Positions 1 to 52,293 of a DNA stretch of 52,293 bases are shown one piece after another. The position numbers and the translations under genes are program-made. Under the pieces are notes generated by a model. It worked only from the letters and a program-made list of their open reading frames with translations. It searched no databases and was not told where the DNA came from. Location of the stretch: positions 1-52,293 of the IMG/VR virus record IMGVR_UViG_3300028595_000017; one strand, written 5' to 3'. Position 1 is the stretch's first letter. Each line of letters opens with the position of its first letter. The stretch is from a virus.

Positions 1-139
1 ATAACGTTAGAGGATATAAGATGCGTACTGAAACTATTACACAAATATTAGTCGTATGGTTACTTTGTGGATTTATTTTTTTATCTTATATAATCTATGA
101 TTTTAAACAAAGTATAAATCAAACTATCATAGAAAAGTT
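1..139. repeat. Left copy of terminal direct repeat
   Basis: This stretch is repeated at 52153-52293, identical except that the right copy has an extra TA just before the TAAG that precedes the ATG. It contains the ribosome binding site and the first 39 codons of the small membrane protein gene. Overlap of contig ends is what a circular assembly or a terminally redundant phage genome gives; which of the two cannot be told from sequence alone. Confidence 0.95.
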
Positions 140-233
140 AAAGGTTGAATATATTCCTTTAACTACTAAAGATTTTAGTAAACCAATACAATTTTTTGGT
201 GAAAAGGAGTCTACTAAAGATGGAAAACATTAA
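21..233 (+). CDS. Small single-pass membrane protein, lysis-region candidate (holin-like?)
   Basis: 70 aa. A strongly hydrophobic segment (about residues 9-27) is followed by a polar C-terminal tail, so the shape is one membrane span with a cytoplasmic or periplasmic tail. The ribosome binding site GAGG lies 7 bases before the ATG. Because the genome wraps, this gene directly follows the endolysin gene (stop at 52140), the usual place for holins and spanins. The size and single span would fit a pinholin or small holin, but no family signature is visible, so lysis function is inferred from position only. It overlaps the next gene by 14 bases. Confidence 0.75.
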   Translation: MRTETITQILVVWLLCGFIFLSYIIYDFKQSINQTIIEKLKVEYIPLTTKDFSKPIQFFGEKESTKDGKH

Positions 234-657
234 TGTATTTGGAGCGTGTTTTTCCCTAGTCGCCGCTATTTTACTAGCGGGTTTTAAAGAAAATATTGGT
301 AATGCTTTCCGGGCATTGAGTACTAAGTATCGTAACAATGTCATTGAAGGTAATTTTTATTGGGCGAAAAATACCAACACCGGTGAGAGTGAACCGGTTT
401 TAGCTGGTAAAGAAGTTGTTTCATTGGGTGCTGGAGCCGGCATTCATGTGTTTCTTTTAGAACATGATATGAGGAAACGTAATATTCCCTGGTCGCTTTC
501 TAAAGTTTATCTATTTGAATCAATGTCGCAAAAAGAAATAGATATAATTAAAACAGGCGATTTTAATGTGATAAGCGGGAAAGTATTAGCGTGCGATACA
601 GCACAATATTCAACTAAAAATGGGAAAGATTACGTTGCTGATTTGAAAACTGCATAA
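220..657 (+). CDS. Hypothetical protein with N-terminal membrane segment
   Basis: 145 aa. I chose ATG 220 because an AAGGAG site (204-209) lies 10 bases upstream; a longer reading from 196 has no such site. The N-terminus has a hydrophobic stretch (residues 4-19), so it is either membrane-anchored or exported. The remainder is soluble, with a Gly-rich turn (SLGAGAGIHVF). It sits between the small membrane protein and a terminator and may belong to the lysis cassette. I do not recognise the family. Confidence 0.75.
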   Translation: MENINVFGACFSLVAAILLAGFKENIGNAFRALSTKYRNNVIEGNFYWAKNTNTGESEPVLAGKEVVSLGAGAGIHVFLLEHDMRKRNIPWSLSKVYLFESMSQKEIDIIKTGDFNVISGKVLACDTAQYSTKNGKDYVADLKTA

Positions 658-669
658 TTTATGCAATGA

Positions 670-712
670 AAAAGGCATAAATAAATGCTATGTATTTTTA
701 TTTGTGCCTTTT
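670..712 (+). terminator. Rho-independent terminator after the lysis-region genes
   Basis: AAAAGGCATAAATAAA (670-685) pairs with TTTATTTGTGCCTTTT (697-712), 16 pairs with one G-U. The stem ends in a T run (CCTTTTG). It lies just after the stop codon at 657 and ends the tail fibre/endolysin/membrane protein transcript, or attenuates it before the packaging genes. Confidence 0.75.
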
Positions 713-759
713 GTTTACTTTATAACATAAGGCGATATATACATTGTTAGGAGTTATCA

Positions 760-1317
760 ATGGAAGCCTTACGGATTAAAATTTTTTGTACATTGTTGAG
801 TTGGATGATGGCTGTAGTTTTAGCGGTGTTTCAGTTTTTTGGTGAAAACTTATTTCGTATTTTACATTGTTATCTTGAAATTCCATTAATTTTTGTTTGT
901 ATTGTTATTTCTACTTTTTTTAGTGTGCGCTTGTTTTATTTAATGTTCCATCCACTTTTCGCCGTGAATTTTTGGGAGTTATTTTTTAAATTCACAGTTG
1001 TAACTGCAATATTAATCGCAAATATTAAGTTTCCGATTTTTTATTATGAGTGGATTATAAGTGCGCTTTATAATTCAATAGATATTAAAAGTGACCAATT
1101 ATGGCTGTTAATCGAAACAGCTATACAAACATATCAGATTTGGTTCTGTCTTGATTGTTATATCGATATTGAAAGAATCGAGTTTGAGTGCTTAGAACGT
1201 CATGTAAAAATAAAGCAATTTGGAAAGTTTGCTATTGAGTTAGATTATTTAAGTGAGGAAAGTGTAAAACGGTTATTAAATAAACAACAAAAAATAAGGT
1301 TATCACAAGGATCGTAA
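760..1317 (+). CDS. Multi-span membrane protein, paralogue of the 1542 gene
   Basis: 185 aa. Three hydrophobic segments (roughly residues 9-27, 38-65 and 75-95) make an integral membrane protein with a C-terminal soluble region of about 70 residues. TAGGAG lies upstream of the ATG. The segment FFGENLFRILHCYLEIPLIF aligns with FWGDNIFRIVLLYMELVIGF in the gene two positions downstream, and the order of spans agrees, so the two look like an old duplication. It follows a terminator, so it may have its own promoter. The function is unknown. Confidence 0.8.
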   Translation: MEALRIKIFCTLLSWMMAVVLAVFQFFGENLFRILHCYLEIPLIFVCIVISTFFSVRLFYLMFHPLFAVNFWELFFKFTVVTAILIANIKFPIFYYEWIISALYNSIDIKSDQLWLLIETAIQTYQIWFCLDCYIDIERIEFECLERHVKIKQFGKFAIELDYLSEESVKRLLNKQQKIRLSQGS

Positions 1318-1319
1318 AA

Positions 1320-1538
1320 ATGGAAATGAGTCGAGAGAGTAAATTAATCAATTTTATAAATGGTTTATATAAAACACTTATCTGGCTTGTATTAATTATT
1401 AATATTATATTGTCAATATTCACGATACGAATACATAAAGAAATGGCTCAAGAGCGTTTATATAAACAAGACAAATTAGAAAATCTTGTAAATGCATTGC
1501 TTGAGAAAAGATTGAAAAAACCATTTAAAGGTGATTAA
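1320..1538 (+). CDS. Small single-span membrane protein
   Basis: 72 aa. One clear transmembrane helix (about residues 17-36, WLVLIINIILSIFTI) is followed by a charged, probably helical tail (KEMAQERLYKQDKLENLVNALLEKRLKK). It lies 2 bases after the 185-aa membrane gene and 3 bases before its paralogue, so the three are translated together. An Rz-like spanin would have this N-anchor plus coiled-coil shape, but the protein is short for one. The role is unknown. Confidence 0.75.
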   Translation: MEMSRESKLINFINGLYKTLIWLVLIINIILSIFTIRIHKEMAQERLYKQDKLENLVNALLEKRLKKPFKGD

Positions 1539-1541
1539 GTC

Positions 1542-2168
1542 ATGTTTAGAAAATATGTAGATTCAAAAGTTGAGTTTTTATTTATTGTACTGCATGATAG
1601 TTTAGGCCAATTGTTGGCTACAATCATTGCTGTATATTCACTGGTGTTTATATTCTGGGGCGATAATATCTTTCGAATTGTTTTGCTGTATATGGAATTA
1701 GTCATAGGATTTACATCTTTATTTATAGGTATGTTAATTTCTTTATATGCAGTGCATTTACTTTTATTTTATTACGGACGATTGAACGGCCAAAAGAATG
1801 AAGTTGTTTTTAAAGGCTGCATGTGTTTTGTTGGCTGTTTGATTTCTTGTTTTTTCATTGGTTTGATTTGGGATTGGCTTGCGTCTGTTTATTATACAGT
1901 CATTGCAGCGCCTGTGGATATGAAGTGGTTTTTATGGGAATTTTTTGCAATGCATACAGTGTTGTTAACTCAAATTGATAATTTTAGTGACTTATATCAA
2001 ATAGATCTCAAAACAGAACCTGATTTTGATGTCCCTGCAATTGGCCAATTAGCTTTAGCAGAAGGATTATTAAACGAATTACAAATCAAGCATATAGAAC
2101 GCCAACAATATTTTTGGAAGAGGCGTGCATTTAAAAGGCTTATGTCTCAAAGCAATAAATATAAATAA
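1542..2168 (+). CDS. Multi-span membrane protein, paralogue of the 760 gene
   Basis: 208 aa with about three membrane spans (residues 20-38, 46-73 and 90-115) and a basic C-terminus rich in Q, K and R. It shares the FxGxNxFRI...Y.E motif and topology with the 185-aa protein. It ends 13 bases before the terminase ATG. Membrane proteins between the lysis genes and large terminase are common in T7-like genomes, but I cannot name this family. Confidence 0.8.
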   Translation: MFRKYVDSKVEFLFIVLHDSLGQLLATIIAVYSLVFIFWGDNIFRIVLLYMELVIGFTSLFIGMLISLYAVHLLLFYYGRLNGQKNEVVFKGCMCFVGCLISCFFIGLIWDWLASVYYTVIAAPVDMKWFLWEFFAMHTVLLTQIDNFSDLYQIDLKTEPDFDVPAIGQLALAEGLLNELQIKHIERQQYFWKRRAFKRLMSQSNKYK

Positions 2169-2181
2169 GCATGGATTAACT

Positions 2182-3810
2182 ATGAGTAAAACAATAGATA
2201 AAAAAACTGTGGTTAAAAAAGCTAATGAAAATTTTGCGTTCTTTTGTTTCTTTTTTTATGAAGATGAATTTAGAAGGGAGTTTCACAGTCATCAATTAGA
2301 AATAATTAAAGCTCTTTTAATAACAGATTTAAATTTTATAAATATTGTAGCTCCTAGAGGTACCGGTAAAACTACTATTATTAAAAATTTTATTCGTTGG
2401 AATATTATGCGGCGGACAGCTCGATGTGTTGTGTATATTACAGATGCTGCAGCTACAGCAATAGATCGAACAGAGTCAATAAAAAAAGGTATTATAGAAA
2501 ATTCGAGAATTTTGGAATATTATGGCGATATTGTATCAGAGAATGTGTCAGCTAGGACCGGAAAAATTCAACAACTCGGTAAAGAGGTTTATAAATTATT
2601 AGATACTGTTGTTTTCCCGAAAGGGCGTAATCAACAAGTTCGAGGTACATTAGGCGATGGTTATCGACCAGATTTAATTGTTTGCGATGATGCTATTAAA
2701 AAAGATGCTTATAAATCAGAGACTCAGCGATTAAAATTTATTGCTTGGTTTAATTCGGATGTCATACATTGTCACGATGAACAAGAAACAAATTATCGTT
2801 ATTTTTATATTGATACATTGAAACATCCAGATGGCTTGATGGCGCATTTAATGGCTAATCCTATGTGGCACACTGTTCATATAGAAGCTTTTGACGATAA
2901 TTTTAAAACAACAGATTCAAAATTCTTATCACAGAAACGAATTGATGAAAAAGTTGCTTCTGCTAGAATGGACAATACGCTTCCAGAGTTGATTTTAGAA
3001 TATCGTGGAATGCAGACTTCAGAAGATACAGATATTCAATTTAATTATGCAGTCGATAAAGGGGCTTATTGTGCATTATGTAAAAAAGATCTTTTGAATA
3101 ATATAGTTGAAACTGATATTAATTTAGATTATAGAACAGCAATAACATTTATTTTATGTGATCCTGCTAGAACTGTGGGCGCTAAATCAGCTGAATCAGC
3201 TGTGATCGCGGTATCGTTTTTTCAAGCTGAAGGTGTGATAGTTATTAGAGATTCAATAGGTATTAAAGTTAAACCAGATGATCTTTATGATATGATGTTT
3301 GATTTTGCTGATAAGTATAATGCTTCATATCTAGGCGTTGAAACAAACGGCGTTGAATTATTTATTTCACAGCCGATAGAAAATAGAATAGCACTTGAAA
3401 ATAGAACAATTGAATACATACCTTTAAGAGCTGTTGGCGGTAAAGAAAGTGATGATGCTAAAATAGCTAGAATAAAACCATTATTTCCTTTATATAATAG
3501 AGGAATAATATACCACATTATAAATAAATGCAATCGATTAGAAACACAATTACTAGCTTTTCCGTATCCTTCAAAATGGGATTTAGCTGATGCGGCATCT
3601 TATATAAATGCTATAATGAAGAAACAAGAATTAGTTTCAATGCCGATGGAAATGGCGCCGCCTGCACCTGATTTAGATTATTTAGAAAAATTATATGAAG
3701 CTCTTGGTGGGCGAGTTGCTTTACCAGAGTATCAAACAAATGTAAATTTTATGAGGAACATTCATTATGGGTTTGGGCAAAGACAAACTATGGAAAATTC
3801 AGTACGGTAG
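2182..3810 (+). CDS. terL: Terminase large subunit (DNA packaging ATPase/nuclease)
   Basis: 542 aa. It powers translocation of DNA into the procapsid and cuts it. The Walker A loop APRGTGKTT is at residues 57-65 and a Walker B-like segment DLIVCDDA is near residue 165. The C-terminal RNase H-like nuclease shows CDPARTVG (D near 327), GVETNG (near 385) and DAAS (near 468). ATG 2182 avoids running back into the upstream gene, which the in-frame ATG at 2125 would do, though its ribosome site (TGGA) is weak. It overlaps the portal gene by 44 bases. Length is normal for T7 gp19-like terminases. Confidence 0.93.
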   Translation: MSKTIDKKTVVKKANENFAFFCFFFYEDEFRREFHSHQLEIIKALLITDLNFINIVAPRGTGKTTIIKNFIRWNIMRRTARCVVYITDAAATAIDRTESIKKGIIENSRILEYYGDIVSENVSARTGKIQQLGKEVYKLLDTVVFPKGRNQQVRGTLGDGYRPDLIVCDDAIKKDAYKSETQRLKFIAWFNSDVIHCHDEQETNYRYFYIDTLKHPDGLMAHLMANPMWHTVHIEAFDDNFKTTDSKFLSQKRIDEKVASARMDNTLPELILEYRGMQTSEDTDIQFNYAVDKGAYCALCKKDLLNNIVETDINLDYRTAITFILCDPARTVGAKSAESAVIAVSFFQAEGVIVIRDSIGIKVKPDDLYDMMFDFADKYNASYLGVETNGVELFISQPIENRIALENRTIEYIPLRAVGGKESDDAKIARIKPLFPLYNRGIIYHIINKCNRLETQLLAFPYPSKWDLADAASYINAIMKKQELVSMPMEMAPPAPDLDYLEKLYEALGGRVALPEYQTNVNFMRNIHYGFGQRQTMENSVR

Positions 3811-5584
3811 CGATAAGCATAAGAAAATTTTGAATATGCTTAAACGGCATATTGATGAATCACGTGGTTTAATGCGAAATCGCATACCTATCTGGAGGGA
3901 TGCAGATGCTTTAATGCAAGCACATGTCCCAACAGCGGATGTAGATCTTGCCGTTAAATACAGTAAGAAAAAAGATGATGGGAAGATTCATGCAGTAGAT
4001 ATATTATTTCCATATTCATATGTTGCAGTGGAGGTTTTATTAGCTCAGTTAGTGAATTTGATGTATTCACGTAAACCTTTGTTCGGCTATCATCATTTTC
4101 ACACAGAGCATCAAGCTGCTACTAAACTTATGGAACGAATAATCCAACAACAAGTTGAACAAAGTGGTTTGTTTTTGGATTTGACCACTTCTGTTAGAGA
4201 TAGCTTAAAATATGATTTTGGCGCAATGCTGGGTAGTTGGGAAATACGTCTTAATTCTAGAAATAATGTTCAGTATCAAGGAACTTCTACTAAGTCTATA
4301 GATCCATATTTATCTATTGTTGACTTTGAAGCTGTTTCAAATCAGCAAACACCTGCTTATTTTGGTTTTTATCATAAAATTCGTTTGTTAGATTTATGGC
4401 GAGATAATAAACTTTATAATTTAAAACATGTGAAAGAATTGATGGATAAAGGTCAAGGATTAACTATAGGACCTCCGTATCAAAGAAAGTCGCCACAATC
4501 TTATTATAAAAATAAAGATTCGACAGTTACGCCGTTTCTGGCTAAAGGAACTAATTTGGAATCCACAAAACAATTGTGGCAAATTCATATAGTAGCTGAT
4601 TTTATTCCAAGTATGGAGGGTTTGGGAAGTTCTACTAAACCTGAGCGTTATTATTTTATAATTGTGCGTGATGTTATTGTTTATGCTCAAAAAATGGATG
4701 TTAATGAAGAGTTTCCAGCTTTTATATTCAATCCTATTACAGATGGACATCGTGTTTTAGGCCAATCTTATACTTCTTTAATAAGTGGCCAACAGTTTGT
4801 GATGAATACTCTAATGCATACACATATATTTAATTTGATTAATGCTGTTGAACAAATACTTATATATGATCCATGGGTTATAAACAAAACATATTTAGAG
4901 GCGCCAGGCCCTAAAAAGATTCCTACTATAAAACCTATGCAAGGAAAACCTTTGCATAATTCGATTTTTCAAGTTCCTATAAGCGATATTACAGCGCGAA
5001 ATATGCAGGAAGCTATGACAGTTAAAGGTTTTGCTGATATGATTACTGGCACAAATACTATGGGTGGTTTTATTAGATCTAGCGGACCTGAGCGTTTGAC
5101 TGGGCAAGAATATAGCGGACAACAACAAGGGACTATGCAACGAATAAATCTGATATATTTAAATATTATATATCAAGTTTTGAAACCTTTAGCAGAATTT
5201 TTTGCTGAAAATTTGATTAATAAATTAGATAGAACAATTCCGGTAGCTGTTGGCGATGAGATAGATTTAGACCTACTTGTTAATAAAGAGGTTTTGGATA
5301 TAGATTATAGAGTTGCTATTAATTTACCTAACACTGCGCCAGATAAAATTGAGATGGTTTATAAAGATTTGTTTCAAATGTTAGCGCAAAATCCTGGTTT
5401 AAGTCAACATTTTAATATTGTGGAAGTTTTTAAACATTTGTTAATAACTTTTGGGGCTGAAGAACATAATTTATCACGCTTTATTATAACACCTAAAGCT
5501 ATTACTGACGAAGATTTACAGGAAAATCCTGCTGCTATGTCTTTAGAAAACGCAGCAGCTGCAAGAATGCAAGAAGGGGGTTAA
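3767..5584 (+). CDS. Portal protein (head-tail connector)
   Basis: 605 aa. Identified by position between large terminase and scaffold/capsid, by length and by its opening: an N-terminal helical region with RNRIPIWRDADALM, typical of podovirus head-to-tail connecting proteins. It would form the dodecameric ring through which DNA enters and leaves. A GAGGAA site precedes ATG 3767, inside the end of the terminase gene. The C-terminal part is Gln- and Ala-rich as in many portals. I see no frameshift. Confidence 0.87.
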   Translation: MGLGKDKLWKIQYGSDKHKKILNMLKRHIDESRGLMRNRIPIWRDADALMQAHVPTADVDLAVKYSKKKDDGKIHAVDILFPYSYVAVEVLLAQLVNLMYSRKPLFGYHHFHTEHQAATKLMERIIQQQVEQSGLFLDLTTSVRDSLKYDFGAMLGSWEIRLNSRNNVQYQGTSTKSIDPYLSIVDFEAVSNQQTPAYFGFYHKIRLLDLWRDNKLYNLKHVKELMDKGQGLTIGPPYQRKSPQSYYKNKDSTVTPFLAKGTNLESTKQLWQIHIVADFIPSMEGLGSSTKPERYYFIIVRDVIVYAQKMDVNEEFPAFIFNPITDGHRVLGQSYTSLISGQQFVMNTLMHTHIFNLINAVEQILIYDPWVINKTYLEAPGPKKIPTIKPMQGKPLHNSIFQVPISDITARNMQEAMTVKGFADMITGTNTMGGFIRSSGPERLTGQEYSGQQQGTMQRINLIYLNIIYQVLKPLAEFFAENLINKLDRTIPVAVGDEIDLDLLVNKEVLDIDYRVAINLPNTAPDKIEMVYKDLFQMLAQNPGLSQHFNIVEVFKHLLITFGAEEHNLSRFIITPKAITDEDLQENPAAMSLENAAAARMQEGG

Positions 5585-5585
5585 A

Positions 5586-5786
5586 ATGGCTGGTGTATTA
5601 TTTAATGAAAATGATGTAACTGATTATGTTAAAGCACTTGAAGGATATTTTAGAGAACGAATAAATGAACGGCAAAGTGCAATTTTTGATGATGACGATA
5701 TGGATTTGCAAACTTTGTATGTTGCCAAAGGTTATGTTAATGCGTTAGAAGAAGCTATTACTTCTTTATACGCTATAACGAATTAG
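5586..5786 (+). CDS. Small acidic hypothetical protein in the head operon
   Basis: 66 aa, starting one base after the portal stop. It carries an acidic patch (IFDDDDMDLQ) and is predicted helical. Small proteins between portal and scaffold occur in many podoviruses (a head-completion or scaffold accessory role), but nothing in the sequence proves that here. A short hairpin follows. Confidence 0.7.
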   Translation: MAGVLFNENDVTDYVKALEGYFRERINERQSAIFDDDDMDLQTLYVAKGYVNALEEAITSLYAITN

Positions 5787-5807
5787 TAAGGTTATTTTTT
5801 AACCTTA
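5787..5807 (+). repeat. Intergenic hairpin before the scaffold gene
   Basis: TAAGGTTA (5787-5794) and TAACCTTA (5800-5807) form a perfect 8-base-pair stem with a 5-base T loop. It is followed by GTTTAAAGGAGG, the scaffold ribosome site, not by a long T run, so it is a weak terminator at best. It belongs to the set of stem-loops found right after stop codons in this genome. Confidence 0.6.
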
Positions 5808-5828
5808 GTTTAAAGGAGGTCTTAACTT

Positions 5829-6548
5829 ATGGATGAAAAGGAAAAATTAGCTTTAAAAAAGAAGGAAGAAGCGGAAGCAGCCAAAAAAGCTGCGGAAGTT
5901 AAAGCTGCAGAAAAAGTTAATAAATCTAACCCTGATTTAAACAGTGCTGAGGCTGTACTTACAGCTTTACTGCAGCAAACTTTGAAAAAAGAAGAAGATT
6001 CTGATGATTCTGAAGATTCCGATGATTCAGATAAAGAATCTGATGAGAATGAAAATGCTGAAGAAACAGAGAGTGCAGATGTCAAAAAGAATACTCAGCC
6101 AAATAAAAATGAAGATAAATCCAAAGATACAAATGTAGATAACGCACAAGATTTGAATCAAGATTGGGCTAATATGATTGGCATCGATTCTTCTAAACCC
6201 AATAACCCAGCTTTCAATAACATGATGAACAAGTTTGGTTCAGCTTTGAATATAACTATACAAACAAGTATAGCTCAACAATTGCCTCTTTTAGTGGCAG
6301 ATGTTGTTAAAAGTCTGGAAGCTGAACGTGCTGCGCGTGCCAAAATTGTCGAAGAGTTGGGTTTAGACCCTAAAGTACACGGTTCTGGAGTAGAACATTT
6401 AATGAGCATGTTTTCGAGTGCTGGGGTTAAGCATAAAGATATACCAGAAAAAATTCGCGGTTTTTTAACCTCGGTTGAAACTATTGTTAAGAAAAAAGAT
6501 GGCGCAGGGGCTGCTAATAGTGTGGCTCCATTTTTAGCCAGAAAATAA
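5829..6548 (+). CDS. Capsid assembly scaffolding protein
   Basis: 239 aa. It lies directly before the major capsid gene behind a strong AAAGGAGGT site. It opens with a Lys/Glu/Ala-rich coiled coil (residues 2-37), then a highly acidic Asp/Ser/Glu stretch (about 57-80) and a helical C-terminal half, the usual make-up of podovirus scaffolds, which guide capsid assembly and then leave. It is assigned by composition and position; there is no catalytic motif. Confidence 0.82.
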   Translation: MDEKEKLALKKKEEAEAAKKAAEVKAAEKVNKSNPDLNSAEAVLTALLQQTLKKEEDSDDSEDSDDSDKESDENENAEETESADVKKNTQPNKNEDKSKDTNVDNAQDLNQDWANMIGIDSSKPNNPAFNNMMNKFGSALNITIQTSIAQQLPLLVADVVKSLEAERAARAKIVEELGLDPKVHGSGVEHLMSMFSSAGVKHKDIPEKIRGFLTSVETIVKKKDGAGAANSVAPFLARK

Positions 6549-6559
6549 GGAGGTAACAA

Positions 6560-8113
6560 ATGAACCATTGGTCATTAATAGATACGTTTCATAAAGACGT
6601 AATCTTGACAACAAGTGGACAATTTCAAGAAGAAGGCTACATGCCTTCTGATTATTTAGAGGCTGTGTATTTACATAAACCTCAAAATCACATCATCACA
6701 GCGATTGTCGCTAGTTTGGGTGGATCAAAGTCTTTCGATAATTTAACTATTGAATGGTCTGAAGAATCTGAAAGACGCTATCATTGTCATGTAGATAAAA
6801 TGATTGTGCCAGATGTGCCAAGTGCTCAACCGTCTTCACCTGAGGGTGTATATGGAAACTTTTGGACTTATGATGTCAATGACTTAGGTAATGCTACTAC
6901 CACTTTAACAAGAAACGGTACTGTGATAGGCTTGACTGCCAACGACAATGTGTACTTAGATCATTATCGCCCTGGCATGACTGTTGCATTAATGTGCAGT
7001 AATAATATCGCAGAGATTGCCATAGGCCGTGTGCGCCAAATTTTACCAAAGGGATCATCAGCCGCTTTGCCAGACAAAACAGTTTTAGTTGTAATGCTGC
7101 CAGAGGGGATTTCTTTTGAATTTATCAAGCATATTTCAGAATTCACATTAGCCGGCGGTGAAGTTTCTGAATATTCAGATCGATTAACTGGTGCTTCAAG
7201 TCGTCCTCGTTTATTTCGAAATACGATTGGTATTTTACGTCAAGACAACCAGCAATCGCACACAGCATTAAAACTCAATCCTCGGTATGTTAGAAATGGG
7301 GACGATGCTTTACTGCAAGATGTGTCTACCAAATTAGCTGATATGGTTGAAAATTATTGGATTTTCTCAAAACATTATATTGGTGAAGATCCTTTAACCG
7401 GCAATCCAATTCGTAAGCCAGCTGGATTATTACAAGGCGTTTTTAATATGGATGGGCATTTTCCAACAGGTGGACATATCATAGACATGCGTGCTCATCT
7501 ACCCACGAATGGCACATTTGTTGATCATGGACTGGATGCTTTTGATAATATTGCAACAGAATTATTTGATCGTATTCCACAAAATGCTCATTTACTTTGT
7601 GGTCCTGGTGTAATAGCTGGTTTTTCAAAGTTAGCCAGAAAAACAGGTGATATGGAAGTTACAACTGATACAACAAAAATTGGTCTACGAATTTCCACTG
7701 TTAGAACATCGCAAGGAACTTTTGAAGCAGTTGCGCATCCTGAATTTGCTAAAACACGCGCTCTTAATCATGCCATGTTTGGTATTGATTTTACACAAAT
7801 GCAAATGTTGAATTATCGCGAAATGAGCTCGTTTATTACTGATGATTTAAAAGTAAGCGGTAAAGACGGTATTTGTGCTACAGCCATCACAGAAATGGGT
7901 TTTCAAATGCAAGGTATATCTTCTTCTGTAGTTTTGTTGAATGTTGGCCTTGATAAGAATCAAACAGTGATACAGTCTGTAAATCAAAATACTTTGTTAA
8001 CAGCGAATGAAGGCGAATTGGATGTTAGCCCAACTATTGTGGAAAATGTGTTTAATACCGCTTTAGAGGGTGTTCCAACGGTAAAAAGCGAGCCAAAAGA
8101 AGTTTTAACTTAA
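6560..8113 (+). CDS. Major capsid protein
   Basis: 517 aa. It follows the scaffold gene and is richer in GC and better codon-balanced than its neighbours, as expected for an abundant protein; AAGGAGG precedes the ATG. HK97-fold capsid proteins in podoviruses are often 320-420 aa, so this one is long, and residues 95-180 (a beta-rich stretch) may be an inserted domain. The family is inferred from position, size and abundance signals; I see no short motif that proves it. Confidence 0.85.
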   Translation: MNHWSLIDTFHKDVILTTSGQFQEEGYMPSDYLEAVYLHKPQNHIITAIVASLGGSKSFDNLTIEWSEESERRYHCHVDKMIVPDVPSAQPSSPEGVYGNFWTYDVNDLGNATTTLTRNGTVIGLTANDNVYLDHYRPGMTVALMCSNNIAEIAIGRVRQILPKGSSAALPDKTVLVVMLPEGISFEFIKHISEFTLAGGEVSEYSDRLTGASSRPRLFRNTIGILRQDNQQSHTALKLNPRYVRNGDDALLQDVSTKLADMVENYWIFSKHYIGEDPLTGNPIRKPAGLLQGVFNMDGHFPTGGHIIDMRAHLPTNGTFVDHGLDAFDNIATELFDRIPQNAHLLCGPGVIAGFSKLARKTGDMEVTTDTTKIGLRISTVRTSQGTFEAVAHPEFAKTRALNHAMFGIDFTQMQMLNYREMSSFITDDLKVSGKDGICATAITEMGFQMQGISSSVVLLNVGLDKNQTVIQSVNQNTLLTANEGELDVSPTIVENVFNTALEGVPTVKSEPKEVLT

Positions 8114-8126
8114 TTGGAGCATTTTT

Positions 8127-8720
8127 ATGAACTTACGAACCGTTTCTGAAATGGTTTTAGATGAATCTGGAAGAAGCGATATATCTCCGGCAACGCTGAA
8201 TCTTTTTATTAATTCAGCTTGTCGAGATATTTCTACTAGGTGTTTTGCTAATACATATACAGCTACTGATTTACTGCAGTTCAACATTAGTAGTTCGTTA
8301 AAATTTATTTTTAATGATCGCTATCCAGATGTTTTTGCTATTTTAGCTATTTTTACAAGCCAAAAAAAGCAATTAAAAAGAATAAGCCCAGAACAAATGC
8401 CTTTTATACCAGATATAGGTGAACCAGATTCTTATACTATCTGGCCTAAAGTTGGTTCGATTGATTTGAGTTTTAATAAATTACCAACTAATTCTATGAT
8501 GTTATTCGCTTATGTGCAGCAACATCCAGTATTATTACAGTATGAAGATGATACAAATGCATTGGTAACTAATCATACAAATGCTGTTGTGATAGGAACT
8601 TTAAAACAAATAGAGATTTTTAACAGAAATATGGCTGGTGCAAAAGGTTATCAAGAACAATTAGATGCCCATATTAGCAGCATTATTCTTCAGATGGGTA
8701 GGCAAATCATAGAGGTGTAA
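8127..8720 (+). CDS. Head-tail adaptor (T7 gp11-like position)
   Basis: 197 aa. It begins NLRTVSEMVLDESGRSDISPATLNLFINSACRDIS, a helical start seen in podovirus adaptor or tail tubular A proteins that dock on the portal, and it has a helical C-terminus. It lies next to the capsid gene, where T7 has gene 11. Assignment is from the N-terminal pattern and synteny. Confidence 0.68.
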   Translation: MNLRTVSEMVLDESGRSDISPATLNLFINSACRDISTRCFANTYTATDLLQFNISSSLKFIFNDRYPDVFAILAIFTSQKKQLKRISPEQMPFIPDIGEPDSYTIWPKVGSIDLSFNKLPTNSMMLFAYVQQHPVLLQYEDDTNALVTNHTNAVVIGTLKQIEIFNRNMAGAKGYQEQLDAHISSIILQMGRQIIEV

Positions 8721-8722
8721 TA

Positions 8723-9208
8723 ATGAATCAAAGTATTATTACTAGAATCAAATTATTAGAAGCTCAATCTAAGCAAAAATTTGATACTAATGAAAGCGCA
8801 GTCAAAGCATACAAGGAAGCTTCCAATAGTTTTAAAAACCTTCCAACAATTACTATTGAAAAAGAGGTATTTGATAAAGTAGATTTTCGTCTGCCAGTAG
8901 GTTTAGATTTAGTTAGTTTTATTTTAGCTACGGTATCGCCAACTGGCATATATGAAGACCATTCTTTTGTTGTAGATTACATGATTGGAGATAGTAATAC
9001 AACAATTACAGGTCTATTTCATTATAACTCTATCGGTGGAGTTATGGTTAAAACTTTTGGCGCTACTTATGTAAAGAAATATACTATACCAATACGTTTT
9101 ATACATCGAATAGTACTGTCTAACAATAAAATAAACGCGCCTTACATATTTTATGGACTTTTTAACACAAACAACGCTATAACTACTAAGGAGATGACAG
9201 TAATATGA
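8723..9208 (+). CDS. Hypothetical virion protein
   Basis: 161 aa, translated 2 bases after the adaptor gene and overlapping the next by 4 bases (ATGA type). It has a helical N-terminal 45 residues and a beta-rich rest. Position between adaptor and nozzle genes suggests a minor tail or head-completion protein. No recognisable motif. Confidence 0.65.
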   Translation: MNQSIITRIKLLEAQSKQKFDTNESAVKAYKEASNSFKNLPTITIEKEVFDKVDFRLPVGLDLVSFILATVSPTGIYEDHSFVVDYMIGDSNTTITGLFHYNSIGGVMVKTFGATYVKKYTIPIRFIHRIVLSNNKINAPYIFYGLFNTNNAITTKEMTVI

Positions 9209-10983
9209 GGGCTTTTCAGCAATATAAAGAAGCTAGTTTAAAAACATCTATGAAACATGTGCCTCTTTATGGTAGTACATTGGTGTACTTGCAAAACGCT
9301 GACTTTAACTTTAATGCTCCGACAACTATAGTATTTAATGTTTCGGATAATGTAAAAGATTATGTTCCAAATACTTTATTTAAATGGAGTATTGTTAATA
9401 ATGCTAAGTATCTTTTAATTGATAATTTTTGTTTTTATGACGATGCTATTTTATATATAGATGTGAGTAACGCTAAAACTGTTTTAAAATTGAATATTTA
9501 TTTAGATAGTACGTTTAGAGTACCTGTTTCCACTAGATTGACACAAATAATGTTTTTTGACAAGTTAATTAAAGATATTCAATTTGATGCTTTTGAACGG
9601 GCTGTTTGGGAATGGTCTATTAAACAAGACCATTACCATGAATTCGAAAAAGACTATACAATACGCGCTAAGAATAGATTAACTACAGACATTGAACGAA
9701 TTTATCTTGATGTTTATGCTGATAAACGTTGTACTATTAATGAACAGTCTTCTTTTTTTGAATTACAAGCTGATGTTGAACTTGTTAGATTCATGTTTAC
9801 TAAACGCAATGAGCAACTATATGTCGAAGATTTTGAGCTATATAGTCCTTATTCAATATTACCTGGATGTGTTTTTAATGTTTCTACAACAGCTGAAGTA
9901 TTAAATGCTAATACAAATATTTTAAATTATAATTCAGCAAATGCAGATAGAGCTGATTTTACTCCTTTAATTATAGGTAATGATTATAAAGAAAATGACC
10001 AAAGGCTTGGCGTTATATTTAATCAAGATACAAGTTATTTTTGGTATATCTTCAAAGATTTTGAAGAGAATCATGATGAAGATGTACCTATGATGCCACA
10101 TAATCAATATTTTATACAAAAAGATGATTATACACAATCAGAAAAATTTCCAGAAAATCTTTTTCCGTTAAAGTGGTATATATGGTATTTTAATAAATTA
10201 AAAGCCGCACAACAGCAATTACAGGGATATGATTGTATTGGTAGACGTTTTAAAATAAATAATTTAGATGATTTTATCGCACAAGCAACAAAATTACGTA
10301 TGTTGACACTTACGTTAGATGTGGAAGCCGGTTTTTTACCTCAAAGTACTCGTATGCCAGATGTTTATTTACATGTTTTTCTTATGAAGGATGTTAAAGA
10401 AAATTTTAATAACACAGGCGATACTGCTTTTAATTCAGATATTCGAAGACAGGCATTTTTACAGACTTTTTTTGCGGATAATTCTTTTGTACAAGAATAC
10501 ATTAACACACGTTATCATTATTTAAGTGCTATAGATGAAGAGAAAAATCCTTATCGTTTCTTAGGACAAGATGTTGCGGCTTTAGATACAATTCGAACTT
10601 ATTCTAATTTTACTGACTTTCGTAATAGTATCGATAAATCTGTTGCATCTGATTATGCAGCATATAACTCTACACAGACATATAAAGATTATAGACCTTT
10701 TTTATTTACAACGGCTGAAAAAGGCTTTTTTTTAAATTGGCCTTTAGGTGATATTATTCATCTAAATTATTATGATTATTTAAAAAGTGGTAAATATGTT
10801 TTAGAATTACCATTCTTAACTGATCAAATACGTACTTGGGATTTCAACGCTGATTTTGATTATTATATTTGGATAACACCAGAATCAAATACAACAGCTT
10901 TAAGGAATTTAAGCGTTATCACTAATGCAAACCACGTATTGCATATTAATAATATAGAAATAAAGGCATATTTTGAAAAATGA
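9205..10983 (+). CDS. Large tail protein, nozzle or tail tubular candidate
   Basis: 592 aa, beta-rich and full of Tyr, Phe, Asn and Asp, as in tail proteins. It overlaps its neighbours by 4 bases on each side, so it is translationally coupled to them. T7 has a single tail tubular B protein here; this phage has two genes (592 and 407 aa), so the nozzle may be built from two chains. Function is inferred from position. Confidence 0.65.
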   Translation: MRAFQQYKEASLKTSMKHVPLYGSTLVYLQNADFNFNAPTTIVFNVSDNVKDYVPNTLFKWSIVNNAKYLLIDNFCFYDDAILYIDVSNAKTVLKLNIYLDSTFRVPVSTRLTQIMFFDKLIKDIQFDAFERAVWEWSIKQDHYHEFEKDYTIRAKNRLTTDIERIYLDVYADKRCTINEQSSFFELQADVELVRFMFTKRNEQLYVEDFELYSPYSILPGCVFNVSTTAEVLNANTNILNYNSANADRADFTPLIIGNDYKENDQRLGVIFNQDTSYFWYIFKDFEENHDEDVPMMPHNQYFIQKDDYTQSEKFPENLFPLKWYIWYFNKLKAAQQQLQGYDCIGRRFKINNLDDFIAQATKLRMLTLTLDVEAGFLPQSTRMPDVYLHVFLMKDVKENFNNTGDTAFNSDIRRQAFLQTFFADNSFVQEYINTRYHYLSAIDEEKNPYRFLGQDVAALDTIRTYSNFTDFRNSIDKSVASDYAAYNSTQTYKDYRPFLFTTAEKGFFLNWPLGDIIHLNYYDYLKSGKYVLELPFLTDQIRTWDFNADFDYYIWITPESNTTALRNLSVITNANHVLHINNIEIKAYFEK

Positions 10984-12203
10984 ATGAAATATATTATGAC
11001 ATGTTCCCAGAATTATTAAAAGGTTCGTCGGCTGCACAGACACGGCCTATGATATCTTTTATCGGTTTATATAAAGAAGGTAATTATTTAACTAATCAAA
11101 TAGCAGACTTTAACATTGTGAAAACAACTTCTTTAGATTATACACAAATAGCTTTTGACGATACTTTTCAAGAAGTACCTGCTAATTTTCCTAAGTCGGA
11201 TTTGCATTCTTTACTATGGGGTCGTTGGGATTATGTTAATAATGAAGATGTAATACAAACAACTCCAAGCGGTGTCTTTACAAGTCAAGGTCATTGGTAT
11301 GCTCATCCCAGTTATTCACATGCTATATTTCGTAATCAAGTTATTTTAAATAAACATACCAAAATTTTTTGGGCTACGCCCTATGCATTAGATTTAGATG
11401 TGCAAACGCAGGGTGTTGCAATGCCTGTTAGTATTTCGCCATTAGCAGGTTTTTTAGATTTTCATCATACACAAATTATTGCTATTGCGGCGTTATTAGA
11501 AAATTTAATAGTATTTACTGAATCTGGCATGTTTTTGATGTTTCCGCAAGAGCTTGGTTTTGGAATTACTGAAATAAATAAACTTAGATTACGTGATAAA
11601 CAATCTTTTATTTATGAACCGTTAACACAGACGTTGTATTTTATAGATGTAAAAAATATGCTATATTCATACAATAAAGCGGGTATAAAATGTTTGTACT
11701 ATCAGCACATTTGTTTAACAATTGAGAAATTAGATACATGTAATGGACATGTTTTATTATTTGGCACAAACAAATTATATTCTTATAAAGAGAATTTTAT
11801 GACTCTTATTGACAACTGCGCTTATTATTTAGCTGCTTCACATACTTTAAAATTACATAATGCAATAAGTACACCTTCAATTAATCAAATTTATATTAGT
11901 AATTTAACTTTCAACAATCCTAGGCGCAAACGTTTAATGACTCTTTATTGCAGTGTGCAAAATGATTTCTCTTCAAGACAAAATTTTTATTATAGTCATA
12001 AGAATAAAATTGTCCGCCTTAATAAGAAAGGTTTTATGCATGTAAATCGTTCTGATTATATTTTTGATATTTCTTTAAACTATTCGAGCTCAGCGCCTTT
12101 AAGACTTTATGAATTCAGATTGTCTTATCAGAATGACGGGACACAAGGAATAAGGAGTTCTTTAGTTCAGTGCGCAACACGAGATCCAAGGAATAAGGAG
12201 TAA
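10980..12203 (+). CDS. Tail nozzle protein, beta-propeller type candidate
   Basis: 407 aa. It shows repeated short beta-strand blades of the kind LENLIVFTESGMFLMFPQE and LLFGTNKLYSYKENF, plus an early RPMISFIGLYKEGNYL segment. The pattern recalls podovirus nozzle proteins (P22 gp10 and T7 gp12 type), which carry beta-propeller folds and close the tail. It overlaps the 592-aa gene by 4 bases. Identification is by blade pattern and gene order. Confidence 0.68.
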   Translation: MNEIYYDMFPELLKGSSAAQTRPMISFIGLYKEGNYLTNQIADFNIVKTTSLDYTQIAFDDTFQEVPANFPKSDLHSLLWGRWDYVNNEDVIQTTPSGVFTSQGHWYAHPSYSHAIFRNQVILNKHTKIFWATPYALDLDVQTQGVAMPVSISPLAGFLDFHHTQIIAIAALLENLIVFTESGMFLMFPQELGFGITEINKLRLRDKQSFIYEPLTQTLYFIDVKNMLYSYNKAGIKCLYYQHICLTIEKLDTCNGHVLLFGTNKLYSYKENFMTLIDNCAYYLAASHTLKLHNAISTPSINQIYISNLTFNNPRRKRLMTLYCSVQNDFSSRQNFYYSHKNKIVRLNKKGFMHVNRSDYIFDISLNYSSSAPLRLYEFRLSYQNDGTQGIRSSLVQCATRDPRNKE

Positions 12204-12205
12204 TT

Positions 12206-12649
12206 ATGAAACTAATGCTTCTGGAAAAAGAACATATAGATAGTATTACTATCGATATTTTAACAGCTATCAAAATAGCGCATCCAGATTATAATGATGT
12301 TTCTATAGCGAATTTCTATAGTTTTATCCACACAGGTTTATACAGAATGGTCGCTTTTTATGAGCATATAGAGAAGCCAGAAGGTTTTTTTGTTTTTCAA
12401 ATTAATGACGATTTATTAACTGGTAAAAAAATCTTCTTTATAAATCTTTTATATGCATGGTCATCTTTGGAAAATTTACATACTAAGTTATTTAATGAAG
12501 TAGTTCAATTTGCACAAACTTATAAATGTGATGTTATACAAAGTTTTGTCCAAGAGTCAAAGTTGTTGAAAATATTAGAGCAATTTCCTGTTAGACGAAT
12601 GACATTCTGTGAATATGCACTAACGTCAAAAAATAACATTAGTATATAA
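12206..12649 (+). CDS. T7 gp13-position protein, acetyltransferase-fold candidate
   Basis: 147 aa. It sits between the nozzle genes and the ejection-type proteins, exactly where T7 carries gene 13. The order of elements (helical start, GFFVFQI strand, FINLLYAWSSLENLHTKLFN strand-helix, C-terminal strand) suggests a small alpha/beta GNAT-like fold, which related phage proteins at this place are reported to have. No clear acetyl-CoA loop is visible, so catalysis is doubtful. Likely a virion assembly factor. Confidence 0.55.
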   Translation: MKLMLLEKEHIDSITIDILTAIKIAHPDYNDVSIANFYSFIHTGLYRMVAFYEHIEKPEGFFVFQINDDLLTGKKIFFINLLYAWSSLENLHTKLFNEVVQFAQTYKCDVIQSFVQESKLLKILEQFPVRRMTFCEYALTSKNNISI

Positions 12650-12660
12650 AGGAGGTTTTT

Positions 12661-13581
12661 ATGGGTACTGGACCAGGTAACGCTTCTGGTGGTGCTTCGT
12701 CGGAAGCTATCTTACATAAGTTATTATCAAATAAAGATGACGGTACTGGTTGGGGTTACACTTTATATAAAGAATGGACTTATTTAGCTGATTCAATTTT
12801 ATCAAATGCTAATAATGTATTTGCTTATGCTGAACCTTTTAATCCAAATGAATTATTAAGTGATTATTCTAGTTCCGCTATGCCTATTATGGATGTGTTA
12901 GTAGAAGAGACGCCTGAAAATGTATATACAGATATGGCTAATGTTTTAGATGCCATAATTACAAATTATTATAAAACAGCTGAAGGTGAAACTATTATAG
13001 ATGATTATGCGTCTCAATTAGCACAAGATATTGACGTTGTCTTTGATTTTGAACTTTATAAAAACACACGTAATTTGCAATTAATTGGTGCTTATGGTAG
13101 CTCTATGCATGGTTATATGATTAATTTAGCTAATACACAAAAAATTCGTGAGAAAAATAAACTGTTAGCTGAATTACGCTATAAAGAACGTATTAGACAG
13201 CAAGAAATACGCCAACGAACTGAAGCAATGTTGTTAGATCTTTATCATAAAATGCGAGATCGACAGTCACATTTATTAGATCATTTAAAAACATATTATG
13301 CATTACAAATAGCCAGTCGTACCGAACATATTGATAAACAAATTAAGATGGTTGCTGATATTAATGCTTTTGACAGATCGAAATTTGAAACCGTCTTACA
13401 GTTATTGTCAGCGCCGCAAGGTGCCATATCACATCAAGGTACTTTAGGCCCATCGCCAGGACAAACTATTTTAGGGACTGCTTTATCAGGAGCAGCGCTT
13501 GGTGGCTATATCGGTGGTGGAGTACCTGGTGCTCTTTTAGGAGCTGCTGGTGGCGCGGCTGCTGGCGCTTTAACTTTATAA
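12661..13581 (+). CDS. Internal virion (ejection) protein, T7 gp14-like
   Basis: 306 aa behind AAAGGAGG. The middle is a long Arg/Glu/Gln/Lys-rich helix (about 155-230), and the C-terminus (about 270-306) is a glycine zipper (GAALGGYIGGGVPGALLGAA), which can insert in membranes. T7 gp14 is ejected first and forms an outer membrane pore; size, order and the glycine zipper fit that role. Assigned by architecture and synteny. Confidence 0.75.
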   Translation: MGTGPGNASGGASSEAILHKLLSNKDDGTGWGYTLYKEWTYLADSILSNANNVFAYAEPFNPNELLSDYSSSAMPIMDVLVEETPENVYTDMANVLDAIITNYYKTAEGETIIDDYASQLAQDIDVVFDFELYKNTRNLQLIGAYGSSMHGYMINLANTQKIREKNKLLAELRYKERIRQQEIRQRTEAMLLDLYHKMRDRQSHLLDHLKTYYALQIASRTEHIDKQIKMVADINAFDRSKFETVLQLLSAPQGAISHQGTLGPSPGQTILGTALSGAALGGYIGGGVPGALLGAAGGAAAGALTL

Positions 13582-13595
13582 TAGGAGATAAATTT

Positions 13596-15212
13596 ATGAA
13601 CACATTTTTTGGTAATATAGTAAAAGCAGGATCAAACTTACTGGATGCTGAAGTTAGCAATGGTGTTTGGAGTATGCTTGCTAAAGCAGGTGAGGCTTTA
13701 TATACTACACCTTCATCCACATTAATATCGCAATTAATAAGTGCGCAAGCTTTGAAAGATGAACAACAACAAGGACAAACCTCTGCTTTTAACATCGCTG
13801 ATGCCAGTGCACAACGAATAGCAGCAAATACTAAGCAACAAGATATTACTATAGGAGGTGCGAATTACGTGCCCCCTCTCGATAATGGGGGTCCCAAAAG
13901 TTCCATCAATAATGGATCAGATGGAGGAGGGACTCCCAACACTACTGGACCACTTACCAACAACGAAGCTAATATCGCTTCCGATAATTTAGGTGATAAA
14001 TTATACAATGATGGTGCTGAAGTAGTGCGTTTTCTTTCTAAATTTAATCCTCATTATTTCCGTCCTAAAAGACGTATTATGGGATTAACTGTTGATGAAT
14101 ATATTAAATCACAGCAATTAGCTGATAGTCGTGTTGGTACTGCTATGAGTGCGTTACAAACACAAATGCAAGTACGTAAATTATTCAACGGAGCTCCAGA
14201 TTCAGAAGATGATCCAAAAATACTTATCGATTTAGGTGCTGATAAAATAGTAATCGGTAAACAAACTTTAACAGGAAAAGCTTTCGTCGATAAGAAAACT
14301 CTAGATATTATTAACGAAAAAAGAGCTGTAGCTTCAAAAGCTAGGATAGCGCCAGCTAAAATTTTTGGTGGACTCACTTTTAGAGATTTAAAAACAATAT
14401 CTGAGGCTGGCGATTTAGTAGATTTAGCTAGATTTTTAGGTGTTGATCAAAATGTGGCGGATGAGTTTAAAACTGCTATAAAAGCAAATAAAAGTACAGA
14501 ATATTTGAATAATTTATTAAAAGGTGAACAAGCAAATGTAGCTAAACAAAAAGTGGCTTTATTTAAAGAAAATATACAAGATACTCAAAGTAATCGTCCT
14601 TTGAAAGAAGCATTATTACGTGCTAGAGTATTAGCAAATGAACTGAAATATGATATGAATAGAACTGCTTATGAGGATTTAATACAAGAGCGTGTATTTC
14701 CAATGCCTTTAGCAGACGGAACTACTGTGGATGTAACAGTTAAAGATAAAGATATGTATAAATATATAGAGGTATACAACAAACAAATCAGAGCCAGCAA
14801 AAAAATCAAAAAAGATAAAGCCTATGATGATTTAATGGAAGATTGGCGAAAGAGAAAATGGCGAAGAGATGTGAATAGAGAGCGTTGGGAGAAAATAGAC
14901 AAACTAATGGGTCTTATGACAAGTTGGGGAAATGATAAACGCACAGACACTAATGGTTTAAGTGCTGCTGTAAATGTTTTTAATACTCAATATGCTAATG
15001 ATTTAAATACATTTATTTATGTAGATAAAGAAGGTGACTTAAAGGCTGCTATGGCTTTACCAAATGATCAAAAGAGCACTATATGGGATTTTTATAAATC
15101 TCAAGAAAAGTTATTTGAAGATAAAGGTGTCAGTAAAGAAAATCTTAATATGCATGATATTATGATTTTTTTAGTTGAGCACAATCAGTTTGTAAAAAGT
15201 ATAGGGAGATAA
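13596..15212 (+). CDS. Internal virion (ejection) protein, T7 gp15-like position
   Basis: 538 aa. After a 60-residue N-terminal region comes a Gly/Asn/Pro/Ser-rich linker (about residues 87-130) whose DNA is unusually GC-rich for this genome, then a long mostly helical, charged C-terminal part. This matches the position and general make-up of T7 gp15, the middle ring of the ejected channel. No enzyme motif is seen. Confidence 0.68.
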   Translation: MNTFFGNIVKAGSNLLDAEVSNGVWSMLAKAGEALYTTPSSTLISQLISAQALKDEQQQGQTSAFNIADASAQRIAANTKQQDITIGGANYVPPLDNGGPKSSINNGSDGGGTPNTTGPLTNNEANIASDNLGDKLYNDGAEVVRFLSKFNPHYFRPKRRIMGLTVDEYIKSQQLADSRVGTAMSALQTQMQVRKLFNGAPDSEDDPKILIDLGADKIVIGKQTLTGKAFVDKKTLDIINEKRAVASKARIAPAKIFGGLTFRDLKTISEAGDLVDLARFLGVDQNVADEFKTAIKANKSTEYLNNLLKGEQANVAKQKVALFKENIQDTQSNRPLKEALLRARVLANELKYDMNRTAYEDLIQERVFPMPLADGTTVDVTVKDKDMYKYIEVYNKQIRASKKIKKDKAYDDLMEDWRKRKWRRDVNRERWEKIDKLMGLMTSWGNDKRTDTNGLSAAVNVFNTQYANDLNTFIYVDKEGDLKAAMALPNDQKSTIWDFYKSQEKLFEDKGVSKENLNMHDIMIFLVEHNQFVKSIGR

Positions 15213-15216
15213 TAAC

Positions 15217-18200
15217 ATGGCAGAAAATAATAAAAAGAATAAGATAAATAACGACGGTGAATTAGGATTAAAACTTGACGATACTTATAAACAAGTCCCA
15301 ATAGACATGTTAACATCTGATAAAAGAGGTTATGAAGAAAGTTTATCTTCACCAGATCTATTACAACATACTTCAAATTTCGTTGGTAACATAGCTTATG
15401 GCGCTGATTCTATAATCGATGAATTAAGCGGACTTTCTTCTATTGGACCACAATCTAAAGATTATAAAGATTATCCAGAAAGACCTTTACATGAGCAGAA
15501 TTATTTGGAGGCTTTTAATCAAGATTTTTGGCATCGTATGCAATTAGCTAAAGGAGATTATGTCAAAAACGGCGAACAACTTGAACCACCGGGGATTGCT
15601 GGTGATTTGGCAGTATCTATCACGAAAAACTTAGGCCATTTAGCAACATATGGCCTGGTTGCAACTCCTATTACAATAGCAACATTACTCGAAAACATCG
15701 CTTTATCAGGAATTAATTTATCTTTATTAGACTCAGATGTTAATATTTCTTTAATAGATCCACAAATTCGTAGAGATAATTTTAATGATCCAAATCAAAC
15801 AGATATATCTATTAAAAATGATTTAATAGACCCAGCAGATGTAGCCAGTAAAGTAAGTTTAGATAAACTGAATAGTCCTCTACAAGTTACTATGCCTGAT
15901 GGCCGTAAACAATATATAAAAGATGCTGAGGATTTTCTTAATTTTATTAAAACTAATTATGATTTTGAAACTGCGAATAAAAAAAGTTATTATTTAGCAG
16001 CACAACATGAATGGTTATTTAGACAAGCTATGAAACCTTGGGATTTAGTAAAACATAGCGAAACTAAAGTTGTTAAAGTGCCCCCTATTTATACTTTATA
16101 TGATAAAAATAAAGCTTTTGAGTTTGAAGGTGATACACGTTATCCTGTAGTTTTAGATGATAAAAAGCAAATTGTACAGTTTAATTCAGCGGCAGATGCT
16201 CAACGTTATATAGATGCAGATAAAAAAACACGTAGTGAGTATATTATGGATGCTACACAACAAGAGTATTGGGCAGTAGCAACAGATGATAACCTATTAC
16301 AAAATGAGGATGGTACTATACAACAATTTGATAGTGCTGATAAAGCTTATGAGCATATAAGTGCAAATAATATGATTAAGCCAGGGCAACGTTTAAGTGA
16401 TGTTTTACAATGGGGTTTAGAAAAAGCTATGATTCCAGTTGAAGCAGCTTCAGATTATATTGTGCCGGCACACCTGCATCCAGCAGCACATGCTTGGGTA
16501 AAAGAAGCTCTAACAGTTGCGTCATTTAAAGTAGTAACAGGTTCTGCTAATAAAATTACGCATAAAATAGTAGAAAGACGAGCTGCTCGGAGTCTTAAGA
16601 AAAGTGAAGAATCTTTTACAGAAGGCTCCAAAGAATTTAAAAATTTAAAAGGCACCGAAGAATTCTTTTGGGAAGCTGTTGTTGATGGTGATAAAGTCAA
16701 TGGAACAATGCAGGCCAAAAACCAAAAAGCAGCTGAACAAATGGTAAGAGAAGTTATGAACTTACCGGATGCTAGAATTGAGCCAAGAAAACAAAGAGTA
16801 GAAGCTGTTGCTAAATCAGATGAAAAAATTAAACCAACAGATCCTGAAGCTAAAAAACAACGTAGACAAATGAATGCTAAAGTTATACAAGAACCAAAAA
16901 TAGTTGCGAATCTTTATGATGGCATGAAAGTTAAAGCACATGAAGCTTACAGCCGTATTCAAGAAGCTGAAAATAACGGCTCAGGTGCACTGTGGGAAGA
17001 TAGAAAGCTGGTGGATAGTTATAGAAAAATATTAGAAAAAGGCGATTTTAAAGACTCTGTTTTTGAAGAGTATTTTACGCCAAAAACTGAGATGACTTCA
17101 AAATTATCAGAAAAAGAATCTCAAAAAGTAAAACAAGGAGCAATAGATGCTAAAGGTAAAACAGTTACACAAAAAACCGATAAATCTAAGTCGGACGATA
17201 CCGCACAAAGTTCTGCAAAAAAGAAGGCGGAGACAGAAACAAAAGAAAAGAAAACAGCTAAAAAGCCTCCACTTAATACATATGCTTATCATGGTTATAA
17301 TAAAACAACATTGCAATCAGAATATGGTGTTATAGAAGCAACATCATTAAGAGATGCAAAAAAAATATCACGCGAAAAATTTTTTAATTCTGAGTTATAT
17401 GAAGTTAGCATAAGACAAACACTTAAACAATTCACAACAGATATACTCAGCAATGCTTTCCAAGGGCAAACTTTTCAAAAAAGAATAAAATATGTACAGT
17501 ATGATACACCATCTAATATAATAGCTAATAAACATATTAAAAGCGAGGGTGCATTTAAAGTTTATTTTTCTAATGGAACGCCTACACGAATAGATGTAAA
17601 TCCAAATGTTTTTAAAAATAAAGCGACAAGAGGTTCTATTAATTATGACAATTGGAGAGAAGTTGTTGGAAAAGAATTAATTAATACTCCTTTTGCTGAA
17701 GTACCAATACATATTAAAGGCAGTAGATTAAGTGGTGTAACTGCAACAACATTATATCAATTACAACAAAACATTATTAGTTCAGCAGACATTAAAGCTG
17801 ATGGTACACATGCTGTTAATACAGCTGAGTTGACAGATTTTTTAAATATTACAGATATCAGTACTGGTTTAACCGATCCCATTAAAGCTTATTCCAGATA
17901 TAATTCTATAATGCCAGCGCACATTAAACGCGGAGTATGGGGACTTGAAATAGAAGGCAAAGAACTAACTATGAAAAACGCTAAAGGTAAAAAAGTTCCT
18001 GTTCGTTTTAAATCACACGAAGCAGCTGCTGATTATATAAGTACTATATCTATTATAAAATATGGACCACCAGGTAATCAGCGATATATCTGTGGGAGTA
18101 CTCGTTCGCCTATGAATATACCTAACAATACTAATAAATCTCACTATAACGCAGAAACCGAGGCTCCTGAAATTACTGAGCGCCGAAACGATCTAGTTAA

Positions 18201-20973
18201 TAAAACTAACGTTAAAGAATCACGTAAGTCCGAACAAATAGAAGAGGAATTAACTACGGCAGCAGAGCAAGCTGGCGAAATTATAATTGATGACTATAAT
18301 GATGCTGCTTTACATAGCTTAATAGAAGAGATAAAAATATTAGAGCGAGAATTAAAACACCCAATAGATTCTAGAACACAAGAAATGCTTGAAAAAAGAT
18401 TGGAACAAAATAGACAAGAATTAAAAGAATATGATGAAGGAAAATATATCATTATAGATCAACATGGGAACTATCACAGAATGGATAGTAACTCTGTTCA
18501 AATTACAGATGCTGTAAACCAAAAAGCAAGAGTTAAATCCTTAATTAAAGATGAAAGCGGTTTTATAACTGTTCCTATTACCGATTTAAAAAGTTGGTAT
18601 GAAGGTTATAAATCTTATAAAAATAGAACGATGCGTAGCGGTAATATACCAACAGGTTTTACTGAATATTATGCTAATGCGATGGGCTTTACTCATGCTC
18701 AAGCTGAATCAGTTCTAAAATATAATTATTTTTATCCAGGAGTTTATGACGGAGTAACAGCGATTCCTGGTGTAGGTACTCGCACAGGACATCAAGTTGA
18801 ACCAATCACACTTAAAGTATCTGCAGATTATGAAGTTTCTGGTTATGAAAATGTCGCGGATTGGGCTGGAGATGACATATATGTTGTAGCCCCTCCAGTA
18901 CGACAAGTTGCTACCTCATTGGGTGATGTAAATATTTATGATATTGGAGTAACCGCAGCTGATATGATGTTTTTACAACATATGAAAGTGCCTGAAAAGC
19001 CTTATAGTAATAGAAGTTATCGCACACAAGGTAGATATATTAGAGATCAACTTGGTGATGGCATGTTACATAGATTATATTTAGAATCACAACAGTCTCA
19101 TGCACAAGCTGCAAATATGCGTAATGAAGCGCAAAAGCACGCTGAAGCATTAAAAGATGTACCGGATAGTGTTTTAGAAGACATAGGTATTTTAATTCAA
19201 AGTAAAACACCTGAAGGTTTAGCGGTATTAATAGACGCTGGCTTATCTCATAAAATTGGAAACATTACAATACCTCCTGAATACAGTTGGGTCGAAGGTT
19301 ATGTTCGCTCAGAATACGCTGCTCTAGAAAACCAGATAAATCATGTAAATACAAGAACAAATAAAGCGCCATTTACAGATATAAATGATAATTATTTGTA
19401 TTTTATGTCAGCTGTTGGTGATTATACGAGTTTTGGGCAATATATTAATTTATATTCGGCGACGAATAATCATATCGTTGATTTTATGAAGCAAAAAAAG
19501 ATACCTTTAAAACATGCGGCTAGAGTTAAAGAAGGTGCTTTTCAATTAGAAACCAATGTTAAAGATATTTTAATTGACTTTCATTCCTTATCAGCTGATT
19601 ATATATCAAAACAACCTTTTCTTAGAAAGTGGAAAGTGCTTACAGAACCAATACCAATACAAGGACGTGCAGAACCATTTGATTTACGAAAAGAGAATCC
19701 TTTAGCTAATGAATATATACATAAATATTTAATGTCTGTTAAAGGTACTCACGAATTAAATTTAGGCATACCAGGATCTTTTAGACAAGGTGTTAATTGG
19801 GTACAAACAAAATTAGCTAATTCTACTTTAGCGGGAAATTTACGGACTATTTTAGTTCAAGGTTCTGTAGCAATAGATTTACCTATGCATGTTGAAATGC
19901 CTTATTTAGCTTTGGCTATGCAGAATTTTATTAAACCTAAGCAAATAGAACGAATTATAGAAGAGCAGAATAAGCGTTCAGCTCATCTTAGTACGAGAGA
20001 AGTAGATGCTATAATGAAAGATCTACAAAACCAAAAATTACGCAAAGGCCATCCAATTGTAGACACATTATTAAAAAGTTGGCCTGAACCTTTAAAAGAA
20101 GCTTTACGTAATGGTGATTATTATTCTATGTGGGCGGCAGCAAAAGCATTTAAAGCACTACAAGTACATGATATGTTTTGGGCTCGTTTTACACAACATG
20201 CCGCATATGAACAATACCGGCATAAAGGTTATAACAAAGACTGGGCTACTAAATTAGCTGACTGGACAACGATACAAGCTAATGCCAGTGGCGCACAAAT
20301 AGATGTAAGTCCTATGCAAACGCATTTATATGGACGATGGGCACATATGTTTACGACTTTTAAAATAAATAAAATTAATCAATATATAGATGCTTATAAA
20401 GGACAATTACCACGTGGAAAATGGGAATATGGTTTATACCAATTAGCTGCTACAGCATTTTTAGCCCATTTTACAGAGAATGTTTTAGATGTACGTTCTC
20501 CAGAAGCTGCCTTATTACAGGCAGCGGCTGATGAGTTTTATAAAGGATCTGCTTTAGGAACTCTTATAGATCTTAGTAATGAAATAGCTAATCAAACGAT
20601 TCCTTTTTATAATCAAGACGGAATTACTCCTGGCGCTTTAGCTATGCATATGATTAATGTAGGTCAGGCTATTGGTGGAAAAGCTCATGGAACCACTGTT
20701 GATTTATATATTGATAATACCTGGGTTAAAGTACCAGCAGAATTGATTGCTATGTTAACTATTGGCGTTGGTGTAAGTCAAGGTAAGAGAATATATTGGG
20801 GTACGCAAGGCATGGAAAAACGAGATATCCCAAAGGATGTTGCAATTCGGCAAATGATATTAGGTGCTGCTCAAAATTACCGAACACCAAAAGAACAAAA
20901 ACGCTGGGAACGCAATGTGAAAAGACAACGACGACATGTTAAAGATAGAATAAAAATAAAACATTATTATTAG
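15217..20973 (+). CDS. Giant internal virion (ejection) protein, T7 gp16-like position
   Basis: 1918 aa, longer than T7 gp16 (about 1318 aa). It is the last gene of the late transcript. I see no lytic transglycosylase motif. Three related short units occur: QFNSAADAQRYI near 327, QFDSADKAYEHI near 371 and RFKSHEAAADYI near 926, suggesting repeated alpha/beta domains of the kind found in large polyvalent phage proteins. A Lys/Glu/Thr-rich hinge lies at about 630-685, and the last 400 residues are helical. It probably enters the cell ahead of the DNA. Its stop overlaps the stop of the convergent gene by 4 bases. Confidence 0.75.
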   Translation: MAENNKKNKINNDGELGLKLDDTYKQVPIDMLTSDKRGYEESLSSPDLLQHTSNFVGNIAYGADSIIDELSGLSSIGPQSKDYKDYPERPLHEQNYLEAFNQDFWHRMQLAKGDYVKNGEQLEPPGIAGDLAVSITKNLGHLATYGLVATPITIATLLENIALSGINLSLLDSDVNISLIDPQIRRDNFNDPNQTDISIKNDLIDPADVASKVSLDKLNSPLQVTMPDGRKQYIKDAEDFLNFIKTNYDFETANKKSYYLAAQHEWLFRQAMKPWDLVKHSETKVVKVPPIYTLYDKNKAFEFEGDTRYPVVLDDKKQIVQFNSAADAQRYIDADKKTRSEYIMDATQQEYWAVATDDNLLQNEDGTIQQFDSADKAYEHISANNMIKPGQRLSDVLQWGLEKAMIPVEAASDYIVPAHLHPAAHAWVKEALTVASFKVVTGSANKITHKIVERRAARSLKKSEESFTEGSKEFKNLKGTEEFFWEAVVDGDKVNGTMQAKNQKAAEQMVREVMNLPDARIEPRKQRVEAVAKSDEKIKPTDPEAKKQRRQMNAKVIQEPKIVANLYDGMKVKAHEAYSRIQEAENNGSGALWEDRKLVDSYRKILEKGDFKDSVFEEYFTPKTEMTSKLSEKESQKVKQGAIDAKGKTVTQKTDKSKSDDTAQSSAKKKAETETKEKKTAKKPPLNTYAYHGYNKTTLQSEYGVIEATSLRDAKKISREKFFNSELYEVSIRQTLKQFTTDILSNAFQGQTFQKRIKYVQYDTPSNIIANKHIKSEGAFKVYFSNGTPTRIDVNPNVFKNKATRGSINYDNWREVVGKELINTPFAEVPIHIKGSRLSGVTATTLYQLQQNIISSADIKADGTHAVNTAELTDFLNITDISTGLTDPIKAYSRYNSIMPAHIKRGVWGLEIEGKELTMKNAKGKKVPVRFKSHEAAADYISTISIIKYGPPGNQRYICGSTRSPMNIPNNTNKSHYNAETEAPEITERRNDLVNKTNVKESRKSEQIEEELTTAAEQAGEIIIDDYNDAALHSLIEEIKILERELKHPIDSRTQEMLEKRLEQNRQELKEYDEGKYIIIDQHGNYHRMDSNSVQITDAVNQKARVKSLIKDESGFITVPITDLKSWYEGYKSYKNRTMRSGNIPTGFTEYYANAMGFTHAQAESVLKYNYFYPGVYDGVTAIPGVGTRTGHQVEPITLKVSADYEVSGYENVADWAGDDIYVVAPPVRQVATSLGDVNIYDIGVTAADMMFLQHMKVPEKPYSNRSYRTQGRYIRDQLGDGMLHRLYLESQQSHAQAANMRNEAQKHAEALKDVPDSVLEDIGILIQSKTPEGLAVLIDAGLSHKIGNITIPPEYSWVEGYVRSEYAALENQINHVNTRTNKAPFTDINDNYLYFMSAVGDYTSFGQYINLYSATNNHIVDFMKQKKIPLKHAARVKEGAFQLETNVKDILIDFHSLSADYISKQPFLRKWKVLTEPIPIQGRAEPFDLRKENPLANEYIHKYLMSVKGTHELNLGIPGSFRQGVNWVQTKLANSTLAGNLRTILVQGSVAIDLPMHVEMPYLALAMQNFIKPKQIERIIEEQNKRSAHLSTREVDAIMKDLQNQKLRKGHPIVDTLLKSWPEPLKEALRNGDYYSMWAAAKAFKALQVHDMFWARFTQHAAYEQYRHKGYNKDWATKLADWTTIQANASGAQIDVSPMQTHLYGRWAHMFTTFKINKINQYIDAYKGQLPRGKWEYGLYQLAATAFLAHFTENVLDVRSPEAALLQAAADEFYKGSALGTLIDLSNEIANQTIPFYNQDGITPGALAMHMINVGQAIGGKAHGTTVDLYIDNTWVKVPAELIAMLTIGVGVSQGKRIYWGTQGMEKRDIPKDVAIRQMILGAAQNYRTPKEQKRWERNVKRQRRHVKDRIKIKHYY

Positions 20974-21338
20974 ATTTGTGTAGTAATTTCGTCATGAATA
21001 AGTTGTAAACAAAATTTATAGAATGAATAAGATGCTTGCTCTAATTCGCTAATTTTACGTAATATGAAGATTAAGGAGCTGATTAAAGTTGATATTGTTT
21101 GATCTATCTCAATATCATTTTGATCAGCTTCTGCTATTTGTTTAGCTAATGTGATTAATAAATTAGCTTTTTTTAACCATTTCTGATGCACTGGTTGATC
21201 CCAAGCAACATCTAAAATATCCTCTACATAATAAAGACACACATCATTTCCATTAATTACTTTATCAGTTATATCAACGTGTTGTTTTTTACATATAATA
21301 GTGTGTAATAGATTAGCTAGAAATTTTGGATCATTCAT
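20970..21338 (-). CDS. Hypothetical helical protein after the helicase
   Basis: 122 aa. I start at the ATG at 21338, which has GGGAG 9 bases upstream inside the helicase gene end; a longer reading from 21365 has no site. It is predicted all-helical with Asp/Glu-rich turns. It is the last gene of the leftward transcript, coupled to the helicase and facing the end of the giant ejection gene. Role unknown. Confidence 0.7.
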   Translation of the reverse strand: MNDPKFLANLLHTIICKKQHVDITDKVINGNDVCLYYVEDILDVAWDQPVHQKWLKKANLLITLAKQIAEADQNDIEIDQTISTLISSLIFILRKISELEQASYSFYKFCLQLIHDEITTQI

Positions 21339-21339
21339 T

Positions 21340-22497
21340 TTATAATTCTCCCATATATTTAGCAATTACTGTACCATTTGATTCTACCAATTTAACTTGG
21401 CCAGCTTTTTGTAATGAAATCAATGTGTCTTTAAAAAAAGCTTGTGTCATAGTATTAATGCAACTTGCACGCAATAGTCGTACATCAATATCACCTGCTG
21501 CTTTTATTCTACTAATTAAATCAACTCTTTCTGATAATTCATTCATGGTACTGGAAATATCACTGAACACTAAATTATAAGATTGTTCTAATCTATCCAT
21601 GCAATTTATTGCTCTAATTATCATATCTTTAGTGACTATGTTTGTTCCTTTCATACAAGCAAAAACTATGCATAATTTAAATATCATTAATTCTCTACGT
21701 TGCCATGTATAATCAAAACGCCGACCATAAGGACATACAATTGGTTTACTTAAATAATACTTTTCGTAATATTCATAAGCTGTTTTGTTAAATTTTATAG
21801 GGCCAGTCATACACATCATTTGTTCTAGGTCATACTTTAAATTAGATAAAATAGCTTTATCAACTTCTGGTCTTGCGACTTTTTTCGCAATAGGGCCAGC
21901 GCCAACTAAAATAAAACGAGAAATCATTCCAGATTCTTTTATTCCTATAGGCGAAGTTGCTAGAGTGCTGGGTTGTGTTGCTCCGATTAAAGATACCCAA
22001 ATATTTGATAATTGTGGCTCATCTCTGGATAAAACACCATAATCGAATATTTTCCTACAGTCAAAAAATTGAAGTAACCAAGATAATTTTCTATCATCAT
22101 CTTGAATAAAAGAAGTTAATTCTTGAAAAACTCCTGCTACACTGGTGTGTAAATAATCACCATTATTATATTCAAAAGTAGTTTCAGCATTTGACATTTG
22201 CCTATAAACATATTCAATAGAACCGGCGTCAGGTAAAAAAGTTATGTTTAAATTATCAAGTACATAATCACACATTAAATCAAGACAACAACCTTTTCTA
22301 GCAGCAGGCGGTCCTACTAAAGCTATAAAAAAGTTTGGGTATATTACAAGAGAGCCCAATTCTAGCCAAACTTTTCTTTGTAACACAGCTGATATTGAAA
22401 AAATTCCAGTCCATTCAAAATATAATTTACACGGTTCTTGAATTTTAAAACATTTAATATAATCATTTAAATAGTCTGTACATTTTCTTTTTGACAT
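21340..22497 (-). CDS. DUF3987-type replicative helicase/ATPase
   Basis: 385 aa. A phosphate-loop-like segment LVGPPAARKG (about residues 60-69) has the Pro-rich form seen in DUF3987/YfjI-type phage helicases instead of a textbook GxxxxGK[ST]. Further on come VAGVFQELTSF (Walker B-like), SLIGATQP (sensor-like) and SGMISRFILV (Arg finger-like). The ATG at 22497 follows GGGAG; a TTG further out is unlikely. It lies just after the DNA polymerase gene and overlaps its end by 31 bases. No separate primase gene is visible, so this protein may cover part of that job. Confidence 0.75.
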   Translation of the reverse strand: MSKRKCTDYLNDYIKCFKIQEPCKLYFEWTGIFSISAVLQRKVWLELGSLVIYPNFFIALVGPPAARKGCCLDLMCDYVLDNLNITFLPDAGSIEYVYRQMSNAETTFEYNNGDYLHTSVAGVFQELTSFIQDDDRKLSWLLQFFDCRKIFDYGVLSRDEPQLSNIWVSLIGATQPSTLATSPIGIKESGMISRFILVGAGPIAKKVARPEVDKAILSNLKYDLEQMMCMTGPIKFNKTAYEYYEKYYLSKPIVCPYGRRFDYTWQRRELMIFKLCIVFACMKGTNIVTKDMIIRAINCMDRLEQSYNLVFSDISSTMNELSERVDLISRIKAAGDIDVRLLRASCINTMTQAFFKDTLISLQKAGQVKLVESNGTVIAKYMGEL

Positions 22498-24977
22498 ACT
22501 AACTCCCAAGCTTGTTTTAAGTGTTCAGGATTTAACCCTTCGTTAAAATGGTCGTTAAATTCTATGCCATGTTTTTTAACAGTCAGTGTTTTGCTTAAAG
22601 AAACATTAGCGGGTATAACAAATGATCGTCCTTCTGGAGTTTGTAATGGTGTTTCCATTTGATCTGTAATTCGTTTAAGTTGATGACATAAAGATGTCCA
22701 TTCATCTATATCTTTAGGTATTTTAAATTGAAAAACAACTTCGTCATGTATTTGTAATTTTAATTGTAAAGCTTTTCGTGAATCATAATCATTATAATTA
22801 AATATAATAGCATCTCGATTTATTTTATCGCCTACTGTACTTTGTGGATTAAAAGCAAAACCATCACGAAAAGTTTTAGTCTCTAATTTTTTACGACAAT
22901 ACCAAGTTCGTCCTAGAAGATTGGTTAGTTTACGCCCATTAGTTAATTGATTAATAACACCTTTTTGATATACGTTAACTACTCCAGGATTGTGCCTAAA
23001 ATAAATTGTTTGTATTTGTTTTGCTGCGGTTTCTTTCATATCGTTTTCTAATGCAAAACCTTTGACAGACCAACCATAGTTAAAACCGTGATTCATTTGC
23101 TTTGCAACATCTCGCCATGATTTACCTACTATACTTAAAGGACACACATCTTTTTTTACATTAACAGTATTTACAATATTTGGAGCAATGTTATTAACTA
23201 AAATATAGGCAGATTGTGTGTGTACATCACCGCCAACTCGTTCAAATTCTGCTATCATCTCTTCACATTTACCTAAATAAGCGACAATACGATTTTCCGC
23301 TTGACTAAAATCTATAGAAATAAAACCATGATTAGGTGTATCAGGTATTAAAATTTCTCGTAAATTTTTAGGCCAATTTTGCATATTCATGCCTGTACCT
23401 AAAGGACTTGTTACAGATGAAAATCTTGCCCAAATAGTGCCTGCTGGACTCATTGTAAAAATAATTTTACCATTGGGGCTTACGATACTTTCTTTTAAAT
23501 AATTTGAATAAATTTTTCTGTGCTTTCGACAGTTTTGTATAAAGTCAATACCACGTGTACCGTTTCGACGCATTCTTTTCAAAGCTGTTTTATCAAACGA
23601 AAAACCTTTACCAGTTTTTCCTTTATATAGCTTTGTTTGTTTCAACGCATAAAATTCAATTAATTGTTTATTTGAATGTGGGTTTAATTCGATTCCAGCA
23701 AAATCATGCAATTTTTTTAAATAAATCTGTTCTTGTTCTTTATGATATTCAGCTAATTGGCGCATTCGTTTTATGTTACAGTTTAAGCCACTTCGTTGAG
23801 CACTTAATAAAGGTTTAATTAAAGCACATTGCGCTTCAAAAATAGGTTTGTTATCAAGCGCGTCTAAATCACTTAACATATTTTTCATCGCAAGTAAAGT
23901 AGCCATAGAATCCATAGCAGCATAGGTAAAAAAATTAGACCAATCTGAACCGGTATCAAAAAATTTTTTGCCTTCTGCTTTATAGTATTGAAAGGGTGTG
24001 TATAAACTAGTTATTATATCAAGACCGCGTTTAAAACCAGACCAATTTAATCTTTGTGCAATCATAGTATCCCAAAGAGGTCCTTGTGGAATAATACCGT
24101 AGCAATACCATAATACAAAATAATCATACCAACCACCTTGAGTAACTTTTAAAATACAGTTATCTTCTAAAATATGTTGGTATAATTCTAAAAGCATTGT
24201 TTCTGTAGTTTTTGTAAAAGATAATCCTTGTGCATCCATGAAATTAATACACATAGAGACATTGTTAACAGCCATACTGAAACAAGATATTGTTGTATCA
24301 GGCGTTGCATAGTGTATGGTTTCAATATCATGAGCAATTCTTTCGCCTTTTAATCCTTCACTTTTACAATATTTTAAAAAATCCATAGCTGATTTTTTAG
24401 ATGGTCTTATGATTAGTTCAACATCATTAGCAGCTTTTTGCAAAGCTTTAATAGCAATACCTCTTTTAAAATCTTTAAAAACTAAAAAGCGATTTTGCCA
24501 TTGATCTGAATATTGTTCTATATGTTTTGGGTGATAAGTAGGCATTACTGGAATATCGGTTCCTATTAAAGATAATGGTGAACCTCTATATTTTGTAATG
24601 CCTGTTAATTCTGTTAATGCATATAAAGCAACTTCACCGAGTGCAAAAATAACTTTAGGACGAAGCTTACTTAAACTATTGCGAAGTTGGTTTATATAGG
24701 CGACACCCTCTTCAGATAGGCGTGGTTTTTTATCTAAATTAATGTATTGTTTTAAAGGTTTGTCTGCATCCATTATAACATTAAGAAGAAGACAATCACT
24801 TCTAACAATTCCTAACTGTCCTAAAATATCCCATAATAATTTACTAGTATCGCCTAGAAACGGTTTTCTATGAATTAATTCATTCCGGCTTGGTTGATCT
24901 CCGATAATAATGTACAAACTACTGTAATTATCGTTAGCTGGTACAAAAGTTCTTGTTTTATTTATATTTTTAAACAT
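22467..24977 (-). CDS. Family A DNA polymerase with N-terminal UDG-like and 3'-5' exonuclease domains
   Basis: 836 aa. Residues 1-190 look like a uracil-DNA glycosylase superfamily domain (GDQPSRNEL...RKPFLGDTSKLLWDIL, RPKVIFALGEVALYAL and MPTYHPKHI). Next is a DEDD exonuclease (AHDIETIH near 213, GGWYDYFVLW, YAAMDS). The polymerase part has motif A SIDFSQAENR (near 555), motif B RDVAKQMNHGFNYG (near 620) and motif C IHDEV (near 741). UDG-PolA fusions are known from some phages. The UDG-like part may recognise uracil or be structural; activity cannot be judged by eye. It has AGAGG upstream. Confidence 0.93.
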   Translation of the reverse strand: MFKNINKTRTFVPANDNYSSLYIIIGDQPSRNELIHRKPFLGDTSKLLWDILGQLGIVRSDCLLLNVIMDADKPLKQYINLDKKPRLSEEGVAYINQLRNSLSKLRPKVIFALGEVALYALTELTGITKYRGSPLSLIGTDIPVMPTYHPKHIEQYSDQWQNRFLVFKDFKRGIAIKALQKAANDVELIIRPSKKSAMDFLKYCKSEGLKGERIAHDIETIHYATPDTTISCFSMAVNNVSMCINFMDAQGLSFTKTTETMLLELYQHILEDNCILKVTQGGWYDYFVLWYCYGIIPQGPLWDTMIAQRLNWSGFKRGLDIITSLYTPFQYYKAEGKKFFDTGSDWSNFFTYAAMDSMATLLAMKNMLSDLDALDNKPIFEAQCALIKPLLSAQRSGLNCNIKRMRQLAEYHKEQEQIYLKKLHDFAGIELNPHSNKQLIEFYALKQTKLYKGKTGKGFSFDKTALKRMRRNGTRGIDFIQNCRKHRKIYSNYLKESIVSPNGKIIFTMSPAGTIWARFSSVTSPLGTGMNMQNWPKNLREILIPDTPNHGFISIDFSQAENRIVAYLGKCEEMIAEFERVGGDVHTQSAYILVNNIAPNIVNTVNVKKDVCPLSIVGKSWRDVAKQMNHGFNYGWSVKGFALENDMKETAAKQIQTIYFRHNPGVVNVYQKGVINQLTNGRKLTNLLGRTWYCRKKLETKTFRDGFAFNPQSTVGDKINRDAIIFNYNDYDSRKALQLKLQIHDEVVFQFKIPKDIDEWTSLCHQLKRITDQMETPLQTPEGRSFVIPANVSLSKTLTVKKHGIEFNDHFNEGLNPEHLKQAWELVCQKENVQTI

Positions 24978-24993
24978 TTTTTAACCTCTATCG

Positions 24994-26457
24994 TTATTGA
25001 TTAACATTAGAGATTTCGGTTATTTGCGCATTAACTAATAATGGAAATTTATCTACATATGTATTCGATAAATCCCATCCAATAGCTGTACGAAAAGTTC
25101 TAAAAGCTGATAGTATAGTTTGACCAGAACCCCCAAAAGGTACACAAACATGCCCACCTGGTTTACAAAAAGTATCTATTACTTCAGCCATTAAAGCATG
25201 TGGTCGTTGTGCCCGATGAATACGTTGTGTTGAAGGCACTAAATTATACTCAAAAACATTAAAATGTCCGGTTTTATTCAATATTGCTTGTGAATTTTTG
25301 TTACCATAAATAAACATATCAATTCTTGCTGTTAATCTATGTTGCGGTTGGTTTGCAGCACCTGTTGGCTTTAACCAATAACCAGGCATTTCGTAAACAT
25401 TTAAACCATTATTTACGTATTTATAAGCATGTTGTTTTTGTGCAATCATTTTTTGTAAGTCATTTTTACGCAAACCTTTGAATATTTGTTTTGTAACTTC
25501 AGTCCAAGAAGGAGAATGCCAGCAAATAAACCAACCGGTCGGTTTTAAAACTCGTAACACTTGTTTATTTATTTCGTACAATGTATCTATATATAATTCT
25601 GGAGACATCTCTATATACTGATCACTTTGTTTTGTTTTTTGATTATTATCCAAATCTATTGCGTAAGGTGGGTCTATCTCAAAAAAATCTACAGATTCAT
25701 CATTAAGCTTTTCAAGCCCATCCAAACAATTACCTTTGTGAAAAGCTTTAAGAATGGTTTTTTTATAACTATTTAAAGAAGTTTGTTCAGCTTCCATTCT
25801 AGCTTTAGCATTACGTCCTTCTATAATTTTCCTAGCTTCAGCAGCTTTAGATTTTAAATCTTTTTGCGATTTGATATCTGAAGGTTTAAATCCCAACGAT
25901 ATCATAAGTTCATAATTACTGAGATCTTGTGAAATTTTTGGCCTAGACACATTCAACATTTTAGCTGTATCTGCCATAGTATGGCCTTTGGCACTAGATG
26001 TAACTTTTCTACCCTTCTTTTTAACCATATATCTATGCAAAAATTGTTCTTGTTCAATTAATTCACCATATTCCAATGGCTTTGTATGCGCATTTTCCCA
26101 ATTTTCATACATTGGAAATAACATGGATTCATAAGATCTGATTAAAAGAGATACTCTAACAGTTTTAAATTCATCATTAGCTTTTTGTAGAAGATTTAAA
26201 GCACTAAAACGTCTGCCTCCTGCAATAAGTCTGTATGTATATCCATCAGTTTGACATTGTTGCAAATCTGCTATATCATCTTCTTCATCTGCTGTTTTTA
26301 ATGCTTCTTCTATATTTTGCACTAAAATCGGATTAATTAAGCCACCTTCTAAAATGCTCTCAGCTAAATCTTCTATCCCAACATACACTTTTCGTGTACG
26401 TAATTTGCCAAAAGCAATTTGTTCAAACGAAACATTTATTGTCTTAAAAAATGTCAT
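24994..26457 (-). CDS. ParB-like domain fused to DNA methyltransferase
   Basis: 487 aa. The N-terminal 120 residues are ParB/Srx-like, with GLINPILV and the box AGGRRFSALNLL near 78. A helix-turn-helix (GHTMADTAKMLNVSRPKISQ) follows. The C-terminal half is an amino-methyltransferase: catalytic EIDPPYAIDL near 259 and SAM-binding VPFGGSGQTI near 440. DPPY before the FxGxG loop marks a beta-class N4/N6 enzyme. It likely marks phage DNA against host restriction at a site chosen partly by the ParB/HTH part. There is no cognate endonuclease nearby, so it is a solitary methyltransferase. AAAGGAG precedes the ATG. Confidence 0.9.
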   Translation of the reverse strand: MTFFKTINVSFEQIAFGKLRTRKVYVGIEDLAESILEGGLINPILVQNIEEALKTADEEDDIADLQQCQTDGYTYRLIAGGRRFSALNLLQKANDEFKTVRVSLLIRSYESMLFPMYENWENAHTKPLEYGELIEQEQFLHRYMVKKKGRKVTSSAKGHTMADTAKMLNVSRPKISQDLSNYELMISLGFKPSDIKSQKDLKSKAAEARKIIEGRNAKARMEAEQTSLNSYKKTILKAFHKGNCLDGLEKLNDESVDFFEIDPPYAIDLDNNQKTKQSDQYIEMSPELYIDTLYEINKQVLRVLKPTGWFICWHSPSWTEVTKQIFKGLRKNDLQKMIAQKQHAYKYVNNGLNVYEMPGYWLKPTGAANQPQHRLTARIDMFIYGNKNSQAILNKTGHFNVFEYNLVPSTQRIHRAQRPHALMAEVIDTFCKPGGHVCVPFGGSGQTILSAFRTFRTAIGWDLSNTYVDKFPLLVNAQITEISNVNQ

Positions 26458-26669
26458 TCTTTATTCTCCTTTTTTTGAACCAAACCTTTTTCTAATAACG
26501 CTTGTAAAACTTGTTCTATATTAGAACTGTATGAAGCTTTACTCGTTACTTTTGTTTTAGTTGTTTTCTTTGTAACTTTCTTATCTTTTGTTATTTTTTT
26601 CTTTTTTTCAGCATAACGTTGTTCTAAATATTTTAAACGTAAATTTCTATAATAAGATATATTATTCAT
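26454..26669 (-). CDS. Small Lys/Thr-rich basic protein
   Basis: 71 aa. A highly basic central run (residues 22-45, mostly K and T) suggests binding to nucleic acid. The last 20 residues are an amphipathic helix. GAGG precedes the ATG and the stop overlaps the methyltransferase start (ATGA), so the two are coupled. It may be a DNA-binding partner of the methyltransferase; no family recognised. Confidence 0.7.
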   Translation of the reverse strand: MNNISYYRNLRLKYLEQRYAEKKKKITKDKKVTKKTTKTKVTSKASYSSNIEQVLQALLEKGLVQKKENKE

Positions 26670-26671
26670 GT

Positions 26672-26887
26672 TTATGCCTCGGCTAAAGTACTTTTATTTA
26701 CAGTTAACTTCACATTAAAAAGCCCAGCAGCCATAACAGTACAAAGCACCTTGGGATCAATATCTTCCGCTAAATGCCGCATATGATCAATAAAAGAATT
26801 AAACAATTTTTTTAAATCTCCATGTGAAGAATTTTTAAATAAGAATTGTCTATTTTCCTCTGTTAAGACAACTGTTGTTTTGCTCAT
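26672..26887 (-). CDS. Small hypothetical protein
   Basis: 71 aa. I start at the ATG at 26887, which has GGAG 9 bases upstream; a longer reading from 26932 would run into a strong hairpin. It opens with a beta strand (KTTVVLT) then helices, which could be a ribbon-helix-helix-like shape, but this is weak. It ends 2 bases before the basic protein gene. Confidence 0.65.
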   Translation of the reverse strand: MSKTTVVLTEENRQFLFKNSSHGDLKKLFNSFIDHMRHLAEDIDPKVLCTVMAAGLFNVKLTVNKSTLAEA

Positions 26888-26900
26888 TTTAAAACTCCAA

Positions 26901-26933
26901 AATGACAGATTACCTGTGAGATAATCTGTCATT
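26901..26933 (-). repeat. Strong intergenic stem-loop (12-base-pair perfect stem)
   Basis: AATGACAGATTA (26901-26912) and TAATCTGTCATT (26922-26933) are perfect inverted repeats around a 9-base loop, between the SSB-like gene and the next gene. On the leftward RNA the stem is followed by TTGGAG, the next ribosome site, so it is not a classic U-tailed terminator. It may be an attenuator, a processing site or an mRNA-stabilising hairpin. Confidence 0.7.
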
Positions 26934-26947
26934 CATTTAGGTAATTG

Positions 26948-27421
26948 TTATTCTTGGTCAATAATGAATTTTTTGATTACAAAACGTGTACCAAAAATTG
27001 GATGATCGTCTTTTCCTATTTGGCAGAAACCACGATGCCCGCCCCAGTCTGCTACAGGCAATGAAGGATCAATATTAAAACATTTACGAATTTTACTGAT
27101 TTGTATTGACATTTTACGCTTTTGGTTGTCTTTAATATTTGAGTCTTTGTGTGGAATGCCAACATAATTTTCAATGTTGTCATAATTTGAAGGATCAGCC
27201 ACCGCATTCGGTGCGGGTGCCAATAACAACATTCCATAATACTTACCATCTTTAGTGGATATAATGCCGCCATTTTTTGCTTTTTTCCAGCCTACGATTT
27301 CCAATTCCATTTCACCGGATGGATAATCTTCAAACGGCGTATCATCAAAATCCATATCATCCATTGATACATTTTCGATAACTGCATCATAGTTATCATT
27401 GTCTACATACTCGTCACCCAT
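26948..27421 (-). CDS. Putative single-strand DNA binding protein or DUF669-like recombination partner
   Basis: 157 aa. An acidic N-terminus (residues 1-35) precedes a beta-rich core: GEMELEIVGWKKAKNGGI, KDGKYYGMLLL, then NYVGIPH. It sits immediately downstream of a Sak4-like ATPase and a Cas4-like nuclease, where phages usually keep an SSB or DUF669/DUF2815-type protein. The function is inferred from this neighbourhood and the beta pattern, not from a proven motif. Confidence 0.55.
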   Translation of the reverse strand: MGDEYVDNDNYDAVIENVSMDDMDFDDTPFEDYPSGEMELEIVGWKKAKNGGIISTKDGKYYGMLLLAPAPNAVADPSNYDNIENYVGIPHKDSNIKDNQKRKMSIQISKIRKCFNIDPSLPVADWGGHRGFCQIGKDDHPIFGTRFVIKKFIIDQE

Positions 27422-27427
27422 GATAAA

Positions 27428-28324
27428 TTACTCCTTTTTTGTTTTAGGGTTTTCATCTCCTAATAAAATATCCCAATTATTAGGTTCCTTATCTTCATAA
27501 GGTCTATTACCTTTTTTTAATAAAGCTTTAATATCTGGTGGTTCAAACTTTTTTAATAAATCACGCCATTTGCAAGATGACGCTATATCATAATCAATCT
27601 GTCTTATGGGTTGTGTTTGTATTTCTGGCGCTTTTCCTTTAGTAGGCACAAGTCGGAAAATATTGCCGACAGCAGTAGCAACCAATTGTCTATTACTACC
27701 ATAAGAATTAAAAGTTAAACTGCCATCAAGTATGATTTTATTATCATCTTCACGTATCGGCACTCTAACATGGTATAATAAAATTACATCACAAGGTAAC
27801 CCGCATAATGTAGTAATAAAATTATGCTCTTTTTGCATAATAGGTAAATAGTCACCTTTATGCGGAGGGTTGTTAGGTTTACCAACATGCGCGCCTTTTG
27901 ATTTTTGAGATTGTACGTATATGTGTTGACGCATAGCAGCTCTATTCCAAGTTGTCATAGAATCAATAACGCAAGTACCAGCATAATCAAAATATCCAGC
28001 GCGTTTATAATATACAAACTCTTTACCAAAATCGCTATATTGCGTAGGTTTATCTTGATCTTCTTTATCAACATAGATAAATTCAAAAGTACCTGGGTCT
28101 ACAATATTTTTAATCCTATCAACGCCACCTGGATCAAGACAAAAATATAAAACAGGTTTTCTGGCAGTCATCATTAACCATGTTTTACCAATGCCTGATT
28201 CGCCATATATTATCATGTTAGTATTATTTTCAGACACAAATTGACGTTTAGCTAAACGATTTTTTTGTCGTTCTCTTGCTTCCTGCATACGTTTTAAACG
28301 TGTTTGATCATCTATCATAGGCAT
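27428..28324 (-). CDS. Sak4-like RecA-fold ATPase (single-strand annealing recombination)
   Basis: 298 aa. Walker A YGESGIGKTW at about 39-48; a Walker B-like strand GTCVIDSMTTWN near 120; then DVILLYHVRV near 178. The short RecA core without extra domains, and its placement beside a PD-(D/E)XK nuclease and an SSB-like gene, fit phage Sak4 ATPases, which assist annealing and replication-linked recombination. It overlaps the nuclease gene by 10 bases, with AGGAG upstream. Confidence 0.82.
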   Translation of the reverse strand: MPMIDDQTRLKRMQEARERQKNRLAKRQFVSENNTNMIIYGESGIGKTWLMMTARKPVLYFCLDPGGVDRIKNIVDPGTFEFIYVDKEDQDKPTQYSDFGKEFVYYKRAGYFDYAGTCVIDSMTTWNRAAMRQHIYVQSQKSKGAHVGKPNNPPHKGDYLPIMQKEHNFITTLCGLPCDVILLYHVRVPIREDDNKIILDGSLTFNSYGSNRQLVATAVGNIFRLVPTKGKAPEIQTQPIRQIDYDIASSCKWRDLLKKFEPPDIKALLKKGNRPYEDKEPNNWDILLGDENPKTKKE

Positions 28325-29457
28325 GCTTTATGTTCTCCTGTTAAAGAATTTACTGTTATATAAGTTGAATCTCCATCTAAACCTTCTCCAGGATTCCAAT
28401 ATTTGCGGTAAAAAAGATCTGGATCTTCGATGTCCATTAAAGAAACTGTATTAGAACGAAAAGCACTACATTCTGATTGTAATGGGCAATTAAAAATTTC
28501 AGGTGCTTGTACGTCTGTTTGTGGCCTGTTAAATTTAACGCAATTTTGAAAGTGCTTTTTCCATATAACATGTTTACCTTCGTGTAAGCGCCACTCTTCC
28601 ATATCAGTGCGAATTTGCTGCATTGTAGTATACATAACACGAGTAAAATCAGTTAAATCATTAGGCAAAAAAGTAACAATATACCTCCTATAGTCAAATT
28701 GATTTCGACCATGAGCAGGGTCTGTTAGCTCTTTCGTATAGTCTATTCGTTTGTTTTTCTTAAAAAATGTAGCGTTAAATTGTATACCATTAAAAGAATA
28801 TTCTGTAGGTAAAATATTATATGCTGCAAAATGATATGCCATAGCTTGCATAGAATGGTGTAAAGAACTTTCCCATCTGAAAGCGCTAGAACCGGTTTTG
28901 TGATCACGAATTATTACAGTATCTGTATTTTTATGTCTTAATAAACTATCAAAAGTAAATACAAATTGATCATCATGAATCGGTACTAATCCACGTAATT
29001 CAATAACTGGAACTTTTTTACCTGTAATTTCATCTTTAATAGATAACAATTCATACTCAGAAGGATCAGCAATGCTATATTCAGCCCAATAAAATTTGAT
29101 AGCTTGCAATGCTCGAAAAATATTTTTAGGATACACTTCTTTGTCATAAATATCTTTCGATGTATATCTCTCTTTTTTTAAAGCATTAAGAAAAGCTTGT
29201 TGAGCTTGTTCTAATGTAATATGTTTAGAATCATCCGAACGAAAATTTTGAGATAATTCAGCAACTTCCATAGCAGCATGCCAAGCTTTACCGAATTTAA
29301 GATGGTGGTTTTCATAAGTTAGACCTAAAACATGCCTTAAATAAAAAAGCATAGGACATGTTATATAATCATTGACTTTACTGTTATCTAGATAAAACCA
29401 AGTTTCTTGAAAATCTATTGGCCAATCTAGATCACGATAGTCTTCTAAAGTTATCAT
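28315..29457 (-). CDS. Cas4/AddB-like PD-(D/E)XK exonuclease
   Basis: 380 aa. Early motif LKFGKAWHAAMEVAE; catalytic core FTFDSL...VIIRDHKTG (the D-x-K near 183); then MQAMAYHFAAYN. Cys34 (YITCP) and three late cysteines (QNC, FNC, SEC in the last 75 residues) match the iron-sulfur cluster arrangement of Cas4 and AddB nucleases. It probably resects DNA ends for recombination with the neighbouring Sak4-like ATPase. A strong AGGAGG precedes the ATG. There is no CRISPR array in the window, so an adaptation role is not supported. Confidence 0.86.
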   Translation of the reverse strand: MITLEDYRDLDWPIDFQETWFYLDNSKVNDYITCPMLFYLRHVLGLTYENHHLKFGKAWHAAMEVAELSQNFRSDDSKHITLEQAQQAFLNALKKERYTSKDIYDKEVYPKNIFRALQAIKFYWAEYSIADPSEYELLSIKDEITGKKVPVIELRGLVPIHDDQFVFTFDSLLRHKNTDTVIIRDHKTGSSAFRWESSLHHSMQAMAYHFAAYNILPTEYSFNGIQFNATFFKKNKRIDYTKELTDPAHGRNQFDYRRYIVTFLPNDLTDFTRVMYTTMQQIRTDMEEWRLHEGKHVIWKKHFQNCVKFNRPQTDVQAPEIFNCPLQSECSAFRSNTVSLMDIEDPDLFYRKYWNPGEGLDGDSTYITVNSLTGEHKACL

Positions 29458-29537
29458 AACAGCCTCCTGTTATCGTAATTTTTCTTTAGTTTGTTGATTT
29501 AATTCCTTAATGACAATAAATTGATCTTTGTTAAATT

Positions 29538-30182
29538 TTATGCCTGCATCTTCCTGCGAATTAAATATGTTGAAGGAATTAGAATATTTCGATCCATCGC
29601 TTCCACAATATCTTTCAGCGCTAATACATCACCGTAAGCCTTATGAGCATCCGGAAAACCTTTATTCATCAAATAACGATAAGCTTCTGTTTGTTTTGGC
29701 CACTTATAACCGCTATACTTTTTTTTCTTATTTAAGTGAGGCATTTTCATAATATCTGTCAAAATTAACATTGGATCAAATACAGGTTTGTTTAACAATA
29801 AAGCTTGTAAAGCATTAAACATCTTTACTTCTGTTGCTTTATCGAATAAAAAAGGTAAATCAAATTTTTTGTTATAGATTACCAATACATCAGAACGTTC
29901 AATAGCAATTAAAAATCGCTCAAAATGCGCTCTATCCATTTCTATGTCATTTGGCAAGTCCTCAACACTGATTCTATGCACTCTTTCTGCACCCGCGCTG
30001 ATCGAACGTTGAAGATGCGAATAATTATGGCTTTCAAAATCAGTGAAAGCCCTTTGAGGTTTAAATAACCCCCAAGCATGCTGAACAATAAATTGTTTTA
30101 GTGTCTTTCTATTATCGCGTTGGCGAAAATTAGATGTTTCTGTATCTGTTACTAAATAATTAGTAATGTTTGTTGTCGGCAT
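29538..30182 (-). CDS. DnaQ-type (DEDDh) 3'-5' exonuclease
   Basis: 214 aa. VTDTETSNF gives D13 and E15, NKKFDLPFL gives the second Asp near 105, and HKAYGDVLALKD (near 178) gives the His and last Asp. All four metal-binding residues are present, so it should be active on single strands or RNA. It lies between the nuclease and ligase genes, with AAGGAG before the ATG. The polymerase already has its own exonuclease domain, so this one is probably for recombination or DNA recycling. Confidence 0.85.
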   Translation of the reverse strand: MPTTNITNYLVTDTETSNFRQRDNRKTLKQFIVQHAWGLFKPQRAFTDFESHNYSHLQRSISAGAERVHRISVEDLPNDIEMDRAHFERFLIAIERSDVLVIYNKKFDLPFLFDKATEVKMFNALQALLLNKPVFDPMLILTDIMKMPHLNKKKKYSGYKWPKQTEAYRYLMNKGFPDAHKAYGDVLALKDIVEAMDRNILIPSTYLIRRKMQA

Positions 30183-30204
30183 AAATTCTCCTTTTTTAAA
30201 TGTT

Positions 30205-30228
30205 ACGTTATTTTTTAACGTTAGTTGT
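30205..30228 (-). repeat. TAACGTTA-type hairpin at the end of the ligase gene
   Basis: ACGTTA and TAACGT flank a 5-base loop, overlapping the last codons and stop of the ligase gene (stop at 30208). It is one of several stem-loops with the same AACGTT core placed at gene ends. Confidence 0.55.
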
Positions 30229-31140
30229 AAAAAGTTCTAAAGCAGGAATTTCGACAGCAACAGATTCCATTGGTGCATGCCTTTTTGTTAATCGTTGATA
30301 TCGAATACCTAATTCAAAACCCACTAAAGTTTTATGCTTTTTCCAAATATATTCTAATTGTGCATGTGTAAATTGCGATGATCCAACTGTAAAAAATACA
30401 TCTTCATCTGTCTTGCAATAGAAAGACCCAGCTCTATTCAAAGCGACACCATTTTTATCTATAGCTTGATTTATTTTTACAATTAGACATTTCATAGTTT
30501 GGTGTGGTTTAAATTTTAAAGCAGTTGAAACACGTTTACCTCTTGTATAAATATTTGTGTGAGATCGAATGATTGAACCTTCATAACCTTCATCTAAAGC
30601 ATTCTTAGTAAAATCTAACACATCTTGATAGCTATGTATAAAAAAATCTTTTAAAATAAATATATTAGACGCTACTTGTCGAAAATAAGTATGGATAGCT
30701 ATATCTTCAACTATAGTATCCCTATATAAACGGCGCATACAATATTTATCTTTTTCAACAATATCTAAATCATCCTTTTTATAAAAGAAACAATCAAAAA
30801 TATAATAATTTAAATCTGATTCTTGCGGATGATAATTATTAACACGATTTAATGCACCATGAATATCTTGTAATTTCCAATTGTGGTTATAAATTTCACC
30901 GTCTAAACAAAAATTGTTTTTTAGTTGTTCTTTATATAATGAAAATATACCATCTAATTGTTTTAAAATTGTTGGCACACTATTGATAATATTATCTTGT
31001 GGAGAGAATAACATAGAACAGTCATTAGTAAAATAAGCTAAAGCTCTGCATCCATCTAATTTTATTTGAGCTGTTGGATGCACTAATTTTTGAAAAGCTT
31101 TTAAATTGAGATAATTAAATTTCATTGTACTAAATTTCAT
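30208..31140 (-). CDS. ATP-dependent DNA ligase
   Basis: 310 aa. It seals nicks with ATP. Nucleotidyl-transfer motif I is IKLDGCR with Lys27; motif III is CLDGEIY (near 80); motif IV is DEGYEGSIIR (near 185); motif V is ALKFKP (near 207). An OB-fold domain follows. Length matches small T7-type ligases. GGAG lies 5 bases before the ATG. Confidence 0.93.
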   Translation of the reverse strand: MKFSTMKFNYLNLKAFQKLVHPTAQIKLDGCRALAYFTNDCSMLFSPQDNIINSVPTILKQLDGIFSLYKEQLKNNFCLDGEIYNHNWKLQDIHGALNRVNNYHPQESDLNYYIFDCFFYKKDDLDIVEKDKYCMRRLYRDTIVEDIAIHTYFRQVASNIFILKDFFIHSYQDVLDFTKNALDEGYEGSIIRSHTNIYTRGKRVSTALKFKPHQTMKCLIVKINQAIDKNGVALNRAGSFYCKTDEDVFFTVGSSQFTHAQLEYIWKKHKTLVGFELGIRYQRLTKRHAPMESVAVEIPALELFTTNVKK

Positions 31141-31157
31141 TATAACTCCAAAATAAA

Positions 31158-31194
31158 AAAACCGGCATATAACTTTAAATCACATACCGGTTTT
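31158..31194 (-). terminator. Intrinsic terminator on the leftward transcript
   Basis: AAAACCGG and CCGGTTTT form an 8-base-pair stem with a longer loop, and on the leftward strand the stem ends in a run of T (CCGGTTTTTTTATT). It lies between the 147-aa gene and the ligase gene. It probably makes the two genes behind the 32.1-kb promoters far more abundant than the replication genes beyond. Confidence 0.8.
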
Positions 31195-31215
31195 AATCTA
31201 TAAATTAAATGACGT

Positions 31216-31659
31216 TTAGGCGCTGGTTACCTGTAAATTGTGCTTAGCCAGCAAGGCATTCAATGCATCCAAATCACCGGTAGCCAGATTTGCAAAACCT
31301 TTTTCTATCGAGGCTTTAGAGCCAATATTAAGACCTGGACGATAATCATCCAAAGCCGCAAGTTGCACAAGACCAGCTTGACCTTTTTCTAAACCTTTTC
31401 GAGCCATATTCTGAACGCTGACGGTTACTGCTCGTTTCAAAAGGGCTTTTGTTTCAGCTTCACCAAATTTAGCTACAAAATCGGCCACTGTTGGTTGCAT
31501 ATCTACATAATGTCGGCAACTTGTAGCATTTTCAGGCGATCCTGTAACAATTGTTATTGGATCAGCCCAATCAGGATTGAATGTTTGATCATAGACACCA
31601 GTCGTGCCTTCTTTAGGGTACTGAAGTTTTTTGTCTTCTGTTGACATGTTCTCGGACAT
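31216..31659 (-). CDS. Hypothetical protein, probably highly expressed
   Basis: 147 aa. Its DNA is clearly less AT-rich than its neighbours and has the codon balance otherwise seen in the capsid gene. It sits between two tandem promoters (with one gene between) and a terminator, and has a strong AAGGAG. The N-terminus is polar; residues 55-147 are Ala/Leu-rich helices. All this suggests an abundant early protein, perhaps DNA-binding or host-directed, but no family is recognised. Confidence 0.72.
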   Translation of the reverse strand: MSENMSTEDKKLQYPKEGTTGVYDQTFNPDWADPITIVTGSPENATSCRHYVDMQPTVADFVAKFGEAETKALLKRAVTVSVQNMARKGLEKGQAGLVQLAALDDYRPGLNIGSKASIEKGFANLATGDLDALNALLAKHNLQVTSA

Positions 31660-31681
31660 AGTAAAAAATCTCCTTTTAAAT

Positions 31682-32020
31682 TTATTCGCCTGCTAAAGGC
31701 GGTTTATTTTTAAGAACTAAACTTCCAATGTTTAGTTCAGCTAAATCTTCTTGTAAAGCAGTTTGAGTTTCTACCTTTGCAATTTTTTTAAGTTTAGGTA
31801 ACTTAAATCGCATTTTATTTGTTAAAAAAGATGTTGCTTCTTGTTCATCAGTAATAACAGCTTCTGGATCGAGATCCTTAATTGATTCAACCAACATTTG
31901 AATTGCAAGTCTTGCTGCATGCGCTGTTGTAGAAGGATAAATTTGGTTACGAATTAGATAATTTATAACAGTAGCAATATCAGCGTACTTGCAACTCAAA
32001 GTTGTTATTCGGTTGGTCAT
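31682..32020 (-). CDS. Hypothetical protein, first gene after the tandem promoters
   Basis: 112 aa, behind GAGGGAGAG. The N-terminal 45 residues (strand, helix ADIATVINYLIRNQIYP, helix TAHAARLAIQMLVESI) could be a ribbon-helix-helix or other small DNA-binding fold; the rest is charged. Directly next to the promoters, it could be an autoregulator. This is inference. Confidence 0.68.
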   Translation of the reverse strand: MTNRITTLSCKYADIATVINYLIRNQIYPSTTAHAARLAIQMLVESIKDLDPEAVITDEQEATSFLTNKMRFKLPKLKKIAKVETQTALQEDLAELNIGSLVLKNKPPLAGE

Positions 32021-32047
32021 AATTCTTTCTCTCCCTCTTAGAAATTC

Positions 32048-32083
32048 ATAAAATCTGGCCTCTCTGGGTTATTCAGATTTTAT
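32048..32083 (-). repeat. Hairpin in the 5' leader of the 32.0-kb gene
   Basis: ATAAAATCTG (32048-32057) and CAGATTTTAT (32074-32083) are perfect 10-base arms around a 16-base loop. It lies between the -10 box at 32104 and the ribosome site of the 112-aa gene, so it would form in the mRNA leader and may stabilise it. Confidence 0.6.
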
Positions 32084-32103
32084 AAGAAAAAATATCATAT
32101 CTT

Positions 32104-32131
32104 ATAATAAGGATAATAATATTTTTGTCAA
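32104..32131 (-). promoter_or_regulatory. Sigma70-like leftward promoter P1
   Basis: Read leftward: -35 TTGACA (32131-32126), 16-base spacer, -10 TATTAT (32109-32104). The -35 is perfect and the -10 matches 5 of 6. It drives the 112-aa and 147-aa genes and, past the terminator, the replication block. Confidence 0.7.
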
Positions 32132-32205
32132 TTATTTAATCGGTTTTTTTTACATTTTATTAAGCTTTAAAATTCGTTTTAATTTATTTTTCATTTTGTA
32201 TATTC

Positions 32206-32234
32206 CTTATATATGAAAAATATTTATTTGTCAA
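32206..32234 (-). promoter_or_regulatory. Sigma70-like leftward promoter P2
   Basis: Read leftward: -35 TTGACA (32234-32229), 17-base spacer, -10 TATAAG (32211-32206). It lies about 100 bases upstream of P1 and shares the AAT-TGACAAA context (TTTGTCAAT followed by ATTTAA on the + strand), so the pair may be a duplicated promoter. The 32021-32319 spacer holds these promoters and two hairpins and no gene I can support. Confidence 0.7.
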
Positions 32235-32281
32235 TATTTAAATGTATTTAAGGCATTTTTCTTAATGATTTCAAGCATTTA

Positions 32282-32312
32282 AGCGGACATCTAGAAAAAA
32301 AGAGTGCCCGCT
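32282..32312 (-). terminator. Hairpin ending the upstream small-gene operon (weak terminator)
   Basis: AGCGGACA (32282-32289) and TGCCCGCT (32305-32312) pair with one mismatch around an A-rich loop, just after the stop of the last small gene and before P2. There is only a short T content after the stem on the leftward RNA, so termination is likely but not certain. Confidence 0.5.
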
Positions 32313-32319
32313 CATAAGA

Positions 32320-32502
32320 TTAAAATGGTGAGTTAGTCGGTGATACTATAGGTTTATCAGAAATTTTATCAATACAAATAGCTAATGTTTGTGATAAACA
32401 ATCAACAAATATCTCTTGCACTTGGTTTCTTCCCCAACTCGTTTTTTTATCTAAAGCTCGTGAAAAACGTAATTGAAGATCTGTTATGATCTTGTTAATC
32501 AT
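32320..32502 (-). CDS. Small hypothetical protein
   Basis: 60 aa from the ATG at 32502, which has GTGGA 9 bases upstream within the end of the previous gene; a longer start at 32538 lacks a good site. It is predicted helical and basic at the front (MINKIITDLQLRFSRAL). Last gene of the upstream small-gene cluster. No family. Confidence 0.6.
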   Translation of the reverse strand: MINKIITDLQLRFSRALDKKTSWGRNQVQEIFVDCLSQTLAICIDKISDKPIVSPTNSPF

Positions 32503-32509
32503 AATTTTT

Positions 32510-32827
32510 TTATCCACAATTATTCTCTTTTGTTTCATGTATTCTTGGAAAAACTTTATTTAAATCACAACCAGGCAGTATATCCAAAACAGTAAAAATG
32601 ATGGATGCGCACTGAATCAATTTATCAATAAATACATCAACATCTGCTGATAATAATGCGTTATTCACAGTTCCAAACTCAGCATTAAAAATAACCATCC
32701 AACCAGACATTGGCATTAAAGTAAAATCAGTATCGTTGAGAGTACTATTTTTAACAAGCTCAAAAATAGTTTGAAGCCTGTCATCTCTGTCTACAGAAAT
32801 TGATAAAGTTTCAAGTAATGTGTTCAT
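32510..32827 (-). CDS. Small hypothetical protein
   Basis: 105 aa, mostly alpha/beta, starting right after the stop of the next upstream gene (32828). It may be a distant relative of the VLxY module proteins around it (helix with LQTIFELV, then a strand pair with G-W), but the match is too weak to rely on. Confidence 0.65.
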   Translation of the reverse strand: MNTLLETLSISVDRDDRLQTIFELVKNSTLNDTDFTLMPMSGWMVIFNAEFGTVNNALLSADVDVFIDKLIQCASIIFTVLDILPGCDLNKVFPRIHETKENNCG

Positions 32828-33238
32828 TTAAACCTCCATTAAATCCTTTAATTGATTTATTAATTTATCCGGTAATTTATTGCACTTAGCAATAAAATCT
32901 CTCAAATCAAAATTTTTTTTATTTGTTGTTTTGTTGATAGAAGAAAAACCATTTATAGTGTATAAACCACTTTCGCTAAGATAATAATCAACACCATCAA
33001 AAGTAATAGAAAAACCAAAAGATAGATATTTTAATACTATCAAAGGTTTTTTTATCCATGTAGGCATATATATTTCTAATAATTCTGCTGTTACATTATT
33101 TATAGTAACGACAGAATTAAACATCTTAGCATTAATATATGCTTCAAAATCGTTTAGATTTTTACATTGATTTTCATGTGATACACCATAACTAGAACCA
33201 GTTTTTCGATTTGTTATTTTAGTGAGTATATGTTTCAT
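32828..33238 (-). CDS. Hypothetical protein with VLxY/GFS module
   Basis: 136 aa. Residues 55-135 contain MPTWIKKPLIVLKYLSFGFS, then DYYLSESGLYTI and FIAKCNKLPDKLINQLKDL. The same order and most of the same residues recur in the 100-aa protein at 34902 (IPKWLEKTVTVLKYTSLGFS, NYYIDKKGFYCL, FIDMCNLISDDLINQM), so the two are paralogues. The N-terminal 50 residues are unique. AAAGGA lies upstream. Function unknown. Confidence 0.75.
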   Translation of the reverse strand: MKHILTKITNRKTGSSYGVSHENQCKNLNDFEAYINAKMFNSVVTINNVTAELLEIYMPTWIKKPLIVLKYLSFGFSITFDGVDYYLSESGLYTINGFSSINKTTNKKNFDLRDFIAKCNKLPDKLINQLKDLMEV

Positions 33239-33278
33239 TTATTATTTTTCCTTTAATCTTTTGTTGTATATTATATCC

Positions 33279-33626
33279 TTATACACCATGCCAATCAATA
33301 TTGATATGTTCTTGTTTAAGATCATCCTCCTCAGACCAATCATCAGGTAAGTCACCGAGTGTTGTATCATCCTCGATGCTCTTACCTGATGGATCTTCTG
33401 AAGTCCTATAGATGGAGCAAGGATCTTCGAGTACTTCAAATAAATGCTCTTCAGGTAGAAGATAACCTTCTGACTTCAACTCCATCTGAATAATGTCCCA
33501 GGGTAAACCACGCCTAGCAAAAAGCGTCTGAACTGAAACACAATATCTTTCGTGTTGTAGTTTAAAATGCTTCCATTTGCTAGGCGGTTTGATAAGACAC
33601 TTACGTAGCCGAGTTCTCAAGTTCAT
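33279..33626 (-). CDS. Hypothetical protein with acidic C-terminus
   Basis: 115 aa. A basic N-terminal half (NLRTRLRKCLIKPPSKWKHF) joins an acidic C-terminal half rich in E, D, S and P. The ribosome site is weak (GAG). Another frame (33242-33439) is open here too, but this reading fills the space between neighbours exactly (one base after the previous stop). No family. Confidence 0.6.
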   Translation of the reverse strand: MNLRTRLRKCLIKPPSKWKHFKLQHERYCVSVQTLFARRGLPWDIIQMELKSEGYLLPEEHLFEVLEDPCSIYRTSEDPSGKSIEDDTTLGDLPDDWSEEDDLKQEHINIDWHGV

Positions 33627-33627
33627 T

Positions 33628-33855
33628 TTAGCTCAACGTTGCGATAATTTGGTGACTTTTCGCAATCTTCTCAGCAATTTTTGTTTTTAGATGGCTGTGT
33701 TTACATATGTAATCGAGTGTACCTGTCACACGAACAGCACTAATGCCACCATTTATTGTTGGTGGCATTATCTTACCGTCAAGACAGCGTCTCAATTGAT
33801 ATGAATAACGATCACACTTTGTGCATGTTATTTTCTTTGGTTTATTTGCTGACAT
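33628..33855 (-). CDS. Small zinc-ribbon-like protein
   Basis: 75 aa. CTKCDRYSYQLRRC near the start and a later C-x-H (YICKHSH) are probable metal ligands. AAGGAG precedes the ATG. It belongs to the group of very small CxxC proteins in this operon and may bind nucleic acid or a host protein; the target is unknown. Confidence 0.68.
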   Translation of the reverse strand: MSANKPKKITCTKCDRYSYQLRRCLDGKIMPPTINGGISAVRVTGTLDYICKHSHLKTKIAEKIAKSHQIIATLS

Positions 33856-33870
33856 CTTTTACTCCTTCTA

Positions 33871-34068
33871 TCATCTCATCAAATTTCTTTGATAGCGCAC
33901 GTCCAACAGATGTGCACATTCATTTTCAAGATACGTATCGGTTAGAAATGACACTATCATTGGTGCGAAGCTTTCACTTGGTAACTCAACACCAATACTA
34001 TCGTCACCTTTGCCAATAGAAGCACAAACAGATACACGTTGTTTATCCTCTGAGATGTAGATTTGCAC
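33871..34068 (-). CDS. Small hypothetical protein, start uncertain (GTG or frameshifted)
   Basis: 65 aa if it starts at GTG 34068, which has no properly spaced ribosome site. The same frame stays open upstream to about 34141 and reads like protein (ERQEKQERKATPESKPAFTF). A strong AGGAGG (34141-34146) and an ATG (34136) sit just there, but that ATG is in another frame, which runs through an A-rich stretch. Either a one-base shift joins them or an indel is present. The C-terminal part (residues 20-65) is alpha/beta. Confidence 0.5.
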   Translation of the reverse strand: MQIYISEDKQRVSVCASIGKGDDSIGVELPSESFAPMIVSFLTDTYLENECAHLLDVRYQRNLMR

Positions 34069-34144
34069 ACCTTCAAAAGTAAATGCTGGCTTACTTTCTG
34101 GTGTGGCTTTTCTTTCTTGTTTTTCTTGTCTTTCATACAGCCTC

Positions 34145-34336
34145 CTAATACTGTGACGAATATACTACTAGTATATCTGTGTTACATCTTGGGCAAGATA
34201 TCATAATTGGTGTTGCCCAAGACATTTTATTTTCGTAATCATATATGAATGGCACTTTTACCTTGATAGTGAACTGACATTCACATGTTTCTTGTTTCGT
34301 ATACCATTTTTCAGGTAATATTTTTGTTTTAGCCAT
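34145..34336 (-). CDS. Small zinc-ribbon protein
   Basis: 63 aa from ATG 34336, which shares a base with the upstream stop. C-E-C (TCECQF) and CPRC (SCPRCNTD) give a probable four-ligand zinc ribbon separated by about 30 residues. Role unknown; it is one of several such mini-proteins here. Confidence 0.7.
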   Translation of the reverse strand: MAKTKILPEKWYTKQETCECQFTIKVKVPFIYDYENKMSWATPIMISCPRCNTDILVVYSSQY

Positions 34337-34572
34337 TATACACATATCGCATTTGAATTAACAATTCCTTTTGGAAAGTAACCTATGTTTTCCAAGGCAT
34401 CCAGAATTGTTAACACTTCATAATATTGATTGTTTAACTCTTCTCGTGCCCATTTTCGGACACTAGCCTTATCATTTCCTTGCACAAGCATAAGTGTGTC
34501 ACAATCAAATGTGCGCCCACCTATACGATGTGTGTGTTTTTGTCCTAATGTAATACAAAAATATTTATCCAT
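34336..34572 (-). CDS. Small hypothetical protein
   Basis: 78 aa. ATG 34572 has GGAGGG 5 bases upstream; the longer frame from 34635 has no site. Alpha/beta with Gly-Gly-Arg (RIGGRTFDCDTL) and a long helix (SVRKWAREELNNQYYEVLTI). It starts 2 bases after the upstream gene's stop. No family recognised. Confidence 0.68.
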   Translation of the reverse strand: MDKYFCITLGQKHTHRIGGRTFDCDTLMLVQGNDKASVRKWAREELNNQYYEVLTILDALENIGYFPKGIVNSNAICV

Positions 34573-34573
34573 C

Positions 34574-34897
34574 TTAACCCTCCAAATTTTTATGTAGTGT
34601 TTTAAAAAGGTTATGCAGGTCTTTTGGAACGTCACTTAAATCAAAATCTGACATTGGATCGTTCAATATAGTATCAACAAACATAGCTATTATTTTCTTA
34701 GTCTGCATCTCATCGATATACTTCATGAAAGCGTGTATTAAATCTTTGAAACGGTCTTTTTCTATACGCATACCTTGTTTGCAGTACGGTAATTCGATTT
34801 CAACTTTGTCAATTGTTTCACGAATCATTACGTCACCAATTATTATTTCTCTATTCATAGAACCTCCTTCAACCGTTACTGTTGGAATTTTATCCAT
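34574..34897 (-). CDS. Hypothetical protein with two possible starts
   Basis: 107 aa from ATG 34897 (AAAGGAG upstream), or 94 aa from ATG 34858, which has an even better AAGGAGG 4 bases upstream inside the gene. A beta-rich first half (REIIIGDVMIRETIDKVEIEL) is followed by a helical second half. Both products may be made. No family. Confidence 0.65.
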   Translation of the reverse strand: MDKIPTVTVEGGSMNREIIIGDVMIRETIDKVEIELPYCKQGMRIEKDRFKDLIHAFMKYIDEMQTKKIIAMFVDTILNDPMSDFDLSDVPKDLHNLFKTLHKNLEG

Positions 34898-34901
34898 TTT
34901 A

Positions 34902-35204
34902 TTACTCCTTTCTCTTAATGCAACATAAACTAGCAGTTATAGTCGCGTTCATTTGGTTAATTAAATCATCAGATATTAAGTTACACATATCGATAAATTC
35001 AGCTAAACTTACATCATCATAGATTTTAACTTCACTTGTGTCACCTTGTTTAGTTTCGTATGTACTTAAACAATAGAAACCTTTTTTGTCGATATAGTAA
35101 TTTGTATCTTCGTATGGAAATGAAAAACCAAGTGATGTATATTTTAATACTGTCACTGTTTTTTCTAACCATTTAGGGATTGTAAAAGTTAAGTTAACTT
35201 CCAT
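34902..35204 (-). CDS. VLxY/GFS module protein
   Basis: 100 aa, essentially the module alone. It starts with beta strands (EVNLTFTIPKW), then VLKYTSLGFSFPYEDTNYY, then KKGFYCLSTYE, and ends in a helix with FIDMCNLISDDLINQM. It is paralogous to residues 55-135 of the 136-aa protein at 32828. Its ATG shares one base with the stop of the 27-aa gene before it, so translation is coupled. Function unknown. Confidence 0.75.
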   Translation of the reverse strand: MEVNLTFTIPKWLEKTVTVLKYTSLGFSFPYEDTNYYIDKKGFYCLSTYETKQGDTSEVKIYDDVSLAEFIDMCNLISDDLINQMNATITASLCCIKRKE

Positions 35205-35287
35205 TAGTTTTCTCCCTCCTGTTTTGGCTCTATCACTACGTTACCATCTTTACGTGTGAATATTTGTGCCCATTTGCTATCACCCAT
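35204..35287 (-). CDS. Very short ORF, 27 aa, with strong ribosome site
   Basis: Peptide starts MGDSKWAQIFTRKDGNVV. It has AGGAGG 5 bases before its ATG (35287) and its TAA shares a base with the ATG of the next gene, a tight TAATG coupling. Too short for a fold call; it may be a real micro-protein or a translational leader for the 100-aa gene. Confidence 0.55.
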   Translation of the reverse strand: MGDSKWAQIFTRKDGNVVIEPKQEGEN

Positions 35288-35288
35288 G

Positions 35289-35360
35289 TTAACCTCCTAG
35301 TACAACATGGATATAATCACCTGGTAAACTCTTTCTACTAAACTCATACCATACCTCCAT
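35289..35360 (-). CDS. Very short ORF, 23 aa
   Basis: Peptide starts MEVWYEFSRKSLPGDYIHVV. Its ribosome site is weak, and another 16-aa frame in the same place (ATG overlapping a TGA) has a better GGAGG. The stop lies one base before the ATG of the 27-aa ORF. Coding status is uncertain. Confidence 0.3.
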   Translation of the reverse strand: MEVWYEFSRKSLPGDYIHVVLGG

Positions 35361-35446
35361 TTCTTATAAGCGCAATCATATCGCTAATGAATGCGGTTTT
35401 AAGCGCAGTTTTTTCTGTTTCTGTTATATATAAACGATGAACACCT

Positions 35447-35908
35447 TCACCAATATAGCTTAACAGAGGAATTCATTATTTTACAGACATCAAGTGCTAA
35501 CTTAGTATACATATCCTTATACACTGGTGCTGAGTTAACAGAGAATGTCCAAAGCTTTACGATGTTTGGGTCACCTTCATGCAGACCTTGATTAATTTGT
35601 GGCTTTGTTTCATCAATGACCGCAACACACCCTTCTGCTACACGTACAGTATAGCGTAAATTATCTTGCTTAACTTTATTACGTAATACTTTTACTTCAA
35701 GATATGACTTTTCAACAATAGAGGCACAAACAGCGCACGGCAAATTATCACACCGACTTAGATGACAAGCAAAATTGTATTTAATATGAGCGTCATCTAT
35801 AGATTTTACTAATACGTGATTTTCCCATTCATCAAAATAAACAACACCTGTCTTCCAAGTATCGTCGTTAATTTGGACTTTTATACCATTTAAAGTTATA
35901 GTTTTCAT
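35447..35908 (-). CDS. Hypothetical protein
   Basis: 153 aa, beta-rich N-terminus (MKTITLNGIKVQIND) and a cysteine cluster (CHLSRCDNLPCAVC, residues 48-61) that could bind zinc. It overlaps the upstream gene by 4 bases (ATGA). After its TGA a different frame stays open for about 38 codons (to 35344) with protein-like content and no ATG, so the true C-terminus may be longer if an indel or frameshift exists. Confidence 0.65.
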   Translation of the reverse strand: MKTITLNGIKVQINDDTWKTGVVYFDEWENHVLVKSIDDAHIKYNFACHLSRCDNLPCAVCASIVEKSYLEVKVLRNKVKQDNLRYTVRVAEGCVAVIDETKPQINQGLHEGDPNIVKLWTFSVNSAPVYKDMYTKLALDVCKIMNSSVKLYW

Positions 35909-36402
35909 TGAATACTCCTAGCTATTGTTACATTTAAAATTGTAACAGTCTTAGCGAATTCATAAAGTACAGCCATGTTATAGTTAACATTATCGTATAA
36001 TATGGTTCCATCATTCATTATGAAATGAAAACCACGGCTATCCATGAAAATATCTTTACCATGAATTTTAATACTTTGACCGCTTTGCAATATTTCAATT
36101 AGCATTTTAAATCTACTCATTACATCTGCACTATAATCTTGATAACAAATAGAAGTTTTTGCTGCGATATTTTTTAAATGAGCTTTAAATTTCTTAATTG
36201 TTTTTTTACCAAACTGGTCACAAAAGAATTTTAATTCATTTAAAGATACATAGGATTTAACAAAATTACCATAATTATCTTTTTCATACAAACCATTTAT
36301 ATAAACAAAAAATCGTCCGCCTAATGAAACAGATCGACCTGTATCCATATAATGTAATACAGTTAACATATTATCCATATTATCTATATACTCGTTATTC
36401 AT
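35905..36402 (-). CDS. Hypothetical protein with two VLxY-type modules in tandem
   Basis: 165 aa from ATG 36402, which has AAGG 6 bases upstream. The protein is an internal duplication: MLTVLHYMDTGRSVSLGGRF...VYINGLYEKD (first half) and MLIEILQSGQSIKIHGKDIF...MDSRGFHFIM (second half), each followed by a helical tail. Both halves match the module of the 32828 and 34902 proteins. Function unknown. Confidence 0.72.
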   Translation of the reverse strand: MNNEYIDNMDNMLTVLHYMDTGRSVSLGGRFFVYINGLYEKDNYGNFVKSYVSLNELKFFCDQFGKKTIKKFKAHLKNIAAKTSICYQDYSADVMSRFKMLIEILQSGQSIKIHGKDIFMDSRGFHFIMNDGTILYDNVNYNMAVLYEFAKTVTILNVTIARSIQ

Positions 36403-36423
36403 AAGCATCCTTATAGTATTGTT

Positions 36424-36456
36424 AAGGCGTAAGTATTAAAATATACATTACGCCTT
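36424..36456. terminator. Strong hairpin between small genes, probably a terminator
   Basis: AAGGCGTAA (36424-36432) and TTACGCCTT (36448-36456) form a perfect 9-base-pair stem; inner GTAT/ATAC add pairs. It lies just after the stop at 36463 of the 111-aa gene (leftward) and divides the small-gene operon. Confidence 0.65.
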
Positions 36457-36462
36457 TAATTA

Positions 36463-36798
36463 TTAATAGGTGTTTACATGCTGTAAAGAACGCCATTCAA
36501 GAGTTTGTTCCATTTCTTGCGCTCGTATACGTCGCTTGTAATCAAAACATGGATCATCTTCTCGCTCTTCAATAAGTGCTTCGTTGTAAAAATCTTTCAA
36601 AGATTCCATAATGGCATGGTCAGAATCATCAAGATTCCAACCTCGTTTTATACTTTCTAAGTCATAGTCATTATTAAAATCAAGAAGTTGATTTAAATTA
36701 GTCTCCAAAAGATATAATGCATCATCTTCCGGTAAATTGTTTTTTATCATTATTGCCTGTATCCATGGACGACAATCATCATGATCATAGTTATACAT
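36463..36798 (-). CDS. Acidic hypothetical protein
   Basis: 111 aa, helical, rich in D, E and N, with a Tyr/His/Asp start (MYNYDHDDCRPWIQ). AAGGAGAG precedes the ATG. Strongly acidic small phage proteins often mimic DNA or bind host enzymes, but nothing here proves it. It sits between two hairpins. Confidence 0.68.
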   Translation of the reverse strand: MYNYDHDDCRPWIQAIMIKNNLPEDDALYLLETNLNQLLDFNNDYDLESIKRGWNLDDSDHAIMESLKDFYNEALIEEREDDPCFDYKRRIRAQEMEQTLEWRSLQHVNTY

Positions 36799-36816
36799 AA
36801 TTACTCTCCTTCTTAC

Positions 36817-36838
36817 TAATGTTAATTAATAACGTTAC
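36817..36838 (-). repeat. TAACGTTA-type hairpin
   Basis: TAATGTTA and TAACGTTA arms around a short AT loop between the 247-aa gene (ends 36841) and the 111-aa gene. Same core as the hairpins at 30205, 42480, 48303 and 52140. Confidence 0.5.
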
Positions 36839-36840
36839 TT

Positions 36841-37584
36841 TTATGCAATAGTTGCGTAATGCGCTATCGCATTTTGTTCTACCGCTTGATAAATTCTTGG
36901 GTGTTTTGCAAGCGATAATCTAAAAGATTCTCTAAAAGGGTGTGTTAATAAACCAGATACAAAAATACCATCCCCCCTTGTTGAATGGATATCTCCGCAA
37001 TCATTAATTGTTTTAATGACGTACTTTTTTTGTAAGCAAGAATCATAAGTTTTTTTTGCATGCTTACCTTTTTGCACACAATTAAAAAAATGCGTTCCGT
37101 ATCTAAATGATTCTTTGTTAGCAAGATTCTTTGGGATTAAGCTTTTTTTGGCAGCTAATAAATAATCACAATCACATATTAACTCAGTAAGATAGTATAA
37201 CCTATGCGCTCTGCCTAAAAGAAAATTCATGCCATTTAATTTAAATAAACCTTCCCAAATATCTCTTGCCACGCCTGCATGTCCATAAAATTCAATAAAA
37301 GAACTAATTTTAATATTAGCTTTATTGAATAAATAAAAATCAATAAGAAAACAGTTATTTATACCAAGGGATCTTATAATAGTATAGCGATGCGTTGATT
37401 GGAATGATTGTAAATGTTCCATATTCACAAGGAACAAACCGTCTTGAATACGTTGTACTAATTGTATTCCATAGCCAAATATTTTATTACCATCGGTATA
37501 AATATTTCCTGTTGAATTTTGTGTAACAAAACCATCCATTACTTTAAATGAATGAAGCATATTTTCCATGTTATCTCTAATCAT
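36841..37584 (-). CDS. Hypothetical protein, largest of the small-gene region
   Basis: 247 aa. The first 40 residues (MIRDNMENMLHSFKVMDGFV...NIYTDGNKIFGYG) recall the VLxY module. The rest is alpha/beta with scattered Cys and His. AGGAG precedes the ATG. I do not recognise the family. Confidence 0.7.
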   Translation of the reverse strand: MIRDNMENMLHSFKVMDGFVTQNSTGNIYTDGNKIFGYGIQLVQRIQDGLFLVNMEHLQSFQSTHRYTIIRSLGINNCFLIDFYLFNKANIKISSFIEFYGHAGVARDIWEGLFKLNGMNFLLGRAHRLYYLTELICDCDYLLAAKKSLIPKNLANKESFRYGTHFFNCVQKGKHAKKTYDSCLQKKYVIKTINDCGDIHSTRGDGIFVSGLLTHPFRESFRLSLAKHPRIYQAVEQNAIAHYATIA

Positions 37585-37669
37585 TTTAAATCTCCTATTC
37601 TGTATAATCTATAAATAAAAAATAATCCCTAAAAGAGGATATGATATAATTCCTGTAAATAAAGACATA

Positions 37670-38110
37670 TTAATAGGTATCTCCCTTTATTAAATATGCA
37701 GATAGTATATCTTTTAACATAGATGCTTTAAATAACATGTTTTGAAAATCTGATCGATGGCATCTTATTAATACTTCGTTTAAATCACTTGACCAATAGT
37801 AAAAGCCTAACCAAGGTTTGTCAAATAATTTAATGTCTTCTCGACCAGATATGTTTTTCGTTAAAACACAAGCGTATTTTTGTTTTGGACATAAAAACAA
37901 TTTAGATGAATTTTCAACTGTATGTATTTCCAAATAACCATATTTATTCATACAATCATTTAAAAAACAATTATTGTATAAATAAGGTATTCTTGGAGTA
38001 TGTCGAAAATCAACTAAAAATTGTTTAATAGATGAAATTTTACGCTTTACTTTTTTTGCAATAAGCGTGCCAAACCATACTTTTTGATTTTTTAATTGAT
38101 GGTTATCCAT
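37670..38110 (-). CDS. Hypothetical protein
   Basis: 146 aa with a basic front (KKVKRKISSIKQFLVDFRHTP), then a beta-rich centre (KYGYLEIHTV, KLFLCPKQKYACVL) and a helical end. GGAGG precedes the ATG. It may carry a degenerate form of the module in its middle. Unknown function. Confidence 0.68.
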   Translation of the reverse strand: MDNHQLKNQKVWFGTLIAKKVKRKISSIKQFLVDFRHTPRIPYLYNNCFLNDCMNKYGYLEIHTVENSSKLFLCPKQKYACVLTKNISGREDIKLFDKPWLGFYYWSSDLNEVLIRCHRSDFQNMLFKASMLKDILSAYLIKGDTY

Positions 38111-38113
38111 TTG

Positions 38114-38740
38114 TTATCCTCCACAATTAGTTGACGTACATGCTAATTTCTCTATTAATGCCTCAAGTTCTTTCCAGTTACTAACGTTAAAAGCACCTGG
38201 AACTGAGTTATTCCATAATTGTTTAAATAATATGCCGCCAGTAAAACCAGCATCACGCGCTGTTCTTATTGTTACTTCATTATCATCGACTAAATAATCA
38301 ATGTTATAAAGTCGCGCTATATCGTGTTTGTTTTTAATATAACTAAACAATATTTCAAAATCAACATTCAAGTGACGTTTTAGCCAATCTTCTGTAGCTT
38401 CTTTTGCATATACCGATCTAGCTGTTATGAATAAAAATTTTTCGCAATATGCGGAATATTTTTGGAAAAATTTTACAGCGCCAGGGATTGGTGGTGGTTC
38501 AGAAGAACTTTTTATATTCGTAATGATTTGATCTGTATAATTACGATATTCATCATAGGTAATGTCTAATATATCGTATAAGGCATATTTTGTAACATCT
38601 TTTTTTGAATAAGAACGTCCTTTTTCTTTTTCCACAAGATTTAAAAAAGCTTGAACAAAATCTATCACAACACCGTCTAAATCAAAGGCGATGGTTATGG
38701 CATGCCCGTTTTTTAATGTGATTTTAAAATCACTATTCAT
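38114..38740 (-). CDS. HAD-superfamily 5' nucleotidase-like hydrolase
   Basis: 208 aa. HAD motif I is AFDLDGVVIDF (D20 and D22), motif II is FITARS (Thr near 107), motif III Lys in NKHDIARL (near 137) and motif IV YLVDDN (near 150). All catalytic residues are there. The size and a small cap (residues 30-85) fit 5'(3')-deoxyribonucleotidases and related phage phosphatases, so a role in nucleotide pool control is likely. GGAG precedes the ATG; it overlaps the next gene by 4 bases. Confidence 0.85.
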   Translation of the reverse strand: MNSDFKITLKNGHAITIAFDLDGVVIDFVQAFLNLVEKEKGRSYSKKDVTKYALYDILDITYDEYRNYTDQIITNIKSSSEPPPIPGAVKFFQKYSAYCEKFLFITARSVYAKEATEDWLKRHLNVDFEILFSYIKNKHDIARLYNIDYLVDDNEVTIRTARDAGFTGGILFKQLWNNSVPGAFNVSNWKELEALIEKLACTSTNCGG

Positions 38741-39000
38741 AATAAACTCCTTCCTGTCTTTTTGCTAGTCCTCAATAAATGGTCAATTTTTTCAAACGCT
38801 TCACTTATTGAATCTACTTCAAAAAATTTTGTGCCTTGAGATGCAATAATGTGTTTATCAGCGCTTAAGAATATGTAATACCCTTTATAATGCACTTTTA
38901 TTTTATGGAAACTTAACATTGAATGTAAAGCCTCCAAAGTACAAGTAATATCTGTGGAATAAGCATTCAGTAGTTTAATTTTATATGTTTTTTCTTTCAT
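38737..39000 (-). CDS. Small VLxY-like module protein
   Basis: 87 aa from ATG 39000 (AAAGGAG about 12 bases upstream; a TTG at 39012 is too close to it). It shows ALHSMLSFHKIKVHYKGYYIFLS, then a strand and FEVDSISEAFEKIDHLL, the same strand and helix order as the module family though more diverged. Role unknown. Confidence 0.62.
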   Translation of the reverse strand: MKEKTYKIKLLNAYSTDITCTLEALHSMLSFHKIKVHYKGYYIFLSADKHIIASQGTKFFEVDSISEAFEKIDHLLRTSKKTGRSLL

Positions 39001-39002
39001 AA

Positions 39003-39389
39003 TTAATAACAATCTCCTTTAATCTCAGCCCAACAATTTGGGCATATCGTGTTAGCGTAGTCATCATTACACCAGACTACTCCTTTTTCATTGTTACTAC
39101 TATAATTATGCAGATATTTAGTAACACCGTCTTTAGTACGAAAATATCTTCCACATTTTTCACAAGGCGGCATCATGTCTAAATTTGCATCTAATTGTTG
39201 TTGCTTTCTCTTTTTGATAAGTTTTAATGCTTTTTGTTTAGTGATAGAAGCTGTTACTTTTGTGGACGTCCCTATCATAATAGCATTCGCCTTATCAAGT
39301 AATTGTTTATAAAAACCAACAGTTCTCGATAAATCTGTTAGGTTTATAATCTTGATTTCTTTTTTTAATAAAATGATAATATTTTCCAT
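39003..39389 (-). CDS. Zinc-ribbon protein
   Basis: 128 aa. A helical N-terminal 75 residues is followed by PCEKCGRYF and, 40 residues later, ICPNCWAEI: two CxxC pairs that make a zinc ribbon near the C-terminus. The CxNCW piece also occurs in the 58-aa protein at 39491, so the two may be related. It overlaps the next gene's non-coding leader. Probably nucleic acid binding. Confidence 0.72.
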   Translation of the reverse strand: MENIIILLKKEIKIINLTDLSRTVGFYKQLLDKANAIMIGTSTKVTASITKQKALKLIKKRKQQQLDANLDMMPPCEKCGRYFRTKDGVTKYLHNYSSNNEKGVVWCNDDYANTICPNCWAEIKGDCY

Positions 39390-39412
39390 TTTTACGCCTT
39401 TTTTGCCTTAAT

Positions 39413-39473
39413 AAACGATTAAAAAATCTTTTAAACATAAAATTATATTTAAGTCAAGATTTTTTAATCGTTT
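39413..39473. repeat. Perfect 18-base inverted repeat with 25-base centre
   Basis: AAACGATTAAAAAATCTT (39413-39430) and AAGATTTTTTAATCGTTT (39456-39473) are exact inverted repeats. The centre contains, leftward, a TTGACT. It lies between two convergent-spaced leftward genes. It could be a terminator of the rightward type (T run after the right arm), an operator or a large RNA hairpin. Confidence 0.75.
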
Positions 39474-39490
39474 TTTGTTTAAAAAAAATC

Positions 39491-39667
39491 TTAATTTAGT
39501 TTCTTTTGTTTAGCTTCATAAAAAGCTATCATCTTTTTAGCTAAATCAAGATTGAACATTATTCTATGGCTCATTTCCCAACAGTTATTACACATAGCGG
39601 TACCTGTAAATTTTGTCGGTTCACTACACCATTTACACAAGATTGTTTCTTCATTTTCTGTGTGCAT
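39491..39667 (-). CDS. 58-aa zinc-ribbon mini-protein
   Basis: Starts MHTENEETILCKWC, later AMCNNCWEM, then a helix with many Lys. GGGAG lies 7 bases before ATG 39667, and the gene overlaps the end of the 152-aa gene by 17 bases. The two CxxC pairs, the ribosome site and the coupling make it a real gene despite its size. CxNCW matches the 39003 protein. Confidence 0.75.
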   Translation of the reverse strand: MHTENEETILCKWCSEPTKFTGTAMCNNCWEMSHRIMFNLDLAKKMIAFYEAKQKKLN

Positions 39668-40109
39668 TTAAAAACTCCCTGTCTGGCCGTAAATTATACG
39701 GTTTTTCTTCAACGATAAAATCAATTAGTATTGTACTAAAAGATTCAATCAAATTAACAAAATAAAAATCTGGCGCTTTTTCTTTCACAGTACGTGAAAT
39801 AGTCAAAGCATATGATAGATATCTTGGCATATATGCTAATGAGAATCTAAAGCCCCAATTATAGTAACGATTTGAACCTTCTATTAGCGTCCAAAAAAAT
39901 AGAAGATATTGCGTATCGCCTGCTATGCGAATATATTGTCTAAATGTTTCACCTCGTTTCGGAATGTGTCCACTACAAGAACCAATTGTACGAAAACAGG
40001 GCGTGCTGTTGACAACACCGCATAATTCTATTATATGAAGATCAATTTTATCTTTTTCCAAAACTTTTGAAAAAGGTAAATTTTCAGGGAACCAATTATC
40101 AGTTTTCAT
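39651..40109 (-). CDS. Hypothetical protein with GSCSGH motif
   Basis: 152 aa. FRTIGSCSGHIPKRGETFRQYIRI (residues 38-61) has the SCSGH shape seen in TYW3-like folds and in some small phage proteins; the rest is alpha/beta. No wybutosine pathway context exists here, so I give no enzyme name. The ribosome site is weak (AGGTG). Confidence 0.68.
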   Translation of the reverse strand: MKTDNWFPENLPFSKVLEKDKIDLHIIELCGVVNSTPCFRTIGSCSGHIPKRGETFRQYIRIAGDTQYLLFFWTLIEGSNRYYNWGFRFSLAYMPRYLSYALTISRTVKEKAPDFYFVNLIESFSTILIDFIVEEKPYNLRPDREFLNAHRK

Positions 40110-40116
40110 ATAACAC

Positions 40117-40320
40117 CTACCATCTATCTTCAGGATGTATGCCTAATTCCATAGCATCAATTACATCATTATTGATAGCCCCACATACAGGCTGAAAACA
40201 ATCAGTTTCATCTATGTCTAGAAATTGATTATTTTCTGTCGCTATTTCTGCTAATATTGCTGCCATATAATGATTATTTTTGTTTAAATCATCAATGATT
40301 TGTTTATTTGACTTCATCAT
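40117..40320 (-). CDS. Small hypothetical protein
   Basis: 67 aa, helical N-terminus (NKQIIDDLNKNNHYMAAILAEI) and acidic C-terminal half. AAGGTG precedes two adjacent ATG codons. It is the first gene after a strong terminator and so should have its own promoter in 40325-40380. Confidence 0.62.
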   Translation of the reverse strand: MMKSNKQIIDDLNKNNHYMAAILAEIATENNQFLDIDETDCFQPVCGAINNDVIDAMELGIHPEDRW

Positions 40321-40349
40321 TATATCACCTTCCTTTTAGTTTTTAGTTC

Positions 40350-40364
40350 AATAGTATTACTATT
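40350..40364. promoter_or_regulatory. Palindromic operator-like site
   Basis: AATAGTATTACTATT is a perfect palindrome around one T, 30 bases before the start of the 67-aa gene and just after the terminator. It could be a repressor site for the promoter that must lie here. No repressor is identified. Confidence 0.35.
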
Positions 40365-40386
40365 AAAGTTTTCGGTGTGAACAAAA

Positions 40387-40425
40387 AAAGCCGCACCAGG
40401 ACTTGAATCCCAAACGCGGCTTTTC
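40387..40425 (-). terminator. Strong intrinsic terminator on the leftward transcript
   Basis: Read leftward, AAAGCCGC and GCGGCTTT close a long imperfect stem and are followed by TTTTTTTG. It lies after the stop of the 211-aa gene (40481) and splits the small-gene region into two operons. The 160-base spacer around it (40321-40480) contains only this, a nearby A/G-rich foldable stretch (40426-40465) and the palindrome. Confidence 0.82.
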
Positions 40426-40480
40426 CGCCTTCTTTGATTTCACGCTCAAGAAGATGAAAGCGTTTCCTGTTTATTTTTAC

Positions 40481-41116
40481 TTAGAAAATGAAAGGCTCTA
40501 GGTCATCGTTTGTTACCGTAAGAGCCTGATACCTGAATTGAGTGTTACGTATTAACTGATCTAGTATATCTGCTGTATAAAAGTTAGTTGTTAAAACTGT
40601 ACCTCTACCGAGCTCCCATACTCTATAAAGGTTAAGTTTTTCATCTAAACACTCTAATACAATTAGCGTCTCAACTAGTGAGTAGAAACGCATATAGAAA
40701 CAGTTGAAACTTCTTTTATACATCACTTTTTCATGCGGTTCGTATGCTTGCAAAAAGTCATCAATCGCTTCTTGCTTAACTGCTAGGCACTTACCACTTT
40801 TCCTGTAGAGCAATTCAAATTGTCGCCTAGATACGTGAAATGTTAGCGTGTACGCTTTGTCTTGTTTCATTAAGATACTTTCAGGTTCTTGTGGCGCCAA
40901 AATGACGTGTTTACTTTCGTAGAACTCTTGGTCTTTCTTTAACCACACCAGGTCATAATCCAGTATAGGTTTATTAGATACACTTATGGTTACACCAAAT
41001 TGTTTCCTTAAGCGAGGTAATGGGTTCACATTCATTGCGAACCCTTTTATTATGTACCGCTTCAATTCCACTCGACTAAGTGGAATCACTATTTTTTTCT
41101 TTTCTTTACTTTGCAT
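40481..41116 (-). CDS. Hypothetical protein, less AT-rich
   Basis: 211 aa, basic start (QSKEKKKIVIPLSRVELKRYII), beta-rich with many Phe/Tyr. Codon use is a little richer in GC than neighbours and it is followed by a strong terminator, so it may be well expressed. TAGGAG precedes the ATG. No family recognised. Confidence 0.7.
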   Translation of the reverse strand: MQSKEKKKIVIPLSRVELKRYIIKGFAMNVNPLPRLRKQFGVTISVSNKPILDYDLVWLKKDQEFYESKHVILAPQEPESILMKQDKAYTLTFHVSRRQFELLYRKSGKCLAVKQEAIDDFLQAYEPHEKVMYKRSFNCFYMRFYSLVETLIVLECLDEKLNLYRVWELGRGTVLTTNFYTADILDQLIRNTQFRYQALTVTNDDLEPFIF

Positions 41117-41125
41117 AATATTCTC

Positions 41126-41605
41126 CTATATTTTTACACCTTTAGGTATCAACCCTTTCTGTTGATACATCAAAGCATAAGTTTTTATTTCTTTTGAATC
41201 ATGTCTTCTTAAATAAGCACCTAATGGCACATTTAAAAAAGCGTCAGATATTGCATAAATGATATCGCTTTCAAATAAAAAGGTCAGTACTTCAATTGTC
41301 AAGTCTTGCAAACATCCGATATTTTCAATATTATTTAAATCGGATAAAACATCAATAAAATGCAGACCTGGATTTATTTGTTTGAAATCAAATATCCAAT
41401 TTTTTATCTGGGAACATTTTATGATTATTTGCCCCATTGAGAATTCAGAGCTAGACGGCGAAAAAGCTTTTAATACTTTATCACTGTAATGCATTGCATC
41501 TATATACTGCATATTTCTATACGCAATAATGGCTTTATAAAGAATATGTCCATAATTACTTTTATGCGTTATTTGTTGGTTCCAGATTTGTAATACTGGA
41601 TTCAT
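41126..41605 (-). CDS. Hypothetical protein, possibly related to the 41852 gene
   Basis: 159 aa, helical. Its opening (IWNQQITHKSNYGHILYKAI...AYRNMQYIDAMHYSDKVL) resembles that of the 204-aa protein (NWDEKINQNKHKVIYTAIRLYRKGDLKKACDKIL), a TPR-like helix pair. GGGGG precedes the ATG, which directly follows the previous stop. Function unknown. Confidence 0.65.
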   Translation of the reverse strand: MNPVLQIWNQQITHKSNYGHILYKAIIAYRNMQYIDAMHYSDKVLKAFSPSSSEFSMGQIIIKCSQIKNWIFDFKQINPGLHFIDVLSDLNNIENIGCLQDLTIEVLTFLFESDIIYAISDAFLNVPLGAYLRRHDSKEIKTYALMYQQKGLIPKGVKI

Positions 41606-41802
41606 TAGAACAATCCCCCCAATTCATTTAAAAGTTCAATAACATAGTCTGGCTCCAAGCCAAAATAATCTTCTACAATTCTGTCAAGATCATCAAGAGT
41701 TTCGGCTTGTCTGGCTTCATCCATAGCGTCTTCCCAAAGATTGTCAAAATCGAACTCGCTCATATTATCACGAGTCATAACTATCTTTTTAATACTATCC
41801 AT
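41605..41802 (-). CDS. Small acidic protein
   Basis: 65 aa from ATG 41802, with AAAGGAG 7 bases upstream; a longer reading from 41889 overlaps the previous gene and lacks a site. Helical and strongly acidic (DEARQAETLDDLDRIVEDYF). A possible host-protein binder by analogy with other acidic early phage proteins. Not recognised. Confidence 0.7.
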   Translation of the reverse strand: MDSIKKIVMTRDNMSEFDFDNLWEDAMDEARQAETLDDLDRIVEDYFGLEPDYVIELLNELGGLF

Positions 41803-41819
41803 AATATTTCTCCTTTTAT

Positions 41820-41842
41820 AGGGCGCACAATATGTACGCCCT
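41820..41842 (-). repeat. Hairpin between the 204-aa and 65-aa genes
   Basis: AGGGCGCAC and GTACGCCCT pair over 9 positions (one G-U on the leftward RNA), loop 5 bases. No T run follows; the ribosome site of the next gene does. It is more likely a processing or stabilising hairpin than a terminator. Confidence 0.6.
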
Positions 41843-41851
41843 GATTTATAG

Positions 41852-42466
41852 TTATACAGTTTGCTCAAAATCGTAATCAAGCAGTGCATTTAATGCTTTT
41901 AATATTTCTATCTTGTTATATGAACCGGTGTGTAAGCCCATACGATTTACAGAGATTGCGCCGATTAGTTCAAACAATTTAGTGCATGCTTCGGTATCCC
42001 ATTGGGCTTTAGTACCCATAGATTTTTGCAATATAGTACGAAAAATGATCATTCTTTTTGCCGTCGGCGAATCTTTTACAGAGTTAATTTTTGGTAATTC
42101 AAGACGACCTGTTCTATTTAATAGATCTTTTTCATTTAAAAAATCTAAGATTGCTTTTGCGTCAGTAGAGATTGTTGGGTTCTCTTCTGTTGCAAATTTT
42201 AATAAGCTTTCATTTGCAGCTTTCCATTTAATATCTTCGATCATATTAAGAAAGTCTGGTTTACCTCCTAATTTGATCATACGAAGATTAAGGATTGTAA
42301 AAATAATCCCATTTTCAATCTTCGTTTTTGGTTTTTTGGTTAAAATTTTATCACATGCTTTTTTTAAGTCACCTTTACGATAAAGTCTAATAGCTGTATA
42401 GATGACTTTATGTTTGTTTTGATTGATTTTTTCATCCCAATTATCAAGTGTGGTCTTGATTTTCAT
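41852..42466 (-). CDS. Hypothetical helical protein
   Basis: 204 aa, all-helical and Lys-rich. The N-terminal 60 residues resemble those of the 159-aa protein. A less AT-rich middle (GTKAQWDTEACTKLFELIGA) suggests good expression. AAAGGAG precedes the ATG. Family unknown. Confidence 0.7.
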   Translation of the reverse strand: MKIKTTLDNWDEKINQNKHKVIYTAIRLYRKGDLKKACDKILTKKPKTKIENGIIFTILNLRMIKLGGKPDFLNMIEDIKWKAANESLLKFATEENPTISTDAKAILDFLNEKDLLNRTGRLELPKINSVKDSPTAKRMIIFRTILQKSMGTKAQWDTEACTKLFELIGAISVNRMGLHTGSYNKIEILKALNALLDYDFEQTV

Positions 42467-42479
42467 AGTTTTCTCCTTT

Positions 42480-42502
42480 ACTAACGTTAAACGTTAACAT
42501 TA
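42480..42502 (-). repeat. TAACGTTA-type hairpin at the end of the 179-aa gene
   Basis: Leftward RNA: CTAATGTTAA and TTAACGTTAG arms (10 pairs with one U-G) around a 3-base loop. It overlaps the last codons and the stop of the 179-aa gene and ends just before the ribosome site of the 204-aa gene. The U-G pair in the RNA but A-C mismatch in the other strand shows that the leftward RNA is the folding form. Confidence 0.65.
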
Positions 42503-43026
42503 GTTTTTATGTTTACATTATTTGAATGTGGAAAAAAATTTGCAGCCAGGAATGATTTTTTTCGAAGTGTTTTGCATTCCATCTGCAAATATTCATTACA
42601 TACATTGAATATTTGTTTAATGCTTGAATATTGAGCATATCCATTAATCTGAAGTGTGTAAGCTATATGATGAACTTCAAAGTCAAATGGTGTTTCAGAT
42701 AAAATACATAAATCATGTGCAGCCTCTAAATGTTCGCGTAAACCTTGAATATGTATCTTTTCATCAAATAATACCTTATCTTTGAATAACATTGTTTTTA
42801 TTTGACCGTGCATAATTAGTATTTGTTCCCATTGTGCGTTTTGATGTCTGTAATCAAGATAACTCAAAACAACTGGGTTACCTTGATAATTATTAGTAAT
42901 AAAATCATCCAAGAAACTACGTAAATCCTTAGATTTAACGTCAACTAATAGTTGTCTAGCCTCTTCTACATCTGCCTTCAAAAGTTTACATATGTCGATT
43001 GTCATCATCTTTTTCCAATTCGTCAA
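42487..43026 (-). CDS. Hypothetical protein with probable TTG start
   Basis: 179 aa if it starts at TTG 43026, which has GGAGGT 5 bases upstream; two adjacent ATG codons at 43008/43005 have only TGGA. It overlaps the end of the 56-aa gene. Mostly helical with His-rich pieces. No family. Confidence 0.65.
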   Translation of the reverse strand: MTNWKKMMTIDICKLLKADVEEARQLLVDVKSKDLRSFLDDFITNNYQGNPVVLSYLDYRHQNAQWEQILIMHGQIKTMLFKDKVLFDEKIHIQGLREHLEAAHDLCILSETPFDFEVHHIAYTLQINGYAQYSSIKQIFNVCNEYLQMECKTLRKKSFLAANFFPHSNNVNIKTNVNV

Positions 43027-43156
43027 TAGTTACCTCCATATCATGGATCTTTTTACAATTCATACAGATATAGACGTAAGATCCATAATGTCCAGGCATC
43101 CATGTACACTCTTGACATGTGCACTTTTCTTGTTGTTGTTCTTTTTTAGTTGTCAT
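42986..43156 (-). CDS. 56-aa zinc-ribbon mini-protein
   Basis: Begins MTTKKEQQQEKCTCQEC and continues with YICMNCKKIHD, then an acidic tail. Four to five cysteines in CxCxxC and CxxC form a likely zinc ribbon. TTAGGAG precedes ATG 43156; the 3' end carries the ribosome site of the next gene. Confidence 0.72.
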   Translation of the reverse strand: MTTKKEQQQEKCTCQECTWMPGHYGSYVYICMNCKKIHDMEVTIDELEKDDDNRHM

Positions 43157-43544
43157 TATAGTCTCCTAATTTTTTATATCTTGTAGTTGTCCAATTAAGA
43201 CTTTTAAACAGTGGCGTGAAATAATCAGCAGCTTTAAGAATTATTTGTGTCGGTATGTCACATTGCGCTTTATTAATATAAGCTTTTTCCATAACAAATA
43301 TAGTTTGATTATCCTGAATAAAATAAAAGTTCTGACGAATTTTTTCTAGACATTCTGCAATAAATTTACCGTGTACTTTTGTTTGCTGCCAATGTGGCGA
43401 ATATAATCGATAAATAGCACTGCCAGGCGCAATAATTTCGTCAGTTCGCATATTAGCATAACCGACTTTATCTAAACTCATGTCATAAGTTAAAACATGT
43501 TCGCCATGTTGAGCTAATACAACATGTATAGGTGTTGCTTTCAT
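43146..43544 (-). CDS. Hypothetical protein
   Basis: 132 aa. A beta-rich N-terminal half (ATPIHVVLAQHGEHVLTYDMS) and a helical C-terminal half. AAAGGAG precedes the ATG and its end overlaps the start of the 56-aa gene by 11 bases. Not recognised. Confidence 0.68.
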   Translation of the reverse strand: MKATPIHVVLAQHGEHVLTYDMSLDKVGYANMRTDEIIAPGSAIYRLYSPHWQQTKVHGKFIAECLEKIRQNFYFIQDNQTIFVMEKAYINKAQCDIPTQIILKAADYFTPLFKSLNWTTTRYKKLGDYNDN

Positions 43545-43557
43545 AATGATTCTCCTT

Positions 43558-43950
43558 TTATGTTTTTTGATTAATCACTCTTTCTATTAAAAGTGCTTCA
43601 TACGTACTCCTAGCAATGTTTATTTGTTTAAAACCTTCTCTTAAATCATAAACATCTATTATATCGCTAGAAAAATCGTAAAAAAGTTCCTTTTGTGTAA
43701 GCATAAAAATTTGTGGCTCCTTTTCATACTTTTCTGTATTACTATTATAAAATCCTACAGAAGATCCATCTTTTTTACAACAAATTGGATAGTATAATAA
43801 TTCTAGATAATTATCTTGCAATGTTTGTAAAAATCGTTTCCATGCTTCCTTTGCCACATTTAATTCATGTGCTAAGTTATAGAAATCGTTTTTAACGTTA
43901 GCTCCATTAGTATGAATAACAATTGAACCAGAAAATAGGGTTTTATTCAT
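43558..43950 (-). CDS. Hypothetical protein
   Basis: 130 aa from ATG 43950 (AAGGAG 6 bases upstream). The order of a helix (AHELNVAKEAWKRFLQTLQ), a strand pair with Cys-Cys (YYPICCKKDGSS), VGFYNSNTEKY and a further helix is loosely like the VLxY module. Function unknown. Confidence 0.68.
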   Translation of the reverse strand: MNKTLFSGSIVIHTNGANVKNDFYNLAHELNVAKEAWKRFLQTLQDNYLELLYYPICCKKDGSSVGFYNSNTEKYEKEPQIFMLTQKELFYDFSSDIIDVYDLREGFKQINIARSTYEALLIERVINQKT

Positions 43951-44230
43951 GTCTTTCTCCTTCTGGATTACCTTCATAATCCTCTATTTCTAAACTCTCA
44001 TTGATGATTGATAGTAAAGAGTGTAAACAATCAATCTCATTTTCTACGGCATTTTTTAATGTTTCTTTACTTGTGTATAAATCCCATCGTAAAGCTTGAA
44101 TGCTGCCGTCAGAATGATAACCTTTGATTAAATCGAAATTTGATTCGCCGATTTGTGACTTTTGGATAGTCTCTACTCGTGTCAAACCATAAATCTGACT
44201 TGGTCTGAAATAATGTATTTTATGTTTCAT
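43943..44230 (-). CDS. Hypothetical protein
   Basis: 95 aa, starting MKHKIHYFRPSQIYG, with a helical, acidic C-terminal half. TAGGAG precedes the ATG. It overlaps the next gene by 8 bases. No family. Confidence 0.66.
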   Translation of the reverse strand: MKHKIHYFRPSQIYGLTRVETIQKSQIGESNFDLIKGYHSDGSIQALRWDLYTSKETLKNAVENEIDCLHSLLSIINESLEIEDYEGNPEGERHE

Positions 44231-44308
44231 TTTATACTCCTATATTAATGATATCCAAAAAATGATAATGATTAATATTATCATCAAATAATGCTGATGA
44301 TCTTCTTA

Positions 44309-44521
44309 TTAGCAGCAACCACAACAAGGAGCGTCCTCACAGCGGTTACTATTATATGAGTCATATTCAAAGGCATCGTAAGCGTCTGTGTCCCTTTGAT
44401 CTTCTATTGGACACTCGACGTGTGTTACGTAGGTCTTTCCACCTTTCTGAAAAACCTCACCTTCACCCTTATTTACTATGCACCCGCAAAGGGCACAACT
44501 TGTAACATAAAGATTAATCAT
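44309..44521 (-). CDS. Small cysteine-rich protein
   Basis: 70 aa. CALCGCIV near the start and HVECP later form a probable zinc site; the C-terminus ends in CEDAPCCGCC, an unusual cysteine cluster that may bind metal or form disulfides. AAGGAG precedes the ATG. Early operon position suggests a host takeover or regulatory role, unproven. Confidence 0.7.
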   Translation of the reverse strand: MINLYVTSCALCGCIVNKGEGEVFQKGGKTYVTHVECPIEDQRDTDAYDAFEYDSYNSNRCEDAPCCGCC

Positions 44522-44536
44522 GTTAGCTCCTTGCTT

Positions 44537-44860
44537 TTATATTCGTGAAAATACCCCAAATTTAGACATTTCATACTCATGCCCTGGATCAAAAATCTCA
44601 AGGATTTTCAAGGCAAGTTTTATGTCTGCGTTCTGCTCAGTTTTCCAGTTCTCATTATAATACGAGGCTAGAACAAACCAAGTATCCTCTCCGATTCGCT
44701 GCATGATTTTTACACCTGAACCATCGGCCAGGTTAGTTACCCTATAATCACCTTCTGGCGGTAACTGTAATGAGTATGGATGATATGTGGTGACTTTACG
44801 ACAATCATCATCAACGTAGACAAAAGAATCGTCTAATTTTCCTTCTATATTAAGAGACAT
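44537..44860 (-). CDS. Hypothetical protein
   Basis: 107 aa from ATG 44860 (AGGAGG 7 bases upstream); the longer reading from 44917 overlaps the 32-aa gene. Beta-rich (FVYVDDDCRKVTTYHPYSLQL) with a C-terminal helix. Second gene of the leftward operon. Not recognised. Confidence 0.68.
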   Translation of the reverse strand: MSLNIEGKLDDSFVYVDDDCRKVTTYHPYSLQLPPEGDYRVTNLADGSGVKIMQRIGEDTWFVLASYYNENWKTEQNADIKLALKILEIFDPGHEYEMSKFGVFSRI

Positions 44861-44879
44861 GTTTTTTCCTCCTATAATG

Positions 44880-44978
44880 TTATGAATCTTGATACCAATC
44901 AGTTTTCTTAATTGCATCTAAATTAAAACTATCCATAAAATGGTTTAATCTAGTGCCTATTTCTTTAACTACAATCAT
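44880..44978 (-). CDS. 32-aa first gene of the leftward operon
   Basis: Starts MIVVKEIGTRLNHFMDSFNL. AAGGAGGAG lies 8 bases before ATG 44978. As the first reading frame after the divergent control region it may be a micro-protein or a leader peptide. The strong ribosome site argues that it is translated. Confidence 0.55.
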   Translation of the reverse strand: MIVVKEIGTRLNHFMDSFNLDAIKKTDWYQDS

Positions 44979-45054
44979 AAAAAAATCTCCTCCTTATTTT
45001 TAATAAAAAATTTTAATCAATAAAAACAATACTTTAATCATAATACAAAACCAT

Positions 45055-45082
45055 ATCATAAAAAGCATTTAAAATCAATCAA
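45055..45082 (-). promoter_or_regulatory. Candidate promoter of the leftward operon
   Basis: Read leftward: TTGATT (45082-45077), 16-base spacer, TATGAT (45060-45055), about 80 bases before the 32-aa ORF. The -10 matches 5 of 6, the -35 only 4 of 6, and the region is very AT-rich, so chance matches are likely. Confidence 0.4.
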
Positions 45083-45228
45083 AATAATTAAAAAAATCAA
45101 AAAAATGAAAATATCAAAAATATCAATTTTTTTTCGAGCCATCCCTTTAATGTTAAAACTTTACACTTCTATTTACATGTTACTGATTAACGTTAGTTTT
45201 ATTATTGTGTGTGGTTCTGTTATTATAT

Positions 45229-45246
45229 AAAAAAAAAAAAAAAAAA
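45229..45246. repeat. 18-base A tract
   Basis: Eighteen consecutive A residues, followed 6 bases later by ten more. This could bend DNA or ease unwinding at an origin. Homopolymers this long are also prone to sequencing error in length. Confidence 0.9.
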
Positions 45247-45275
45247 TAAGACAAAAAAAAAATAGACGTAAAAAG

Positions 45276-45306
45276 ATGTCCAAATACATTTAAATATGTC
45301 CAAATA
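45276..45306 (+). repeat. ATGTCCAAATA direct repeat
   Basis: Two exact 11-base copies at 45276-45286 and 45296-45306, 20 bases apart (about two helical turns), which would put a bound protein pair on the same face of the DNA. Confidence 0.7.
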
Positions 45307-45707
45307 GGAATTTTAATAACTTTACACTTCTGCTTTACACTTTTGGAGGAGGGTTCTTAAAAGAATGATGTTTTGATTTTTTTTGATTTTTTGATTATTT
45401 AAGTTCTTTTTATTCCATTTAATTACTATCTCACAATACCATAATTTGCAAGTCCTCAAGAGCTTTCCTTCAAAATTTCAAAAAATCGCTTCTAAAAAGT
45501 AGTAAAAAGAAAAAATTCCCATTATAAGTAATATCACTAGTTATTTTACTACACTTCCTTAAAGTGGTATAAATCAGTAGTTACAGCAGGTAGTAATTTT
45601 TAAAAGTATAAATAACATATGTTTCGTAAGGTGCTTTCTCTCAGTGCTTATATTTATTACTTTCAAATGGTAGTATTTAAAGAAAGTTAGTAATAGAGCT
45701 ATTTTTG

Positions 45708-45743
45708 AAAAAGTATCATTTTGATGTAATTTTGATACTTTTT
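45708..45743. terminator. Bidirectional terminator-like hairpin
   Basis: AAAAAGTATCA (45708-45718) and TGATACTTTTT (45733-45743) form a perfect 11-base-pair stem with T runs at the outer end on both strands. It lies next to the direct iterons and may insulate the two divergent units. Confidence 0.68.
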
Positions 45744-45769
45744 TGGGATATTTTAGAAGAGGCCTGGTA

Positions 45770-45797
45770 AAGTGTAAAGAGTGTAAAAAGTGTAAAC
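45770..45797 (+). repeat. Iterons, direct group (3 x 9 bases AGTGTAAA)
   Basis: AGTGTAAAG, AGTGTAAAA and AGTGTAAAC begin at 45771, 45780 and 45789, a tandem array with exact 9-base period; a weaker ATGTAAAA follows at 45801. Tandem iterons are typical binding sites for replication initiators or regulators. Confidence 0.7.
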
Positions 45798-45883
45798 CCT
45801 ATGTAAAAACTATTTTTGAAATTATTTTTTTAAAAGCATTAAAAAAAATATTAAAAAAAAAGCATAAAAAAATATTTTTTTTC

Positions 45884-45912
45884 TTGACATATCATAAAAA
45901 GCAAGATATATT
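45884..45912 (+). promoter_or_regulatory. Strong sigma70-like rightward promoter
   Basis: TTGACA (45884-45889), 17-base spacer, TATATT (45907-45912). Start of transcription is expected near 45919, giving a 155-base leader before the 265-aa gene. Confidence 0.8.
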
Positions 45913-45918
45913 GCTATT

Positions 45919-46072
45919 ACAATTAGTCAGGTTCGGCGCTTACCGGAAAAAGCGCGCGCGGCAAGATTTTTATCTTGCATTTTGGCCTGTATTTTTCAGG
46001 TCACGATTGAGGTTGTATCAATTATATTATTTATTATTTATTAATCTAGCTTTAAGCTAAAAGGAGATTATC
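45919..46072 (+). ncRNA. Structured 5' leader (three hairpins), possible regulatory RNA
   Basis: After the promoter come three stems in a row: GCGCTT/AAGCGC (45936-45955), GCAAGAT/ATCTTGC (45961-45978) and GGCCTG/CAGGTC (45984-46002, with one G-U). The first part is far richer in GC than anything nearby. The ribosome site AAGGAG follows at about 46060. It may be a stabilising leader, an attenuator or the precursor of a small RNA. I cannot match a known riboswitch. Confidence 0.5.
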
Positions 46073-46870
46073 ATGAAAGAAAAAACTTATGAAATTATCA
46101 ATGGTGCTGTCGAAATCGACGGTATTTCCCACAAAATTGACGCCAAAAAATACTCTATCGAACAATCATTCATCTTTGATATGGATAAAAAGACCGTTTT
46201 AGCCGGTAAGATCCGAACCACGAATCATTATAAAAATGATAATAAAGATATCATTCGTTTTATTGAGTCTATTTTTGATTTTGCCGGTATGCCTTTAGAC
46301 GAATTTTTAAAGAATTTTTGGCATGGTTTTAAAGTCCGGCAAGGGAAAAATGTGCGTGAATCTCACAATTGTAATACGAATTATATAGCTGAAATATTTA
46401 ATTATGACAAGTGGTTAGGGACAAAACAAGCTGTCTCGGAAAAATTAACTGAGATAGAAGAGAAATTTAAGATCTTTTATTGTGAAAAAGCAGGTATCAC
46501 GCCGGAAGATCTAGACCAAGATGATATTTTTATCATTAAAAGTAACGATCCAATGCAGATCCTGGAAGCGGCCTTATCACGTGCTGCACGCTTTGCTAAT
46601 CTTGAATCACCTAATCTCACTGTTGATACAGCCCTTGATGATTCTATCAATGAAAATGAAGATATTAAAGATTCAGGAGATATTGATGATAATGACACTG
46701 ATGATATTGATATTGATGAAAATGACAAAGGTTTATATGGTGAAGATGAGTTACGAGACAAAACAGCTAAAACATTGAAAGAAATTGCAAAAAATCTGAA
46801 TATCCGATTTGCAGGGAAACCGAATAAAGATCAATTAATTGCAACGTTGACAGATAAACCGAGGATATAA
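46073..46870 (+). CDS. Early DNA-binding protein candidate with C-terminal HeH/SAP-like domain
   Basis: 265 aa. N-terminal alpha/beta part to about 190, an acidic linker (DDNDTDDIDIDENDK, about 208-222), and a C-terminal helix-extended loop-helix (DKTAKTLKEIAKNLNIRFAG then KDQLIATL, about 228-262) as in HeH/Rho-N/SAP modules that bind DNA or RNA. AAGGAG precedes the ATG. Alone behind a strong promoter and leader beside the iteron region, it is a good candidate for an early regulator or origin-binding protein, which is inference. Confidence 0.68.
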   Translation: MKEKTYEIINGAVEIDGISHKIDAKKYSIEQSFIFDMDKKTVLAGKIRTTNHYKNDNKDIIRFIESIFDFAGMPLDEFLKNFWHGFKVRQGKNVRESHNCNTNYIAEIFNYDKWLGTKQAVSEKLTEIEEKFKIFYCEKAGITPEDLDQDDIFIIKSNDPMQILEAALSRAARFANLESPNLTVDTALDDSINENEDIKDSGDIDDNDTDDIDIDENDKGLYGEDELRDKTAKTLKEIAKNLNIRFAGKPNKDQLIATLTDKPRI

Positions 46871-46892
46871 TAACAGAATCAATCATAAAAAC

Positions 46893-46914
46893 GCCGGTCG
46901 TCACAGGCCGGCAT
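46893..46914 (+). repeat. GC-rich hairpin between the two early genes
   Basis: GCCGGT and GCCGGC arms (six pairs, one T-G) around an 8-10-base loop, with no T run behind it. It is a likely processing or stabilising stem, at most a weak terminator. Confidence 0.55.
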
Positions 46915-46937
46915 AATATAAAGAAAGGATTAAAATC

Positions 46938-47204
46938 ATGAAAACATTGAAAGAATTAATAAATCCAAAAGATTTATTGGCAAAGTTGCACAATAACATA
47001 AACCCACTACCTGAATTAAATGTGCTTTATCCAGATGCTAATTTTTTGATAGCTACCGATGCTTGCAAATTAAATAATAGCAACCCAATAATCATAATTC
47101 GGTTGATAATGAATGATGATTATTGTGACTATTGCGTCGATGAAAAAGCGGCCTTTGATTGCTATAGATGCATTGAAGATATCCAATTAGAATTTATCGA
47201 ATAA
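46938..47204 (+). CDS. Small protein with two CxxC pairs
   Basis: 88 aa. The C-terminal third holds CDYC (near 62) and CYRC (near 75), a possible zinc ribbon or redox pair. AAAGGA precedes the ATG. It is the last gene before a strong terminator and may be co-expressed with the 265-aa protein. Confidence 0.68.
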   Translation: MKTLKELINPKDLLAKLHNNINPLPELNVLYPDANFLIATDACKLNNSNPIIIIRLIMNDDYCDYCVDEKAAFDCYRCIEDIQLEFIE

Positions 47205-47223
47205 TCAATATATAAAATTAATA

Positions 47224-47261
47224 AAAGGTCAATCGATATAAAAGTCGGTTGGCCTTTTTTT
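47224..47261 (+). terminator. Strong intrinsic terminator of the early rightward unit
   Basis: AAAGGTCAATCGA (47224-47236) pairs over 13 positions (two G-U) with TCGGTTGGCCTTT (47245-47257), followed by more T. It ends the 46073-47204 transcript. Confidence 0.88.
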
Positions 47262-47458
47262 ATGCCATTTTTTTACTTCCTTTATTACTTCTTTAAATAC
47301 TTTTCTCCTTTACTTCTTTACTTTATTTCTATGAATTACTTCCTTAAATACTTCTTTACTTCTTTACTTTTTTTGAATTACTTCTTTACTTCTTTTATTA
47401 GGGCAATAATCATGCCAAATAATTGTATCATTTTGTTTTCCTTCTTGCTTTACTATCG

Positions 47459-47520
47459 AATACAAAATGTTACCATCGTAAACAAAATGCAACAATAAAA
47501 ATAATGAAACATTTTGTATT
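47459..47520. repeat. 13-base inverted repeat with ACAAAATG core
   Basis: AATACAAAATGTT (47459-47471) and AACATTTTGTATT (47508-47520) are exact inverted repeats; a third core copy at 47482-47489 is 20 bases from the first. Looks like a multi-site operator. Confidence 0.65.
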
Positions 47521-47673
47521 ATAGTAATACATAATAGTAATTATAAAAATACCAACAATACTTCTTTTCTTTTACTTCTATTCGTGCAAATCGTTGATGC
47601 ATATAGGTTTGCTTGCGTTAATTACTTCCGTTATTTACAAAAGTACTTTTATACTACTGCGACATTTTGGTAA

Positions 47674-47701
47674 TACTACTTGGGGGGTAGTAGAATTTTT
47701 T
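47674..47701 (+). terminator. Hairpin with T tail before small terminase
   Basis: TACTAC and GTAGTA arms around a G-rich loop (six Gs), then GAATTTTTTT. It has the form of a terminator, although no gene ends just before it; it may block read-through into the late genes. Confidence 0.5.
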
Positions 47702-47845
47702 TACTACTCACTTCCAACTCATTTCTAGTAAGTAAGATTTTTTTATATTTAAAAGAAGTAAAAATATGGCTTGCTTTATTTTCATTTAAATGTTATAGGT
47801 GAGGGAAGATTTGAATTAAAATTTTTATGGGAGATGGATTTTTTT

Positions 47846-48304
47846 ATGGATATGACGCAAATTCATAAGGTGAGGCAGCTAAAACTTTATCGTATGCCTG
47901 TTGATGATATTGCTACTATTCTTGGGTGCAAACCAAATGATGTGCGTCAAGTAGAAGTACCGACGACTTTTCTTGTTGGTACACCGGCGAATAAACGTTC
48001 TGGTGCTTTACATAATCAGAATATACGTAAACGCATGAGTACTATGCTTGATCGCGCTTTAGACGGTTTAGATAATTGTTTAGATTCTGATGATGAGCGC
48101 GTTAAATTACAAGCTAGTAAAACTATGTTAGATCTAGCATGGAAAGCCAGTGATGTTGATGACAAAACACGTCGTCAATTTGAAAGTTTAGATCCTAATG
48201 TGATTGACATTGAGCCTAAAGATAAGGGCATTTCAGATATAGTTAATGATGATATTCAAGCGCTTACTGCCGCATGGGACAAAGCTGAAAAAGTTCCCTT
48301 ATAA
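47846..48304 (+). CDS. Probable terminase small subunit
   Basis: 152 aa from ATG 47846 (GGGAG 12 bases upstream; an ATG at 47852 is also possible). The N-terminal 35 residues form a helix-turn-helix (KVRQLKLYRMPVDDIATILG), followed by a long helical region (MLDRALDGLDNCLDSDDERV and KLQASKTMLDLAWKASDV) and an acidic tail. DNA-binding head plus helical oligomer domain is the make-up of small terminases, which pick the phage genome for packaging. The repeat-rich DNA just upstream would be its target. A transcription regulator is the alternative. Confidence 0.62.
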   Translation: MDMTQIHKVRQLKLYRMPVDDIATILGCKPNDVRQVEVPTTFLVGTPANKRSGALHNQNIRKRMSTMLDRALDGLDNCLDSDDERVKLQASKTMLDLAWKASDVDDKTRRQFESLDPNVIDIEPKDKGISDIVNDDIQALTAAWDKAEKVPL

Positions 48305-48327
48305 TTAGCGTTATCAAATAACGCTAG
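48303..48327 (+). repeat. TAGCGTTAT hairpin
   Basis: TAGCGTTAT and ATAACGCTA form a perfect 9-base-pair stem with a 3-base loop, immediately after the small terminase stop and before GAAAGGAG. It is a variant of the genome's TAACGTTA hairpins, with compensating C-G changes in both arms. Confidence 0.7.
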
Positions 48328-48346
48328 AAAGGAGATAAATATAAAA

Positions 48347-48655
48347 ATGGAAAATTTTTTATTAATAGAAACTTTAAATTCGCCAGAAATTACCACAGAG
48401 AAAATACATATTATGGATGTTTTTAATGTTTCTATTAACTTTGACGATGAAGCCGGTACTACAGGCAGTTTGATTGCGCGTAGAAATATTGCCTCTTCTA
48501 CAGCAGATGAAACTTCTCTAGAAATGCATAAAATTGAAACTATCACTGAAGATACTCAAGGTGTTATGGGAGAAGATTCTCTAGGTGCTTGGTATGACTT
48601 TAAAACTTCTGAAGATTTCAGTGGCGCCGTCCAAATAGCTTTAAATAAAAAATAA
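48347..48655 (+). CDS. Small hypothetical protein, possible tail-associated
   Basis: 102 aa, beta-rich (VFNVSINFDDEAGTTGSLIARR) with many Ser/Thr/Asp/Glu. AAAGGAG precedes the ATG by about 13 bases. It sits between small terminase and tail fibre genes and could be a small virion or fibre-linked protein. No family recognised. Confidence 0.62.
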   Translation: MENFLLIETLNSPEITTEKIHIMDVFNVSINFDDEAGTTGSLIARRNIASSTADETSLEMHKIETITEDTQGVMGEDSLGAWYDFKTSEDFSGAVQIALNKK

Positions 48656-48678
48656 AAAATAAAAAATAAAGGTGTTAA

Positions 48679-51453
48679 ATGAGATTAGCAAATATTAGAA
48701 AATGCGAAATTAATTATTCTACTGATAGAACGAGAACTACATCACATAGGACTGTTGCATTATTAGGTTTTAATCCCGCAATCACAGATCAAGACAATAA
48801 TCTTATACCTTTAGATACAGCTACTTCTGTTTCTGAAATGCATATTCCGCCTAATGTTAGCTTAGAATTCGAGTTAACTGTTTTATCTGGTTCTCTAGAA
48901 TTTGTTTTTATAGATGACAAAGGTAAAATTTTACGTGTTCCTGTGCCAAATTTTGCAGAAATTTCTTTTATAAATAACCTTTTCAATATTTGGGGCACAA
49001 CTTTTAATAAAATGTGGGCTGTGTTAGATCACGTTCAAGTTAAAGCAATAAACGGAAATGCTATAATACAAATATCTAATATCTGGGAAGATGTAGATGC
49101 TGGTGAAATATTTACATATAAATTAGCAAATTCTAATTGCGTTAAATTTACTGAGCCTGTGGGTTTGGGTTTAACATTAGCTGATTTCGGTATTCGTATT
49201 GATCACGACTGGTCTATATGTTTTTATTTGAAAGATTGCAGGACGTATAATGATAAAAATATACTCTTAAATGCGGGGGCTTTTTTCATATATAGTTTAC
49301 CTCATTCAAACGGTGGACAATTAGTTGTCGGCACAAGTGAGAATTCTACCGGTACATGGTTCTGCGAAACTCCGCGATTTGTAGAAGGTTTATTTGTGCT
49401 TGTCTATTCTGCGCAAGAAAAAAGGTTGCGTATATATTACAACAATCAATTAAGTCTTGATGAGACTAAAGAGAATTTAAGTTCCTGGGATGCTTCTCAA
49501 GAAGTGTTTTTGGCAAAGACAAGATTTCAAGTTTTTTGGGATACACCTTCCGATTTTAACATGGCTGGATTTGGAATATTTCAAAGAGTTTTGTCTGAAG
49601 CAGAAATTCAAGAATATTATCGTCATGTTATACCGGATAATTCTAAAGTGTTCTATCCAATGGCGGAAGGGTATGAAAATTTATTATACGATGTTAGTAC
49701 TTTTCCGGTCTTTTTGTCTAATTCTAATTGTGCTACTTTTGATGGGCTTAGTACATATATTAATACTCAAAAAACTATAGCACAGCTAAAAACAGATTAT
49801 AATAATGCTTTTAGTATTACATTTAATTTTAGGTTATCTAATTTAAGTCCTGGTAGATATTTTTATGGTTATCAACACTCCTCTCCGACGTTTAAAGGGC
49901 AATTTTTTGAAGTAAATTTAAATGGAATCCTAACCTTTAAGTTTACAGAAGATTATTCTGTTAGTCCAAAAATACAAACTGCGTATTCATCAGCAAATGG
50001 AGTTATATCGACAAATACTTTTTATAATTTAGTGCTTACTTATGATGGGCAAATGGGAACTGACTCGCTAAAAATATATCTAAATAACAGTGAAGTCACC
50101 ATGACTAGAAGTACTGTGGGAGTTTATGTATCGGCCAGCGTTTCTACAAACGATAGATTTCCTTCAATAGGGGATTTAAATAATAATAATTCTTCTTTTT
50201 ATCCTTGTAACGATATTTTATATAATTTTACTATTTATTCAAAAGTACTAAGTACTGCTGAAATAGCTGAATTAGCAAATGGAGGATTTATTAGCGATAG
50301 CGTTACCCTTGCTTATCCTCTCGCAGAAGGTGCAGGAGTAATTGCTTATGACGTCTCAGGAAACGACAATCATGGAACAATTTCAAACGCTAATCTATCT
50401 ACTTTTTGGGGAGCAAGACAAGATAAGTTCCATTATAACCTTTTGAAAGGACACTCAAAACTGATGTATTTTGATGGTAGTGATGATTATATTGATTTAG
50501 GTTCTGGTAGTGGAGTTGGTGCTAATTTTATTATATCAGCAGAGTTTTTTAATAATACTGATATGTCAGCAGAACAAGCCATTTTAAATTTTAGACCTGT
50601 CTCTGGCGATGCTAATGAAATAAGGCTTTTTGTAAAAAATTCTAAATTAGTGGCAGTTGTAATAGATCAAGCTGGTAATGGGGCTGGATATAAAACATAC
50701 TATGGAGCAACTACAATTCAAGCTAATACTTTTTATAAGGTAGTATTAGTTTTTGATGGAACTAATTTGGATTTATATTTACAAGAAGGAAAAGATGGGA
50801 CTTTAACAAAAGATACGCCGTATACAAAAATAGTTGACGACTCTATTACTATGTCAGACACAACTAGAAATAGGAGAATAGGATGTGCTACTTATGACTC
50901 TAAACTTTGGAAGGGGGCAATCACAAAGTTACAAATTGCTTCTTATTCAACTGCTAATTTAAATGAAATAATATCTGGTGATTTTAGTAGTCCTGACTTT
51001 TATTATACAGGCTATGGGAACACTGATGCCGACTGGGTTGACCAATCTGGCAACGGAAATGATGGCACAGTCAATGGTTTACCGATTAATATCAGAATAC
51101 CAGCCCTTTCAGACGCCTCAGCAGATGCAGCAGGTGGAACATTAAAAAATCCTGCTTGGGATGGTATAAACAATAATGATTCTGAAACCATACTTAGCAA
51201 TGACTTTTCATCTTTCCATTCAGAACAAGTAATGCTTTCTTCTAATACTATAGAAAATAGTTCTATAGAATGGACAAAACAAGATGAACTACATTACAAT
51301 CTTATGAATGGATTTCGAAAAGAAGACAATGTCAAAGTCCCTGCAATCCCAGGGCAAAACAAATCAGCAAATGGAAAACCATTAACAAATCTTGCTTGGG
51401 ATGGTTATAATTTAAATGGAGCTGAAACTGTTTGGACAGAAACAGCTCTATAG
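48679..51453 (+). CDS. Tail fibre/receptor-binding protein with three LamG (concanavalin-like) domains
   Basis: 924 aa. After an N-terminal beta region (about 1-145) that probably joins the tail come three lectin-like jelly rolls (about 150-325, 355-540 and 600-780), each with the LamG ending (RVLSEAEIQEYY, KVLSTAEIAELA, TKLQIASYSTANLNEI). DVSGNDNHGT and DQSGNGNDGT are typical loops. The C-terminal 130 residues hold a short repeat (NPAWDGINNNDSET and NLAWDGYNLNGAET). It should bind host surface sugars. Directly followed by the endolysin gene. Confidence 0.85.
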   Translation: MRLANIRKCEINYSTDRTRTTSHRTVALLGFNPAITDQDNNLIPLDTATSVSEMHIPPNVSLEFELTVLSGSLEFVFIDDKGKILRVPVPNFAEISFINNLFNIWGTTFNKMWAVLDHVQVKAINGNAIIQISNIWEDVDAGEIFTYKLANSNCVKFTEPVGLGLTLADFGIRIDHDWSICFYLKDCRTYNDKNILLNAGAFFIYSLPHSNGGQLVVGTSENSTGTWFCETPRFVEGLFVLVYSAQEKRLRIYYNNQLSLDETKENLSSWDASQEVFLAKTRFQVFWDTPSDFNMAGFGIFQRVLSEAEIQEYYRHVIPDNSKVFYPMAEGYENLLYDVSTFPVFLSNSNCATFDGLSTYINTQKTIAQLKTDYNNAFSITFNFRLSNLSPGRYFYGYQHSSPTFKGQFFEVNLNGILTFKFTEDYSVSPKIQTAYSSANGVISTNTFYNLVLTYDGQMGTDSLKIYLNNSEVTMTRSTVGVYVSASVSTNDRFPSIGDLNNNNSSFYPCNDILYNFTIYSKVLSTAEIAELANGGFISDSVTLAYPLAEGAGVIAYDVSGNDNHGTISNANLSTFWGARQDKFHYNLLKGHSKLMYFDGSDDYIDLGSGSGVGANFIISAEFFNNTDMSAEQAILNFRPVSGDANEIRLFVKNSKLVAVVIDQAGNGAGYKTYYGATTIQANTFYKVVLVFDGTNLDLYLQEGKDGTLTKDTPYTKIVDDSITMSDTTRNRRIGCATYDSKLWKGAITKLQIASYSTANLNEIISGDFSSPDFYYTGYGNTDADWVDQSGNGNDGTVNGLPINIRIPALSDASADAAGGTLKNPAWDGINNNDSETILSNDFSSFHSEQVMLSSNTIENSSIEWTKQDELHYNLMNGFRKEDNVKVPAIPGQNKSANGKPLTNLAWDGYNLNGAETVWTETAL

Positions 51454-51462
51454 GAGAATATT

Positions 51463-52140
51463 ATGAAAAATTACGTTGTGAATGTTTCATCGCATTTAAA
51501 TGTTCGTTCAAATCCACAAACAAGCGCCGCTTTAAAAGATACACTTAATAAAGGCGATATCGTTCAACATAAAGGACAAAGACAAGATTCGTTTGTATAC
51601 ATATTTTACGGTAAAGAAAAGACTGGCTGGGTTGCTGAAAGGTATTTGATCAATGAGAAAGAGAAAATCTTTAAAGAACCGCCCAAGCCATCTCTTTTGG
51701 AGAAACCTCCGTGGCTTATTTCCATTGAAAAAGTGGCAGGCTCAGTCGAAGAGATACCCGGTGCAGGTACCCACCCATGGATTGCCTCTGCCTTTGACCT
51801 TACTACTTCTCGTGGTGAAAATTTTGATGACTCTTTACATGGTTGGTGCGCGGCGGCTGCTAATAAAGTGCTTATCGACAACGGTTTTCCTGGTACTGGT
51901 AGTTTGCGGGCAGATTCTTTTATACATTATGGTGTCGAAGCTCCATTGGCTTTTGGCGCAATAGCTGTTTTTGCGTTTCCGAAAAATCGACATGTCACAT
52001 TTATATCTAATCCTGTTCCTTTTATGGGAAAACTTGGACTATATTCAAGTGGAGTTGGAGGTAATCAACGTAATAAGATAAAGAGTAGTAATTATTTATT
52101 GCAAAATTTAATAGCATTACGTTGGCCCCCAACTGTTTAA
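51463..52140 (+). CDS. Endolysin: SH3 domain plus NlpC/P60-CHAP-like peptidase (TIGR02594 type)
   Basis: 225 aa. Residues 1-65 are a bacterial SH3 (LNVRSNPQTS...GWVAERYL). The catalytic half begins PWLISIEKVAGSVEEIPGAG and shows Cys129 in GWCAAAAN, His177 in NRHVTF, and the family end GVGGNQRNKI...LRWP. It should cut peptidoglycan peptide bonds at lysis. There is no signal peptide, so a holin is needed; the small membrane genes that follow round the circle are candidates. TAGGAG precedes the ATG. Confidence 0.88.
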   Translation: MKNYVVNVSSHLNVRSNPQTSAALKDTLNKGDIVQHKGQRQDSFVYIFYGKEKTGWVAERYLINEKEKIFKEPPKPSLLEKPPWLISIEKVAGSVEEIPGAGTHPWIASAFDLTTSRGENFDDSLHGWCAAAANKVLIDNGFPGTGSLRADSFIHYGVEAPLAFGAIAVFAFPKNRHVTFISNPVPFMGKLGLYSSGVGGNQRNKIKSSNYLLQNLIALRWPPTV

Positions 52141-52162
52141 TAATGTTATTCAATAACGTTAG
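52140..52162 (+). repeat. TAACGTTA-type hairpin after the endolysin gene
   Basis: TAATGTTATT and AATAACGTTA arms (10 pairs with one U-G on the mRNA) and a 1-base loop, so the inner pairs open. It lies between the endolysin stop and the GAGG of the membrane protein gene. The left terminal copy of the repeat starts inside it. Confidence 0.65.
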
Positions 52163-52293
52163 AGGATATATAAGATGCGTACTGAAACTATTACACAAAT
52201 ATTAGTCGTATGGTTACTTTGTGGATTTATTTTTTTATCTTATATAATCTATGATTTTAAACAAAGTATAAATCAAACTATCATAGAAAAGTT
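52153..52293. repeat. Right copy of terminal direct repeat
   Basis: Same as 1-139 but with ATATATAAG in place of ATATAAG before the ATG, so the distance from GAGG to ATG is 9 here and 7 at the left end. See the left copy. Confidence 0.95.
52175..52293 (+). CDS. Truncated second copy of the small membrane protein gene
   Basis: First 39 codons of the 70-aa protein at 21-233, cut by the end of the window. It is the same gene read twice because of the terminal overlap, not a paralogue. Confidence 0.9.
   Translation, partial: MRTETITQILVVWLLCGFIFLSYIIYDFKQSINQTIIEK

Follow-up and report, generated by a model that had tools for sequence, protein, structure and literature searches.

A candidate iteron-type replication origin and early control element at the early/late gene boundary of an uncultivated phage and its relatives

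Iteron-type origins of plasmids and phages combine short tandem direct repeats with an adjoining, very AT-rich and easily melted segment, and their initiator is encoded by the replicon itself, usually next to the array. DnaA boxes are frequent in the origins of plasmids, but phages often lack them, so they do not strictly define the class. To our knowledge, the origins of phages that encode polymerase A together with a DUF3987 primase/helicase and that have no recognisable initiator are undefined. Herpes simplex oriS has oppositely oriented binding boxes around an AT-rich spacer (PMC12543377), and in the omega/parS system of pSM19035 contiguous short non-palindromic repeats overlap promoters, with 7-bp units bound by the ribbon-helix-helix protein omega (PMC9499535). 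For Desulfofustis phage LS06-2018-MD01 (OP947158), the named member of the syntenic group of phages studied here, no origin is described (PMC10370329). The locus that we present shares with iteron-type origins the short tandem direct repeats, the adjoining AT-rich and easily melted DNA, and the single occurrence per genome, but differs from them in that its 9-bp units form two opposite sets and that it has no DnaA box and no adjoining gene for a known initiator.

The window, i.e., the whole stretch of DNA analysed, is the complete IMG/VR virus record IMGVR_UViG_3300028595_000017 of 52,293 bases. Its ends share an overlap of about 140 bases (98.6% alike), so the record is circular or terminally redundant. 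Leftward early genes span 44978 to 20970 and encode an ATP-dependent ligase, a PD-(D/E)XK nuclease, a Sak4-like ATPase, a DUF3987 primase/helicase, a fusion of a ParB-like domain with an N6/N4 methyltransferase, and a fusion of a uracil-DNA-glycosylase domain with polymerase A. Rightward late genes begin at 46073, continue across the end of the record, and stop at 20973; they include a terS-like gene and genes for lysin, TerL, portal, and capsid. The iteron region sits at the point where these two transcription units diverge, in a gap bounded by the leftward genes (first start at 44978 or 44917) and the rightward gene start at 46073. Among the early genes, polymerase A (22467-24977) carries its uracil-DNA-glycosylase-superfamily domain as an N-terminal fusion, a plan that aligns across relatives, and the protein at 24994-26457 has its ParB-like domain N-terminal to the N6/N4 DNA methyltransferase, with relatives annotated as ParB or methylase. 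An imperfect 67-base palindrome at 39410-39476 (83%, self-BLAST) is perhaps a terminator.

A preliminary description of the divergent region had proposed an origin on the basis of three repeat units on one side and three tandem 9-base units on the other, with an 18-base A tract, direct repeats, and mirrored runs between divergent transcripts. All of these parts are present as described, and the region holds the following features:

44994 to 45113, no strand: 120-bp duplex with the lowest stability in the genome (rank 1, nearest-neighbour stability scan), candidate left unwinding element
45159 to 45168, minus strand: iteron AAGTGTAAAG (CTTTACACTT as read on the plus strand), exact match
45229 to 45246, plus strand: run of 18 A
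45276 to 45286 and 45296 to 45306, plus strand: ATGTCCAAATA repeated directly at an interval of 20 bp (repeat search)
45320 to 45329, minus strand: iteron AAGTGTAAAG (CTTTACACTT on the plus strand), exact match
45333 to 45342, minus strand: iteron AAGTGTAAAG (CTTTACACTT on the plus strand), exact match
45366 to 45412, plus strand: TTTTGATT runs (starting at 45371 and 45381), partly complementary to the AT-rich stretch 45070-45116
45750 to 45778, minus strand: candidate leftward promoter TTTACA-17-TAAAAT with its -35 within the rightward iteron trio (consensus scan, 10/12)
45771 to 45797, plus strand: three tandem 9-bp iterons AGTGTAAAG/A/C, i.e., AGTGTAAA(G/A/C)
45800 to 45884, no strand: second unstable stretch, abutting the rightward iteron trio (stability scan)
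45884 to 45912, plus strand: near-consensus rightward promoter TTGACA-17-TATATT (consensus scan, 11/12)

The record (52.3 kb) contains the core word AGTGTAAA 8 times, and 6 of these copies, at 45160-45796, fall within the divergent intergenic region, first three leftward ones (45159, 45320, and 45333) and then the three rightward ones in tandem (45771-45797), one every 9 bp. Direct repeats of one short word are thus gathered at a single locus, and none of 1000 dinucleotide-preserving shuffles of 44980-46072 gave 6 copies of any 8-mer with at least 2 G/C (mean 2.6, maximum 5). When the entire record was scanned for dense arrays of 9-mers, only two came up, the AGTGTAAA array and another one made of AAAGAAGTA at 47285-47760. 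The A tract, the TTTTGATT runs, and the long inverted arms are weaker evidence than the iterons because the region has only 24% G+C; homopolymer runs are present, and the match of 45366-45412 to 45070-45116 (77% over 47 nt, inverted-repeat search) is AT-rich and weak. The single-strand DNA fold of the region is not better than that of shuffles (z -0.28), the region holds no known RNA families, and an exact DnaA box, TTATNCACA, is absent from 44980-46072.

Searches with the TerL, the DNA polymerase, or the 265-aa protein encoded right of the gap alone gave no relative above 36% identity. Alignment-based searches nonetheless found many syntenic uncultivated phages with 30-36% amino-acid identity to the window, among them the Desulfofustis phage. 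We took 18 long relative records whole and set them to one orientation, in which every one of them has a single boundary with early genes to its left and late genes to its right; in some relatives, what seemed to be leftward genes at the distal end resembled antisense ORFs. These 18 phages and the Desulfofustis phage mostly have tandem units of 7-13 bp near this early/late boundary, each with words of its own: CGACATTAA in G001 and G007, GTGGTTAG in G002 and G003, GACATATA in G004, TGTATT steps in G005, CATTGTATG in G008, GACAATAA in G015, TACAATGAT in G019, and ATATTATCC in OP947158. The Desulfofustis phage shares the gene plan of the window and has a T17 tract with its ATATTATCC repeats left of the boundary, but its proteins are only 30-34% identical and its repeat words are different. 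Scored genome-wide by near direct plus far inverted 8-mer pairs, a repeat locus no more than about 2.5 kb from the boundary ranks among the top three of its genome in 19 of the 20 genomes, the exception being G015, where the repeats are seen by eye and fall outside the top three. Pooled over 18 element regions, there are 542 near direct 8-mer pairs (40 in shuffles) and 292 far inverted ones (107 in shuffles). The elements are 450-1100 bp long, and the relatives' words are largely confined to them, so they do not form a dispersed regulon. The layout of the window, with the word on the minus strand at the left and on the plus strand at the right, is also seen in G001, G004, G007, G008, G011, and G015, and a stricter count gives 8 phages with opposite and 5 with same orientation. 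A general rule of inverted iteron sets is therefore not upheld, since the inversion is clear in only about half of the relatives.

Outside this group, an unrelated phage with 62% G+C (L223/L226) has the same AGTGTAAA triple adjoining a gene for an AAA_25 (RepA-type) helicase, which we count as weak support because tandem triples can arise by slippage too. In L223 (7600-7850) and L226, this triple and a single inverted copy lie at and just past the end of the helicase gene. Another record, L225, encodes at 4995-7466 a terminase-like protein with an apparent intein (a homing-endonuclease-like insert). The polymerase genes of G001 (35301-36212, 37128-38708) and G003 (30181-32049, 32953-33561) have about 1150 codons, with the homology split by an insert that is likely an intein as well. 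A search of genome contigs for the host gave a single distant match, to an Anaerolineales MAG, which is not informative.

Nearest-neighbour duplex stability, computed for each 120-bp window of the genome, has its minimum at 44994-45113, left of the iterons, and at 45800-45884 the DNA is so unstable that just 0.02-0.06% of the genome's 60-80-bp windows are less stable. The AT-rich candidate unwinding elements thus adjoin the iterons. Across the relatives and the window, the least stable 120-mer of the genome falls inside 9 of 15 elements, compared to a chance expectation of 0.16 with random placement and of 2.0 when only noncoding windows are considered (tail ~6e-6); G002/G003 and G006/G007 are mutually close pairs, so the genomes are not all independent. 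The 15 elements of this statistic were fixed by neighbouring genes (that of the window by its intergenic limits), and five more that were delimited by hand after the repeats had been seen are excluded from it. Noncoding DNA and strong promoters are AT-rich anyway. Several relatives have the unstable stretch between their two repeat sets, whereas those of the window flank the iterons instead when positions are compared. The likeness to herpes simplex oriS is accordingly one of plan only: iteron sets flank unstable DNA in about half of the relatives, but there is no relationship, no UL9-like helicase was recognised, and the least stable stretches of the window lie outside both sets.

Near-consensus promoters within the elements point leftward at 28 sites and rightward at 8. 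The leftward ones of the relatives often have TTGACA with a 17-bp spacer, and their position inside the element means that early transcription would cross all or part of it in these phages. The best leftward candidate of the window, at 45750-45778, is a consensus match, which is not in itself evidence of function. Downstream of the rightward promoter lies a leader (45912-46072) with a number of GC-rich stem-loops (z -2.15 compared with shuffles); it is possibly a regulatory or antitermination RNA and has no match in Rfam. GC skew had been proposed as a check on the origin: its minimum at about 45558 does fall in the element, but gene direction switches at the same place, and in many relatives the minimum is several kb away from the element. 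We therefore discarded GC skew as evidence for the direction of replication, as it is fully confounded with gene direction.

Two proteins of the window come into question as binders of the array:

31682 to 32020, minus strand: 112-aa member of a conserved family, alternative binder candidate (profile match and AlphaFold2)
46073 to 46870, plus strand: 265-aa protein with a weak C-terminal Rho_N-like domain, the binder candidate of the preliminary description

The preliminary description had found no known phage initiator, and we likewise recognised no known initiator family among the window's proteins. Its choice of the 265-aa protein as partner of the array is not supported: searches of IMG/VR and of 19 related genomes found no relative of this protein, and just its last 50 residues weakly resemble small Rho_N-type domains. 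We also considered it as a homologue of the conserved neighbour family of about 120 aa and rejected this idea, since it is the top match of the window at values that are not significant (E 0.37 to 9). The product of 31682-32020 is the better candidate because its family is present in all 20 genomes and its members are usually encoded beside the array in relatives, where they have 150-300 aa. A profile built without the sequences of the window and OP947158 detects it with E 6.5e-7 (HHalign probability 90%). AlphaFold2 predicts an extended (strand) start followed by two helices, with pLDDT >90 for residues 11-60, and from this model we propose that the protein may have a ribbon-helix-helix plan; searches of PDB, BFVD, and Pfam for a related fold or family gave nothing significant. 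Similar to pSM19035 omega/parS, the relatives thus encode a conserved small protein with a predicted strand-helix-helix start beside the array, but the repeats here have 9 instead of 7 bp, the fold has no significant database match, and no ParA partner was found. Adjacency of the conserved gene to the array is usual and not obligatory, because 2-13 kb separate the two in OP947158, G010, G018, and the window (13 kb). In most relatives the repeats overlap the candidate regulator's own promoter, unlike in the window with its gene at 31682-32020. Another protein of the window, of 147 aa (31216-31659), shows a weak relationship (E 0.016) to a family of small early proteins that nearly all relatives have, and its structure prediction has low confidence.

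The best explanation of 44980-46072 is a single-copy control element that heads the leftward early (replication) operon. We slightly favour the more specific reading that it is an iteron-type replication origin combined with an early control region and early promoter. We infer that a phage protein would line up along the 9-bp iterons and strain the adjoining AT-rich stretches 44994-45113 and 45800-45884 until they open, and the opened strands could then admit the phage primase/helicase and polymerase A; leftward early transcription through the element may help. The candidate origin of the preliminary description is now better supported than by the sequence alone because tandem elements recur at the same place in nearly all relatives, the element coincides with the least stable DNA of the genome, and the repeats are confined to one locus, but GC skew is confounded with gene direction and an operator array predicts most of the same features. 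Counting for an origin are the one locus per genome, its length of 450-1100 bp, the least stable DNA, the location where the replication operon begins, and the L223/L226 triple. Counting against it are the lack of an initiator of a known family and of an exact DnaA box, the inversion in only about half of the relatives, the distance of 13 kb to the conserved gene in the window, and the flanking position of the window's unstable stretches.

A serious rival, which we consider possible though doubtful, is that the iterons form an operator array only, at which a phage protein (possibly of the ribbon-helix-helix-like family) represses or times the early leftward promoter while the origin lies elsewhere. 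In relatives, a leftward promoter overlaps the array or lies a short way ahead of it, the conserved small-protein gene comes after the array, the leftward promoter candidate of the window has its -35 within iterons, and omega-type ribbon-helix-helix regulators of pSM19035 bind promoter-overlapping arrays of 7-bp repeats (PMC9499535). However, a promoter-operator would require far less than the 450-1100 bp of the element, most phages have their genome's least stable DNA inside it, and the array keeps its place at the early/late boundary even where 2-13 kb separate it from the conserved gene (the window, OP947158, G010, and G018).

The second dense array of the window, which the preliminary description does not mention in its finding, offers another place for the origin:

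47273 to 47760, minus strand: second array, 8 copies of AAAGAAGTA (one inverted), noncoding, upstream of the terS-like gene

It lies in the noncoding, AT-rich stretch 47205-47770, with AAAGAAGTA mostly at 47273-47395 and GTAGTA motifs after. That replication starts from this array, with the AGTGTAAA sites accessory or regulatory to it, seems improbable to us, even though it is denser than the AGTGTAAA array and has the top repeat score of the genome, both regions are enriched in GTAGTA (each with 4 of the genome's 22 copies), and the Desulfofustis phage likewise has repeats directly before terS. Its place directly upstream of the terS-like gene suits a packaging or late-control site, which seems the likeliest role, relatives usually have few repeats in the gap to the right of their early genes, and the least stable DNA is at the first region.

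Even less credit is due to the idea that the iterons serve in partition, as a centromere-like site, or in packaging. Short tandem repeats with small binding proteins are typical of such sites (PMC9499535), but no ParA/ParM-like gene was recognised among the scanned proteins, and the ParB-like domain, encoded at a distance of about 20 kb, is part of a methyltransferase fusion. A phage in which no lysogeny genes are recognised has no need of partition, and a separate array lies close to the TerS-like gene. That the repeats reflect chance or slippage in AT-rich noncoding DNA, as 24% G+C and homopolymer runs might suggest, is the least credible reading and already disfavoured, given that no shuffle of the same composition reached the observed count and that repeats with unrelated words recur at the same place in relatives.

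An origin combined with early control is thus the reading that we carry forward, and it yields a precise candidate element, with its anatomy over about 20 genomes, plus a candidate binding protein. We know of no ribbon-helix-helix-type protein that initiates theta replication, and it would be a long shot, if not a negligible one, that a large group of uncultivated phages replicates from a fast-evolving iteron origin with a small initiator of this type. Both the element and its candidate binder are testable with plasmids and purified protein, and position, tandem repeats, and melting stability taken jointly provide a route to finding origins when their words are not conserved.
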